A stretch of DNA of 64,000 bases from Styela clava (lineage: Eukaryota > Chordata > Ascidiacea > Stolidobranchia > Styelidae): the NCBI RefSeq assembly GCF_964204865.1, contig NC_135262.1:8184001-8248000 (forward strand), written 5' to 3'. The notes under the pieces were generated by a model, which saw only the letters and a program-made list of their open reading frames with translations, was not told where the DNA came from and did no database searches. Position numbers and translations under genes: made by a program. Of this stretch, positions 1 to 64,000 are shown one piece after another; the first letter of the stretch is position 1; each line of letters begins with the position of its first letter.

Positions 1-406
1 TTTAGTACTTATCAAGTTCGGTTAAGTTTCGGGTTAGGTAAGATTTGTAAATTTGAAATTCAAGCACAATCTGCATTTCTAAACCTAACCCTGAATGATT
101 ACTAATTTTCTTATTTTGAGCGGCGGCGGAGGTTTTTTTTTTTTTGGCGGGGGCTTTGTACAAATAATCCTCATTACTAGATTCATTAAACCAGATACCC
201 ATGCTTTGCACATGCCTTTGAAATTGATGTCCAGATATCGAGACGTTCATGATTGTATGAAAACGGAACCATTCAGTTTAATCTGTCGAAGCAAGGGTCA
301 AAATTTCATACTTTTAGTCAACATTTCAAACTGTTAAGTGTAAAGAATCGGTATCAGAATAATAAAATCTAAAATTCTATGTTTTTTCATATTTGTGTTA
401 TAACAG

Positions 407-572
407 CAACCTGAAAGCTGTAAGCATCAGCAATTTAGTGGAGCAATCTATAAATGCACTAGGCCGTGTCCAACGAGAACTCGCCTGTATTTTAGATATT
501 GTTCGTATCGGCGAATCAGGGAACCTGAACGTCTTGACATATTACAAGAGATTGAAAATTACTCGTCTTTGA
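407..572 (+). CDS. possible terminal exon of an unidentified gene
   Basis: After a good acceptor (the sequence ends ...ataacag) there is an open stretch with protein-like composition. Its second frame reads NLKAVSISNLVEQSINALG and goes on to a TGA at 570-572, with helix-like spacing of hydrophobic residues. Frame one is also open (to a TAA at 590-592), so the frame is not certain. I do not recognise a domain. It has no counterpart in the right arm of the inverted duplication, so it lies just outside the duplicated block and would belong to a gene entering the window from the left. It could equally be chance open sequence. Confidence 0.2.
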
Positions 573-730
573 AATTCAGAGAGTTATTGTAAAGGTATTA
601 GGTAGCGCGGCAAATGCAATCAATATAGAAATACAGGTTGTAGATTTCAAAGATTGCCTCCGGGATGAAAATACAATTGACGATACAGTCCTGGCTGAGG
701 TTGGAACTAAGTTATGCGAAACATTTTCTT

Positions 731-1066
731 GGTTAGTTCTCGCTGGACACTGAGTGACGACATTGCAAAATTATAGATGTGCGTAGCTATCATGTTGCTG
801 CTAGGAAAAATGTCGAACTTCGAATAAAATACTGACTCAAATGATTTTAGATTTTTCAGAAACCAAAAAATTATAGTTTTTTTATTCTCCACTTTCAAAA
901 GTATAAAAATTTTGACTATAACTCTAGGCAGAATTCAATTCTAAAATCATGTGAATAACACGAACTTGTATTTTTGAAATAACTGATAGAACTTGCGATG
1001 TATAAATAACCACCTGCGCTATAAAAATCTTGGAATTACATACTTCACAGTTAATTTGTGGAACTA
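731..1066 (+). mobile_element. MITE inserted in oxygenase exon 1 (copy 1)
   Basis: About 335 bp, nearly identical to 63,456-63,777 in the same orientation. The ends carry short inverted termini (TTAGTTC at the left, GAACTA at the right). It contains no ORF. It separates codons that are contiguous in the right-arm gene (CETFS before it, then KDGFAY after it), so the insertion site is defined by comparison of the two paralogues. No clean target-site duplication was seen. Confidence 0.7.
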
Positions 1067-3009
1067 AAAACAAGATGGTTTTGCATATATACCTTACAGC
1101 GTGATAGCAGCGAGAAGCAGCAACTTAATAATTGTTGCAAAGAAGTTGCGCAAGTATAACTTCTTGATGGGATAAATTCAAATAAAATAACTTCTGACTC
1201 ATCCGAATAATATTCATCGCAAATGAAATTCATTACTGATGGCTATTTATAAAATTCTTTTATTTTAAGTGGTACCGTGCGGGCACATGGGCGATTTCTG
1301 TTATAATAATTTTAAATTATGTTATAAATATAAATCAAATACTACACAGTATGACACCACTTGTCCACGCATTTACATAAGTTAGTTGACATATCTAATA
1401 ATTCAAAACATTTTGACTTTTATATAACTTGTGTTGAAACTTAAATTGAGAAATATACTCTGAAATGTGTGAAACTTATTGCCGACGAATTGATTTGAAT
1501 TACACAAAGATTGACGTAAATATAGCTAATGTTATGTCCGAAGTTTGGATGAGGTATTCCATGCTTCTCAACTTAAGCAATATGTGCAGTGAACCTATGG
1601 TGACCTTAGCTTTACTATTGCCATGCTAACGCCCTCGAATTATTTCAAAGCAAAAGCAAAGCATCCATTTGGTACGAAGATGTTAAGAGCTAACCAGAAA
1701 ATATATTCCGTGGTGAAGTGAAATGTCATGGTAGTGTCCCAGTTCCACAACAATTTACTGATGTTTTTCATAAAAAGTTACTAATAGAATTATAATGCTG
1801 TATTTAATGACAATTGAGAATGAATTTTCTATCGTTGATTTCGCAACATTAAGTCTTTATGTTCATAGCGACTCTATCTGAATTTACAGAGAGGAGATTT
1901 TGGAAATTAACACGTTGTCCAAGAAATTTTTCTCTATGCCGATCGAAAAAAAGAAGGCTTATTTTGATGGTCGATTTGGATTAACATATCTTTCAATTGG
2001 AGCACGAAAGTAATTTCTGCTGAGTTTTATTATTTTGCGGAAAATCAAATTTGGCTATAACTTTGGCCAATTAGGAGTAATGGTAAACAAAATACTGCAT
2101 ATCATCTCTGATTTGCCTAAATCTCCGGATATTTATTACATGAGTTAAATCGAAGAACTAAATATATATAGCAATAAATATTGCCCGATGTCACCGGAGT
2201 TGCTCCCACAATCAATTATAGAAAATTATGACTATGAGGAGAAATAATTATTGGGTCTTAATATAATATACTGGGCGCGATAGGATCTTAGCTATGATCT
2301 AGCATCATGCTCGGGTGATTACTTGGCCCTAGGGGTGGGGGTACCTTCAGAGCCTTGGTCGGGCAGAAAATGATTGTACTTTTCTACATATTCAAGATCT
2401 TTATTTCTAAGCTCCATTTTATTATCAACCAGATCTCATTCAAAGGATATAATAAAATCAGATTATTTGGAATGTTTGATGCTTGCTTACTGTATCGAAG
2501 ATCATCAATGGCCTGACATACCGGGGTTCCGTGCAAAAATTCAGAAGTTTGAAGAAAAATGTAAATTTATTGGATTACAAGTTTTCAAGTCTCTGAGCCT
2601 TGCTATGAAATTGAAGGCAAGATTTGTGTATTTTTATAAAATTTGCGTAGTAATCATTTAAAAAAATATTTCAGATAAAAAGGTTCATATTTTATATTAT
2701 AGTACAGGTTATATATCGTCCTAATCAATGATGAAAAAACTAATTACTATTTCTGGTATGAGTTAGAAAATATTTCTTTTTACACATTAGCTCAGTGAAT
2801 GATTTTTACGTCATTATTTTGGTCGCTAAATATTGTCCGGATGATGATTTCGTCATCCATGTCACAAATTTGATTCGAATAGTATATGCAAGCTGTCCAG
2901 ACTATACGTTGCGGGTGAGAGACTTCCAAATCGATTAGATTCAAATTTGTTCATATCTTCAAATTCTTAACTTTATTACCTAAATGAAATTATCAAACAA
3001 ATCTGATTT

Positions 3010-3300
3010 ATTACTTATCGATCTTAAGATCGGTAAGTATGTTGATAGGTATTTGTCTGTCTGTCTGTTAGATGCAGGCGATATCTCACGAAAGCGAGAT
3101 TGAATCTGCTCCAGATTTTGCATTTTCATTCATCATATGTCGGGTCAGAAGCGTGTTGATTTTGGATGAATTATGTCGTATAATTAGCGAGGTAATAATT
3201 AATTAGTGATGGGACACAAGGTGTCACTATGGAGTAAGAGCGCTTTTTGGGGGATCCCTAACTTCAGATCGATAAGTCTTCGGTCTCTGACCGATATTCT
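3010..3300 (+). repeat. dispersed repeat inside oxygenase intron 3 (copy 1)
   Basis: Starts with TTACTTATCGATCTTAAGAT, a partly palindromic end, and includes a short CTGT run. It matches 12,987-13,160 over about 150 bp, including the phrase GCGATATCTCACGAAAGC. There is no counterpart in the right arm, so it arrived after the duplication. Class unknown; a MITE or SINE-like element is possible. Confidence 0.55.
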
Positions 3301-5186
3301 CATTTGTATATTGTAATATCAAATTCGCTAATTTACAGAATAAAGATAATTTTTTCAAATCTCATCTTTTGGTCAATAGTGAAAAGAATCCGTCTTTACT
3401 GAAAGTTCTTCAATATCCTCCTGTAAATTCAAAAGAAGTTCGACCCAGCTTTGCTGTGCATACTGATTTCGGATCTTTGATGTTTTTATTCAGCGATGAC
3501 TTGAGTGTACTCCAGGTTGGTGCTAAATATATAAAGAGCCTTAAGATATGCATCAGAATGCTGCGGAAGCTTTGCTGTACACTTGTCCTACAGCTATGCT
3601 CTTGGACTGTTTGATCTCTGTGAAAATACCCAACGCAAAGATATTGTAGCAGGGAAAGGGCTCGCTATTGGGATTCAAGAGTTTTATACTTACACAACTG
3701 ATTATCAGTAACGTTTGTTTGGCCAAAGTTAGATATTATTGAGCAAGAATAGTTTAATCCTAATTTAGTTGGAACATTTGTTAACTCAACGAAACGTTAC
3801 AGCCGTGGATTTGTGATGATAATTCTTGAATCTGTGAGTGATGCAGAATTATTGTATCATACAAATTCAATCATAATCGGGGGGAAGGTAAAGAGGGAGG
3901 ATAGCTACCTCATATTGCTTATTTTTTGCTGATATCTATATTCGAACATTACTATTAAAAGTATTGTACGTACTGGTAACAATTGAAGCAGTCTTTATTA
4001 TAATCTAATAGGTGTATGCCATTCCATCCACATGTAAAGTAGTCAATGTTTGGATGACAACTTCTCTTATTAGGTAATGAATTCCGATGAAAAATACAAA
4101 ATTATATAAATTGTTCCAAATTTAATTCTTGTCAACGTTGGCGACTTTAATTCTTGTCAACTGCAATATTGGACAAATGGGCGTCTCAAATCAACGGTAT
4201 GTTTTCTGAGTTTCATAGCATTGATTATTACCTGATTGTATTTATATTGTGAACAATTGGTTCTGGTATTTTGATAATTTAGATCTAAATAATCCAAGTT
4301 TAAATATACAGATGCATCGCGTTGTGGTTCCTGAAGACAGAAATAAAAGATTGCAATCTAGAAGATCCATGGCTTTTTTTTCAAATAGACAAAGAAGTTA
4401 TGTTGGATACATAAGAATTCGAAGATGGTAGCATATCAACCACAGATGTACCCATATCCTCAGACGAATTCGTTGCAAAGCGTTTTGAAGAAAATTATTA
4501 TTGACTCAATTTGTATATTTCATTTTCGACATACCGCGCTTGTGGGTTTTTGGACTTGTTGATATCTGGTAATAGCTTAAATTTAATTTCACGCTTGTTA
4601 CCCGAAAAATGAATTGAACCGCTTAATTATTATTAATATCTCGATGTCTAACATTCCATTCATATTATTTTATCGGTTTGAAATGTCAATTATATTTGAA
4701 TTTAAATCAAATTAAATGTATATCATCGCGCCGTACGTTATCATCTGGAATGTTTCAATATCAAGCAGCCAATTTCTAACACCAAGTCAAGTTTATTTAA
4801 CCGGTAAAAATCATTCGAACAAATATTACGAGAAAATGATAATTACACAGTTTTATTTGGAAAGGGAAGTCGCGAGGAGACAAATCTGATTATCGAGCAG
4901 CGACATGCAATTCCAAGGTAATATTTATTAGTTCTTAGTTTTACATTTAATTCGAAATGTTTGTTATTTTAGTGTTTTGAAACTATCTATATTGACAGTG
5001 AATACCGCACGAATTATCCGGCTAATACTGCTTACTAGAGATAGATAAACTGTAGAGAATATATTATATTAAATTGTCATAATACCAACGGATGTTGGTT
5101 ATAAGTTTGGCTGCTGTTGAGGCTGGTGTGTTTTTGCTGCTCTGTGTTTTATATCTATTGAAATGAACAATTTTCGTATCGCACAG

Positions 5187-5382
5187 GGTTGGATTAAGTT
5201 GGTTTCACAATAGGTTACAAAACATAGACAATTTTAAGCATATGGGATTAAACTCAAACAACTGGATCTTGGATGTGAAATGGAACACTGTGAATCGAAG
5301 AGGGATGAACAAATTGGTGTTGACGGTCACTGATGACCAAGTTCGGCTGCAGTATGAAACAGAACATTCGCAAGGTGTAAAG
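5187..5382 (+). CDS. unrecognised coding exon, left copy
   Basis: Exon following the acceptor ...cgcacag at 5,186, open through GLSWFHNRL, then MGLNSNNWILDVKWNT, then KLVLTVTDDQVRLQYETE. A near-identical stretch is read on the - strand at 59,582-59,400. Conservation of both copies at the protein level and the alternating hydrophobic/polar pattern (beta-strand-like) suggest real coding sequence. It lies just downstream of the oxygenase in the same direction. The similarity to the right copy stops at about 5,382, where the left arm is joined to sequence found further along in the right arm, so part of the gene is deleted here. I do not recognise the family. It is probably non-functional in this arm. 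Confidence 0.4.
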
Positions 5383-5592
5383 CAGCCCGGAGGTTCCTAT
5401 ACATTCGTGTATCTTTCGTTTGATTATTTCTGGCTCAAGCCTTGTTTTAACTATAGGTTTGTGTTTTTTTGTAATTTATTTGTATGTGTGTGTTGGTGGG
5501 CGGGCACATGATATTTCTCATGTTTTAAACTTTTTTAAAGGTTTTGCTCGCCCTTCAGAGTCATTCTTTTTAAATTTGTGTATATTCTAGAG

Positions 5593-6222
5593 CAGGGGTG
5601 TGCAAAGTGCGGCCCACGGGCCAAATGCGGCCGCAAGGGAAAATTGTGCGGCCCGCGGAGGCAACTGGAGAGCAGTTTAAAAAAATAATATTAAAAGGTA
5701 CAAAAGCTGACTGAGTTTTGGTTACAGCCTATCGGTTGTTTTGTCTAAATCCTACCTAGAATAAGATTTGACAGCAAATTATTTGAAATGAATCTTGGCA
5801 TATTTTACAGAAAACATCTCAACCAAAATAACTTTCCACATTTGAAAAAAACCATGGCTTCAAATATAGTACTTTTCGGTAATATATTTTTTTTCTAAAA
5901 TGGGCGTCATTTAGGATTGCTAGCACTTCCATTTAAGCAAATTTGGATAAAAGTAGTCGGGAAAAGAATCCAGCAGCAAATTTCTCACTGAATTCGTTTA
6001 AATTGGGTGTGACAGTATATTTGAATTACAGTTTTAAGGAATTCATGCATTTCAACTCATCATTTCTGCAAGGACCCCCAATGATGACATGAGATCAATA
6101 ACAAAAAGACATCATTTTGTGCCTGCAACTAATAGAAAGCCTGTGTTAAATGTAGGTGCCGCCCGCGGTTTCATCCGGTTATTGATATTTGGCCCGCGTG
6201 CGAAAAAGGTTGCACACCCCTG
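5593..6222. mobile_element. hAT-type non-autonomous element, 630 bp
   Basis: Ends are CAGGGGTGTGCAAAGTGCGG and the inverse ...TTGCACACCCCTG. It is flanked by 8-bp repeats TTCTAGAG (left) and TTCTAGAA (right), the target duplication length of hAT elements. GC-rich 'gcggccc' ends are separated by AT-rich sequence with no ORF. It sits inside the left duplication arm and is absent from the right arm. Confidence 0.85.
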
Positions 6223-6237
6223 TTCTAGAATCTAGAG

Positions 6238-7371
6238 CAGTGGTTCTTAAACTTTTCGAGTCGCGCCCCCCTTTGAAAAATTTTATAAACTTCGCGCCCC
6301 CCCTTTTTTCTTCGAAAATCTGCTTTTGTGATGAGCTGGTTGATCTGTGTGTTTGAAACACACAATAATAACAGACTTCTTGGCTTGCCTAACGTCTCCA
6401 AAATTCACTTACAATACCCTTGGACAACCACCAGGTTCAAAAATACAGTTTACAGAAAGGAGAAGTGTAAATGAATATATGTACATTATTAGCAAAAAGA
6501 AAAGAAGTTCCAAAAGTTATTATGCATGTGGACGATTCCCCGACCTTGACCGCTGAAAAATAAAGTAGCATGACGTTTGCGATTGCATTTTGTTTAAATA
6601 TCCGATTGTTTTCGTCAGCCGCGACAGATTAAAAACACTTTCTTAGACGTTGCAAACCTCATAAATTCTTTGTGCCTGCGGCACACCTGTAATGTTCTAA
6701 AACTACCGACTTGAAATGAATTTTTCTCCGTGGGATTTATCACAAACTTGGGAATTTCTCTAACAATGATATTTGAAAATTAATCATGTAGCAGCATTGC
6801 AATGGCGCGGAGTAAGAGTTGCAGCGAATATGAATCAAAACCAAATGTAATCTGGCAGTTTACAACACATTTTTATGTCTGCGGATTGCCGTGGTATTTT
6901 GGGGTAGGGGTGCTTTTGTTTTATTAAATCAATCGCAAGGTAATTATTTACAATTAAATAAATAAAGCAACCATTTTAAATATGTATATCGGTCATGGAT
7001 CTAATATTTTATTCAACCATCACAAAAACCATTACATATCCATTGAAAAAGTCGGCTCTTCTAACGAGTGGCGTAATCTCAACGACTGACCCATGCAAGA
7101 ACCGTATCGCGGAATTTCGGGGTTACCTTGGACACAAAATAATTAAAATAGAGAGACATTTTGAATTCTTGTTGTTAACATAGATTGAATATTACGAGAC
7201 AGAAAAATTTATTATAATATGAAAAAGCCGGCATTTTTAACACAACGCGGAGATCGTTTTTAGGAGCCGTTGCTTGGAAATTTCTGATTCCATTTTGTGA
7301 CCTCTCGCGCCCCCCCTGATATCATCTTGCGCCCCCCAAGGGGGGCGCGCCCCCCAGTTTAAGAACCACTG
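6238..7371. mobile_element. hAT-type non-autonomous element, 1.13 kb
   Basis: Terminal inverted repeats CAGTGGTTCTTAAACTTTT and ...AGTTTAAGAACCACTG, with a perfect 8-bp duplication ATCTAGAG on both sides. It inserted 15 bp from the end of the preceding hAT element. A related but 3'-truncated copy begins at 52,775. It carries C-runs ('gcgcccccc') near both ends and no transposase ORF. Confidence 0.9.
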
Positions 7372-7489
7372 ATCTAGAGTATTCGAATATGCTATCTATC
7401 CATCTATTTATGTAGGGGGTTACAATGTGAAGTGCTGGAGAAATCTTCGGTAATACGATTCGATTAGAATGGCTTCGTTAATATGATGG

Positions 7490-7590
7490 CTTTCGTGCTC
7501 CTCGGGTTTTAAAAAAAAGAATCAGAGGGATGCAACGAGCAATATAAATTTTATTGAATAATTGGAATTGAACCTTTTTCAACCAGAATT
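7490..7590 (+). pseudogene. inverted fragment of the LRAT/NlpC-like gene's 3' end
   Basis: This stretch matches the last codons and 3' flank of the - strand gene at 8,687, in reverse orientation; the shared core reads GAATCAGAGGGATGCAACGA. The frame is broken by a TAA where the intact copy has ATA. It is a stranded 3' tail from a second copy, placed just where the inverted-duplication arm ends. Confidence 0.65.
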
Positions 7591-7599
7591 AGAAAAAGC

Positions 7600-8640
7600 T
7601 TGAAAGCTAGTTATGTGGGTTTTCTTTCAAAGTAAACAATATTCTTAAGCAAAGCAAACAAATTGTGTTTGTTTTAGTTCATCATGGTAAATATCTTCGC
7701 ATTGTATGTCATAGATATGAACCATTGCATCTTACCTTTGGACTCACTTTATTCCTTGATAAAAAAAATTATTTTTTTGAAATCAAGTTAGTACAATTCA
7801 AGTACATTCAACTCAGAGGTTGATATGATCAATACGTTAGTTGGTTCTGATATAGCGTGGGAACTACCTCATGTCGTCTACCTAGATGCAGTCTGGGGTA
7901 TACTACCTCCTTTTGCGATCAACTCTAGTTTCAATGCATATATAACGAAAATATTTTACGATGTCTTTTCAAACGAAAATTTGTAAGTATTTCAATGAAG
8001 TTAATAAAGTCATTCATAATTCTTTTGTTTATCTTCTCTGTGTAGTGATAAACGCTAATTTTATTTGCTAATTACTTTTACTTCTAGGTAAAGGGCATTA
8101 TTTCAGCAATTGCGTAAGAAGAAAACTTTTTCCCATTTTTGTTTTAAAACAATTTGCATACAAATGAAGAACAACACTAACTCGTCGTAGAAACTCGTCA
8201 TAATTGCACCAAATTTTTAAATTGAAACAGAGATTTAATCTTGAATCAGATACATAGGAGTGTTTAGGAATAGTAAACTACATTCACTCTACATTTGATG
8301 CATGAGAAAAATCTGTAAGCATAGTGATGTGCGATCTCGAAATCAAAAGTTAGAATCTTCCCTAACTCGTCAGTAGTTGAAAAGGTTAAACGAAGTAGTG
8401 CAATAGTTTAATGATATCCCCTCCTACTCTATATCGCATACCAACGCCCAGTTTTAACATTTTTTTTATATTTCAATTGTATAAACAAGCGATAAGTGGT
8501 TTATTGGAATATAAATTATCAAAACTATAGCACCGTGATTGTACGTGTACACTGTACATATATATATATAAGGTGTTGTCTTCTGCACGATAAGAATTTG
8601 CCAGCAGTTATTATCAGCAATCATCGCAACTTTCACAAAA
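7600..8640. other. intergenic, no gene seen
   Basis: AT-rich sequence between the stranded 3' fragment and the LRAT/NlpC-like gene. A short TA run lies at about 8,560. No splice-bounded coding stretch, tRNA or clear repeat was recognised. Confidence 0.4.
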
Positions 8641-8686
8641 CTAATTAAAGTATCTAAAAGGTTCAATTTGAATTATTCGTTAAAAT

Positions 8687-9363
8687 TTATATTGCTCGTT
8701 GCATCCCTCTGATTCTTCTTTTTATAAACCAAGGAGCACGACGGATGAAAGCTGGTAAAAAGGGAATAAGTGGAATGAAAATCATCATATTACCAAAGCC
8801 GTTCATCGCGTAAAGAATTAATTCACTTGGTCTTTTTCTAACACTTTTGAGCCTATTTAGATGTGTTTTGAGCTCTGTTTTTTCAGGGTACAGAACATCC
8901 TTTAATACAGATTTAACGTGATCTCTGCAATTACATTTGGTGACGTCGTACAAATTGGTATTTTCATTCATATCACTGTTTTCGTATGATTTGAGCTTAA
9001 ACATTATGAACTTCATGACTAACCTGTCCAAATCCGCTTTCCTGTATGTGTAGTCCTTTATAAGGTATTCTCTCCCAATTATGTCCATGCACTCAACATT
9101 TTTAAAGCACCCCTCTTTATCGTTGTATTGCAGTTCTCCATCGGTTTCAAAAACAGCAGATGTAACCTTATTCCCACGACTTACTGTCCAATCAACAGTG
9201 TACTTTGGTCTGCCGTTTATGTAAAGTAATATGCCAGTGTGTCGAACACCAGTGTTATTTTTATACCATGACCAACCAAATTTTTCACTTGCCCAAATCG
9301 CATCAATGACAGTCTTCTTATCATCTATTATTTATTACGATCGCCAGATCCACTGGACGACAT
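8687..9363 (-). CDS. LRAT/NlpC-P60-like cysteine enzyme, membrane-tailed (tentative)
   Basis: Continuous frame from about 9,324 down to the stop at 8,687, about 212 codons. Visible features: WASEKFGWSWY near the start, then RHTGILLYINGRPKYTV, then TKCNCRDHV, and a C-terminal hydrophobic, Pro/Arg-rich tail (FIPLIPFLPAFIRR). A His before a beta-hairpin, a later Asn-Cys and a hydrophobic tail resemble LRAT/HRASLS acyltransferases of the NlpC/P60 fold; this is inference from motif layout only. Start: the frame has no ATG before 9,088, but an upstream ATG at 9,363 (MSSSGSGD) joins it if the 14 bases 9,325-9,338, which begin GT and end AG, are skipped. That is too short for a normal intron, so a small frame-breaking insertion, or an acceptor at 9,325 with a distant first exon, is more likely. 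Confidence in a real gene is moderate, in the family low. Confidence 0.5.
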
Positions 9364-10158
9364 TTTGTACGGTAATAGAAGAAGTAGCAATAAGACGAAT
9401 AAGTTTTAGTTTTCGAGAATTACAACACAATCTGTAAATATTAATTCAGAATTGTTTTTTATAAACAATTTGAGATTGTTTATATCAGAATGATATGATT
9501 TGAAGCAAAAACAAAAATCGTCAGTATGGGGGCACAAAAAAAAAACACACCTACGATTTTAATGCAGACAAAGAATTTTGCTCTTTCAGTGTAAATGAAT
9601 GTAGCATCGTATTGTAACATGAGATTTTCAATAATATTGTTCTTAAAAACTGAATGCAGCAGACAGGACATTGAATTCCACCACAGTTTTGTCAGCAACT
9701 ATCGAAAATGGCCTCAAAAAATGTGATTACTGAAATCTAATTCAAACCCATCATATACATAAATAGTAGTCCAAAATTTATTCAGTATTCAAAGCCCATG
9801 TACACCGATTTAGTCGCCTCCAGTTACTATACGACCTGATATATATTTAATTAAAGCTAATTGTTGAGCCGCGTCGGACTAACAAGCGAAGTAAATGAAT
9901 TTTACCACCGAATATTTTTACATACTTGCATACGTTATACCTGTATTTATAACGCTGTAGCAAACTATAAAGCTAGTTCCGTGTGTGCAATTTAGCGTTT
10001 GTTTCAAAGAACTGAACAAAGAACAGTACTTGTTAGAACCAAAACGAATAAAGTGTTATTGTTTTCGTATAACTATTGTCCTCTATTACCCTATCATATT
10101 GTGTCGGAGGTTCGGAACGATAGTGTCGTATGTCCAATTTAGATTTAAAAGATTTGGT

Positions 10159-10256
10159 ACTCCCGTAGTATGGGAACCAAGATGGCGGACACCGAACGTA
10201 GTATGTGAACCCGGTCAGGGTTAGGCTCTAATTTCAGGTAAAAATACTACGGGAGT
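10159..10256. repeat. short inverted repeat (snap-back) unit
   Basis: ACTCCCGTAGTAT at 10,159 is the exact complement of ATACTACGGGAGT ending at 10,256. A related single end, GGTACTCCCGTAATG, occurs at about 23,506 inside the GTPase gene. This points to a small palindromic MITE family. Confidence 0.6.
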
Positions 10257-10838
10257 CACTTGGCTGGTCCCCGAACACGTAATAGAACTAAAATAAGGAA
10301 AATTGGAATAAAATTATGACTTAACCCTAACCTGGTACACATAATGCATTCCGGTGAATCGAATAGTATATTTTTCGAATCGGTTCGAGCGAAAATTTCG
10401 TATCGCACCTTCTTGTTTTTTTTTCTGTCCGCCAAAGGTCGAGGTGAATTCTTTAATTTTTTTCATTGGAGTCATATTTTCTCTATGCAATTCTGATTAA
10501 TTCCAATACCGTGTTATATTGATATAACACGTTTTATTGTGTATGAAAGCAAAGAGTCTGAGTAATGGATTCTATGTTTTTAGTAATGCATGTGTGGAGT
10601 AGACCCATTACAATAAAAAGTCACATACGATTGCACATCTCCCAAATATTCAAGATTTGATACGATTCGAAAAAAATATTCGATGCATAGTAAAAGACTT
10701 CAAAACAGGAATAGAAATAATAAACTACACCAACGCAAACTCATAGTGGAGTCGAAATGTCAACTGTGGCGCAATAACAAATCGTCATGGGGCGGAATGG
10801 TATGATAATAAATATACAAATGGGGAATGTCGATAAAT

Positions 10839-11222
10839 GTAAAATGACTCTGTTGGTCATCAGATGAAACTGGTATAATTAGCGTAAATTTAACAGCACT
10901 TATTAGAGGAAAAATTGTTATTCAAAAGTAAAATATGAGATGTATATGGTAGAATATATAAAATTCCCTGCTCTTAATTTCTCGAACAATTTTCGGAAAG
11001 ATAACCTTCTTGATTAACTTTAAATCTTTAATAAAAACATTTGCAAAAACATTTAGTATACAATAAAAATATCGAACATAAAATGGCATATTTAACAAAA
11101 ATACAAAACATTCGTCTCAAAGATAAGACGTTCATTTTAAATGACTACCTTTTGAGACGAAAAATTGTACAAGTATACGAACATTTATTGCACGAAAACC
11201 GCATTCCAAGGGCTATTATTTA
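10839..11222 (+). repeat. duplicated AT-rich segment, copy 1
   Basis: Direct copy of 12,683-12,983, sharing the phrases GTAAAATGACT(C/T)TGTTGGTC and GAGATGTATATGGTAGAATA. Copy 1 contains a 60-codon open stretch at 11,041-11,223 (KIQNIRLKDKTFILNDYLL), which is broken by stops in copy 2. It is more likely repeat sequence than a gene. Confidence 0.55.
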
Positions 11223-11305
11223 ATTTTTATTCACACTAAAGGTATATTGAACTTAAATACTGACAGAATGTAGCAATTAAAATGCACACATGATACACCC
11301 TAAAA

Positions 11306-12276
11306 CAGTGTTTCCCAACCCGAGTCCGCGGTCTCAAATGAGTCCGTGGAGCGCTTGAATGAGTCCGCAACGAGCCAGAAATTCACGGCGGACCGCAAAC
11401 GCTTTTGCGAAACTCAACTATCAGCCAAGTTATGATTTACGTTAGAATTTACATAAAACATAAAAAGCAAGTCCATTCACATAACATTAATCGAGTCAAT
11501 AATTACTGGTTACTGAGTAGGGCGGCTGGTCGTATGGTCGAAAAATCAACTATTAGAATAAAAATTTGCCATTCGAAAGGTAACAAACAGGTGACGCGAC
11601 GGGTCACTTGCTCGTCGCTTAATCAAACGATCGGATTTCACGACTCACTTGTGGATTTCCGACGGAAACACGAGTCTGCACACGCTTCGATAGATACCTA
11701 AATGGTGTTTCGCGAGTTCGAACAACGAAGAATCATTTTTTTTTTCTGATGCTAAGTGTCAATGGTGGCAACCCAAATTTTCTAAATTGAAAAGCGGCAA
11801 TACTAAAATAAATCTGAAAACACCATAAGTTTTGTTTCATGATGGTACGCGACCGATTAAATACGCTTTTTCAGACATTACGAATCGCAAAATTTCGGGT
11901 GCTACCGTAGTATACGTACCAGTGTTGTACGAACAGCTCAGATTTAAAATATAATAATAAACAAAATATAATCAGACACTTTACCACGCATTTTTGTGTC
12001 CACGCATAATTATGATAGTTTCTGAGTGGTATTGCTTTTATTTCGTCAACACTCCCGCAGATTAAAATGATCGCAATTAAATTAATAATAAAGCAACGCT
12101 ATGGATATGTATTTTTGTTAAAATGTAATATGTAGATATGTAATTTGTTAAAATTCTGTTGTGTTTGGTTTTATTGCTTTTTCACACAGAGTACGGTTGC
12201 AATAAACCCATTGAGTCCGCAAAGGTTTTCGCCGGTGAGAAAATAGTCCGCGACCAAAAAAGGTTGGGAAGCGATG
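11306..12276. mobile_element. hAT-type non-autonomous element, 0.97 kb
   Basis: Ends CAGTGTTTCCCAACC and ...GGTTGGGAAGCGATG, flanked by a perfect 8-bp duplication CCCTAAAA. 'Gagtccg' phrases recur near both ends. The internal open stretch at 11,405-11,701 has no recognisable transposase motif. It separates the two copies of the duplicated AT-rich segment. Confidence 0.88.
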
Positions 12277-12682
12277 CCCTAAAATAAAAACTCTTTGTCT
12301 ATGCTACTTCCGGGTTTTTCACGGGGGATGAGTTTGAAATGACGTAGGTTACAGCACGTTCCATGACTAAAGAAAAGATAAGTAGGCTTACATTTAATAT
12401 AGCAGTTTAGTCAGTTATTATTTGTTATAATATAAGGTTATACTATATATTGCGTTTGTGATAATGTAAACGTAATGTCAAGTGAAATTCGCGTTCAGAT
12501 TTGACTTTCGAGGTTTTCTTAAGCGCTGCTGAATTTAATAGGTTTTTAAGGTCGATATGGATAATTACTGATAGACGCCCGTGAGGTAACGATCATGTTT
12601 TGGATAACGTCTTCAGCAAAACTTCAGAGCACTTTAATGTCTTTTTCTGACGGTATGTGCCGTATTATATAATAAGAGTAAT

Positions 12683-12983
12683 TGTAAAATGACTTTGTTG
12701 GTCTTCAGATGTAACTGGGGTGAGATGTATATGGTAGAATATATAAAACGGAATAATATAATTCTTGATTAACTTTAAATCCTTAACAAAAACATTTGAA
12801 AAAAACATTCCGAATACAATAAAAATATTGAACAAAAAGTGGCTTATTTTATCAAGTATATAAATTACTAGGCTCGTAGATGAGACGCACATATTAATTG
12901 ACTAACTTTTGAGACAATAACTTGTACTTAGGTTGAAGTTGACGAACATTCGTTGCTACGAAAAGCGCATTCATTGTGCTATT
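12683..12983 (+). repeat. duplicated AT-rich segment, copy 2
   Basis: Diverged direct copy of 10,839-11,222. It is interrupted at its 3' end by the dispersed repeat that begins at 12,987. Confidence 0.5.
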
Positions 12984-12986
12984 ATT

Positions 12987-13160
12987 ACTTATCGATTTTA
13001 ATCGGTAAGTATGTTGATAGGTATTTGGTTGTCAGTATGTCTGTTAGATGCACGCGATATCTCACGAAAGCAAGATGGAATCTGCTCCAGAGTTTGCATG
13101 TGCGTTCATCATATGTCGGACCAGAAGTCTATCGATTTTGGATGAAATATAAAAAAAATA
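12987..13160 (+). repeat. dispersed repeat (copy 2 of the 3,010 family)
   Basis: Matches the repeat in oxygenase intron 3, including ATCGGTAAGTATGTTGATAG and CGATATCTCACGAAAG. Shorter than copy 1; its 3' part is missing. Confidence 0.55.
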
Positions 13161-13677
13161 TTAATAAACAACCTGAGTAAAAATAGCGTATAATAATAGA
13201 CTTTCGGATGGAAATCGTTCTCATTATTTATCCAATCCAAGTGAGGCATATTTCCAAGTCGAGGCCTCTTCGATTGTATATTTCAATTTATAATACAGAT
13301 TAAGCCAAGTACAGTATTAACCTCGTCATATTATCTGGCAGAATATCTTCACGATTTGTTCAGACTTTTTTGACACAGGTAAGACAGGTATATCCAGTGT
13401 GACATAAACCTAATGATTTTAGGCTGAAATGGCATTTGTTCTGACGTTCGAAGCCAACTTCATCTTATTTCCATATCGTATGAAATTTTAAAAATATATT
13501 GGTATGAAGGAACGTCTGACTTTATTAACATAAAAAGATTTACTAGTTAACGAACAATTTATATTTTATAATAAATATATTTTATTTTGTGCTTGCATGC
13601 CACAAATAAATACACGGAAGTAGTGATGTTTGCCAGAGCGCTACTGACATTGCAAAATATCAGACGTCATATAGTAC

Positions 13678-14060
13678 GTGACTCAAAAAACGTCCCACAT
13701 AACTTCCGTAATAACTTTTATGAAAATTGAATCAGTTATTTCCTTTTGCTTAGACTTGAATTTTTGTTTGCGTTTGCTTGTATCTATAAGTTGTAGCTAT
13801 CGAGAACGCTATGTACAAAAGTTATGTTTTCTACAGAATAGATTCCAAATTACTTCCTTGCCATTAGAGAAAGCCCTAGATTTCTATTTTTAGGGGTATT
13901 CGAATGGCAACGTGTATATCAGAACAATCCTCAAACAATAGGTGAACTCAAGGCTGCAATTGCTGAAAAATCTTACTGATTCATTCCAAAATTCTTACAA
14001 TTTTGCGCAACTGATGCGAGTCTGCCATTTTATTCCTTGAATTTATTTCCCAGTAATTAC
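13678..14060 (+). mobile_element. Tc1/mariner-like transposase relic
   Basis: At about 13,905 one frame reads VYQNNPQTIGELKAAIAE, the C-terminal phrase of mariner-type transposases that follows the last catalytic acidic residue. Stops follow at once, and upstream only scattered open segments remain. The flanking phrase GAGAACGCTATGTACAAAAG resembles the terminal part of the relic at 30,050-30,850. It lies just upstream of the first exon of the GTPase gene. Confidence 0.6.
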
Positions 14061-14179
14061 TTCAAAGTGAGAAAACTAAGCGTGACTGCCATCAGCAGGT
14101 TTTTACTATTGAGCAACACTTTAATACACTTTATTGTTTTAAGGTATAGCCAAACTACGTTGATGGCAAACGGATAAAT

Positions 14180-17100
14180 ATGGGGAATACTAATACTCAA
14201 ACAGAAATGTTCAATGATGACTCAGAAGTTACAGGCACAGAGTACTTTCATGACTTCAATCCTGACCCGAACGGTTTGTTGATTTTTGTAAACATTTTAT
14301 ATATTAGCTATGGCACCATCAATTTATTTATTTTCATAACTTTCTGTACACTTTGTATAAATAATCATACAACTATCTAGCAGCAATCTGGTTGAATCAT
14401 GAGCACTTCGTTGATAAAACTGTAAAAATCCGACGGGGCGAATATGATAAGAATCAGGATCCAACTATAATTTTATTAGCATGCAAAAATTACTGCAGTG
14501 AGTGTATGGTATTGATAAAAAAACTGTCACATTTCACTAAAAAGACAGGTTTAAACAAAAGCGGGTCACAGGAGAATAGGATGTAGCATATTCAATGTCA
14601 ATGATTGTTCGGTCTTCCAAAAGTGTGATAAGAGTATAGTATAAATGAAACAAGCATATCCTTGAAAGGCTAAATAAAAAATATAATTTGCAACAAATCT
14701 GTTTTTTCAATATGAATATATCCTTAATAAATGATTGTGGTTCATGAATTGGCCAGTGAAGGTATTTTCTTATTAAGTGAAGATCAACGCATGTAGCTGA
14801 ACATTTATTCTGATATTTAATTTAAAAATATTATATTCAAAAATAATAGTTTTTATTAAGGAACACGCTCATTTCGTACTGTAACTTCTGACTGTCTTTG
14901 CTTTCTTATTAAGCGAAATAGACAAGTATCTGACTCCAAAAACAGAATATATAATAGGTTACGTGTTCAAATTGAGATATCTGTTAATTTTATATAACAG
15001 TAAGGATCTGACCAATTTGCCTGTAAAGATTTTTGTTTCCACGGATAATATATCACAATAAATTTACTTACAATAAAACACACTCACAATCGTGAAAACC
15101 AAGTCGGTGATGAATTAGCATTGTTGTATCGAACGAATTGAAATAGAAAAGCCGTGTCAAGTCAATCGTGAAAACCAAGTCGGTGATGAATTAGCATTGT
15201 TGTATCGAACGAATTGAAAAGAAAAGCCCGGCAAACCACGATCAAAATGTCTATTTAAACGGTAACATCTTTTTCATCTCGCTCGCCAAAAACGGTACCT
15301 TTCTTTATTATCCAAAAATCTCGTTTCCCACGGAGCAATTTTTGCTCATATCTAGAATGTTCGGTACCCTTCTTACAATAATTACACTTGTTTATAGGTT
15401 ACCTGACATGGGAAATATCCATTTTCTCATACACGAGAAAGATCTAGACTCAATATTTCGAATGATCTAGAAAGATCTCTTCAATATTTCGGTTGTTTAT
15501 GGGTCACCCGACATGGGAAAATATCCATTTTCTCATACACGAGAAAGACTAGAAAGATCTCTTCAATATTTCGGTTGTTTATGGGTCACCCGACATGGGA
15601 AAATATCCATTTTCTCATACACGAGAAAGACTAGAAAGATCTCTTCAATATTTCGGTTGTTTATGGGTCACCCGACATGGGAAAATATCCATTTTCTCAT
15701 ACACGAGAAAGACTAGAAAGATCTCTTCAATATTTCGATTACGTCAATTATTATATAGAATTTGACTTCCATTATCCAAATTATTGGTTAATTTGTTACA
15801 CATTCCTGGCACCACAAGTGAAATATTTTAAAAACACATATTAAAAATTAACCGATAATTGTAGAAATATAAGAATGAAATCGAAATTATCATGACAGTA
15901 ATCAAATCTCGTAACTTTTGAAGATGGCAATTTGAAATGTCAAAGTAATTTGTTTGAAAACTGTCGGATGAAGAGCAAAACATCCACTACGAAGAGCAAG
16001 AAAAAATGGTCGAGTGTAATTAATCAATAAGACACAAGACTCAGAAACGACAAGACAAATTCCTTAATTTTGGATATTTAAAATGGCAATTGAAAGATTT
16101 ATATACAAGAAGAAAAACATGAAATTTTGAGCACTAATTATACATGCAAGAATTAAAAACATACAACTTAAGAACTCATTGTAGCCCCATTTATTATGAT
16201 TCTGACTTGGGGTCTTTTCAAATTATAAGGATGAGACATTTGTATTGTGAAAGGCATTTGAATTGTGCAATTCAGTGAAACAGTAATGGTATTATTATAC
16301 CTTCTTCTCACCTACACGACTTTCAAAATTGTGAGCACTTGTGAATTTTAAGATTATATCCATTTAGGCATTACTGAAATTTATAAAAAAATAATTAACA
16401 ATCTTCAATACGAATTTTTCAATATATCTATATAATGACTGTTTGTAGCCCTTTTATATTTTAGTGATTGCAATTAGAGGGATTGTGAGAAAAATTTGTT
16501 TTTCCAGCCGGACTGTATTTTGAACAACAAATAGGCAAAAAATGGAGACAATAAGGTGGTGGGGAAGTGGCCACTGCAATAAAATGGGCAAGAAATAAAA
16601 CATTAAAAATTAGGCGAATATATGTATAAGACACTGAAAATTGCGAGAAAACTACGGCAAAAATATATAAGACACTGAAAATCGGACGAACAAAAAAGGC
16701 GGGAATGAAACAATAAAATGGTGGGAAATTAGTACTGCAATATTTTCTTGATTACGTATGACACGGTAAACCAACGAGAAAATAAATCGAAAAACTGGCG
16801 AAAAATAGACGTTGAATTGACGAAAAATTGCCACTCCATTTGGTGGAAATTGGGCACTTCAATATTTTCTTGGTGTTTAGATCAAATCATAAGCCTAGTT
16901 GGCTGCTCGACTGAGCTTCTTTCTCTGTTACGTGTCAATGTTTGCGCGTTACCAGCTTGACTTTTTCATCTGAAAAAGATCCTTTAGACCCCATTTGGTC
17001 ATCCTCCTGGGTGCCTCTGGGCGCATTGTTACAATTTTTGACCTAGTTGGTCTGTATTTACCCATGTCGGGTTGAAATAGCGCATTGTTGCAATTTTGCG

Positions 17101-20100
17101 ACCTAGTTGGTCTATATTTGCCCCATGTCGAGCTGAAATAGCGCATTGATGCAATTTTGCAACCTAGTTGGTCTATATTTGCCCCATGTCGGGTTGAAGT
17201 AGCGCATTTTTTTGTTTGTTTTGTTATGCCAGCTTCGGGCTTTTTCGGAGAATATAACGTATTTCGTCTAATTTTTGTTAAGTCGAGCGTGGAGCTCATT
17301 CAATCACTGAATTTACTTTCAAGGGCATTTTAGTAATAACGAAATCTATCCAATCAAAAAGGGGTTTGTTAATTCCCGCCAAGCTTTCAGTTATTATAAA
17401 TCTCTCGAAAGTCATTTAAAGTTTAAACATTCAAATTCTTCTACCATTAATTCATCAAAATTGAAAATTGAAAAAACTTTGCCAATGCACTTTATTAATT
17501 ATTTCGTATTTAACTGAATTAGTTTCAGAAATATCCAAATCTTGAAGTCCGAATTGTGGGTCGTTTTCGTCAACAAATCGACCTTTTGACATTTGTGGGG
17601 TAATATGTGGTAATTTATAATGATTCACCCCTAATTTAACTTACGTAATATCTATCCAATATAGACCAAACCCCACTAAGCAATACCAGTTACAAAATTA
17701 CCATAACAAAATTAAACCACCAAAACAATAACAGGTACATAATTACAATAAGTATGACAGTAAGACAAAATTAAAAAACGTACAAAACAATACTAAGTAA
17801 TAAGATATAAAGACTTGCTTACGGTTGTTAAGTATAATCCATAATAGGCTTGCACGTAATTTACGGATTTACGGAATTACGTAATTATTTGGAGTTACGG
17901 AAGGGAAGTTACGAATTACGTAAAGTCGTAATTATTGCATTGAAACGAGCTTTCTTCAAAGCAGTCAATTTCGTCGATTGCGAAAAATGAAAGCTCAACG
18001 AGTAGAAGAAGTTAGAGTTCCGGTATTCGCAGCCGTTTTTCTCTCTCTTGTTACGTAGGTGAAGGAAGGCATGCCGCGTTGCCATTTACTAACCTATTAT
18101 CAACTTATCTGGCGTGGCCAATGTAAATTATTAGTTAGTTAATGGGGGAAGAACTGAGTAGGGTCGTTTGACGTCAACACACCTGGTTTTAACTTCTCCC
18201 GCAACTAAACCATAGATAAGGGATAGAATTGTGTTAAGACCGATAGACGCTAACACGCCCGGTTTCAACTTCTTCGGGTGAAATGACTAATGAACGCAGG
18301 AGATCAATCTATCAAACATGGCCTATCAAACATTTGTATCCATTTTACTTTTATTTATTATTTACTTGTTCCAGTTTTCCGTTACTTATGGTATATATGT
18401 TCCGTTTCTATTTTATATTCACGCGTTTGAATAGTGGGAATTCCCCGCCAAGTGTGGATTAGCAATGCTTAACCATTCTTTATTGTTAATATCAACACTT
18501 GATATATGAACATGGAATATCATATTGTTTTTGGCTGTTTCATTTCAGACTTGGGGTATAAACAGGAAAATATCCATAACCTTTCAACACGACGATCTTG
18601 TGAAATTTAACGAAGAGCTTTCGCGACGAATTGGAACCAAATAAGCAAAAAGAGCGATTGATCACTCGCGCCAATACCTCGCCGTGATAATTAATGTGCG
18701 CTTATCAAATAGCAATTTGACGACAAAAGAGAGATTGCGTAATGAACCAAAACGACGGATTCCTCGCGGACCGTTGAAAATTTAACTGCTATCATATATA
18801 ATCAAATATGAGCCTGTGTGTTTATTCTGTGCGAGATCCATTTTCTATTACAAAATCTTGATGTTCTGTTAACGGTTTTATCTTATATATCAGTCCGGAC
18901 TTGGCCTTGCTCATGATGTTTTTCACAATTCCTCTCAATATTTCGGCCATATATGATTAACTGTCTTACCAAATGCGGCAGCTTATTTTGATTTATCGTC
19001 GACTTGAATACCACCGGCACTCGACCAAACTTTTGTCAATGTTGGCCGATAGGATCGTCGACTTGAGTTAGCAAATAAATGTTGTGAGTGTAAAATAAAT
19101 GTCACAAAATGCATTGTTTTGCGATAAAACTTTGTTTTTTCGGAGAAGGCATGTCATATAAGTTCGGTATTTAAATTATACGCAAATAAATAATATTTGA
19201 TCTAAATTTATCGCAAATAATGTTATAAACATTCAGTCCGCGAAATGATTGAATGTAAAATGAAGCATGGTAATCGGAATATCGTCAATAAGTCGACATC
19301 AATAATTATTATTATAAAAATGGCATTAATGTCGGATAATGCAGAAAACGCTGCAAAAACAAGTCTTCGTCGCGAGGAAATCGCAAGTATAATCAAATGA
19401 GAGAATACGCTCGTCGTTGGTTAATAAATTAGAAACCCGTAATTTTCTAAGGTGGTTTTAAAAAACTATCGTTTCCATAAATATCCGTATACCAGTGTCG
19501 GTAATGATAAAATAAAATTGATCGCATAAAAATGGGACGGTTAATTTGCGAAGGTGATAAAGAAAAACCAAAGCTAACACAAAAGATAAAAATCAGAATA
19601 AAATTAATTTGAATTCACTCCTTGATAGTTGTCTTTAACATCTGCCGCCGGCGTGTAGTACTGCCAAGAATAGAAAAACCCAACTTCAATGTCCCATACG
19701 GAAAAAAAGTGGATTCAATGGGTTGTTACGATAGGTTTAAATGCGTAGAAAAATATCGCAATTACGGGGTCATTACGTAATTGATTTTGCCGTAATTACG
19801 GAATTGATTTTTGTCAATTACGTGCAAGCCTAATCCATAATAATCTCGATATTCGGCGTCATCAGTGAGACGACTTCTGGTGATGAATAATTTCAAGTTA
19901 TTATTCATAACAGTAGCGTAGCGATCATCAGAATTATTGATATTTGACGATAAGGATGACGATCGCTTGAAATGTTTGAGATCGCATTTAAAGGGATACA
20001 CAATTTTCTCGATTATTCGAGACCGTTCTTACACTGATTATTCATGTAAAACACGGTCATTCAATCGTGAAAACCAAGTCGGTGATGAATTAGCATTGTT

Positions 20101-23100
20101 GTATCGAACGAATTGAAAAGAAAAGCCCGGCAAACCACGATCAAAATGTCTATTTAAACGGTAACATCTTTTTCATCTCGCTCGCCAAAAACGGTACCTT
20201 TCTTTATTATCCAAAAATCTCGTTTCCCACGGAGCAATTTTTGCTCATATCTAGAATGTTCGGTACCCTTCTTACAATAATTACACTTGTTTATAGGTTA
20301 CCTGACATGGGAAATATCCATTTTCTCATACACGAGAAAGATCTAGACTCAATATTTCGAATGATCTAGAAAGATCTCTTCAATATTTCGGTTGTTTATG
20401 GGTCACCCGACATGGGAAAATATCCATTTTCTCATACACGAGAAAGACTAGAAAGATCTCTTCAATATTTCGGTTGTTTATGGGTCACCCGACATGGGAA
20501 AATATCCATTTTCTCATACACGAGAAAGACTAGAAAGATCTCTTCAATATTTCGATTACGTCAATTATTATATAGAATTTGACTTCCATTATCCAAATTA
20601 TTGGTTAATTTGTTACAGTACATCATTATTGAGTTTTTATGACATTGTTTTGCCATTCTTAGGCGAGGTTGTTCAGATTTTGAAACAAGATGAGGACAAC
20701 AAGTTAGTGCTGGATCAAAATGCTTTGGTTGGAATGCTGCGGCACCCAAGCATTGGGAATAGACCTGTTTCCATCATTACAATTGCAGGCCCATTCAGAA
20801 CAGGAAAGTCATTCATGATGAATTTTTTTCTGAGATATCTTCGAAACAAAGGGGTGTGTTTGATTTATGCTGTTGTTTTTGTATGTTACAAATATCTAAT
20901 TTCATTTCACGATGAGTGTAAATTCTAGTCCGGTCTCGACGTAACGTTATTGCGGATGTCGTCACGCTTTGTTGCATTTCCGTAATATACGTAAAGTTGT
21001 GCGTGACGAGACGTAGCCTCGCTTCAATGAGAACGTCATTTTGACGCAGCGTCGCTGTTAAATCTACAGAAAATCAAACATATTTGGCCATGAAATTTGA
21101 ATGGCTCGTCGTGAAATCGTTTTGGATACGTCTTCAAAAAGCTATTCAAATTCTCTAGATATATTGTCGATTGTATATTAGGTTATTCAGGCAGGAAATA
21201 GTCAATTTTTGATATTTAATTTTTGTTTTTATCAAATAATTTTACACACTCATTTTTTGCCAATTACCCTCAGATAATTGGAAAATATAGCAGCAATATT
21301 TAAAGTGTAGATGGTTCTAATGACCAGCTTTCATACAGTATAAGACTTACTTAAATATCTAATGTGGTTCTTGAGATATGAGGGAATAAAGTTGATTGAT
21401 TTTCACGCGATAAACTGGCCGGTAAACCGGCCAGCAGGGTTCAAGAGGTTAACGATTATAGCCGTCATTGTTATGCAAGCACCCGCAAATCGGGTCTTAC
21501 GATCAGAATATGCATTGTTATGCAAGCGCGATGATTCTACCGTGTTTCCTCGAAAATAAGACCAAGCCTGAATTTTAAAAAGGATTTTAATATAAGCGCT
21601 CGCCTTTAAAAAAGACTTAGTCAACAACGCAACTTTTTTTTTCGACTCAATCCCGTGCCGTCGTTTCAATTTTGCTAAGGCGTCGGAAAATTTCGTGATT
21701 CGTGAACCTTTCAAACAACCCATATCTTATACTTTTACTGAAAAAGAGAAAAATAAAATCGGTCTTATCTGTAATGGAGCTATAATAACAAAGTTTAATT
21801 ATGAAAATTCGGTTTTCTGTGGATAAAGAATATTTTTCCTTGATTTAAAAAGCGTTGCGCACTCCCATCTGCTTTGCGATTTCGTATTTATATGGGGCAG
21901 ATTCCACTGACTGTCGTTAAGATTCGTTTGTTCGTTTATATGAAACTCATTGCAAAAAAGTTTTTTTTTAAAAGGTATCAATACTATTTTCACGGGGAGT
22001 CGCAACTTGTGCCTATTTTTCAAGGGCGTCAAAATACAATGAAGTTCGGGAACCACTGAGTCCCAGTCTAATCTATATGTAGCCGTTATTTTGAAAAAAC
22101 GTGCTATTTATAAGTAAATGGAAATCGATATTCATATTTTGTATAATAAAATATCTCGTTATTCTTTATCCCAAAAATAAGCCCTAGTGTTATTTTCGAA
22201 AGAAAAATGAAGACAGTGTCTTATTTTTGGGGAAACACGGTATTATGATGATTTATTCACTCGGAATCGTGAAATTTTTGTGTAACACTATTTTTATTAA
22301 TTGTATTTCGAATCAAAAGTCTGCTGAAAAAGTACAATAGATATGGTACTTTGTGTAAAATTGGTGTTCTCTTTGCGGCCCCTAAAATTCGTTTCGCGGC
22401 CCCTAGTTTGGGAAGCCCTGATCTATAGCATTTCAATTTTGATGAAGTCATACACAAAACTCAAAAACGAATACCATGGAACAATCCCCAGTCATTGAAA
22501 ATTCCAATGAAATTGTTCCAGTAGTCGAAAAATAGGTGATTTTTTCCCAGCAACAAGAATAGAAAGAAGGAGAATAACAACAGCAACAAAATATTAACAA
22601 AACGATTTATCTCTCACTACGGTGAATTGTTGTCGCGTGTTTATCATGACGTATTTTCGTTTCAATCACCTAGTTTGCAATGACATATTCTACCTAACTT
22701 CCAGAATCCGATTTCAAAACAACAAAAATTTATCAAGAATAATAATTTCTCGAAAACGACTATATTATAATCACGCTTAAAAATCGGATGATTTACACAT
22801 GGAGCTTATGAACTAAGTTGATATATTGGCTCAATCTGGAATTGTAATTCAACTTTCAAAATTCTCGATTCAAGTTCAAAATATCACATGTCTGGGAACT
22901 TTTTATTTTGTAGTATACAAATGCCGACTGGATGGGATCTAAAGATACTCCTCTCAATGATGGTTTTCATTGGCGCGGCGGTGTCGAAAAAGTTACCACT
23001 GGAATTTCGGTTTGGAGTCAACCTATTATTGTGAGGAGAGAAGGCGGACGGGAGGTAATCTTATATTTAGTTTAAAAATATTTATTTTCAAGGTCTTTTT

Positions 23101-26100
23101 AGATAGTCATATTGCAAACTGTGTTTGTTCTGTACTTGCTTTGTATGTTATATTCAATGGATTAAAGTTTAGAGTGTCGAGCAATATTAATTTTGGGATA
23201 AAAAAAATAGGCAATTATTAAAGTATTTAAACATGCTAAGTTTTCATAATACATTACAATTATATTATAATAACGAACGAATATTCAATCTTTTGCAATA
23301 ATCGAGCTCAAAGATGCTCGAAAATTTTACGGTGTCTCGAAAATATCGTGTCCCGTGTATCAAACTTGTACTACCTGATCTACGTGTCCCCCTTGTCCTA
23401 CTTATCCCACTCGTTCTACGTGTCCCACTTTCTCCACGTGTGCTACTTGTCCCAATATTGTAAATTTGGAATATAGGTGAACTATACCTGATTAAGCTAA
23501 AGGGTACTCCCGTAATGTGTGTACCAGTTTAGGTTCATTTTATTTCGATTTTCCTATTTTAGTTCTACTACGACTGTCTGTGTTAGCCAAGTGAATAAAC
23601 CCACTGCCGTAGGTATCAGTCCCTTACACAACTTGATGTAAAGTAGACGAACAAACATTTTATATTTGTGATGCATATGCATACATGACGTGTCATTAGA
23701 ATCAATGCTAACGGTTCAAGATACTTGAATCAATGGCACCGTAAATTGCTTTGCAACCTAGTACGCATGAAAATTGCGCCTCAACGCTTTTATTGAATAA
23801 ATTAAGGTAGTTTCTGCAGACGTTTTGTTGTGTACAGGCGCTTGGAATCACGATATTTGATCTGAGTAATCTATAAAATTGTAGTTATAGGTAAGTATAT
23901 TTGGTAATTTAATGTCTTGTTCAACTACATACATTTCATTCAAAAAGTGCTTCCTTCACTTATGTCTCATTCACAGGGGGAATTTATTCCCGATATTTTG
24001 CCTAAGTACATGTCGAATGTGTTAAGGTAAAAATAGTAAACGAGAGTAATGGTAGATGTGGTACAAACGGTGCAAATGGGACGCGCACAAAGAGAAAATG
24101 ATTACATGCAGTACGAATGCAACGATATATACAAGTAGTGAAGGTGTACTACAACTATCATTGCAAAGTGGTACGAGTAATACAAGTGGGAAATAAATAC
24201 ATGAGACAAGCAATACAAGTGTGTAACACGTGAAACAACTCAACTTGCTCTCGTCACATACAATCTAAAATACTAATGACACTGCCTTTGTTGAAACTCG
24301 GACGGCATAGTGTTTTACGATTACAAAACACTACATTTTATAGACTACTTGTTGATGTCCTAATCCAAGTTATGTTAAACGTCTGGTTCAATCGACAATA
24401 TACTCATACCTATGCAAAGTCTTCGTCGTTTAAATTACATTAAGTGTATAATTGCCAAAAGCACCTTGTCCATATCATCACGTACTGCGACACCAACAAT
24501 CCGATAATTTTAATTGAAAAATAGCTGCCATATATGGTAATTAAAATGTTTTGTTTAATCGGGTATAGTTTATCTATACACCAACTATCACAACCTTGGT
24601 TGCTCTTCTGATTGCTCTTCTGATTCTCTTCTGAATTGCTCTATCTGATCATTCTTTAAGTGAAGTTTTCCCCAAGTGCATACTATCTATCAAAACTATT
24701 TTCTAATAAAACTATCTAGTTAGACAAATAATGGGCACGTAGGACAAGTGAAACACGTGAGATACGTCGGACACGTGGGACAATAGGGCACGTAGGAGTA
24801 GGACACGTGAGACAAGCGGGAGAACTGGGATACGTCGGACGCGTGAGACATTTGAGACAAGTGGGGTACAAGGGACACGTAGTACAAGTAAGATACTTAA
24901 AAAGAGTGACACGACATTTTCGGGACACCCGAAAAATTACATATATACTTTTGGAATGATTAAGATTTCGGTATTTGACTATCTTGAAATAGGTAAGCCA
25001 ATGTTATTTACTGTAGATGGAGATATACGAAATGGCTTTAAAAAGTGACCATTGAATACGTAATAGAGCGGCTTTGTACTTTGTAACCACATTGGAAGTT
25101 ATTGTAATTTACCAAAAACTATTATCACTATCACTACGACGACATATTAGTGATCAAAAGCAGAACGGTGGTTGAAATAACACTATATATATATTGAAAT
25201 TAACAGGAGAACAAAAAATAATAGTCCTAGTTTTCGGCCGAGGCTAAATGGCACTTTCAATTTAAAACATCCGAGGCAGGGTTCTCAAACCATCTGAATT
25301 ATCCCAAATGAGCTATTATCACAGCTACTACTGAAAAACTAATTGAAATGCAGCTGTATGAACACAACAAATATTTCGATCTTGAGGAGCAGGCTACTTA
25401 TTACAAGGAGGCTTTTTGAAAAGGCGTTGGCTTGAGCCCTACGATAAAGCCTACCCCGCTTGCAGTCAAATATCGGGATTGTATATTTCTGAAGACAGTG
25501 GGAATTAATCCTGCAATCTATTACCCAGGTTTGTTATTGCAATCAACAAACATTTAAAATCTTTCATGCTTCGATCAGAAAAGTTTTATGCTTTTCTGCA
25601 CCCTAATATTACAACCAACAGAAACACAGTCCGTTCAACATGCAGAGAACCTACCCGTCAAAATGCATTTTATCACCATTAATGCACAACAGCAGATGAA
25701 CTCATTTTCAACTTCAACTGAGGTAACCACATATTCCCTACTTGCAGTGAACAATATTTTCCTTACACAGGGCCTCTAGTCAGTTTACAGACTCGTCCAC
25801 ACTGACATTGTGAAATGCTGATAGTATTGGAGGTTTAACTGGGTGAAGATGTTTTTATCTTACAGATAGCAGTTCTGTTGTGTGATTCCCAAGGAACGTT
25901 TGGTAACCAGGCCGATAAAGGAGACGATATGAAAGTTTTTACAATGAGCCTAATGATGAGTTCTGTTCTGATTTACAATCTGATGAGTAAAATACAAACT
26001 GACAACTTGGAATATTTGAAGGTTTGTAAACAAAATTCATGACTACAACCAAACAAGTCTATCCGAGTCGAACATATACTAGCGCCTGTTGGCACAATAT

Positions 26101-29100
26101 AAAAACTGTAGATCAATTAAGCTTGTGTGTAACATCTTATTATTATTGTATTATTAAGCTCTTCATCAATTATACGAAGCGTTGCACGAAAAGCGCAGGA
26201 AAGCTATCACAGGCAAGTAAATGAGGCAGATGAGTGATACTTACAATAACAAATCACTATCTTTTATTTTACCTATTTTTTTTTTTACGTTATCTAATTG
26301 TTACAGAAATTATTCTTTCTTGTGAGAGACTGGGTAGCACCTTTTAGTTTCGAGTACGGTGATGCCGAAGCGAAAAAGTATCTGGCAACCGTGCTAGAAG
26401 GAGATGAACTCGATAAAACCTTCAAAGCAATATCATGTTATCTGATGCCGGCACCAGGAAAAACAACTCAGGTTTTTCATGACCGACAGTTTGATGGAAA
26501 GCTAGGAGGTTGGTAACAATCTGTTGTTTCGTGAATTAAAGAACTTCTATTTGTATTATATTAGTTGTATCATCAACTTCTGTTCATACTTAATCTCAAC
26601 AATAAGGATGTATTTTAGATCAAGCTATCAAATTTGCTTGACTTGAAATGGGTATCGGTCAAACTGTATCTATTGTCAGATTTGTTGAAACCGATCAACC
26701 GACTGAATGTTCTATTCATAAATATGGACGGAGCCAAATGGCACCATTTTTATAGTGCTATCTTTAGGACATCTTGTCACTGCTAATTGAATCAGAAAAC
26801 GAATTTGAATTTTATGTTTAAAACAGTCACATTGGAGATTGAGGAGTTTATGTATGACTTTTGTAACGCTCTTGCAACTTTCGATAAAAAAGAAGAGAGA
26901 TTTCAATCCAATATTGCCTAGTTAGGTACTTAGGTATCCTCAGTCCGCAAAGTATTTTTCGGCTTGTTACATCTCAGGTTGCTATACGCCTATACATTGT
27001 TTTTGCTCGGCCTAAAATAAACTGGAATTTAGGATTCATAAATGGTCATTCAAGGCGACAGCATAGCTAATTTCATTTGATGTTCATTTTAGATTTGGAC
27101 ATTGAGTTCCGTGATCATCTTTCTCCATTGGCTGCTTGTTTGTTGGATCCTCAAAACCTTGTAGCGAAAGTTCAGTCCGGTGAAATGTTAATCAATATCA
27201 TTGTCAAATCTTGGGAAAATATCAAAAAGTTTGAAACCCCAAATGGAATTGACGAAGTAAATTTTATTCATTTTATGTGTAGTTGTTCACTAGCATTAAC
27301 TTATTCATAAACACAGAATCACTGTTGAAAAAGTTACAGGCAGTCATTTGAGCTTGAACACCTTGAAGTGTCAAGTTAATATCAATCAGATAAAGGCGAT
27401 TTGAGTAAGAGCAAATATTTGCTCTAGCAAATAAAATACAGTCTTGTGAAAATTAACACCTAATCAACTTTTTTTTTATCTTGCAATCAGAACATAATAT
27501 GAGGTCGATAGTAATCTTCTGTCATAGAATTATGTTATTCACATTGGTTTTTCTGTGAGGTTCAGTTATTGAACCTACATTGTTTTTGGTATTCATCAAT
27601 GGCTTTTAGATTTTATTTACTTACTTATTAACCCCAATTTGGTCAGTAAATAATTTAATATATTTGTAGTCGTATTATTATTGCATTTTTCACTTATAGA
27701 TAAGAATATATAATACATTGATATCAATTTACGCATTTATGTCCAATAGTTATACCAGGATCATCATTGCTTGGAGGAAATTTTCAAAACTATGAAGTCA
27801 TACCAACAAGACGAAGCAAAAATTTTGGTAAATAAAATATTGTGATGAAGTTTTTGTTGTGAATAATAACAATTGTATTGTCACGGGTTAAATACTCACC
27901 TAGTTGTGCTATCATTTTAATGGTGCCAGACTAATTCGGGGATATCCAAAAATCGTCATTCTGTTTTATTTTTCCAGTAAGTAATGTAATTTATGAGTAT
28001 AAGTCACTACGAGTTCAAGATGCTTTAAATATTTGTTCGTCCCGTTTATTAGATTTATGTTGGATAATCATATGAATATAGTATAATGTTGGATTTATAT
28101 ATCGTCATGCTAATAACCGAATTGCGTAAGTCATTTTTGCGATTTTGAGTTTTTTTTTAAAAATAGGTATTTTTGTAATGCTGCGCACCTGTCTGTTAAC
28201 TCAGATTTTATTTTAGGAATTCCAAAACCCATAAAAATGAAGATTTAATGCACATCTGTGCAATTGTTTCGTCATAATGAATTATCATTGTTAGCGCTGG
28301 ACTATTGTGACGTCACAATGATAAAATAACCTCGGCGATGCATTTTCGAGTTTTGCATCTCGGATTCTAGCTTAGCGCGTATTAATTTGAATTTATACTA
28401 CAGTATAGGAAGGCGCGCACTTGTGATATTCACTGTCCGAGTCCAATTCACCTTGGTTGGCTTTTATATTGGATGCATTGCTTTTTTATTCTTTTTATTT
28501 AATCTTAATCTCATTTCGGTGGGTGTGCAGAACGTGTTATATTAATGAAATATATATTTTTGAACATAAATAATAATGTAATTGAAACTGATTAGCTATT
28601 TTGGGGATTGGACATTGTAGATACTGAGAATTACATTCGTTTTTGGAATGTTTAGTTTTCAGGACTGGTGCATATAGTAAAGTTGCAAAATTGGGTATGT
28701 CCCCAAGTCATAGACACATTTTTGCCTATGTCACAGTGCGCCATTATGACGTCACTTAACTGCGTCATACAAATTAACTTAAATCCGGCTACAATCAAAA
28801 AATTGAACCATGGCAAATTATTGACTCTCAATGGCATAACAATATCATTAGGAAGTTTTTTACGTTTTTTTCAAAACTGCTAAAAATGACTTACGCAATT
28901 CGGTTATTAGCGTGACGATATATATATATATAGAAGGTCCATACATTGTAAACAAAAGAATTTAGCAGTTATTGATCAGAGGCCAGTGTCTGAAACGGAA
29001 ACTTCTAACGTTGTTGCTTCACAGTAATTGTTCAAATCGAGAATTGAAAGGGATGACAAAATATTGAACGTGCTTATTTGAAACAATTATTTGATAGTAG

Positions 29101-32100
29101 ACTTTTTTCAGAAATTAAGACATATTCAAATATCTAATATTTGAGTTGTGGGACATGTTTGACTCTCGAAAAAAAATTTCTATAATTAAATATATAGAAA
29201 ATTATACTTTCAAACAATCCTCATCATTAACAACTCTGATTACTCGAAATAATCAACTGATATAGGAAATCAGTGATCAACACACCTTTAGTTTGTTGAG
29301 TGGTGAAATATGTGATATATAAAACTGCAACAGGGTGACAAATCTGTAAATGCGAAAACGACAGAAAAGCAATTGTCAAAAGCAAGAAACCGGGCTTTAC
29401 TTCAATTCGAAAAAAACTGTGCAGATTGCAGCAACAAGAACATAGTTAATAAGGCAAAGAACATTCTTCATGAACAACTCAAAGGCGCGAGGACACAATA
29501 CCTGCTTCAAAAAGAACTTATAGAAGTATGTGGAGCGTCACACTTTTCTGGAAACTGAAAATGACAATGTTTTAAAAATGTTTTATATCATTGTAGCTTG
29601 ACAAGAAGAAGAAAACGCAGTCAACATTTCAGAATATCAAGGAAGAATATTTATTCAGAATGGAAAACGTAAATATTAGATTACTAACAAGCGTAAATTC
29701 AAGATATTTGTCTCTAATAGTTCATATACAAGTTGGATGTTCTATAAAGCTTAGGTAAATGTGTACGCAGTGGAATTTGTTGGTAACCCCGATGGCCTTG
29801 TTATTAATACTCTCCCCACGACATCAACAGTATTCCGACCAATTGTAATTTAAAATAGGCCAAGTGTTGTTGGTCTTCATCGGAATTATTTTTTTTTTAT
29901 ATTTATTTCACAATACAAAACAATTTTAATAAGAGACGTTTCTGTACTCGTCTATTAGTTGTTCAAGCTTATTTGAACCAATTTCCTATATATACCATTA
30001 TCAGCTACCAGTATAAATATTGAGACTATGAACTGATAGTACAGAGTGAGCACAAAAAATTTAACCAATTAATTTTTTAATAACATCTACAAAAATAAAG
30101 AAAATTCATTAAACATTGTTTTGGTTTCAACTTTCGTTTGTGCCGGACTTTACTTGTAAGTTAAGGAAATCTAGAACGCTTTGCACAAAAGTTATCCGTT
30201 GCGTAAAATCAATACACGATCGCGTACTCCTCTATGCGAAATTTTTGCTGCTGCAATTGCAGTTTTAAGTTCACCGGTGGTCTGAGGAATGTTATGATAC
30301 ACATTGTCCGTCGAATACTCAACCAGGTTAATCATCTTTTTTGAAATCGCTCTCTATCAGTCAACCTAGGACGTGAGGTGTTACGTGGGGCGTCGCCCCA
30401 TCTTTTGGAACCGCTACTAATCAACTCGATGAATTTCCCTACGTCGTCCGAATGATGTCCAACGCTTTCTCTGCACCGTCACATAATGTTCCATATTCAC
30501 CGCGTGATTTTCGTTTTTGAAAAAACACGGACCAGTTATGCAATGGTTACCCATGCTGTGCAATTCATCGGGTATAGCAGTCTCTGTAAAACCTTTTTTG
30601 GAGGTGTTGTACCCAGCAGGTGAATATATTTTCACTATTGTCATGCCCATATACAACAGAAAGTGTGATTCATCAGAAACCTGAGTGGGTGATTGACAAA
30701 TTTGCCCAACGGTTACAAGTCTGTTTATGTTGATAAGGGGACAATTGGATCATATTCTAGGGAGAACATAACTTTTGTGCAAAACGTCCTAGATTCACGA
30801 AACTTAGATGTGTAAAATCAAACAATTTACTCCATTTCCACGTGGGTAACCAAGAAATTTATTGGTTTTGTTATTAGAACCACCCGTAAATAATAAAAAT
30901 TTATTTTATTTTTCTCCAAAGCAAAAAGCACTCCTCGGACGGGACGATGGATCTGCGCATCACGACGTTAAAAAAGAAATGGAAGAAAATTTTTTGCCAA
31001 CCCCTGACAACGAAGATTTTAAGTCAATCAAGGCCGATTTGGACTTTCTTTTCAAACGAATGGACTATGATTGTTCCTTTAAACAGGTGGCTTCAATTAC
31101 CGCGATAGTTAACCAAATTGTACTTTAACTTTGTGTACTCATGAGTTTGCTTGAAATTATAAAATGTAAGTATAGTAATATGAAAATAGAAAGCTCTAAT
31201 TATGTGTAATTGCCTTCAATAATTTGAAGTTGCTTGTGCATATAAAACCTTTCAAAATTCTACTAATTACAGATATACCAATTGCGATATTTGAAATTGT
31301 TGATATCACCAATATTCCAATATGATGTAGTTACCAACATATGTATATACAATTTTTTGAGTAGCCGGGCGGATGGGATAAAATATTTGTTCGCGAACAT
31401 TGTTTACAGTGGTCTAACGGTATATTAAAATACTTGACCAAGCGCAGCTTGCATTTTGAGCTTTTACGAACGCGAAGATGCTCATCACTTCCAGCGGATC
31501 TCTTTACCAAATCCCCATGTCTCTTTATTGCGTGGTTGTACTAGATTCAAAAATGAAAGTCTATATCTAAAAGCCGATATCTGAACTTGCTAAACTGTTG
31601 CAGATTCAACATACTATTGAAGTGAATAATGCAGTAATAAAGGCCGCAAAGCATTATGAAGAAATATTTAAGGAGGTATTCATGATTTTATTTATATTAT
31701 GAGTTTATAGCAAATGCATATCTGTTTTGAATCACTAATCACTACTTATTGATATACGCAGAAAGTAGGCGGCTATCACAACGAAAACGAATTGAAAATT
31801 TTCCATGAGCAGTCAATCGAAGAATCTGATAAAATATTGTACGCAGAACTGCCAGAAGCAACTATTGATCAATCACAAAGACAACGGGACAAACTCATAC
31901 AAATGATAAAAACATATATCATTTACTACAATACTATGAATCAAAAAGTAAGTCGACGCCATGAAAAATGACCAACTCGTGATAAAATTCAGTTATCAGT
32001 AGGTCTACATGTTGCGCTGTTAATAATTTCATACGCTTGAGCTATGAATGCTTTTGTCGACATTTACAGCTGCTTAGAATGCAAAGTTATCTAATGAGAA

Positions 32101-35100
32101 GACGTTTTCAGATTTACCTTAATAAATGAATTGCTTCTGTATTTGGGGTATTTTCATTTTTTGTGATTTGTATCCTGAAAATCCAGAAAATGGATAGTTT
32201 AAGTGGAGGTTTGTTTACAATTATTTGACTACAAAATTACTACATTGACTGTTTCGTTTTATTAGAAAACAGATGACACGGAATTGTACAAGATATGGCA
32301 GTCATTCAACCAATTCATGAAAATGGTAATGTTTTAGAAACATGATTTTGAAGAATACATAACATTGTACAGTATTCAACTGATATATTGTTACAGGCTA
32401 CCCGCGAAAAGGTGGTTGAAGATTCTTACATAATAGAAAAAACTCACGAATTCAACGAATCAGTAAAAACTATGAGTGAGGCTTTCGAATTTTCACGATA
32501 TGGCGAATTCATGACAAAAAAATGGAATTGCAATGTTGACGAAATACGCAATATAACAATGATGAGAAATATGTATTTAAAGGTGAGATATTTTGCGTTG
32601 ATATTCTATATTCTATTCTATTTATAATTTCAAAAACTAATTCCATGATTTATGAAAAGTAAAAATACCAGTACAAACATTCATTCATGTGTATCTGACG
32701 TTTGATGTTCACCACTCATAACGAAAGGTTGTGTGGGACCAGCGAATGAATGGTATTCATTCAGTCTACATGCAAAACTGGTTGACCATATTTTAGAATT
32801 TACATTGATTAGCTTATTAGATATTTCATTAGAATACGGAGAAAGATGTCGTGTCGCCTCGTCGTAGTTTCAGAAACGAATAGAAAATTACATCACACGC
32901 GCAATTTACGTTTCATCTTTATGCCGGTAGCATGTTTTACCAGGGCTCTCAAGACAAAGTTTATGTTGAAATCAGCGAAGCAGCAAGCAAGGCCGAAGCA
33001 CTCAAGAAAATAAAAGTGTGAAAAAAAGTCCAAGGAAGGTTAAAAGAAGTCCATAAGCATAAGTGTAGGTAAACCAAGCCCTAGTCAAGCAAAATATTAG
33101 TAGTACCAGGAAGCAGTCAAACAAAGTTAAGCCGGCAACATGAAAATGGAGTGAAGAGAAATAGCGAAAAGAAAAAAATGGAAACCAGCGAGTTTGGGGC
33201 AGCAAGCAAAGCAATCAGGCCCCCGCCCCAGCAGCAGTCGAAAATAGGATTAGATAAAGACAATGGTTTTTTGCTGCTCTGAAGGGTCCTACGAGATGTT
33301 TCTGCGTTTGAAAGGCTTGGATGAATTGTGTCAGTGCAGAAAATGTATGCTATTGTCATTGCTCTTATCAATTTAGTATTGACAAATTGATGATTATGTT
33401 GAAAAAGGGCATAAGACTTTAGGACCGTGCCACTTACAGAGACGGCTCAACTACTGCACTATGAAGTTTGAAATATCTTCTAACCTAGGCTATATGTTTA
33501 TTATATTTATAGAAAGCTATTACATTGTTCTAAAGCTAACATTTAATATGGAATCGGAAATTATTACACTAGCGGGGACTATCACATTTTTCAGCGAAGA
33601 TTTAAATTCTATTAAAAAAGAAGAACTCAAATTTAAGTCTAATTTCGTTTTGGACATTAGGATAAACGATTTTGGTATAACTGCTAAAGTAAGAGCTTCC
33701 ATGAAAGATAAAACATTTTGAGACACTATGTAAGGAGATGGTGCCGGAGGGATTGAAAGTGCAAACTGCGAATGCCCACGAAGAAATTGAGTTTGCAGCC
33801 ATATGGCTGCAGTTGCAATTAAGGATGCTAAGTATGACTACTTACAAGTATTCGATTCTTATCCGATTCCAAAATTTTCGATTCCGATTCTCGATTTCGA
33901 ATCTCGATTCCTCGACATAGCTTACCGAAAAAACATACCCACTTAAACAATACCATATGAAATCGAACAAGAGAGCGATGTTCAAATGTATGGACATTAA
34001 GACCAAAACTAAAATCGCACACATAAAAAGTATCCTTTAGTTTAGAGCCCACAGAAAATTTAAAAAAACATAAAATAAACGTAATAGCCTTCTAGAAAAA
34101 GTTTTCTAACCACTGAAAATTTCAAAGCGATAGTTCCAGTAGGTGAGCAGTTATTTTTTCATAACAATAACAAGAAAATGAATTCTAACCACAACAACAA
34201 AATAACAAAACGATCTGTATATCCACTTTAAGTCCAAAAAAATCACTGTCGTATTAAATAGAAAAAAAAAGCTATTGTAATCTAAAGTTCAATTCGTTCA
34301 CATGCCTTCCTGTAAGTCTCGATTGCAGTTTGAAAACAGTAAGCTCCGCTGAGCTAAATGCTTGGGGCTATAGATGTCATTGTACAGAACAGACTGCGCC
34401 GGCATTTCAATTTTTTAACATATCTTGAAAAAGTGACCAAACTTAGTCTTTGCAGCTAATTTTATCCCGGAATCTTTAAAAAAAAATTATTAGCTGATTT
34501 CTTACTCATTGAGATTCGAAAAAGGGAGTAAGGGTTTTCGAAACATCGTAGCAAATATTTATGAAATTCTTAACGTAGAATATTTTTAAATATGCCCAAT
34601 ACTATAGCTAACCAAATAATTGTCCATATTTTCGAAGGAAGTAGCCGAAGCTGAACTATCAACTTATGGACATACACTTCTAGAAACATTGCATGCTGAA
34701 TTGCAGGTGTGTAATATATTTTGTTTATCTATGATATCTTCCTACTTTTTTATCAGATTATTGGGCACAAAATGTATTCATTGGTCGCTTTGCAATATTA
34801 GTGTTGTTGTTTTTAAGAAAGTCTAGCAAATTCAATTCGAAAATGCCGTCAAAGCAAGGGGACGCTAGAACAGGGTGGTCCAAACCCAGGCCCGCCGCTT
34901 CATTATCTGTGGCCCGCGTCACATTCGGAGAGTAATCAAAAAATCCCATTTCGTGTTGTTTCGTGATAAAATTATTCAGAAAAATCTTTTGACATATTGT
35001 TACATCACTAATGTCACTGAATTGACTAGTGCCATAGCTAGCTGAGGCAACTAGCGAAGCTTAAATGATGTGCTTGGCAGTCTAAATTATTATCTGGCTT

Positions 35101-36644
35101 TCTATCTTTTTGGTCGGGAATATAGGCATCGTAGAAAACTAAAAATCGAATATGGATTTTATTAGCCTTGGATGGCTATGTCTGATAACTATGTGTTTGC
35201 ACAATAAAAGTGTTTGTTTTGTGTTGCACTGTTTATCTATTCTTGGCACTATTGTGGCCCGCGAACAATGCAAAAACAAATTTGTGGCCCGCGGAGCCCA
35301 CAACCTTGGACCACCCTGCGCTAGAGACTTATTACTTATATATATTTTTTTCAAATTTTGCACTTATTGCGCCAACTGGGTGTTGTGACTTGTGACGTGC
35401 AGTTTTCTGGTGCCATCATGTTGCATTTGTAATACAGACTTGAGTTTCTCGAAGGGTTTTTAAATTCCAATTAATATGAAACTAAAATTTCGCAATTTAA
35501 CATTCATATATGACCGCATCATACATTTTACTTAACCGCGAGACGTCTATAATGACGTAACATAAAATGAAAATGGGATGACCAAAGTAATCCATCCGCA
35601 GATATGAGAATTTTTGAATCCTAACCATTTCAGGAGTATGAAGGAACCTATTTTTACAATCTGGGAGAAATTCTGCTTGAAGAGAAGTTTTTCATTCAAA
35701 GACAATATGACGAAAAACTGAACGAACTTTTTTTGGACGGTTGGAATAAAGGGCCACGCAATGAATACTTTAGTAAAATTGAAATAGAAATAGATTTTGC
35801 TCGCAAAATCAACAATAAAAATCAGGTCAGATGAAATTTTATATAAACCTATAAGAGTATTAATATCTAGAAGTATGCTGTTATTTTTTTTATGTTTTTA
35901 TGGCGGCTATACATTATCTGCTGTTGGAAAATGCTTTAGTTTATAAATATATTACAAATATTAGTAATTTACAACAATTAATCCAAGTTATTTTCTAGGG
36001 ACTAGTTGAGTTGTATTTTGAAGAAGATGCTATTCGGGCACAATTAGCTTACTGCAGAGCAATGGAAGAGGTTCATTTCAAGCTATTTTGTTTTGTATAG
36101 GAGTAACCTATTTGCTTATTCATTATAGTTTATTACATTATTATAGAAAATGACTGGTGCCTATATCAAACCAGATGTTTTGGAAGAATACCACAATGAA
36201 CTTGTGTCTGAAGCATGCAAAAAATGGGAAGAAGAGGCCAAAAAAACAGATGTCGAAACTCGATTGAGATTGGAGAAACAAATTGAACGGATGAAATTCA
36301 ACCTAGACGGGTTGTACAGAAAATTCAAGAATTGGAATGAAGCGAATAAATCTTTACTCAGAAGAGTAGTGGGTGGTATTTCCGGAGTTGTGGGTGCAGC
36401 TGGAGTAGGAGGCGGAGCTGTTGCTGGAACGGTTTTGGCAGAAGAAGTGACAAGTATCACTGCTACTGCGGCACTAGCGTCATCAGTTGGGATAGGTCTG
36501 GGAATTCTGGCCGGAGTATCTGTCGCCGGTATTGCATTTTTGGTCGGTAAAAAATATTTGGAAAATAAAGACAAAAGCTTTTTCGCCGAGGAATGTCACG
36601 ACCTCAAGAAAAATTTAGAGAACGTTCAAAGCAGTCATCAATAG
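14180..36644 (+). CDS. atlastin-like dynamin-family GTPase with expanded stalk, 18 exons
   Basis: Exons: 14180-14273, 20663-20853, 22914-23054, 25866-26021, 26307-26508, 27093-27256, 27750-27827, 29334-29525, 29597-29668, 30922-31086, 31604-31675, 31762-31947, 32266-32325, 32397-32582, 34638-34706, 35634-35825, 35999-36070, 36147-36644. Together 2,790 nt, one frame, 929 residues; every junction is GT-AG and in phase. Seen: MGNTNT start (fits the myristoylation pattern MGxxxT), P-loop GPFRTGKS at residues 74-81 with the atlastin-type Arg, switch region HWRGG...TTG (exon 3), DSQG at 149-152, VRDW at 200-203. Residues 317-764 are a helical array from alternating short and long exons; Gly/Ala-rich hydrophobic stretches near 838-861 and 869-898 form a likely membrane hairpin, then a charged tail. 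Known: atlastins tether and fuse ER membranes. Inferred: membrane-remodelling or GBP-like defence role. Exon 1 is joined by phase and context only; exon 7 could start at 27,759. Confidence 0.85.
14381..14548 (+). other. candidate cassette exon of the GTPase gene
   Basis: 168 nt between an acceptor (...ctatctag) and a donor (gacag|gttt). Its phase (1 in, 1 out) exactly fits between exons 1 and 2, adding 56 residues including IWLNHEHFVDKTVKIRRG and a Cys-x6-Cys-x2-Cys cluster (CKNYCSEC region). The frame is open to 14,584. Phase agreement at both ends would occur by chance fairly often, so this is only a candidate for an alternative N-terminal insert. Confidence 0.3.
14590..15070. other. intron 1 sequence, nothing recognised
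   Basis: AT-rich intronic stretch before the long direct repeat. No coding segment or recognisable transposon end was seen. Confidence 0.4.
15163..15800 (+). repeat. long direct repeat A (LTR-like)
   Basis: 638 bp, nearly identical to 20,063-20,617 and longer by one 82-bp tandem unit. It can be read as TG...CA (TGAAAACC at 15,169, ending TTGTTACA). Six bases after its end comes TGGCACCACAAG, which could serve as a tRNA primer-binding site. An extra partial copy of its first 85 bp precedes it (from about 15,085). No target-site duplication was found around the pair, so a retroelement is inferred, not shown. Confidence 0.6.
15391..15741 (+). repeat. 82-bp tandem repeat array, four units
   Basis: Units start at about 15,391 (diverged), 15,496, 15,578 and 15,660, each with GGGTCACCCGACATGGGAAA and TTTCTCATACACGAGAAAGA. 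The second long repeat holds three units (from about 20,290). The last units are essentially identical, so copy number is changing recently. Confidence 0.85.
17021..17205. repeat. about 60-bp tandem repeat, three units
   Basis: Units begin GCGCATTG at 17,021, 17,080 and 17,141 (59, 61 and 61 bp), each with ACCTAGTTGGTCT and CCATGTCG. The phrase CCCATGTCGGGT is the complement of the CACCCGACATGGG core of the 82-bp array, so the two arrays may share an ancestor. Confidence 0.75.
17845..19832. mobile_element. hAT-type non-autonomous element, 1.99 kb
   Basis: Termini TAGGCTTGCACGTAATT and the inverse AATTACGTGCAAGCCTA, with a perfect 8-bp target duplication ATCCATAA on both sides. Subterminal clusters of 'acgtaatt/acggaatt' lie at both ends. 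No long ORF inside. It is nested between the two long direct repeats, in intron 1 of the GTPase gene. Confidence 0.9.
20063..20617 (+). repeat. long direct repeat B (LTR-like)
   Basis: Second copy of the repeat at 15,163, with three 82-bp units. It ends 46 bp before exon 2 of the GTPase gene and is in frame with it, producing an open stretch from 20,494 that runs into the exon. That start is almost certainly an artefact of the insertion. Confidence 0.7.
21538..22242. mobile_element. TIR element with TACCGTGTTTCC ends
   Basis: TACCGTGTTTCCTCGAAAAT at the left is mirrored by ATTTTTGGGGAAACACGGTA at the right, about 700 bp. Intron 2 of the GTPase gene. This terminus type is widespread among animal MITEs. 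No target duplication was confirmed. Relic hAT-like ends (GGGAACCACTGAG at 22,050; AGTTTGGGAAGCCCTG at 22,407) lie in or near it, so several insertions overlap. Confidence 0.6.
22470..22630 (+). repeat. dispersed repeat, AACAACAGCAAC-rich (copy 1)
   Basis: Shares 'GTTCCAGTA' followed by a run of AACAA/CAACA words and AACAAAACGAT with 34,080-34,240 and 56,455-56,610. The family is undefined. Confidence 0.4.
23385..24930 (+). repeat. three minisatellite blocks of about 9-10 bp units, one inverted
   Basis: Block 1 (23,385-23,458) repeats CTACGTGTCCCACTTGTCC-like units. Blocks 2 (about 24,055-24,220) and 3 (24,725-24,930) repeat the complementary sense, for example GGACACGTGGGACAA and GTGAGACAAGTGG. 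Units are imperfect. All sit in intron 3 of the GTPase gene. The opposite senses would let the pre-mRNA pair with itself. Open stretches on the - strand here are only translations of the repeat. Confidence 0.8.
25268..25529 (+). pseudogene. decayed coding fragment in GTPase intron 3
   Basis: One frame reads IITATTEKLIEMQLYEHNKY, then YFDLEEQATYYKEAF, a TGA, then KGVGLSPTIKPTPLAVKYRD and ends before a donor-like GTTTGT at 25,530. There are two in-frame TGA codons. The composition is protein-like. I do not recognise it; a transposon ORF or a captured host exon are both possible. Confidence 0.4.
28099..28922. mobile_element. long-TIR MITE, about 820 bp
   Basis: The left end reads TATCGTCATGCTAATAACCG and continues GAATTGCGTAAGTCATTTTT; the right end is its inverse with one or two mismatches over about 45 bp. 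TA-rich flanks fit a TA-target (Tc1/mariner-like) element. No ORF. Lies in the intron before exon 8 of the GTPase gene. Confidence 0.8.
30050..30850 (-). mobile_element. mariner-like element relic with TIRs
   Basis: On the - strand the frame reads MGMTIVKIYSPAGYN and then ITGPCFFKNENHAVNMEHY, matching the GPYFFE...V...Y segment of mariner/Tc-type transposases. The inverted ends share AACGCTTTGCACAAAAGTTA-like phrases around 30,175 and 30,770. Only a transposase piece remains and stops break it. Intronic in the GTPase gene (between exons 9 and 10). Confidence 0.65.
33540..33840 (+). pseudogene. protein-like fragments, unidentified
   Basis: MESEIITLAGTITFFSEDL, then LDIRINDFGITAKVRASMKD and a stop; other frames continue protein-like (VPEGLKVQTANAHEEIEFAA; AIKDAKYDYLQVF). 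The frame changes suggest a decayed ORF of about 100 codons, followed by ATTCGATTC repeats that look like a transposon end (33,846-33,918). Function unknown. Confidence 0.3.
34080..34240 (+). repeat. dispersed repeat (copy 2 of the 22,470 family)
   Basis: Shares TAATAGCCTTCT, AACCACTGAAAAT and ATTTCAAAGCGAT-type phrases with 56,455-56,610. Intronic in the GTPase gene. Confidence 0.5.
34871..35318. mobile_element. hAT MITE, 448 bp
   Basis: Ends CAGGGTGGTCCAAACCC and the inverse ...CCTTGGACCACCCTG; 8-bp flanks CGCTAGAA and CGCTAGAG. GC-rich 'gtggcccgcg' phrases near both ends. Same family as 38,818 and 58,706. In the intron before exon 16 of the GTPase gene. Confidence 0.9.
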
Positions 36645-38817
36645 ATGGAATACAATGAAGGACGTATTGCAATAAGCTCTCATCATTAATGAACATTTAT
36701 TAGTTTTAGTTAGTTGGAATTTGGAACGCTTATGTCCTGCATTGTCAATGTAGATTTAGTATATCGCAGTGATTATTGTATATATTTTTTCTGCAGGGGT
36801 AGTACATATACCTGAACTGTAGGCCTACCTGAAAATATTAATGTTTCGTGAAAAAAATGTTTGAGACACGCCTCTTGCGTGTAACTTTTTTAAAGAATTG
36901 ATTGTGTAAAAACCGATTATTTGTTGTTTTAATCTATAATTTAAAAATTCATCTTCAATCACAATGAATGAAATTTCAGTATATGACAGAAACCATTATT
37001 GTATATTTGCTACGAAGCTCGATATAAATCAATATATATATATTATTATATGATCTTGCAGTACCGTTCATAACTATATCCATGTAATTCAATATTAATT
37101 TAATATTCGGTACTCTCATGCTTACTGATTAAAATTGACATCCACAAAAAATTGAACTACATTGAACCCCTTCATGTTTTGCAGTGCTAGATGTTTTGGG
37201 CGTTAGTACTACAATTTTATATGGTGAAGGTAAAAGCACGTAAAATTGCGACGGTTGTTCCATACAGGTATAATCAAGATTTAAATTTGAATTATAACGA
37301 CGGGTAAAGCTTTCTAAATATATATATATATTAGCTAACATAATGTTAAAGTTATTTCGTACATGCCTTGCCGTTATGCTAGAGCAGTGAGTATCAAGTT
37401 GAGGACAGCCTTCCAGGTTACCGGAGCAGCTTAAAAATCACGACGGGCATAGACAAATGTCGATAGAATTTCCCATAAATTATATATAGGTTGGACTGTT
37501 ACAAACAGCACTTTTTCGCGTTTACAAAACGAATGCTGGTTGCTTACCGTAGAATGTCTTTTCATTCAACTTGATATAACTTCAGCGAAATACATCGATA
37601 TTCTGTATTCCTCTAGCACTGGTATTTCTCAACTTGTGACTCTTTTGAAGATTAGTCTCAACTTAGTCTATCATGCATGTTTCTGTCCAAACATTTTAAC
37701 CAATTTATATAGTAGTATATTGGAGAAGGGCGTAGCAGCGGTATGTAGACTATATTCAGGAATTTTCTGGTAAACTATGTAAACATTTAAATATTCAACT
37801 ATTTCCGAAGAGACAATTTGTAAATTTTATTCCATTAGATTCTTGCTTTCGCATTTTCTCGATCCAAATTTTATTCGATTAGCTTCAAAAATAGCGGAAA
37901 TGAACCATTTTTGTTATAGGTATTGTGTGTGGTTTACTAGAACAGTTTATATTCAAATCGGACAAATGGTAACTTTTTTGTAATATATACCAGGATATAA
38001 ACATAAATAGATATTTTATCTGACCAAGCATGTAGGATAAAACTCAAAGAATTCTATCCTGCGCAGCGGTGGTTGGGCATATTGCATCTTATCTCCTGAG
38101 TTATTGGTTTTCCACTAATAGCTGCACAAGGCTCCATATTCTGAAAAAAAAAAAATCAGCAACAGTTTAGATATTTTAGCAAGTTTAGGTATGGACATTT
38201 TAGATATATTTAAATATTCAACTACTCAGCACTGCTTCATAGAAATTGAAGATTGAATTTTATAATTTCATAATCTCAAACAATTTCATAAAAGTACAAT
38301 TTGGTTAACTAACGTGTTTATTGAAGTACAAGTGTACTTTCTGTCATATACAATTATGTGGAAAAGTTTTGTATTCAAGCCAATCATTAGGATAAACTAT
38401 TTTCTGATATTCAATATGATTACTAGATGCACTGGACGACATTTGAATGATCCCTGTGATATATTTTTACCAAAACTAGTACGTTGTGCAGAGAAGGACA
38501 GAAACCTAACGAAATACTGTCAGTAATTGTTACTGACTGTCATAGAAAAAAGTCGTTATTAGTTTTGTCGCCCGTATAGAATAACTGAAGTCGATTGTTA
38601 GCCGCGTATATATAGGATACATAGCAAATAAAATGTTTCCCATCGAATGTTCTTATAATTTTACTTTGACAATAACTCAATGCACAATGAAAGTTATAGT
38701 TTCCCGTTTAGGCTTCATAAAACTTAGATCAAATGCCAAACATAATTCCTACTTGTAACATTTATTAAAAGATGAAAAAGACGCAAATGTTGAACAAAAG
38801 AGCGCAATGGTCTAGCT
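36645..38817. other. intergenic, no gene seen
   Basis: Region between the GTPase stop and a hAT MITE. It must hold the GTPase 3' UTR, but I saw no clear AATAAA close to the stop. The stretch is AT-rich with a TATA run at about 37,320. The short open stretches here have no splice or protein-like support. Confidence 0.4.
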
Positions 38818-39174
38818 CAGAGTGGTCCAAAGTCCAAACTCTGGCACTGGCACACACAGTGTAAGTTAATAACTGCCACGAAAGAATATGATTTGCTGCG
38901 ACATTACAAAACCAAACACGAGTAAAGATGGGGAAAATACCACGGCCCTTCTTGGGAAGCAATTTTAAGATAACTGAAGTCTTTATATATATTTATAATA
39001 AAAAAACGCCATTCATGTAACACAACAATATGCCTACTAGAACCGTAAAATCTCATTCTCTAATGTATTTGAAGTAAGCAAACTCGCGATATGTTGATCA
39101 ATTTTGGATTTTTTCCGACTGCGGCCCGCGAGACGTCCTCAAAAAATTTTGCGGCCCCACCTTGCACCACCCTG
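38818..39174. mobile_element. hAT MITE, 357 bp
   Basis: Ends CAGAGTGGTCCAAAG and the inverse ...TTGCACCACCCTG with a perfect 8-bp duplication GTCTAGCT. Non-coding. It lies between the GTPase and Kelch genes. Confidence 0.88.
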
Positions 39175-39836
39175 GTCTAGCTTATTTCTCGCGTGCAAAG
39201 ATACAAATTAACTTTACAAAAAAATCATCAATAGTCATAAGTAAGATCTAATTATTTTTAATTAGAATTTAAGAAAAAAAAAAACGACAAATCGACAAGA
39301 CCTCATGTATTCGATAAAAATACGAAGCATCACAAAAAAAATTATTTTTCTTATTTCATTAGCGAATTTTATCTCGCATACTCAACCTAAGTGGTGAATC
39401 CATCGGTTATGAAGTGACACTCAGTAATAGAAAGAATATAGATTTAATATTGGATACATAGATCGAATATTGGATACTAGTAGTATAAAAGAAAAGTGTA
39501 AAATTCTGAATTTCTAAATTATAAGATTCTAATTTTGTTGCGAACATGTCAGTTAACGGTATAAAAAATATCTAAATTACACGAGACTCATAATAATAAA
39601 TATGACATGATGATAATTTAAGTACAATTTTCGATAATGTTTTTCTCGTAAACATGTGATCACTCAGTTCAGTCATCGCTGACAGCTACATAATATTGAA
39701 ACAGCATGCTAATATTACTAAATTCTGGCTATAAGCATGGTTGTGCTAGGCCTTGTTGTTGTTAGTCTTTTTGCTTGGTGTTTTTCTTGTTCAGTACATG
39801 AAGATAAAAGTAGTCGCCAGATGGCTATTTTTTTAA

Positions 39837-39842
39837 TTTATT
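39837..39842 (-). terminator. AATAAA overlapping the Kelch stop codon
   Basis: The stop TAA (39,840-39,838) is part of AATAAA, followed by an A-rich run (TTAAAAAAATAG). If used, the 3' UTR would be only tens of bases. Another signal further downstream could be the true one. Confidence 0.35.
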
Positions 39843-41802
39843 CCAAGTTCCCATCGGGTCTCAAATTTTGCTGTCTTGTAATTCGTGGGAACATTGTTTT
39901 TAAATCGTCAAGTGTGTCCGTTACGACTACCCTCCGTTTTAATTTTTGGATTCGGTGCTCTTCCAAATTTCCTTGTGATTCGCATAAACTACTGCTGTTA
40001 GTAATTGCATCCTTGCGACCATATATTTTACCATTGTTCTCTTGTTTTAGTTTCGTCGCCTGTGATTGGGAACAACCTGTTCCACTGAAACATGTTTTCC
40101 ATTTTTTGACAACAGAAAAACTCACGTTATCAATATGCTCAAAGGGAACTGGTAAGCTCGACCACGAGGAATCATTATGGTCTAATTTTTCAATGAGTTC
40201 CGTTTGCTGACTGCAACCAACGACATATAAGGTGCCATCAACAACGGTGAGACTGCAATGTGGTCTAGCATATGACATGTTAGGAAGCAAGGTCCAGCCA
40301 TTTACAAATTCATTGCACATTTCAACGCTATTTAATGATACTCCGTTTTCGCCTGTGCCACCGGCTACGTATATTGTACCTTGGTAATATACCGCCGATG
40401 CCTGGAATCTTCGAATTTTCAAGGGCCTTAGGCGGCTCAATGTATTTGTTGCCAAGTTCAACTTTTGCACCAAATTAGAGGTACTAGGTACTAATTTTCG
40501 AGATCTTCTGTGCTCTGTTGAGTCATCTAGAATATGTAATCCACCCATGAAAAAAAGATTGTGACCATCAGCAGTGACTGCTTGCTGCTTCCCCCAACTT
40601 TCATTTGGACCCAGGATACTCCATTTGCCTGTTTCTATATCAAAAACTTCGCCGACACTTACGATTGTTTTTGATAGTAATGGTTCAACTTCATTATTGC
40701 GTTTTCCTCCACAAGGATTTATAACACTTGCTACTGGATGAAAGGAATTACGCTGGCCGATAACAACTAGATATCCACCACAAGCTAAAAAATTCGAAAT
40801 GGTTCTTTGGTCTATTATCATGTCATTTAGGTACGTCCAAGAGTGTGAAGATTTTCTAACGTCGTATCGATACAATGATCTTTCAGAAAGTAAATAAATA
40901 CAATTATCCGTATATGTAATTTGATGAAGTTTTTTTTCGTAGCAATGTGTTGGTAGTTGAACAACCTCCTCCCATATGCGACTAAATGCGTCATAGGCGG
41001 ATATACAGTTGTCAGTCTTATTGATTATTGCTAGCCTGGCGTCTCCATTAAGATAGCTTTTCCCCATCATAGCTTGAAGCAATAAGTTCACGCAAGCAGC
41101 TGACTCTTTGGCAAGGGGCTCCTGCCAAACGGTATTGTGTAAATAATCAACAGGGAAATGTTCTATGTGTATTGCATTTAAAAGCTCGAAGAAAAAGTCC
41201 TTTCTTGTTTTTATATCCCAATTAACCCATGTCAGAACGGCTTTCCATAGCACATCTTTGCTGGATATTATGATTTCATCAGATTTCAGATATTTTATAA
41301 CATCGCGGAGTTTTAGCAATGAACCAAAGTTCTTACAATCTATTATTGACTCAAAGTTTTGTAAAATATACCGTTCCGCAGCTTCTGAGGCCAAAACACT
41401 GTCATATTTCTCGGCCATATCTTTTATAACCAAACAATTTTTCGGACTTATGTTTTCGATCAGAGACTTACATATCTTGTCTGACATGCCGCTGATTCCT
41501 AAATAAGCAGCCGCTTCCAGACAAAACCATGCAGACTCGATAGTAACGTGCACTTCTCCTGTGTAAATATATTTCATACAGCAACTTACAGCTACTGGGT
41601 TTAGACCGGTTAAGGTTATCCTACCGGCATCTTGGTTCTGTTCTAAAAACAAGTCTCGAAAATACACAGAGCATGCTGCCATTATAATACTGTGTGCTGG
41701 AAATCCCTTGCCGTCGCAAACAACGACAATATCGGACAGAAACCGTCTCTTGCGATATTCGTTGAACAGTTCAAAAGCAGTTATTGTACGGCCTATCTCC
41801 AT
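39838..41802 (-). CDS. BTB-BACK-Kelch (KLHL-type) protein, 654 aa, intronless
   Basis: Single uninterrupted frame. BTB at about residues 22-118 (SDIVVVCDGKGFPAHSIIMA; FRDLF; YIYTGEV), BACK at about 122-225 (SPKNCLVIKDMAEKY), degenerate kelch repeats at about 255-570, best seen at ASAVYYQGTIYVAGGTGENG and NGWTLLPNMSYARPHCSL, where the GG and the spaced Trp mark kelch blades. Length fits KLHL proteins (about 550-650). KLHL proteins usually dimerise by BTB, bind Cullin-3 through BTB-BACK and recruit a ubiquitylation substrate through the propeller; that role is inferred here. The last 85 residues are polar, basic and outside the family core. The frame is open upstream only to the ATG at 41,802, followed by a typical BTB start spacing. 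Lack of introns fits either the many intronless KLHL genes of invertebrates or a retrocopy. Confidence 0.93.
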   Translation of the reverse strand: MEIGRTITAFELFNEYRKRRFLSDIVVVCDGKGFPAHSIIMAACSVYFRDLFLEQNQDAGRITLTGLNPVAVSCCMKYIYTGEVHVTIESAWFCLEAAAYLGISGMSDKICKSLIENISPKNCLVIKDMAEKYDSVLASEAAERYILQNFESIIDCKNFGSLLKLRDVIKYLKSDEIIISSKDVLWKAVLTWVNWDIKTRKDFFFELLNAIHIEHFPVDYLHNTVWQEPLAKESAACVNLLLQAMMGKSYLNGDARLAIINKTDNCISAYDAFSRIWEEVVQLPTHCYEKKLHQITYTDNCIYLLSERSLYRYDVRKSSHSWTYLNDMIIDQRTISNFLACGGYLVVIGQRNSFHPVASVINPCGGKRNNEVEPLLSKTIVSVGEVFDIETGKWSILGPNESWGKQQAVTADGHNLFFMGGLHILDDSTEHRRSRKLVPSTSNLVQKLNLATNTLSRLRPLKIRRFQASAVYYQGTIYVAGGTGENGVSLNSVEMCNEFVNGWTLLPNMSYARPHCSLTVVDGTLYVVGCSQQTELIEKLDHNDSSWSSLPVPFEHIDNVSFSVVKKWKTCFSGTGCSQSQATKLKQENNGKIYGRKDAITNSSSLCESQGNLEEHRIQKLKRRVVVTDTLDDLKTMFPRITRQQNLRPDGNLE

Positions 41803-42365
41803 TTCGGTATCACAGACGCAATTGCAACCAGATTACACCGCGCATTTGGCCAAACGCTAGTGCTACACTTCCAACCAACAACGATAATAAATTCTAGATA
41901 GACTTCGTCGTCTGAGTCACTTCACAGTGGTGTCGATAGACTATTGCCTACCTCGCACACCGTTCATTCACGCTTTGTTGATCTCGAATATAGTATTCGT
42001 CAGCATATGGCAAACCAACATTGAATAGAGCCAACTTCTTTATTTAGCGGTACATTTCTAACATTTAAAGACCATTACCTGATACTCGTACTGACACTCT
42101 CTCGTTTCCGTGTTATAGCCTGCGTGTGTAATGTCTTTCTTAGTGTAGGGTAGGCAATAAAGAATAATACATCGTAAAAATACTGATATTTCTGAGGGGT
42201 AAATGGAATTTCTATTATTCAAAACTTCCAGTAAATCTCACTCTACAGTACATAACACAAATACAAACATCAGTCGTCACGGTCTAAAATCCATACGCTA
42301 ATTTCACTGTGTGCAGAGTTTACACCAACGATTACCATGCCACATATATATCATTTGGTTCCATT
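41803..42365. promoter_or_regulatory. presumed Kelch upstream region
   Basis: Non-coding stretch 5' of the Kelch gene. No TATA box or other decisive motif was identified; the promoter is placed here only by position. Confidence 0.3.
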
Positions 42366-42551
42366 ACATTTGAACCCACGTACATTTGAACCCATGACAA
42401 TTGCACCTGTATGCTATTGCACCTATGGAATTTTTTTTTGTTTCACGGATAGTTAAACCCATACTAACCCTAACCCATGGGTTTTAGCATCCGCATATAG
42501 ATTGAACCGGTGGATATACACATGGGTTCAAATGTACGTGGGTTCAAATGT
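42366..42551. mobile_element. snap-back MITE, about 186 bp
   Basis: The left half begins ACATTTGAACCCACGTACAT followed by TTGAACCCATG; the right half is the inverse, ending ACGTGGGTTCAAATGT. The internal words ATTGCACC and TTGAACC recur. It would fold into a near-perfect hairpin. Non-coding. Confidence 0.85.
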
Positions 42552-43309
42552 ACGGTACGGTCACCATATCATTTGCATATTGCGTATCCTTAGACCCTTG
42601 TGCACTACGCATACGCTTTGTACTAGTCACGCCAATGTGTGACTTTCGCAACACATTTACCAGTCAAATGAAACTGGTAGAACATAGAGATTCGTGTTCT
42701 AACTAAAATATACCTGACCACAAAGACAAATGTAATTAATTACACAGACAGTGACATGGTGATAATGATACTCATCAAAATACAAACACAATATATTCGA
42801 TTTCATCATGTATAGGATTTGGGGATCGATGACGAAGCACAGAAGGTTTCTTAAAACATAGCCACTTGGAAAAATTCGAAAGCTGATTTTCTCCATAATG
42901 CACCGATGTACGATTGCGTTATTACAATTTCGACTCACCTGATGTCAAGATTTTCCGTTCATTTTTCTTGTAATGAATAAACTTCTGTTCTTCGTATACT
43001 TTCAGCCTCAGTTTTTTTTAATGTACACTTCAGTCATTTCCTCCAATGCTATTTTATACCCCGGGCATCTGCTGAGTTGCCAATAAACTCAAATGTCAAT
43101 TTATACCTGAAACATTGTTTCAATGCATATATAAATAAATTTATATCCGGTACCCAATACTGTTACTTGTACAAGGGTTACTGGTAGGCTATCGTTTTCC
43201 GGCAATGATCAAATGCAACTACCGGTATTTTTATTATAAAACCCATTGTATCAATTTGATTTATTACACCTGACCTGACTCGCTCTATCAGTGCACAACG
43301 TCTAACACA

Positions 43310-43660
43310 GTGGTTCCCAAACTTTTAAAAGAAAATCCCTGACGGCCCCTCGCAATTTTTTCAATGATTCCTGGCCTTGTGCAAAAAAAAAAAAAAAAAA
43401 TAAAAAAATCACAAACAAAAATTCAATGCGCCGTACGGTAGGCCATATAGGCCGCGAGCCGAGGCCATTTATCTTTCAGTTTCGTAGCGCACATCAGGTA
43501 ACTACCTGAAAATGATTTTAAAATGTTCCTTAAAAATTTAGTAACAAATATTGTCTTGTTCCCACTTCCAAAAGTTGCACGTTTTACAGAAAAGACGTTT
43601 TTACTACAATAAATATGTGTTACCATCTGTCCTATTTTCTCTGCTTTTCCGGTATCATGG
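43310..43660 (-). mobile_element. hAT-like end with subterminal repeat (copy 1, inverted)
   Basis: CAGTGGTTCCCAAACTTTTA at 43,315 is a hAT-type terminus next to a poly-A run and 'ggcccctcgc'. The adjoining segment, read on the - strand (about 43,640-43,440), matches 46,190-46,400 on the + strand: TGTAGTAAAAACGTCTTTTC, then GTTACCTGATGTGCGCTACG. The open stretch of 91 codons here is shared by both copies and has no known motif. Confidence 0.55.
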
Positions 43661-44596
43661 GCCAATGAACGCAGACTTCTGCAAGACGTAACAGTCAAGT
43701 TAGTCAGCTGTAGGTGGATCCCCTGTGGTCGGATGAATATCAGATGTACTACAACTGCTCGCTTTTGCGTTGAGTAGCCTTTCCATAGTTTTTTTCAGTT
43801 ACCGGTAATATTAGTTCAGTTATTCTAAGGAGGTGTTGAAAAGTATAGGTAAGATATCAAACACTTGCATATCCTTACCATAAATAGCAATTTTAGTTGA
43901 GCACTAGCTCATAAGACGTTGTTAAATAGGTACGGTGCGGTAACTCCAACGTCTCCAAGGAAGGCTAGACCTAGAATAATATGTCACAAACAACGATATT
44001 TTCTGGCTTGCATGAAATGTTTATGATTAATTTAATGACTCTTCTTGACTATTCAGCAGACTTATACTACTATATACAGATATAGGCCACAGCATATTTG
44101 GAAATAGAAATGAATGGCTGTTTCTGTAATGCACGGTTGTGTGAAAGAGAAGAAAATCAATTTTACTAATGTCGGTTGGTCTAAATCTAAATTCATAGAG
44201 TCGACAAGAACCTGGGAAGCAATGATAAGTTATGCCGGAGTGGAAAGAAAGGTAGCATTGGAAACGATTGAGAGGTGAGAAATCAAGTTGTAGACAAACA
44301 GTTGATGTTTTAAAATATAGTCTATAGTCCATACCGGTACTCATACTGTCATAGGACATTTCAGACTGTGATATATCAAAATTTAGTGTAGATATAGTCT
44401 AGTACCGGTAATGGTATGCAAACACTGCTGGACTGTAGTACATGCAATGAGCATATATACGCTCATTTAGTACATCAGATAAAATGCATTATGTATTCAA
44501 GGTATTAGTTAGTATTTAGGGGTATTTTAAAACTCATGCTGCTCCAAATATTATTTTCTTCCTCATTTTAGATACTGTACTACAAAAGAAAACGGC

Positions 44597-45240
44597 AATG
44601 TTCCACCAATCCGACCTAACGCAGGCTCTGATCCCTGCTGCTATCAGTGCTATAAAATGGATTAAACAAGAAGTCTTGAAGCTTAAAGGTATATGAGAAT
44701 CATAATAGTTGCAAACAGCTTAGATGGGCTATTCATATTGAAATACTTTAGCACTTTTCTGCAATTGGAACTGCCCATCAAATTCATGTTGGAGACTTCA
44801 TTGAGATTTTCAATTCATTTTTTTCCCTCGACTATGAAGATCTTTTGAAGTTAACGAGGCATTAATAAATAAAGCTGAGGAATTTGAAGAGGATATGAAG
44901 AATGTAAATGATACCAGGGCACGTCTATTTAACACTGTCAAACATAAGGATTATACTCTCCACCCAACAATGATTCACTGAAGAAGCATGTGGCCCTCAA
45001 ATCAGTTCTTGAGTTGGCAAACTGCAAGTGTAAGAAAAATAGTCAAAATAATTTATGAAAGTGTGCCAAAATCAACTTAAATTGCACAGATTTTTGTTTT
45101 TGTATTGACTGCAAAAATCACAGTACACTTATAGAGGAAAAGTCGATTTTTGATATAGTGGATTTCGAAAACAATTCAGAAGAAAGTGAATTAGATATTA
45201 CTGTTGATTTAATAAGTATCATTTATTTGTTTTGTTTTTC
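44597..45240 (+). pseudogene. decayed gene with CXC-like cysteine-rich tail
   Basis: Protein-like segments in order: MFHQSDLTQALIPAAISAIK (44,597), an intron-like gap, EVNEALINKAEEFEEDMKNV through TVKHKDYTLHP, a frameshift, then KHVALKSVLELANCKCKKN, a stop, and CAKINLNCTDFCFCIDCKN (about 45,080). The pattern CKCKK...C...CTDFCFC..C.N resembles the cysteine-rich tails found on several transposon-encoded and tesmin-like proteins. Flanked by inverted copies of one repeat (43.4-43.7 and 46.2-46.4 kb), so it may have been the cargo of a DNA transposon. At least one frameshift and one stop indicate decay. Confidence 0.5.
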
Positions 45241-45689
45241 GGACATTTGTTAGTGTCGTAGTCCTGTTTCTAGAAATATTATTGCCTTTGTTCAAATACA
45301 TAACCACATAAACTAAAAAAAGATTAATTGTAAATTGTAATATTTCTGTTCACTATGTTATGTACATTATGTTAATTTTCTTGACTTTTGCGGTAAATTT
45401 CTAAGTGAGAAATAACTGATTTATTTGTGTTTTCGTGCTCACGATGTTAATTTGTGACTTCATTGCTTAAAAATAAACACGTTTGATAGCTTCTATAAAA
45501 CGGATGTAGCTTTTTATGCTGTTCTTGTTGTAAACTGCTTGTGGTTATTACATAAAATTTATTTATGTGAATCAGCGTTGTTGGTGTCGCTGCTTTCGAG
45601 GTCACTCCCGATTCCTGTCACACAAATAAAGTATTTTTTGTTGTTGGTTACATGTAGGCCATATTTTTCGTAATCTACCTAATAAATTA

Positions 45690-45760
45690 TGATTGACTGA
45701 GGAAGTCCGATTTTGGTCAGGCAAAACATTACAGGAATACATTTGTGTTAGTGTGCTGTA
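45690..45760 (+). repeat. second copy of Penelope terminal sequence, inverted
   Basis: CTGAGGAAGTCCGATTTTGG through ACATTTGTGTTAGTGTGCTG mirrors the - strand sequence at 46,728-46,801. The core here is decayed (CAAAAC instead of GAAAC). Confidence 0.6.
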
Positions 45761-45904
45761 GGGCTCTCGAATTGCATAGTTCTTATGTATGTGTTGTAAA
45801 CTTATGGTTATTGAATTTCCGGGAACCTCTTATATTCAATTTCGCACTAGAATTGTGGAACAAGCTGTAATGCGTTCATTATGTTCGTTTTCACACAAAA
45901 CTGA

Positions 45905-45975
45905 AGAATTTATTTAGTTACCAGATGTGCGCTACGAAACTCATTTTCTGGGCGTTTTCATGGCTTCGTCTCACG
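45905..45975 (+). repeat. extra copy of the GTGCGCTACGAAACT subrepeat
   Basis: CCAGATGTGCGCTACGAAAC followed by TCATTTTCTGGGCG, matching the core of both larger copies near 43,480 (-) and 46,330 (+). Three copies within 3 kb. Confidence 0.6.
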
Positions 45976-46189
45976 GCCCATATCCGTGGTAAGGATCTAC
46001 AAGTGTTTAATAACTTACTTATACATTTTTCAACAACGTCTTAGCATAACTTAACTAATAATAACTAAACAGGGCTATGGAAAGCCTGCCCAACTCAGCG
46101 CAAGGTCAAGCAGTAATAACTAATATTCAACAGCTGGTTTAATTCAATTGTTACGTCATGCTGAAGTCATTGTTCCTTGCCGAAAATGT

Positions 46190-46400
46190 AGAGAATATAG
46201 GACAGATCGTAGCACATATTTCTTGTAGTAAAAGCGTCTTTTCCGTAAAACGTGCAACTTTTGGAAGTGGGAACAAGGCAATATTTGTTACTAAATTTTT
46301 AAGAAACATTTTAAAATCATTTTCAGGTAGTTACCTGATGTGCGCTACGAAACTCACTTTCAAGGCGTTTTTCAGGGCCTCGGCTCGCGGCCTAATAGTG
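46190..46400 (+). repeat. subterminal repeat (copy 2, + strand)
   Basis: Inverted partner of 43,440-43,640. Both copies translate to the phrase VFSVKRATFGSGNK, but no function is implied. Ends with CTCGGCTCGCGGCC, as the other copy begins with its inverse. Confidence 0.65.
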
Positions 46401-46727
46401 AAAAACATCTTTTCTCCACCTGCGTTTATCACGATAAACCCTAACTTTTCATAAGATTCGTCGTATCTCAATTTCCTTTTAGGAGGCATCTCTGGCTACG
46501 CTCTACTCACCTAATGCTATCTACCTATCTTTCAATATCGTATAAGCGTAAAACAGCATTTAGGAGTTGCCTGGCGTAAATTTATAAACTGCCTACTGCC
46601 CTACCGTAAGTAACAACATCATATACCAACAACCGTGCAAAAAGGTATCACAGCTCTGTGACATCACAATGGGAAAGAGTGTTCAAAACAGAAAGTGAGA
46701 AATCATAGGTAACTTAATATATCCAAT

Positions 46728-47883
46728 TAAAGAGTCCAGCTGCACACTAACACAAATGTATTTCTGTAACGTTTCGTCCGACCAGAGTCAGACTTCCTCA
46801 GACAAGAAGTTTACAACAATGGCAAGAAATAAATTTGGTACATGAATTTGAAATATCAAATCAAGTATGACGTAATAATGCATAAACATTTAATTTGCAT
46901 TTAGCCGTAGAAGTAATGATGGGAAAATTAGAACCACGAATATCAGTGGAGCTCATTTCAGATGTAATTAAAAAAAAAAAAAAATTATTATTGCATTTAC
47001 GAAAATTATGGGTAACTAAATGTAATTAAAATTAAGATTATGGGCACTTAGAGAACACGAGGAAGTAAACCAACATTTAAACATAAATCAATGCTTAGTT
47101 TGGTGAGGACCAATTTCGAAATAAAAAAAAGTTTAAAAGTTATTGCTGAATTTTGATCTTGAATAGCGCCAAAATATAATAATAATTCATAATAATAAAT
47201 GAATGAACGAACCATCTAGCATATTTCGAGTAGGACAAAAAAAAAAAAAAATTAAAAAACTATCGCAAGCACATAAATCCAAGGTTTTGAATTATAATTA
47301 AAATTAAACTTGGACACTTGAAAATAATAGTAAAATAAAACGCCAATCAAGGGGCGAGTAATAATATAAACTTAGGAAAAAGGGTGATTGTTAAATTTAA
47401 ATATCATATGACGTTGAAATGAAAATTATTATTAAATAATAATTCTTAGATGAGTCTACAGTCTATTTCTCCCGTGAATTGAGTCCTTGGGGTTCCAATG
47501 TTCCGAATTTTTTGATGTAGTATGCTTCTACTGTTTGGCGATAGCTCTGGTCTCTGAATAGTTTTTTTATTCCAGTTACTGAAAAGTCACTTATTGAATG
47601 TCCCAGTTTGTTCAATGACATTAAACAACATGATGCGCAACTCCGGCATTTTTGTCCGAAGATCGTATTCGATAGCACGCTCCAATGCACATACTTGACG
47701 AGACGAAAACGAGCGGATGTGTGCTGCTTTCAAGGCGTAGCACGAATGGTGTTCGTGCCTGCTTTGACAGTTGTTGTCGATTTTAATGATATTTTTGAAA
47801 GTTGGGGTAAAAAGAAATCGGTAAAAGGTAAGGTGAATACTATTGTTGTATATCACACCCGGGCATCGCACTGTTAAGTACAT
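46728..47883 (-). mobile_element. Penelope-like retroelement 3' part, decayed
   Basis: On the - strand the end of a GIY-YIG-type ORF is seen in two frames: TKMPELRIMLFNVIEQTGTF, then after a frameshift LGHSISDFSVTGIKKLFRDQ and AYYIKKFGTLEPQGLN, matching the C-terminal part of Penelope ORFs (a conserved GHS...DF and a T.EP.GLN ending). The stop at 47,463 is followed by an AT-rich tail and by the hammerhead-like segment at 46,801-46,771. The reverse transcriptase part is missing. Confidence 0.6.
46771..46801 (-). ncRNA. hammerhead-ribozyme-like core in the Penelope tail
   Basis: On the - strand: CTGAGGA, then GTC...GAC able to pair as stem II, then GAAAC. The hammerhead consensus is CUGAUGA - stem II - GAAA, so one core base differs (G for U). 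Penelope-like elements are known to carry hammerhead motifs in their terminal repeats, which supports the reading. Stems I and III and the cleavage site were not verified and the core change could abolish activity. Confidence 0.4.
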
Positions 47884-47889
47884 GTGGGA

Positions 47890-48940
47890 AAGCCAGCCTT
47901 TGTCAAATACTACGAAGTTATTAATTCAGTACGGTACGTAGTTGCCCATTTGCCGAAATTACATATTTACTTACCCGTTATGGTTTCAAATAGTTCATGC
48001 ACCTCCAGTTAGATTTTTTTAATCAGTGAGGATATATACTCATTGTTGATTGCTGCTCATTGTAACATACTATTACGCATTCACTTTTATTTGCGTATTG
48101 AATCAAAGTGTTAACAAGTTCACCTAACATTTCACTCATACCGGTCTATATTGTATAGTCTGATTTCTCAAGTATTTGGAGCCACGAATGCTTGTAATTT
48201 TCTGACTAAACCCTTTTATTAGTTGGTTTATATACCAAATTCAGTAAAATATTTTTTAAATAAAACATGAGATGTTGGATTTATTAGCTTTTCCATTCTG
48301 AATCATATAGACTGCTTTATTTATTCTTAACGAAAATTAATAAATCTCCTCTCTTTCTTCAGATGTGAAAGTTGTGGACAAACCTGTCTAAGCATTGTGA
48401 GACTCTTGCAGCACAAGAGGCAATAGCAGAAATAGTAAGTATATCAATCAAGAAATTAAGCCGACATAAAGCAAAACTTTCAACTATTCGTCTAATCTCA
48501 ATTTCCTATTATTTATTCACAGGACAACTATAGCAGACGGGGAGATATCAGAAGTCTGGCGACATATTAGTGACAGTGTGATTCCAAGAAATATAATGCA
48601 ATTGAAAATAGAAATTTGCAATAGAAAAACAACCTATGGAGGCATGCAAAGACATTTGACCCTCCGGTAGAGTTGTGTATGGCCCCCACATCCTGCAGGG
48701 CTTGAGGAAAATAACTAAAAATTCCAAAGCGTAAGATTGCTTGAGCGGTCTTATTTGTAAAAAGGCACAAAACACGCCAGACATAATTAAAACAGCTTTG
48801 GAAATGAGGATTACGGGTACCTCACTGCACCTGTGTTATATTTGGTTCATCAACTTTTGGTAGTACTATAGAAGAAATTCCGGAAGGGGTATAATCATCA
48901 TTCATGATAAAATACTATCATATATTTTTTGAACAACTTC
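47890..48940. other. no supported gene
   Basis: AT-rich sequence between transposon relics. A C-x2-C...H phrase (CESCGQTCLSIVRLLQH, about 48,362) and a short protein-like stretch on the - strand near 48,600-48,770 are too small to call. Confidence 0.3.
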
Positions 48941-48949
48941 AATCTAGAC

Positions 48950-50132
48950 CAGGGATCTCAAACTCGCGGCCCCAGACAACTTCCAGTGCGGCCCTCGATT
49001 AACAATAATTGTAATAGTATTTTGGAAGTTTTTTTTTTATCTAAATGTAATAGATTTTTCAAACCTTCTAAAGTGAAATTGATTATTCACACAGAAAACA
49101 ATTTACTGAAAGTAGTTTTGGAATATTGATTTTTTTTGTCCACATTTTGACCCAATTAAGAATACACATCAAGCTAGCAAAAGAATACTTGAATAAAACA
49201 CTTGAGTAATTAAATTAAACGCAAAGTACATGAAGAAGGTGGCATTTTCGAAGAAAATGGGAGTTGTAACATTTCTGCTCTTCACAAAATTCTGAAGCAC
49301 ATTGTTTAATTTGTCATATTTCCATCAATACAATCAAAAAACACAATAAGCTCAGCAGTCAATATGACAAATTCGAAGACCAACTTCGAACAGAAAATTT
49401 CCATGTGTTTGTATATTAATATAACTATACAACGACTTAGTTACTAAAAATCAATATCAATAATAATTCAAGCAATCCTATGCCACGCAATGTAGTGCGA
49501 AATGTCTTGTCGAAAAAATCTGTCATTTGTTTTTTTACTGATCTATACATGAAATGATAAAAGTAACTTTTTTGCATTACTGGAATTAATTAAACATTCG
49601 TAAAGATCCAGATAAACCCATGATCATGTGGCCTCGTTAGTTAGAGTTGGTACTATAAAATCATTTCAGACTGGCCTTAGTATGCTGGTGACACAAAAAA
49701 GATGCCAAACGCCAGGACAAATGTAATTATTAAAACATTGAGTTTATACTGTAGTATTTTTGTTAATTTTAGGTTCATATATTTGGATTAAGTTATTTTT
49801 AGTGTATGTATTATTCTTTCCTTATTCAAAGCTTGTTCAAAAATGATTTTGATGGTTGTACATAGAATTTTACGATTTTTTATAATAAATACTGTAACTC
49901 GCAAATGTTGCAATAATAGTGGAATGCAAATATTAATATGTAATTGCATTTGAAATTGAAGAAAATAATAAAACTTAATCCAACTGTTTAGTTGCATCAC
50001 AATATATGTCACAAACTAAAACTATCTTAAAAATATCTTTTAAGTATACATTATCAAAAACTGTTTGCGGCTCTTTTTACAATTTTCAAAATGCAATGCG
50101 GCTCTCGAAAACCCATGAGTTTGACACCACTG
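48950..50132. mobile_element. hAT-type non-autonomous element, 1.18 kb
   Basis: Ends CAGGGATCTCAAACTCGCGG and the inverse ...CATGAGTTTGACACCACTG; flanks ATCTAGAC and ATCTATTC agree at 6 of 8 bases. 'Gcggccc/gcggctc' subterminal phrases. AT-rich, non-coding interior. Confidence 0.75.
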
Positions 50133-51240
50133 ATCTATTCTAGACGATTCAAGCATTGCTTTGGGAGATTATATCACTTCAATTAAATTGAAATAATCTC
50201 GCTATATTAAATACAAAATCGTTGCTATCATAAAGGTAAACCAATTCAGCCACTCGAAATATATTGGCCTTCACAAAGCAATGGAGGCAAAATTGAGAGT
50301 TCATGAGCTATGAACATTTGTCTTTTTCTTTGTCTTGAACTTTCCATACTCCACAGCCCCTATTAATTTTTTTTATTTTTAATTACCATGTGATGGTCAT
50401 ACATATCTTTAACTTGTATTTTCTGTCATGATGTATTATCTCAATGTGCCAAACTATTAATTAGTGTGCATATTTTGCTTCCAGATGACATAAATGTATT
50501 GTCATGTTTATTACCTCAGCTTGGAGTATTGACAAGAAAAAGGTGCCAGTAAATTAGGTAAAAAAATTTTCAACTCATTGTTATAATCAGACTTCACAAT
50601 CAATAGGAATTATAAACAGCCAACAATCAGTGAGAATTATATGCGAAATCCCTCAGAATAAATTTGTCTAAAATCGGAGGAAGGCAAAAAATATAGGTAG
50701 TTTCCATCCACACAAGCATTTCAAGGAGACTTGCTCGAGCCAAACTAAATGAGCATCGTCAGGTGATCGGTAAGGCTGCAAGTTGAATTCAGCCCTGCAA
50801 CCTCCTGCATAGAAGATAATATTAATTAGTGGGCTATGAGCTAAATTCCTAAATTTAAACAAACCTCTATGATGCATTATGTACCAGCAATGTTACCTAC
50901 GATTAACTGAATATGTAATATGTCTAATAAATTTACCTACAAAAGCAAGTTCGATAGGTGCAAACTTTGTGTTATGGAATTGTATCGCAGCACAGTTTTG
51001 TATGACACCCTCTTTAAATGAAATTTCAATGATTAAGCGCAAACATTAAAATTACTAACTTTGAACTTTGTCATTATCTGCAAAATGTTTCACACAAATC
51101 TTTCCGCTATCGCGTTTGTAATCTTCTCTGATAAAACAAAACGTCTATGATGTCCAGAATTGCTCTTTACAGCTTGCCTGTTATTCCAGCTTTCCAAGTA
51201 AGCAAAACTTCTTAGATATAGAGATTATTTTCTTACGTTA
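50133..51240. other. no gene recognised
   Basis: AT-rich stretch between a hAT element and the second Penelope fragment. No coding segment, tRNA or clear repeat was seen. Confidence 0.4.
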
Positions 51241-51249
51241 CAGGCGCAA

Positions 51250-51610
51250 AAAGGCAGGTACTAAACGTAAAGAGGACGCCGATTAGCAAAAGCAAGCGGA
51301 AAACGGTCGCGAAAGGCGACGAGAAATATGTGCATTGGAGCGTATCATGAAATACAATCTTTCGCATGTAGTCTTATGGAGTGACGTCAGAGTTGCCTAT
51401 CATGTTGTTTAATGTCATTGGTTTGTTGAAGTGTTCTCCCACTACTAAATCATATTTCCTTTTCGTAGTACTTATCAGATGTTCTGTTTTACGATATTTT
51501 AACGACCTTCCGGTCTCGCCGATATACTGCATCCCACAGAGCCATGTTTATTCCAGTTACAGTATCCTTGCAGTATACGCATACGGATCCACTAGCATAA
51601 AGGCATAGAG
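51250..51610 (-). mobile_element. Penelope-like GIY-YIG endonuclease fragment
   Basis: The - strand reads CGMQYIGETGRSLKYRKTEH, then KYDLVVGEHFNKPMTLNNMI, the GIY-YIG nuclease signature of Penelope ORFs (YIGET with the downstream Arg and a HF motif). Ends with SDVTP. It is only the nuclease portion. It covers a part of the ORF just upstream of that kept at 47.5-47.9 kb, so the two fragments could derive from related elements. Confidence 0.65.
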
Positions 51611-52107
51611 AAAAGATAGGAAGTTAGTCTCGCGCAACCCAACTCAAATTTAACTTAATATAGTTCGCTCACGCTTTCTACGTTTCTGTTTATTTATGTG
51701 ACACTGTTCTCTCGTTACGCTTGAGTGATGCGTCATGGTATTCTCTCTCTCAACGCGATATTGTGGCGCGTGTAGTCCTTAGCTATCTGGCTGTAGCTGA
51801 TGTCTAATGGGGATGTGCGTTATCGGACCGATTATTGTTTGAATGTCTTGTGCCTTTGACAGAAATCGATTGCTGCTGCTAGCAAAACTCATAAAATAAC
51901 ATCTTAAGACAAATTCATTTATGTCACCAAATTTTAATTTCTAGTTATCATCGTTATACCAGAGCCATGATATAACTAGTCTGGAAGGCCGTATACTGAC
52001 CTGTTGTTCACAGCGTCATCTAGTGTTGGCGTGGGTAATCCATAACCACAGCGTCGTCTGCTGTATATTTTAGGCTGCTCGCTGTTAACAATATTCAAAG
52101 TTCGAAT

Positions 52108-52770
52108 GAAAATGGATTTATCTGAGGAAGAAATGCTTGAATTTTTTGATGACGTGAGTTATATAGTACTGATTGCTTACTAAGATAGGTTTCGATCCTG
52201 AAAGAATGAATAGTAAGAGATTATAGTACCGTAGTTTAATATATGAAAGAAGAGACCGTTTTTGTTTTGCTAAAAATTTGGTCAGTATTTTTTCATCACA
52301 TTTGTTTTTCTTTATGCAAGCACTTAGGCACTGTTTTAGACCCGATTTTATATATCTTACAGCTTGATGACGAGATAGAAGGAAAATGGGACATATCTGT
52401 AGTAGAAATCGACTACGGAAGTGTTGATTGCAAGAAGACACTGCAGACTGCATTGAATGATTTGAACATCACATAAATCAGGAATCACCACTATGGGCAG
52501 AAGTTATAGCGGATATGATGGAAATTTCTAGGGAAGAATCCAGAAGTTAAATGACAGCTAAATACATTGAAAAATTGCAAAAGCCATATTCGAACAATTC
52601 TGAAATCTCTCATTGGACCTAAAACGCATAATCTAAGCTGTAGCACCGAAAATTATAAAAGAAGCGTTTCAAGTAACTGAGCCATTCATGCAAACGTCAA
52701 TAACCAAAGACGACAAAAAGGTGAATGAGTACCTAGCTGGGGGATTGCTAAAATGGGGATTAAAGCGTCT
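52108..52770 (+). pseudogene. decayed transposon ORF, + strand part
   Basis: MKMDLSEEEMLEFFDD (52,108-52,155) ends at a GTGAGT donor; after an acceptor at 52,362 follows LDDEIEGKWDISVVEIDYGS to a TAA. Another frame resumes with NQESPLWAEVIADMMEISRE and later IIKEAFQVTEPFMQTSITKD to the point where a hAT element inserted. The acidic start and location just inside the TIR suggest a transposon gene. No catalytic motif identified. Confidence 0.4.
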
Positions 52771-52774
52771 AGGT

Positions 52775-54230
52775 CAGTGATTCTTAAACTTTTTGAGCTG
52801 CGCCCCCCTTTGAAAAATTTTATGAACTCCGCGCCCTCCATCTCTTTCTTGCTTTGGAAAAATGGTTTTGTGATGGGCAGGTTGCTTTATATTAAGATAG
52901 CGCTGTAAGAGTGTTGGTCTCATAGCGTCATTGCTCAGATTGCTTAGGCATAAAACGCATCGGGATACAATTTCGCCTTTCATTGTTGTATGTATAAAGT
53001 CATACACAAATATTGTTCATCATACATTCTCTTTTTTCTGCTCAGTTTGCAATACCTGGTGAAGTCAACTTAAGATTTACGTAAAATTAGGGTCAAAAAT
53101 ACAGTTTACACAATAGAGAAGTGCAAATGAATTCATGTAGATTTGTAGCATAAAAAAGCCGTTCAATTGTTAATAGTAATTATGCATGTGGACTTTTCCC
53201 GGCCCTTGAGCGCTGAAAATTAATGTCCCTAATGACGTTTGCGATTGCATTTTGTTTAAATCTCCGATTGTTTTCGCCCGCGTGACGTCCTATTTAAGCC
53301 GTAAAAATTATTTTTATTTCGGTGTTCATCTCCCTAAATCGGAAATTTCTCTCAACAAATATTTTGTGCCGCGAAGACATGATAATTACTTTTTGCGTTC
53401 TCGCATGAAACCATGACACCTGTGGGGAAAACGAGTTTTTATTATTTAATCATCAGCGACGAGATGCTAAAGATAGAATAAAGAAGTGAATCCGCAACCA
53501 AATATTTCTTGATGTCAAAAGGGGCATTATAAAATACTAAAACTAAAACGGAAACCAACCAACGGGTTTTGTTATGGAATGGAACGCGATAGTTCAAAAA
53601 CACTTTCTTAGACATCGCAAATCTCGTGTATTCCTTGTTCGTGCGGCACACCTGTAGTGTGGATAAAGCAACCATTTCAAATATTTATATCGATCATGGG
53701 CCGTTGAAAAAGTCGGGCTATTTTAACGAGTGGTGTGATATCAACAACTGACCCAGGAGCCGTACCGCGGGTGTTATGGGGCGATGAATATGTATTTCTG
53801 ATTTACTAATATACTTTATATGTAATTTCATTGTACTAAATTGAATATATATACTTTCTGAAATTGTATACCAGATCTTTCTAACGACAATAACGAATTT
53901 GCATGAGCGCAATATATATCAAAACTAAATATATATTGTCGGGCAGTTGATCTCACATCCTTATGTCCAGGGATTGATGTGCTATTTTAGATCTGTAATG
54001 AGTTTATTTTGTCATGAGTCGCCGCAACCGCGAGCTACCTTGAACACAAATAAAGTAAAATAGAGAGACATTTAGAATTCTTGTAGTTGTCATAGATTGA
54101 ATATTGCGGGACAAAAAAGGGGTTTATATCGTAAAAAAGCAGGCATTTTTAACGAACCGAAGACCGTTTCAGGGTACGTTGCATGAAAATTTTCGATTCC
54201 ATCTTGTGATCTTTCCATCTCCTGACCATT
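52775..54230. mobile_element. hAT element related to 6,238, right end lost
   Basis: Begins CAGTGATTCTTAAACTTTTT with the C-run, and its body follows the 6,238-7,371 element (GGCACACCTGTAGTGT, GACGTTTGCGATTGCATTTT), but there is no matching right terminus and extra sequence lies at about 53,760-54,040. Confidence 0.65.
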
Positions 54231-54675
54231 CTTGTGAAAAGATTTATTCGAACGAGGGCCCATAACCATTGCAAGACTGAATTGCAGAACAACGTTTCAA
54301 AAAGAAAATATGAACTCAAATCATATGGACTTCGCGATGGTTTGAAAATTTGTTTTTCTAAATAACCTCATTATTACCCTATAATAAAAATTAGCCAACA
54401 AAAAAATTTCTACTTCGTGTTTTTAGCATAAGAAATGCCAAAAAAAACTGAACCACTAGCCAGCCACTAAAATTAGAAACAAATTTAAGAAAATGGACTA
54501 GTACTTGTATATAAATTCGTATGCATGTATTTAAGCAGAAAGAAGTCAGCTTCTAGAAATTTATCAATCATTTTCAATCGCAACATTAGAACCAAAAACA
54601 CTACTACTCGACTAAAGGTGGGGTTTCCAGTACGGGAACCACGCTCGCGTTGGTGACCAAAATATGCCTCTAGAG

Positions 54676-55253
54676 CAGGGGTCTCCAACTCAAAACATGT
54701 CGCGGGCAACGTTTTGAAATTTATTGGCCACGCGGGCCGCAAACCAAGAAATTAGGTACAAAAATGAGTACCTGAATGTATTTGCCATAGTTATGCGCAT
54801 CGCGTCTGTGTAGCGTATTTAGGTATAACAACTATATAAATCTTCGATTATAATTATGGATGTTTCCTCGAGTATACACTTCCTTATGTACTGCGGTGAC
54901 ATTAGCCAATCAGTATAAATGCAAATTTTGACATGATAATAAACATTTTAGAAGCGCTCAGATACTTTTGCCATTCAGACAGTCTGTCGTGGTTGAATTT
55001 TGAATTTCAGTTGCAAAAGAATATCCGGAGTTATTAACTTATAATTCGCATAAGCTTATAATTCGCATTAGTCATAATAAACGCTATTATTCATTTTATA
55101 CGCTAAGTTTCATATAATTTTATGCAAGAAAATTGATAGGGTCAACAATAGTCTTAAAATCGATAACTAATTTTATGCTTACCATATGCTTGGGTTGCGA
55201 GAAATTAGAAAAAGAATTTTTGGGTCACGCTGAAAAGTAGCTGCGGACCTCTG
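54676..55253. mobile_element. hAT MITE, 578 bp
   Basis: Begins CAGGGGTCTCCAACTCAAAA and ends ...GCTGCGGACCTCTG, with a perfect 8-bp duplication CTCTAGAG. 'Cgcgggc' subterminal phrases. It interrupts a - strand coding relic whose readable part resumes at 55,262. Confidence 0.88.
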
Positions 55254-55261
55254 CTCTAGAG

Positions 55262-56290
55262 GGTCTTGGGTTATGCGGTAAAACATAGCTCGCACCACTG
55301 TCCAAAACAATACGAATAATCGCAGCCATAGAAATAGATGCCACTCTCAAGCCATTTTTCGTGGCATCACTGAGCAGCATTTTCTGGCGATTAACTTCTC
55401 CCACTACTGTATGCCTTTTCTTCCTAATCATCCAGGTATCTTAGAAAATCTTTCTCAAGCCATTCTAATCTTTTATCATAGATGTTGTAAAAAGGCTGAA
55501 TTTTCTCTTGTCACTGTCTTGATCATGCACATTGAGACGCATACAAGTGAAGCAGATGTTGGGTCGTGTACCAGCATAAGAATAAACTATTTCACATTGA
55601 GAGCTGATATATCTGTATTGATACAATACCAAAAATAAATTTAACAAAAATACAACTAAATAGAAGTATATCTGACTAAATGCAAAAATATCTTACTTTG
55701 ATTTCAAGGAAATTCTGCCATCATCTTCTATTTCTGGAACACTTCTGGAAATCCATGAACTATTTGTGGAAACAATATCGTAACCCAAACACGGGGTGAG
55801 ATCAACCAAGTTTTTCAGTAGGATTAAAATTGGGACTTCTCTTAAATTTAGTGCCGATGATATTGTGGAAGAATAAACTCAAGCAAAAGCACAAGAAAGG
55901 GAAAATTGTTTTTGGTCAAATTGACAAATTAGAAGGCTTATTTCCGGTGTCGCATGTAAACTGTGATTATTTAGAATAGTATGTGAAATGAGCTTTGTAT
56001 GTATTGATTTGATGTATTCTCCAGTTTTTCAAAGTGATACTTTCAAAAGCTGAAATTATTTCATTAATAATGGAATGTAGTTAATAATTGCAGATTGAGA
56101 TGATGAAAGTGGATTAATAAGTCATTTATAGATGAATATTTGGGAACAATTGGGGGATGCTCCAAACTTAATCCAACTTTTTTTATTAGCCTTTTGAATA
56201 TCTTCATCCTTGACATCATCAGCACAAATTCTAGCTTTTCCATCCTCAACTATGCTTTTAAAGTTAGGAGAGTAGCGATATTTAAACACA
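55262..56290 (-). pseudogene. decayed multi-exon coding relic, - strand
   Basis: Protein-like segments on the - strand: NFKSIVEDGKARICADDVKD (about 56,255), LREVPILILLKNLVDLTPCL through SVPEIEDDGRISLKSK (55,855-55,697), and VVGEVNRQKMLLSDATKNGL through LDSGASYVLPHN (55,410-55,270). They may be exons of one gene, host or transposon-borne, inside the 5.2-kb TIR element. Not recognised. Separate frames and a hAT insertion at its 3' side argue for decay. Confidence 0.35.
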
Positions 56291-56454
56291 ATCTGGATGC
56301 AATAGAAAATTACTTAGCAATTAATATGTCAAAATCATAAGTGAGTTAATAAATGGCTAACATTAGAATACAAGAGAGCTATGCTCAAATATATGGACAC
56401 GTAGCGCCACCCAATGACAATGATTTTGATGACGTCATAGCGAGAGAAAAAAAG

Positions 56455-56610
56455 TAATAGCCTTCTGGAGAAAAATTTTATCTTTAACCACTGAAAATAT
56501 CAAAGCAATTGGTCCAGTATTCGAAGAGAAAAACAATTTTTTAAAAATGGAGACGGAGACAAATAAAAACAATAACAACCAAATTTTGTAACGATCGTTA
56601 TGGCCACTAA
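56455..56610 (+). repeat. dispersed repeat (copy 3 of the 22,470 family)
   Basis: TAATAGCCTTCTGGAGAAAA, AACCACTGAAAATATCAAAG and GGTCCAGTATTCGAAG-type phrases shared with 34,080 and 22,470. Confidence 0.5.
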
Positions 56611-57194
56611 ACGTGTCCAATAAGGCACAAAATAAACAGTGAAAACTCATTACATCACATACAGCAGTAGCCTACACCATATTTCTGAAATTGGAGCATA
56701 AACTTTGCCCTTGCTTTGGATACCCAAAATAAAATACGGTAAAATTGCGGATACCAAAAAACGTGATAAAACTTCTGTGTCCATTCTTTTGAAGGCATTC
56801 CAAATTTCCTTTTCTTACCAACCGGGATACGATGCTTGCTTGGAACCATAATTAACTCTGTAACTAAAAAACGAATGTTACCAGCATCGGAGTTACCAGT
56901 AGCTTAGGATAGGATTCTAGACTACCTTTTCTGCATATACAGTCTATATTTAAGTTTAATATTAATAGTTTGCCTTTTTATTTCAGTTTTACATATCTTG
57001 TCAACTTCGCGCAACTTGAATATGTAAACATGGCCTGAAAACAATCACACATCACCTGCATCAAACTGCCTGATTCGACTGTCCAGCAGACGACAGGGGT
57101 GTAAAACCCACGTCAACACCAGATGTCGCTGTTAACAACTCGGTGTCATGCAAAAAAACGAGAGCTTCCAGACTAGTTATATAATGGCTCTGGT

Positions 57195-58398
57195 TATACA
57201 TACCACGTGTGGCAACTTTTTTAATTTGGTGTCACTAAAATACCGCAACACACTCGGCCAGGCGTATGTCGCGCTTGGGCGATAGGAACAGATTTATCAG
57301 TGACTCGAAATCCACGATATATGTATTTTATTGGGAGCGCAAAAGAAATGTAACAAAACGCTTTGTTTTGCTCTATAACTTTGTATTTTTGGAAACCTGG
57401 TGTCGTGAAACGTAAAATATGATCAAATAATCATTTTTTTATCTAACGTCGGGTACTCAGCATTTTCCGCGAGAATTCGAAAAGTCATTTATTTAAAATA
57501 AAGAATGTTTCACTATTCCATAAATGAAGATTGTTGCAATCAGAAAATTCCATGTATGATGGCAGTCGGCACCAATAATAAAACGGTGCCATAACGCTGT
57601 CTTCGCGTTATGAATATTCAAGCTGGAATTACGGTGTTTGATATCTGGCGCATACGCGTTCGGGCTCTTTGCGAGAAAACACAAGTATAATCACGCGAGA
57701 CATATTTCGTGGCGAGAGAATAACGCTCGTCCCTGATTTAATAAATTATAAATTCGAAATACAAAAATTGACGCACGGCGCCGGAAAAGACGGAAACCGA
57801 GTTCGAGGGATTCGAATCCTTCGGATTCGGTATGCTATATCGTCCATCTCTACATAGGAGTAATTGAATTCTTACTTTTGTGCTATAATCCTGGTATAAA
57901 CCTTTAATTACTATCCAATAAATGCAATCACAGAACAGCAGAATTACTCTGCCCCTACCTAATCAACTTTGATGACTTGTGGTACCGACACAGAGATGAC
58001 TAGCAGATGCCACGGCCCCCTACTTTATCCTAATGCCTCAGTATATATTTTCATTTATTCCAACCAACAAAACCATTCCAAATACGCAAATAAAATCAAA
58101 ACGGAAATCCCCTTCTGTAAGCTTCAAAATATAGCAAACTGATGACGTAGTAACGCATCACTCATGCGTAGCGAACCGTCCGTGGGCGAACTTTATTCAG
58201 TAAACTATGGAGAAATCAGTGTCGCCAGCAGTGAATGCGAAGCAGCAAAAGACGAACAGTGTGCATTTGCAAATTTAAACACTTAATTTTTGTATTATCG
58301 AAATATGAGCCATATATATAACAAATTTCTTTCGCGGGCCCCCGGAAAATGCTTCACGGATCTCAAAAGATCCGCGGACCCCACTTTGGGAACCACTG
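57195..58398. other. no gene; ends in a hAT terminus
   Basis: AT-rich intergenic stretch. Includes GGGATTCGAATCCTTCGGAT (57,808), a TE-like palindrome, and closes with CCCACTTTGGGAACCACTG at 58,380-58,398, the right end of a hAT element whose left end I could not place. Confidence 0.4.
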
Positions 58399-58705
58399 GA
58401 CTCTAACCGTTGTTGCTACATTGTAACCCCCTACAATCTTACATAGATAGATGGATAGATAGTTTATTCGAATACTCCAGAATATACACAAATTTAAAAT
58501 GGAGAACTCTGGAGGGCGAGCAAAATCTTTAAAAGAGTTTAGAACATGAGAAATATCATGTGCCCGCCCACCAACACACACATACAAATAAATTACAAAA
58601 AACACAAACCTATAGTTAAAACAAGGCTTGAGCCAGAAATAATCAAACGAAAGATACTCGAATGTATAGGAACTTCCGGGCTGTTATACTTTTGAAACAT
58701 CTAAG

Positions 58706-59186
58706 CAAGGGTGGTCCAAAGTTGTGGACTCCGCGGGCCACAAATTTATTTTTGCATTGTTCGCGGGCCACAATAATGCCAAAAATAGGTAAACAGTGCA
58801 ATACAAAACAAACACTTTTATTGTGCAAACACATAGTTATCAGACATAGCCATCCAAGGCCAAAAGAATCCGCATTCGATTTTAAGTTTCCAATGATGCC
58901 TGTATGGTTAGCATATATTCCCGACCAAAAAGATGGAAAGCCAGATAATAATTTAGACTGCCAAGCACATCATTCAACTTCGCTAGTTGCTTCGGCTAGC
59001 CATAACACTATACTCAATTCAGTGACATTAGAAATGTATCAATATATCAAAAGATTTTTCTGATTAATTTTATTACGAAACAACACGGAATGCGATTTTT
59101 TGATTATTCTCCGAATGTGACGCAGACCACCGAAAATGAAGCTGCGGGCCACATGTGGCTCGTGGGCCTGGATTAGGACCACCCTG
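58706..59186. mobile_element. hAT MITE, 481 bp
   Basis: Begins CAAGGGTGGTCCAAAG and ends ...TAGGACCACCCTG, same family as 34,871 (long shared stretches such as CAAACACTTTTATTGTGCAA). Flanks share CTAAG but no exact 8-bp duplication. Inserted in the right arm only. Confidence 0.8.
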
Positions 59187-59258
59187 ACTAAGCTATCGCA
59201 GTAATAATGACCAGTTCAATATGTACAGTATATATATATGCCAGCAATACGCTGTTAA

Positions 59259-59582
59259 TTAAATGTTTATTTTGCCCCATCCCACAGAAGCACAAGCTGA
59301 ATGTCCTGTACGGTCGTTGGATGTCTGTATGTTGATCTCTTCAAAAACCATTATCCGCATTACTTTTCCATGAATTTTCTTTATTCGCTTTACACCTTGC
59401 GATTGTTCTGTTTCATACTGCAGCCGAACTTGGTCATCAGTGACCGTCAACACCAATTTGTCCATCACACTTTGATTCACAGTGTTCCATTCCACATCCA
59501 AATCCAGTTGTTCGAGTTTAATCCCATATGCTTAAAATTGTCTATGTTTTGTAACTTATTGTGAAACCAACTTAATCCAACC
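59259..59582 (-). CDS. unrecognised coding exon, right copy
   Basis: Partner of 5,187-5,382. From the acceptor (...cacataag) it reads GLSWFHNKLQNID, then MGLNSNNW, then, after a 1-nt deletion relative to the left copy, LDVEWNTVNQSVMDKLVLTV and TDDQVRLQYETEQSQGVK, continuing RIKKIHGKVMRIMVFEEINI to a stop at 59,259. The extra C-terminal part is absent from the left arm. The frameshift may be real or a sequence error; if real, both copies are dead. Family unknown. Confidence 0.4.
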
Positions 59583-60179
59583 CTTATGTGCGATACGAAG
59601 ATTGTTCATTTCCCAGAAGAAATCCACGGATTTCAACAGATATAAAACAGAGCAGCAAAAACACAGCAGCCAAACTTATAATCAACATCCGTTGGTATTA
59701 TGACAATTTAATATATATAATAATATAATCACTACAGTTTATCTATCTCTAGTAAGCAGTATTAGTCGGATAATTCGTGCGGTATTCTCTGTCAATATAG
59801 GTAGAAACTCTAAAATAACAAAATTTTTGAATTAAAATTAAAACTGTGTAGTTATCATTTTCTCGTAATATTTGTTCGAGTGATTTTTACCGGTTAAATT
59901 AACTTGACTTGGCGTTAGAAATTGGCTGCTTGATATTGAAACATTCCAGATGATGACGTACGGCGCGATGATATACATTTAATTTTATTTAAATTACAAT
60001 ACAATTGCATTTCAAACCGATAAAATAATATGAATGGAATGTTAGACGTCGAGATATTAATATTAATTAAGCGGTTCAATTCATTTTTCGGGTAACAAGC
60101 GTATAACTATATTTAAGCTATTACCAGATATCAACAAGTTCAAAAACCCACAAGCGCGGTATGTCAAAATGAAATATAC

Positions 60180-60240
60180 AAATTGAGTCAATAATAATTT
60201 TCTTCAAAACGCTTTGCAACGAATTGTTGAAACGAGGCGT
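60180..60240 (-). pseudogene. extra fragment of the oxygenase last exon
   Basis: TTCGTTGCAAAGCGTTTTGA and AATTATTATTGACTCAATTT on the - strand repeat the last codons of the exon at 60,352. This fragment matches the left arm better than the adjacent full exon does, so a local duplication has happened in the right arm. Confidence 0.6.
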
Positions 60241-60351
60241 TTCGAGTGTAACAATAAAAATAGCCTGATGTAAAGCACAATTTGTTTTTATCCCTCATTC
60301 ATAATTATTAACAAGCAATTGCGTAATAAATCATCAAATCTACAGATTGAG

Positions 60352-63317
60352 TCAATAATAAGTTTCTTTAAAACGCTTTGCAACAAATTCGTCTGAAGAC
60401 ATTGGTACATCGGTGGTTGATATGCTGCCGTCTTCAAATTCTAATTTATCCAACATGACTTCTTTGTCTATTTGAAAGAAAAAGGCCAGCGATCTTCTGG
60501 ATTGTAACCTTTTATCTCTGTCCTCAGGAATAACGACACGATGCATCTGAAGTGTTTTTTTAATGTTTTCGTTAGAGAAGAAAAAATATGAAAATGCACC
60601 GGTAAAATTAGAAAATGCCTGAGATTAGGAAATACAATTGAACAGTGCACATACTATGAATATTTTCTTCTAATATTTGAGTTAAATGAGTTGTGACAAT
60701 AACACACGGAAGTGGTCATCGGATGTGGGATTAACACCATAAATTGTATCTTTTCACTCAATTAATTAAGGAACATTGGGGATTATTTATGACCTACTGA
60801 TGAAAATATGGGGATTTTTTATCATCAACAATTTTGTGTGAGATTTTGTCATTGCTTGTTTTGCAGGCAAGAATAAGTAACTAAACAGCCACGTAAATAA
60901 AATCAGATGTAAGTATACTGAGTAAATAAATCGGAAGTGATATAAAAACAGGTAAAATACCGTGGATTTAAGTCGTCCACCTGTCCAATATTGCAGTTCA
61001 TCACCAACGTTGACAAGAATCGAATTCGGAACTTCAGATATATTTTTGTACTCTCCTTCGGAATTCTTTATCTAGTATAGGAATAAGTGACAAGTGAGAT
61101 AAAATATTACATATCAATTTCGGCAATACAACAAGAACTATTCAATTTTTTGAAACGCTCCCACTAATTTCAATGCATCATTAATCTAATACAGTCAACA
61201 GTTGGCGCTATACAAGACTGACTGACTACCTATCATTCATTTGTGATTTTTTTTTCATTTGTGAATGGATTTGAGAGTTTTGCTGCACACTGCTACAAAT
61301 GCAATTTTGTTACGTTTCGCTTGATCAAGGTTCCAAATATGTCAAAGATGAATTAATTTTTTCTGATTTATTTGATAGATTTATACCAACCTGCAGTCCA
61401 CTCAAATCATCGCCGAATAAAAACGTCAAAGATCCAAAATCAGTATGCTCAGGAAATCTAATTTGAACTCCTTCCGATATGACGTCATCATTCACAGGAG
61501 GATAATGGAGGAGTTTCAGTATAGACGGATTCTTTTCACAATTGACCGAAAGATGAGATTTGAGTAATTTATCTTTATCCTGTAAAATGGCAATGCTTGA
61601 CAAATTTTACGATAAACAATTTGGCCAGGTTTGTGAATAACTGTTAATACGATTCATCAAGTTTGTGTATCTCAACATATCGTCTGAGCTATTCAGAGAA
61701 ATGAGAATTAAAAAAAAAAATTGTGGTTTGAGATTAAAACGAAAGCACAGTTGAAAGTAATTAGATATATAAAATTAATTTTTAATGAATACACTCTATT
61801 AAAGTTTACTCGGTGCAAAAAAACTGATTGGTGCCAAAGCATGGAAAAAGTTAGTTAAATGTGTCTCTAAAACAACATATCTTCATTTTAAATCTGAAAG
61901 TACGCATTAACTTGCCTTCAACTTCATAGCGAGGCCCAGTGACTTGAAAACTTGTAATCCAATAACTTTACATTTTTCTTCAAACTTCTGTATTTTTTCT
62001 CGGAACCCGGGTAAATCAGGCCAATACTCGGCTCCGATAAAATATGGAAGCTGCAGACCTTCTACATAATCTGGTTTCTTCACACTTTTCGAATGAGATC
62101 TGATTTAATATAAATATGGTGTTCTGTAAATTCATCTTTGAATGGGCTGCAAAACGTTTTATGAACGCTCTGAAATTGTTTTACTTGAACGGAAGAGTAA
62201 CTTACGGTGAACGGTATTATATGGAACTTTACGATATAGTTCTTGTCCGATTAAACTAATCATACTGAATAATTCTTACGGTGATCAAATCAAATTGTCA
62301 AAACTTTATGCATTTGAATTTTTTTTTAAAACCCTGATTGCCATTGACAGGATTGATTGATTAATGGTCACATGCATACAAGAGGGCAGTTATTTTACAG
62401 CTTGTGTGAATTAATATAAATTAGAAGTTATCTTCCTGCGGTCAGTGCAGATAATTTATTTTTGTTGTTATTTTGTTTTGTTTGATTGATTACCCTTTAG
62501 TGTGTCGTATTACACACTATTTCATAAACTGAAATAGCTATTTTTGATTACGGCTTGGCATTTATATTGGAACATTTAGGAATGGTGTGTAAACCAAATT
62601 CAAAATATATGACTGAGAAATCTACCAAATCATGCGCATTTTTATCTATCGTTACTTCTAACCGATCAACGCAACAGGTGAATGCAGTTTTTCGCATAGT
62701 AATAACACTCGGTAAAAATTACTTCCTTGTTCCAATTGGAACGTAGGTTAATCCAGTGCGTCCATTGTTAAAAGTCTTCTTCTTTTCTGTCGGCAGTGAG
62801 AAAAATTTCTGGGATAAAGTGTCAATTTCCAAAACTTCCTCTCTGTGAATGTAAAATTGATTTGGGTATTTCAATTATAAACCGCGAAATGGCGATTCAT
62901 TTTCAAGCCAAATAGCTCACATCAGTTCAGCACACACTCAGCTCTCAAATCATTAGGACACAATGTACATTGTAGTATATTCTGCAATATAAGTTCTGAG
63001 GAGAGTAAAAAAATTCAACCCTTCGATTCATTAGGCTAATCAACACGGCAATTGTGCGCATATCAAAGATGTTCCTTACTTGTGCGCATATCAAGGATGT
63101 TCCTTACTTATAGACTGAACACTTTGAGCTATCGCCCATATGTCAACTGGCATAATATATACCTGCTTACATACCTCGTTATCACGCTGGTAGTGATGTA
63201 TGCAAAACCATCTTTGGAGAATGTTTCACATAACTTCGTCCCAGCCTCAGTCAGAGCGGCACTTTCATTTTCATCTTTTCTAAAACAATCTTCAAAATCA
63301 ACAACCTGTATTTCCAT
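60352..63317 (-). CDS. 2-oxoglutarate/Fe(II) oxygenase (IPNS-like), six exons
   Basis: Exons: 63317-63175, 62842-62723, 62100-61916, 61579-61391, 61071-60961, 60546-60352; about 313 residues when exon 3 is read in its expected frame. N-terminal part VVDFEDCFRKDE ... KLCETFSKDGFAYI and KFFSLPTEKKK is the DIOX_N region. Iron ligands: His and Asp in EHTDFGSL (exon 4) and His in MHRVV (exon 6). RRSLAFF after it fits the Arg-x-Ser that binds 2-oxoglutarate. LVNVGDELQYWTGGRLKST links them. The intron after exon 3 has a GC donor (GAAG|GCAAGT). Exon 3 holds one extra T (run of five near 62,040) that breaks the frame; it may be an assembly error. The frame stays open upstream of the ATG to an acceptor-like TAG, so another 5' exon is possible. 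Substrate unknown. Confidence 0.8.
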
Positions 63318-63455
63318 ATCAATTGCCTTTGCCAAATTACCACATAGCTTGACAATCTATCTTTGCGTACACTGAACGGGCAATGCAAACCTTTCGTAGT
63401 ATTTAACGCCGTTCAGCCTCGCTGATAAAGAGTACATATACAAATAAAAAGAACA

Positions 63456-63777
63456 GGTCAGTTCTCGTTGGATACTGAGTGACGACATTGCAAAATTTTA
63501 GATGTGTTGCTGCTGGAACGAACGTCGAACTTTGCATAAAATACTGACTCAAATGATTTTAGATTTTTTAGAAACCAAAAAATTATAGTTTTTTATTCTC
63601 CACTTTCTAAAGTATAAAAATTTTGACTATAGCTCTAGGCAGAATTCAATTCTAAAATCATGTGAATAACACGAACTTGTATTTTTGAAATAACTGATAA
63701 AACTTGCGATGTATAAATACCCACCTGCGCTATGAAAGTACCCAAATTACATACTTCATAGTTAATTTGTGGAACTA
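63456..63777 (+). mobile_element. MITE copy 2 (same as 731-1,066)
   Basis: Same element in the same + orientation, here upstream of the right-arm oxygenase. Because the arms are inverted, same orientation means independent insertion and not co-duplication. Confidence 0.7.
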
Positions 63778-64000
63778 ATTCTGTATCAGAATGAGACGTT
63801 TCTAGGCGATATGCATAACAGCTGTGTAGCAGTTTGAGTCAAAGTAACTGTTTTTCGAAGCAATATAATGTTGTAGTCTAAATGTATTTTTGAACTAAGC
63901 ACATGCCGTATGCATTACCTAATAATGTACCTATTCGATGTACCAAGTGAATATGAAATGTCGTGTAGGACAAAGCACATTTATTTGTGTTTTTCGTAAC

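Follow-up and report, generated by a model that had tools for sequence, protein, structure and literature searches.

A predicted atlastin-like GTPase gene of Styela clava with a long stalk encoded by alternating short and long exons

In ordinary atlastins, the stalk is a single bundle of about 100 residues. PMC12312388 also describes one bundle; atlastin heads pair across membranes, and bundle rearrangement draws the membranes together (PMC12312388). Longer stalks have also been described. The stalk of Plasmodium berghei SEY1 is reported to be about 400 residues longer than those of ATLs (PMC4980331), and the RHD3 stalk is also reported as much longer (PMC3866526). Yeast Sey1p reportedly cannot do without its stalk length in fusion (Yan et al., 2015, as cited in PMC4980331). 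In addition, PMC4926086 describes a silkworm atlastin paralogue, BmAtlastin-n, as an antiviral protein of 770 aa with a coiled-coil middle domain and without transmembrane segments.

The locus reported here lies in a window of 64,000 nucleotides, the whole stretch of DNA from the stolidobranch tunicate Styela clava that was analysed (NC_135262.1, positions 8,184,001 to 8,248,000). An earlier note on this DNA had described, at 27750..36644, an atlastin-like GTPase whose stalk is built from six repeated exon pairs. These coordinates fit the present model, since exon F, according to the public protein P0001, begins at 27750 and 36644 is the last base of the stop codon; exon 1 and the GTPase exons A–E lie upstream of that start. 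The 19 exons of the spliced model form an uninterrupted reading frame of 947 residues, with its only stop at the end. The product had been put at 929 residues; exon C2 had been missed, and its 18 codons, which are present in P0001, account for the difference. The exons were assessed against two public Styela clava proteins, P0001 (‘atlastin-like isoform X1’, 528 aa) and P0078 (LOC120333118, 364 aa), which judging from their names are automatic NCBI models. Exons F to P were each also scored with a codon model for which only exons 1–E served as training set. The controls were 300 intron pieces free of stops, drawn from the same introns as the background of the codon model. In the following list, a coding score gives the number of these control pieces that reached the score of the exon.

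14180..14273, + strand, exon 1: start codon, MGNTNTQ..PDPN and the first base of a split Gly codon; matches the P0001 start at 100%; GT donor
20663..20853, + strand, exon A: GTPase, P-loop GPFRTGKS; in P0001
22914..23054, + strand, exon B: GTPase, switch 1 region TTGISVW; in P0001
25866..26021, + strand, exon C: GTPase, DSQG (G3); in P0001
26159..26212, + strand, exon C2: 18 codons, then a GC donor; in P0001; absent from the earlier model
26307..26508, + strand, exon D: GTPase, VRDW (G4); in P0001
27093..27256, + strand, exon E: end of the GTPase domain and linker; in P0001
27750..27827, + strand, exon F: module 1 short, 26 codons, helix 1; start according to P0001 (LYQDHH); predicted helix 329–361
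29334..29525, + strand, exon G: module 1 long, 64 codons, helices 2–3; predicted helices 367–388 and 395–453
29597..29668, + strand, exon H: module 2 short, 24 codons; in P0001; within the continuous predicted helix 395–453
30922..31086, + strand, exon I: module 2 long, 55 codons; in P0001; predicted helices 458–471 and 479–527
31604..31675, + strand, exon J: module 3 short, 24 codons; P0001 departs from the frame here
31762..31947, + strand, exon K: module 3 long, 62 codons; module 3 profile match; coding score 0/300
32266..32325, + strand, exon L: module 4 short, 20 codons; splice sites, phase, coding score 3/300
32397..32582, + strand, exon M: module 4 long, 62 codons; splice sites, phase, coding score 3/300
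33178–33264 plus one base, and about 33513–33688, + strand: alternative 5′ coding exons of P0078, located by tblastn within the M–N intron of the model; status uncertain
34638..34706, + strand, exon N: module 5 short, 23 codons; in P0078
35634..35825, + strand, exon O: module 5 long, 64 codons; in P0078; coding score 0/300
35999..36070, + strand, exon P: module 6 short, 24 codons, helix 1; in P0078; helix 173–201 of the P0078 model
36147..36644, + strand, exon Q: terminal exon with module 6 helices 2–3, a Gly/Ala-rich hydrophobic hairpin-like stretch (protein 856–916), a 31-residue tail and the stop

After the GTPase, six short/long exon pairs alternate, all in phase 0, and every join from exon E to exon Q has GT-AG sites as well as phase 0. 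The layout is thus largely as it had been described. The codon counts of the short exons are 26 (F), 24 (H), 24 (J), 20 (L), 23 (N) and 24 (P). Six long exons of 55–64 codons had been claimed, and five of them (G, I, K, M and O; 64, 55, 62, 62 and 64 codons) are of this size, but the sixth is the terminal exon Q of 166 codons including the stop. The first 69 codons of Q were counted as stalk, and the stalk length is 521 residues. The intron after exon C2 (26212–26213) is of the GC-AG type, with the donor GCAAGT. Within intron 1, the intervals 15162–15800 and 20061–20617 share stretches of 300 and 252 bases at 100% identity, about 4.8–4.9 kb apart and accompanied by an 82-base tandem repeat; these repeats stem either from a duplication in the very recent past or from an artefact of the assembly.

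Elsewhere in the window, a kelch-like gene, apparently without introns, lies at 39841–41832 on the − strand; its one open frame has 664 codons and encodes BTB, BACK and Kelch domains. Near the window ends, two open frames that look similar by eye lie in opposite orientation (2374–3611, + strand; 61328–62104, − strand), and the latter has a weak 2OG-Fe(II) oxygenase match.

The codon model supported the long exons. The scores of G, I, K, M and O were reached by 5, 0, 0, 3 and 0 of the 300 control pieces, respectively, and for exon Q no stop-free control piece was obtained in 150,000 tries. A layout of chance open frames was therefore rejected, because the long exons score as coding. The short exons were weaker (30, 10, 57, 3, 28 and 11 of 300 for F, H, J, L, N and P), most of them being too short for good judgement by codon score. 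The model does not include a further phase-0 exon of 51 codons in the M–N intron, a form of the second 5′ exon of P0078, since 21 of 300 control pieces reached its coding score.

The public proteins cover exons 1–J (P0001) and N–Q (P0078). In the protein searches, in which scoring was limited to the 8000 candidates with the most words in common, P0001 matched 54% of the spliced model used as query, with 98% identity. Residues 1–503 are letter-identical, there is an I/L difference at 504, and P0001 leaves the frame at 524. When one base is removed from exon J (31604–31675), the translation reproduces the P0001 ending, YLRRK and a stop located in exon K, bar the one I/L difference. This result indicated that the ending is due to a one-base difference between the sequences, be it an error or an allele, which truncates the public protein. 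P0078 is identical to the model across exons N–Q. Neither P0001 nor P0078 contains exons K, L and M, except that P0001 includes the first bases of K out of frame.

The head is a PF02263 GTPase nearest to the atlastins, with the P-loop, switch, G3 and RD motifs all present. PF02263 matched residues 11–272 of a 912-residue piece with 156 bits and was the only family above the cut-off in the Pfam scan; neither the GBP C-terminal domain PF02841 nor an RHD3/Sey1-type family was listed in that scan at E up to 1. The best solved relatives by sequence were ATL1 and other atlastins (182–196 bits), followed by LOC432253, an RNF112-type chain (115 bits), and GBP5 (29 bits), and the GTPase domain shares 36% identity with 6b9g over 286 residues. 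Furthermore, the GTP-binding residues are unchanged in 18 aligned relatives, suggesting that the head is likely an active GTPase. In the GTPase tree, the gene sits on a long branch inside an unresolved set of 14 rows, which leaves its placement unsettled; its end branch of 1.77 is one of three flagged as long among 33 rows.

The homology of the modules was evaluated with a bundle profile. An atlastin-bundle start motif was found in 36 of 77 proteins from the homologue search, and 34 of these built the profile. Taken alone, modules 1–6 scored 17.2, 2.0, 17.6, 2.6, −1.1 and 20.8 bits. Plain shuffles were judged too lenient, because the coiled-coil protein P0077 beat all 300 of its shuffles on summed score, and they were replaced by shuffles preserving the hydrophobic pattern and by reversed modules. 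For modules 1, 3 and 6, the real score was reached by 0 of 500 plain and 0 of 1000 pattern-keeping shuffles each; the best pattern-keeping shuffles gave 14.1, 11.8 and 16.0 bits, and the reversed modules 2.7, 1.9 and 1.5. The scores of modules 2, 4 and 5 were reached by 264, 686 and 824 of 1000 pattern-keeping shuffles, and a profile extended with modules 1, 3 and 6 still did not match them. In the profile–profile alignment with hhalign, the probability was 92.8% for module 3, 94.6% for module 6 and 9.0% (E 0.0037) for module 1, and under 1% for modules 2, 4 and 5 and all six reversed controls. Pairwise alignment among the modules was mostly uninformative. Sequence homology of all six modules is therefore not supported, as the profiles do not match 2, 4 and 5; the homology that had been proposed holds for modules 1, 3 and 6.

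In our reading of the alignments, the junction of short and long exon lies after column 26 of the profile in module 1 and after column 24 in modules 3 and 6. A common intron position is as expected from copying of a two-exon unit. The suggested tandem duplication of such a unit accordingly finds agreement in modules 1, 3 and 6, whose profile matches are in register with the exon boundary, and in the predicted topology of modules 1 and 6, but not in the sequences of modules 2, 4 and 5.

Structure models covered modules 1–2, the short exon of module 3 and modules 5–6. The bundle topology was predicted for modules 1 and 6, and the predicted helices of module 2 carry on the same pattern; confidence for module 5 was low. 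These models led us to reject one continuous unrelated coiled coil for modules 1–2 and 6. Moreover, module 2 aligns along the stalks of GBP1 and Sey1p. Where modelled, consecutive bundles are linked by continuous helices, suggesting a stalk like those of Sey1p and the GBPs and not a loose string of domains. Modules 2, 4 and 5 may also adopt the bundle fold. For modules 4 and 5, it is exon layout and phase that point this way, together with the positions of helix breakers in module 5. The arm, as had been claimed, is much longer than that of an ordinary atlastin, with a stalk of 521 residues and three separate bundle matches.

Directly after module 6, residues 856–916 form a hydrophobic stretch of 61 residues with 44% Gly+Ala, in which two hydrophobic windows (856–874, 1.64; 896–914, 2.26) suggest the hairpin that had been expected after the stalk. 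The C-terminal tail of 31 residues is weakly amphipathic (best 18-residue moment 0.39, mean hydrophobicity −0.15). The protein ends in VQSSHQ, and a CaaX prenylation signal is absent. The junction and hairpin align to the Gly-rich tail of Clavelina P0026 with a score of 60 (0 of 500 shuffles), a weak match of biased composition. By eye, a Gly/Ala-rich hydrophobic stretch resembling the hairpin also follows the bundle in Rhipicephalus P0003, P0004 and P0005 and in P0007; that of P0005 scored 54 against the hairpin (0 of 500 shuffles).

Compared with the metazoan atlastins (ATL1–3 and Drosophila atlastin), the Styela protein has the same GTPase and linker, the module 1 bundle at the usual place and a hydrophobic hairpin-like stretch with a short tail at the C-terminus. 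It differs in its 521-residue stalk with three recognisable bundles and in the Gly+Ala content of the hairpin. As in Sey1p, RHD3 and Plasmodium SEY1, a GTPase is followed by a long stalk, predicted to be helical, and a putative membrane hairpin; modules 1–2 align along the Candida Sey1p stalk, and the stalk excess of P. berghei SEY1 is about the size of the Styela one. Unlike in Sey1/RHD3, the GTPase is of the PF02263 type, with its best PDB matches to ATL1 and no RHD3-family Pfam match, and the long stalk arose within an animal atlastin-type gene, apparently via exon-pair duplication. GBP1 and GBP5 belong to the same GTPase superfamily, and GBP1 chain 8cqb, up to its residue 483, aligns with the GTPase and modules 1–2. 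In contrast to the GBPs, the Styela protein has no PF02841 match and no CaaX but a hydrophobic hairpin-like stretch in their place. RNF112 aligned only through module 1, the solved RNF112 chains being truncated. BmAtlastin-n, compared by description only, is similar in its atlastin branch and coiled-coil middle domain but is reported to have no transmembrane segments (PMC4926086). Because Sey1 and RHD3 have long stalks and two of the modules align along the middle domain of GBP1, the kind of architecture is already known. We are not aware of another tandem array of bundles in an animal atlastin; among the open-access papers listed in our literature searches, none dealt with this gene or with atlastin bundles in repeat.

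Clavelina lepadiformis P0026 likewise combines a PF02263 GTPase, a stalk of about 312 residues and a Gly-rich hydrophobic end. P0013 and P0014 (886 aa) have a GTPase (PF02263 scanned in P0013) and a stalk of about 560 residues with several weak bundle-like matches. The bundle matches of both P0026 and P0013 are weaker than those of Styela (best 16.5 and 7.1 bits, respectively), and the bundle case for P0013/P0014 is insecure because the coiled-coil P0077 also beats plain shuffles on summed score; they are possibly an independent long-stalk lineage. Taken together, the tail alignment of P0026 and its long stalk with a bundle match suggest that the architecture is not confined to Styela. Our guess from stalk length is three or four modules in Clavelina vs. 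six in Styela. Another multiplication of parts in the family is suggested by eye in Macrostomum P0002, apparently with three tandem GTPase domains, and in tick P0003, apparently with two.

We consider it reasonably probable (roughly 0.6) that the locus is one atlastin-derived gene encoding a GB1/RHD3-type GTPase with a stalk of stacked bundles and a hydrophobic hairpin, acting as a hairpin-anchored long-reach tether. All exons would then be joined in one transcript. The single atlastin bundle would have become a long stalk through the copying of a module of two phase-0 exons, and the hairpin would anchor the protein in a membrane; its role may lie in the ER or in defence. The heads may pair in a GTP-dependent manner, either between two membranes that face each other or with different targets, so that paired heads would link membranes at a distance set by the arm, and GTP hydrolysis may move the arm. 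By arithmetic from helix length, six bundles of about 4 nm would give an arm of about 20–25 nm if straight. A long-reach tether is favoured because stacked bundles would let heads meet at a far greater distance; membrane fusion is possible but not required by this reading.

The stalk could instead be a mosaic of three atlastin-type bundles (1, 3 and 6) and unrelated helical spacers (2, 4 and 5). The profile matches exactly the former and none of the latter; nevertheless, the exons of modules 2, 4 and 5 agree with the others in phase and range of lengths, the helix plan predicted for module 2 is the same, and Pro and Gly lie mostly in the same loop zones (in module 4, a single Gly in the second zone), so that we regard such a mosaic as doubtful. 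Still less probable is that the locus comprises two genes, or a single gene from which two products arise, namely a soluble short GTPase ending at exon J with about two and a half modules, and a small membrane protein from exons N–Q with its own upstream exons. The public P0001 and P0078 read so, and the M–N interval of about 2 kb contains the 5′ coding exons of P0078. Against this division, exon J of the window is in frame with K, L, M and N, the P0001 ending was traced to one base in exon J, K, L and M have coding scores of 0, 3 and 3 of 300, module 3, one of the three bundle matches, spans J and K, and Clavelina P0026 carries GTPase, long stalk and Gly-rich tail in a single chain.

Long-range tether or GBP-like defence protein, as the earlier note had proposed, are both roles that we infer. 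In the latter case, the GTPase would coat or disrupt pathogen-bearing membranes and not tether organelles. Though on balance unlikely, this is a serious rival, because a silkworm atlastin paralogue with a coiled-coil middle domain is antiviral (PMC4926086) and the head evolves fast, as its end branch of 1.77 indicates. PMC9005921 poses as an open question whether atlastins took on the roles of GBPs in invertebrates, and GBP1 aligns along modules 1–2. However, the GBP C-terminal domain match and the CaaX end are lacking, and a hydrophobic hairpin-like stretch is present.

For annotation, the locus indicates that a one-base difference can conceal about two thirds of the stalk of a protein in public gene models. 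With regard to the tether reading, an animal atlastin stalk that is naturally about five-fold longer and modular would offer a test system for arm length, in which removing or adding an exon pair would change the arm by one unit and keep the frame. More tentatively, tunicates may possess a modular tether in which exon-pair copy number sets membrane distance; an animal lineage would then have reinvented, through duplication of exon pairs, the long stalk otherwise known from Sey1/RHD3. PMC4926086 lists Ciona among the genomes without GBPs, and the gene would bear on whether atlastins assumed the roles of GBPs in animals from which these are reported missing.
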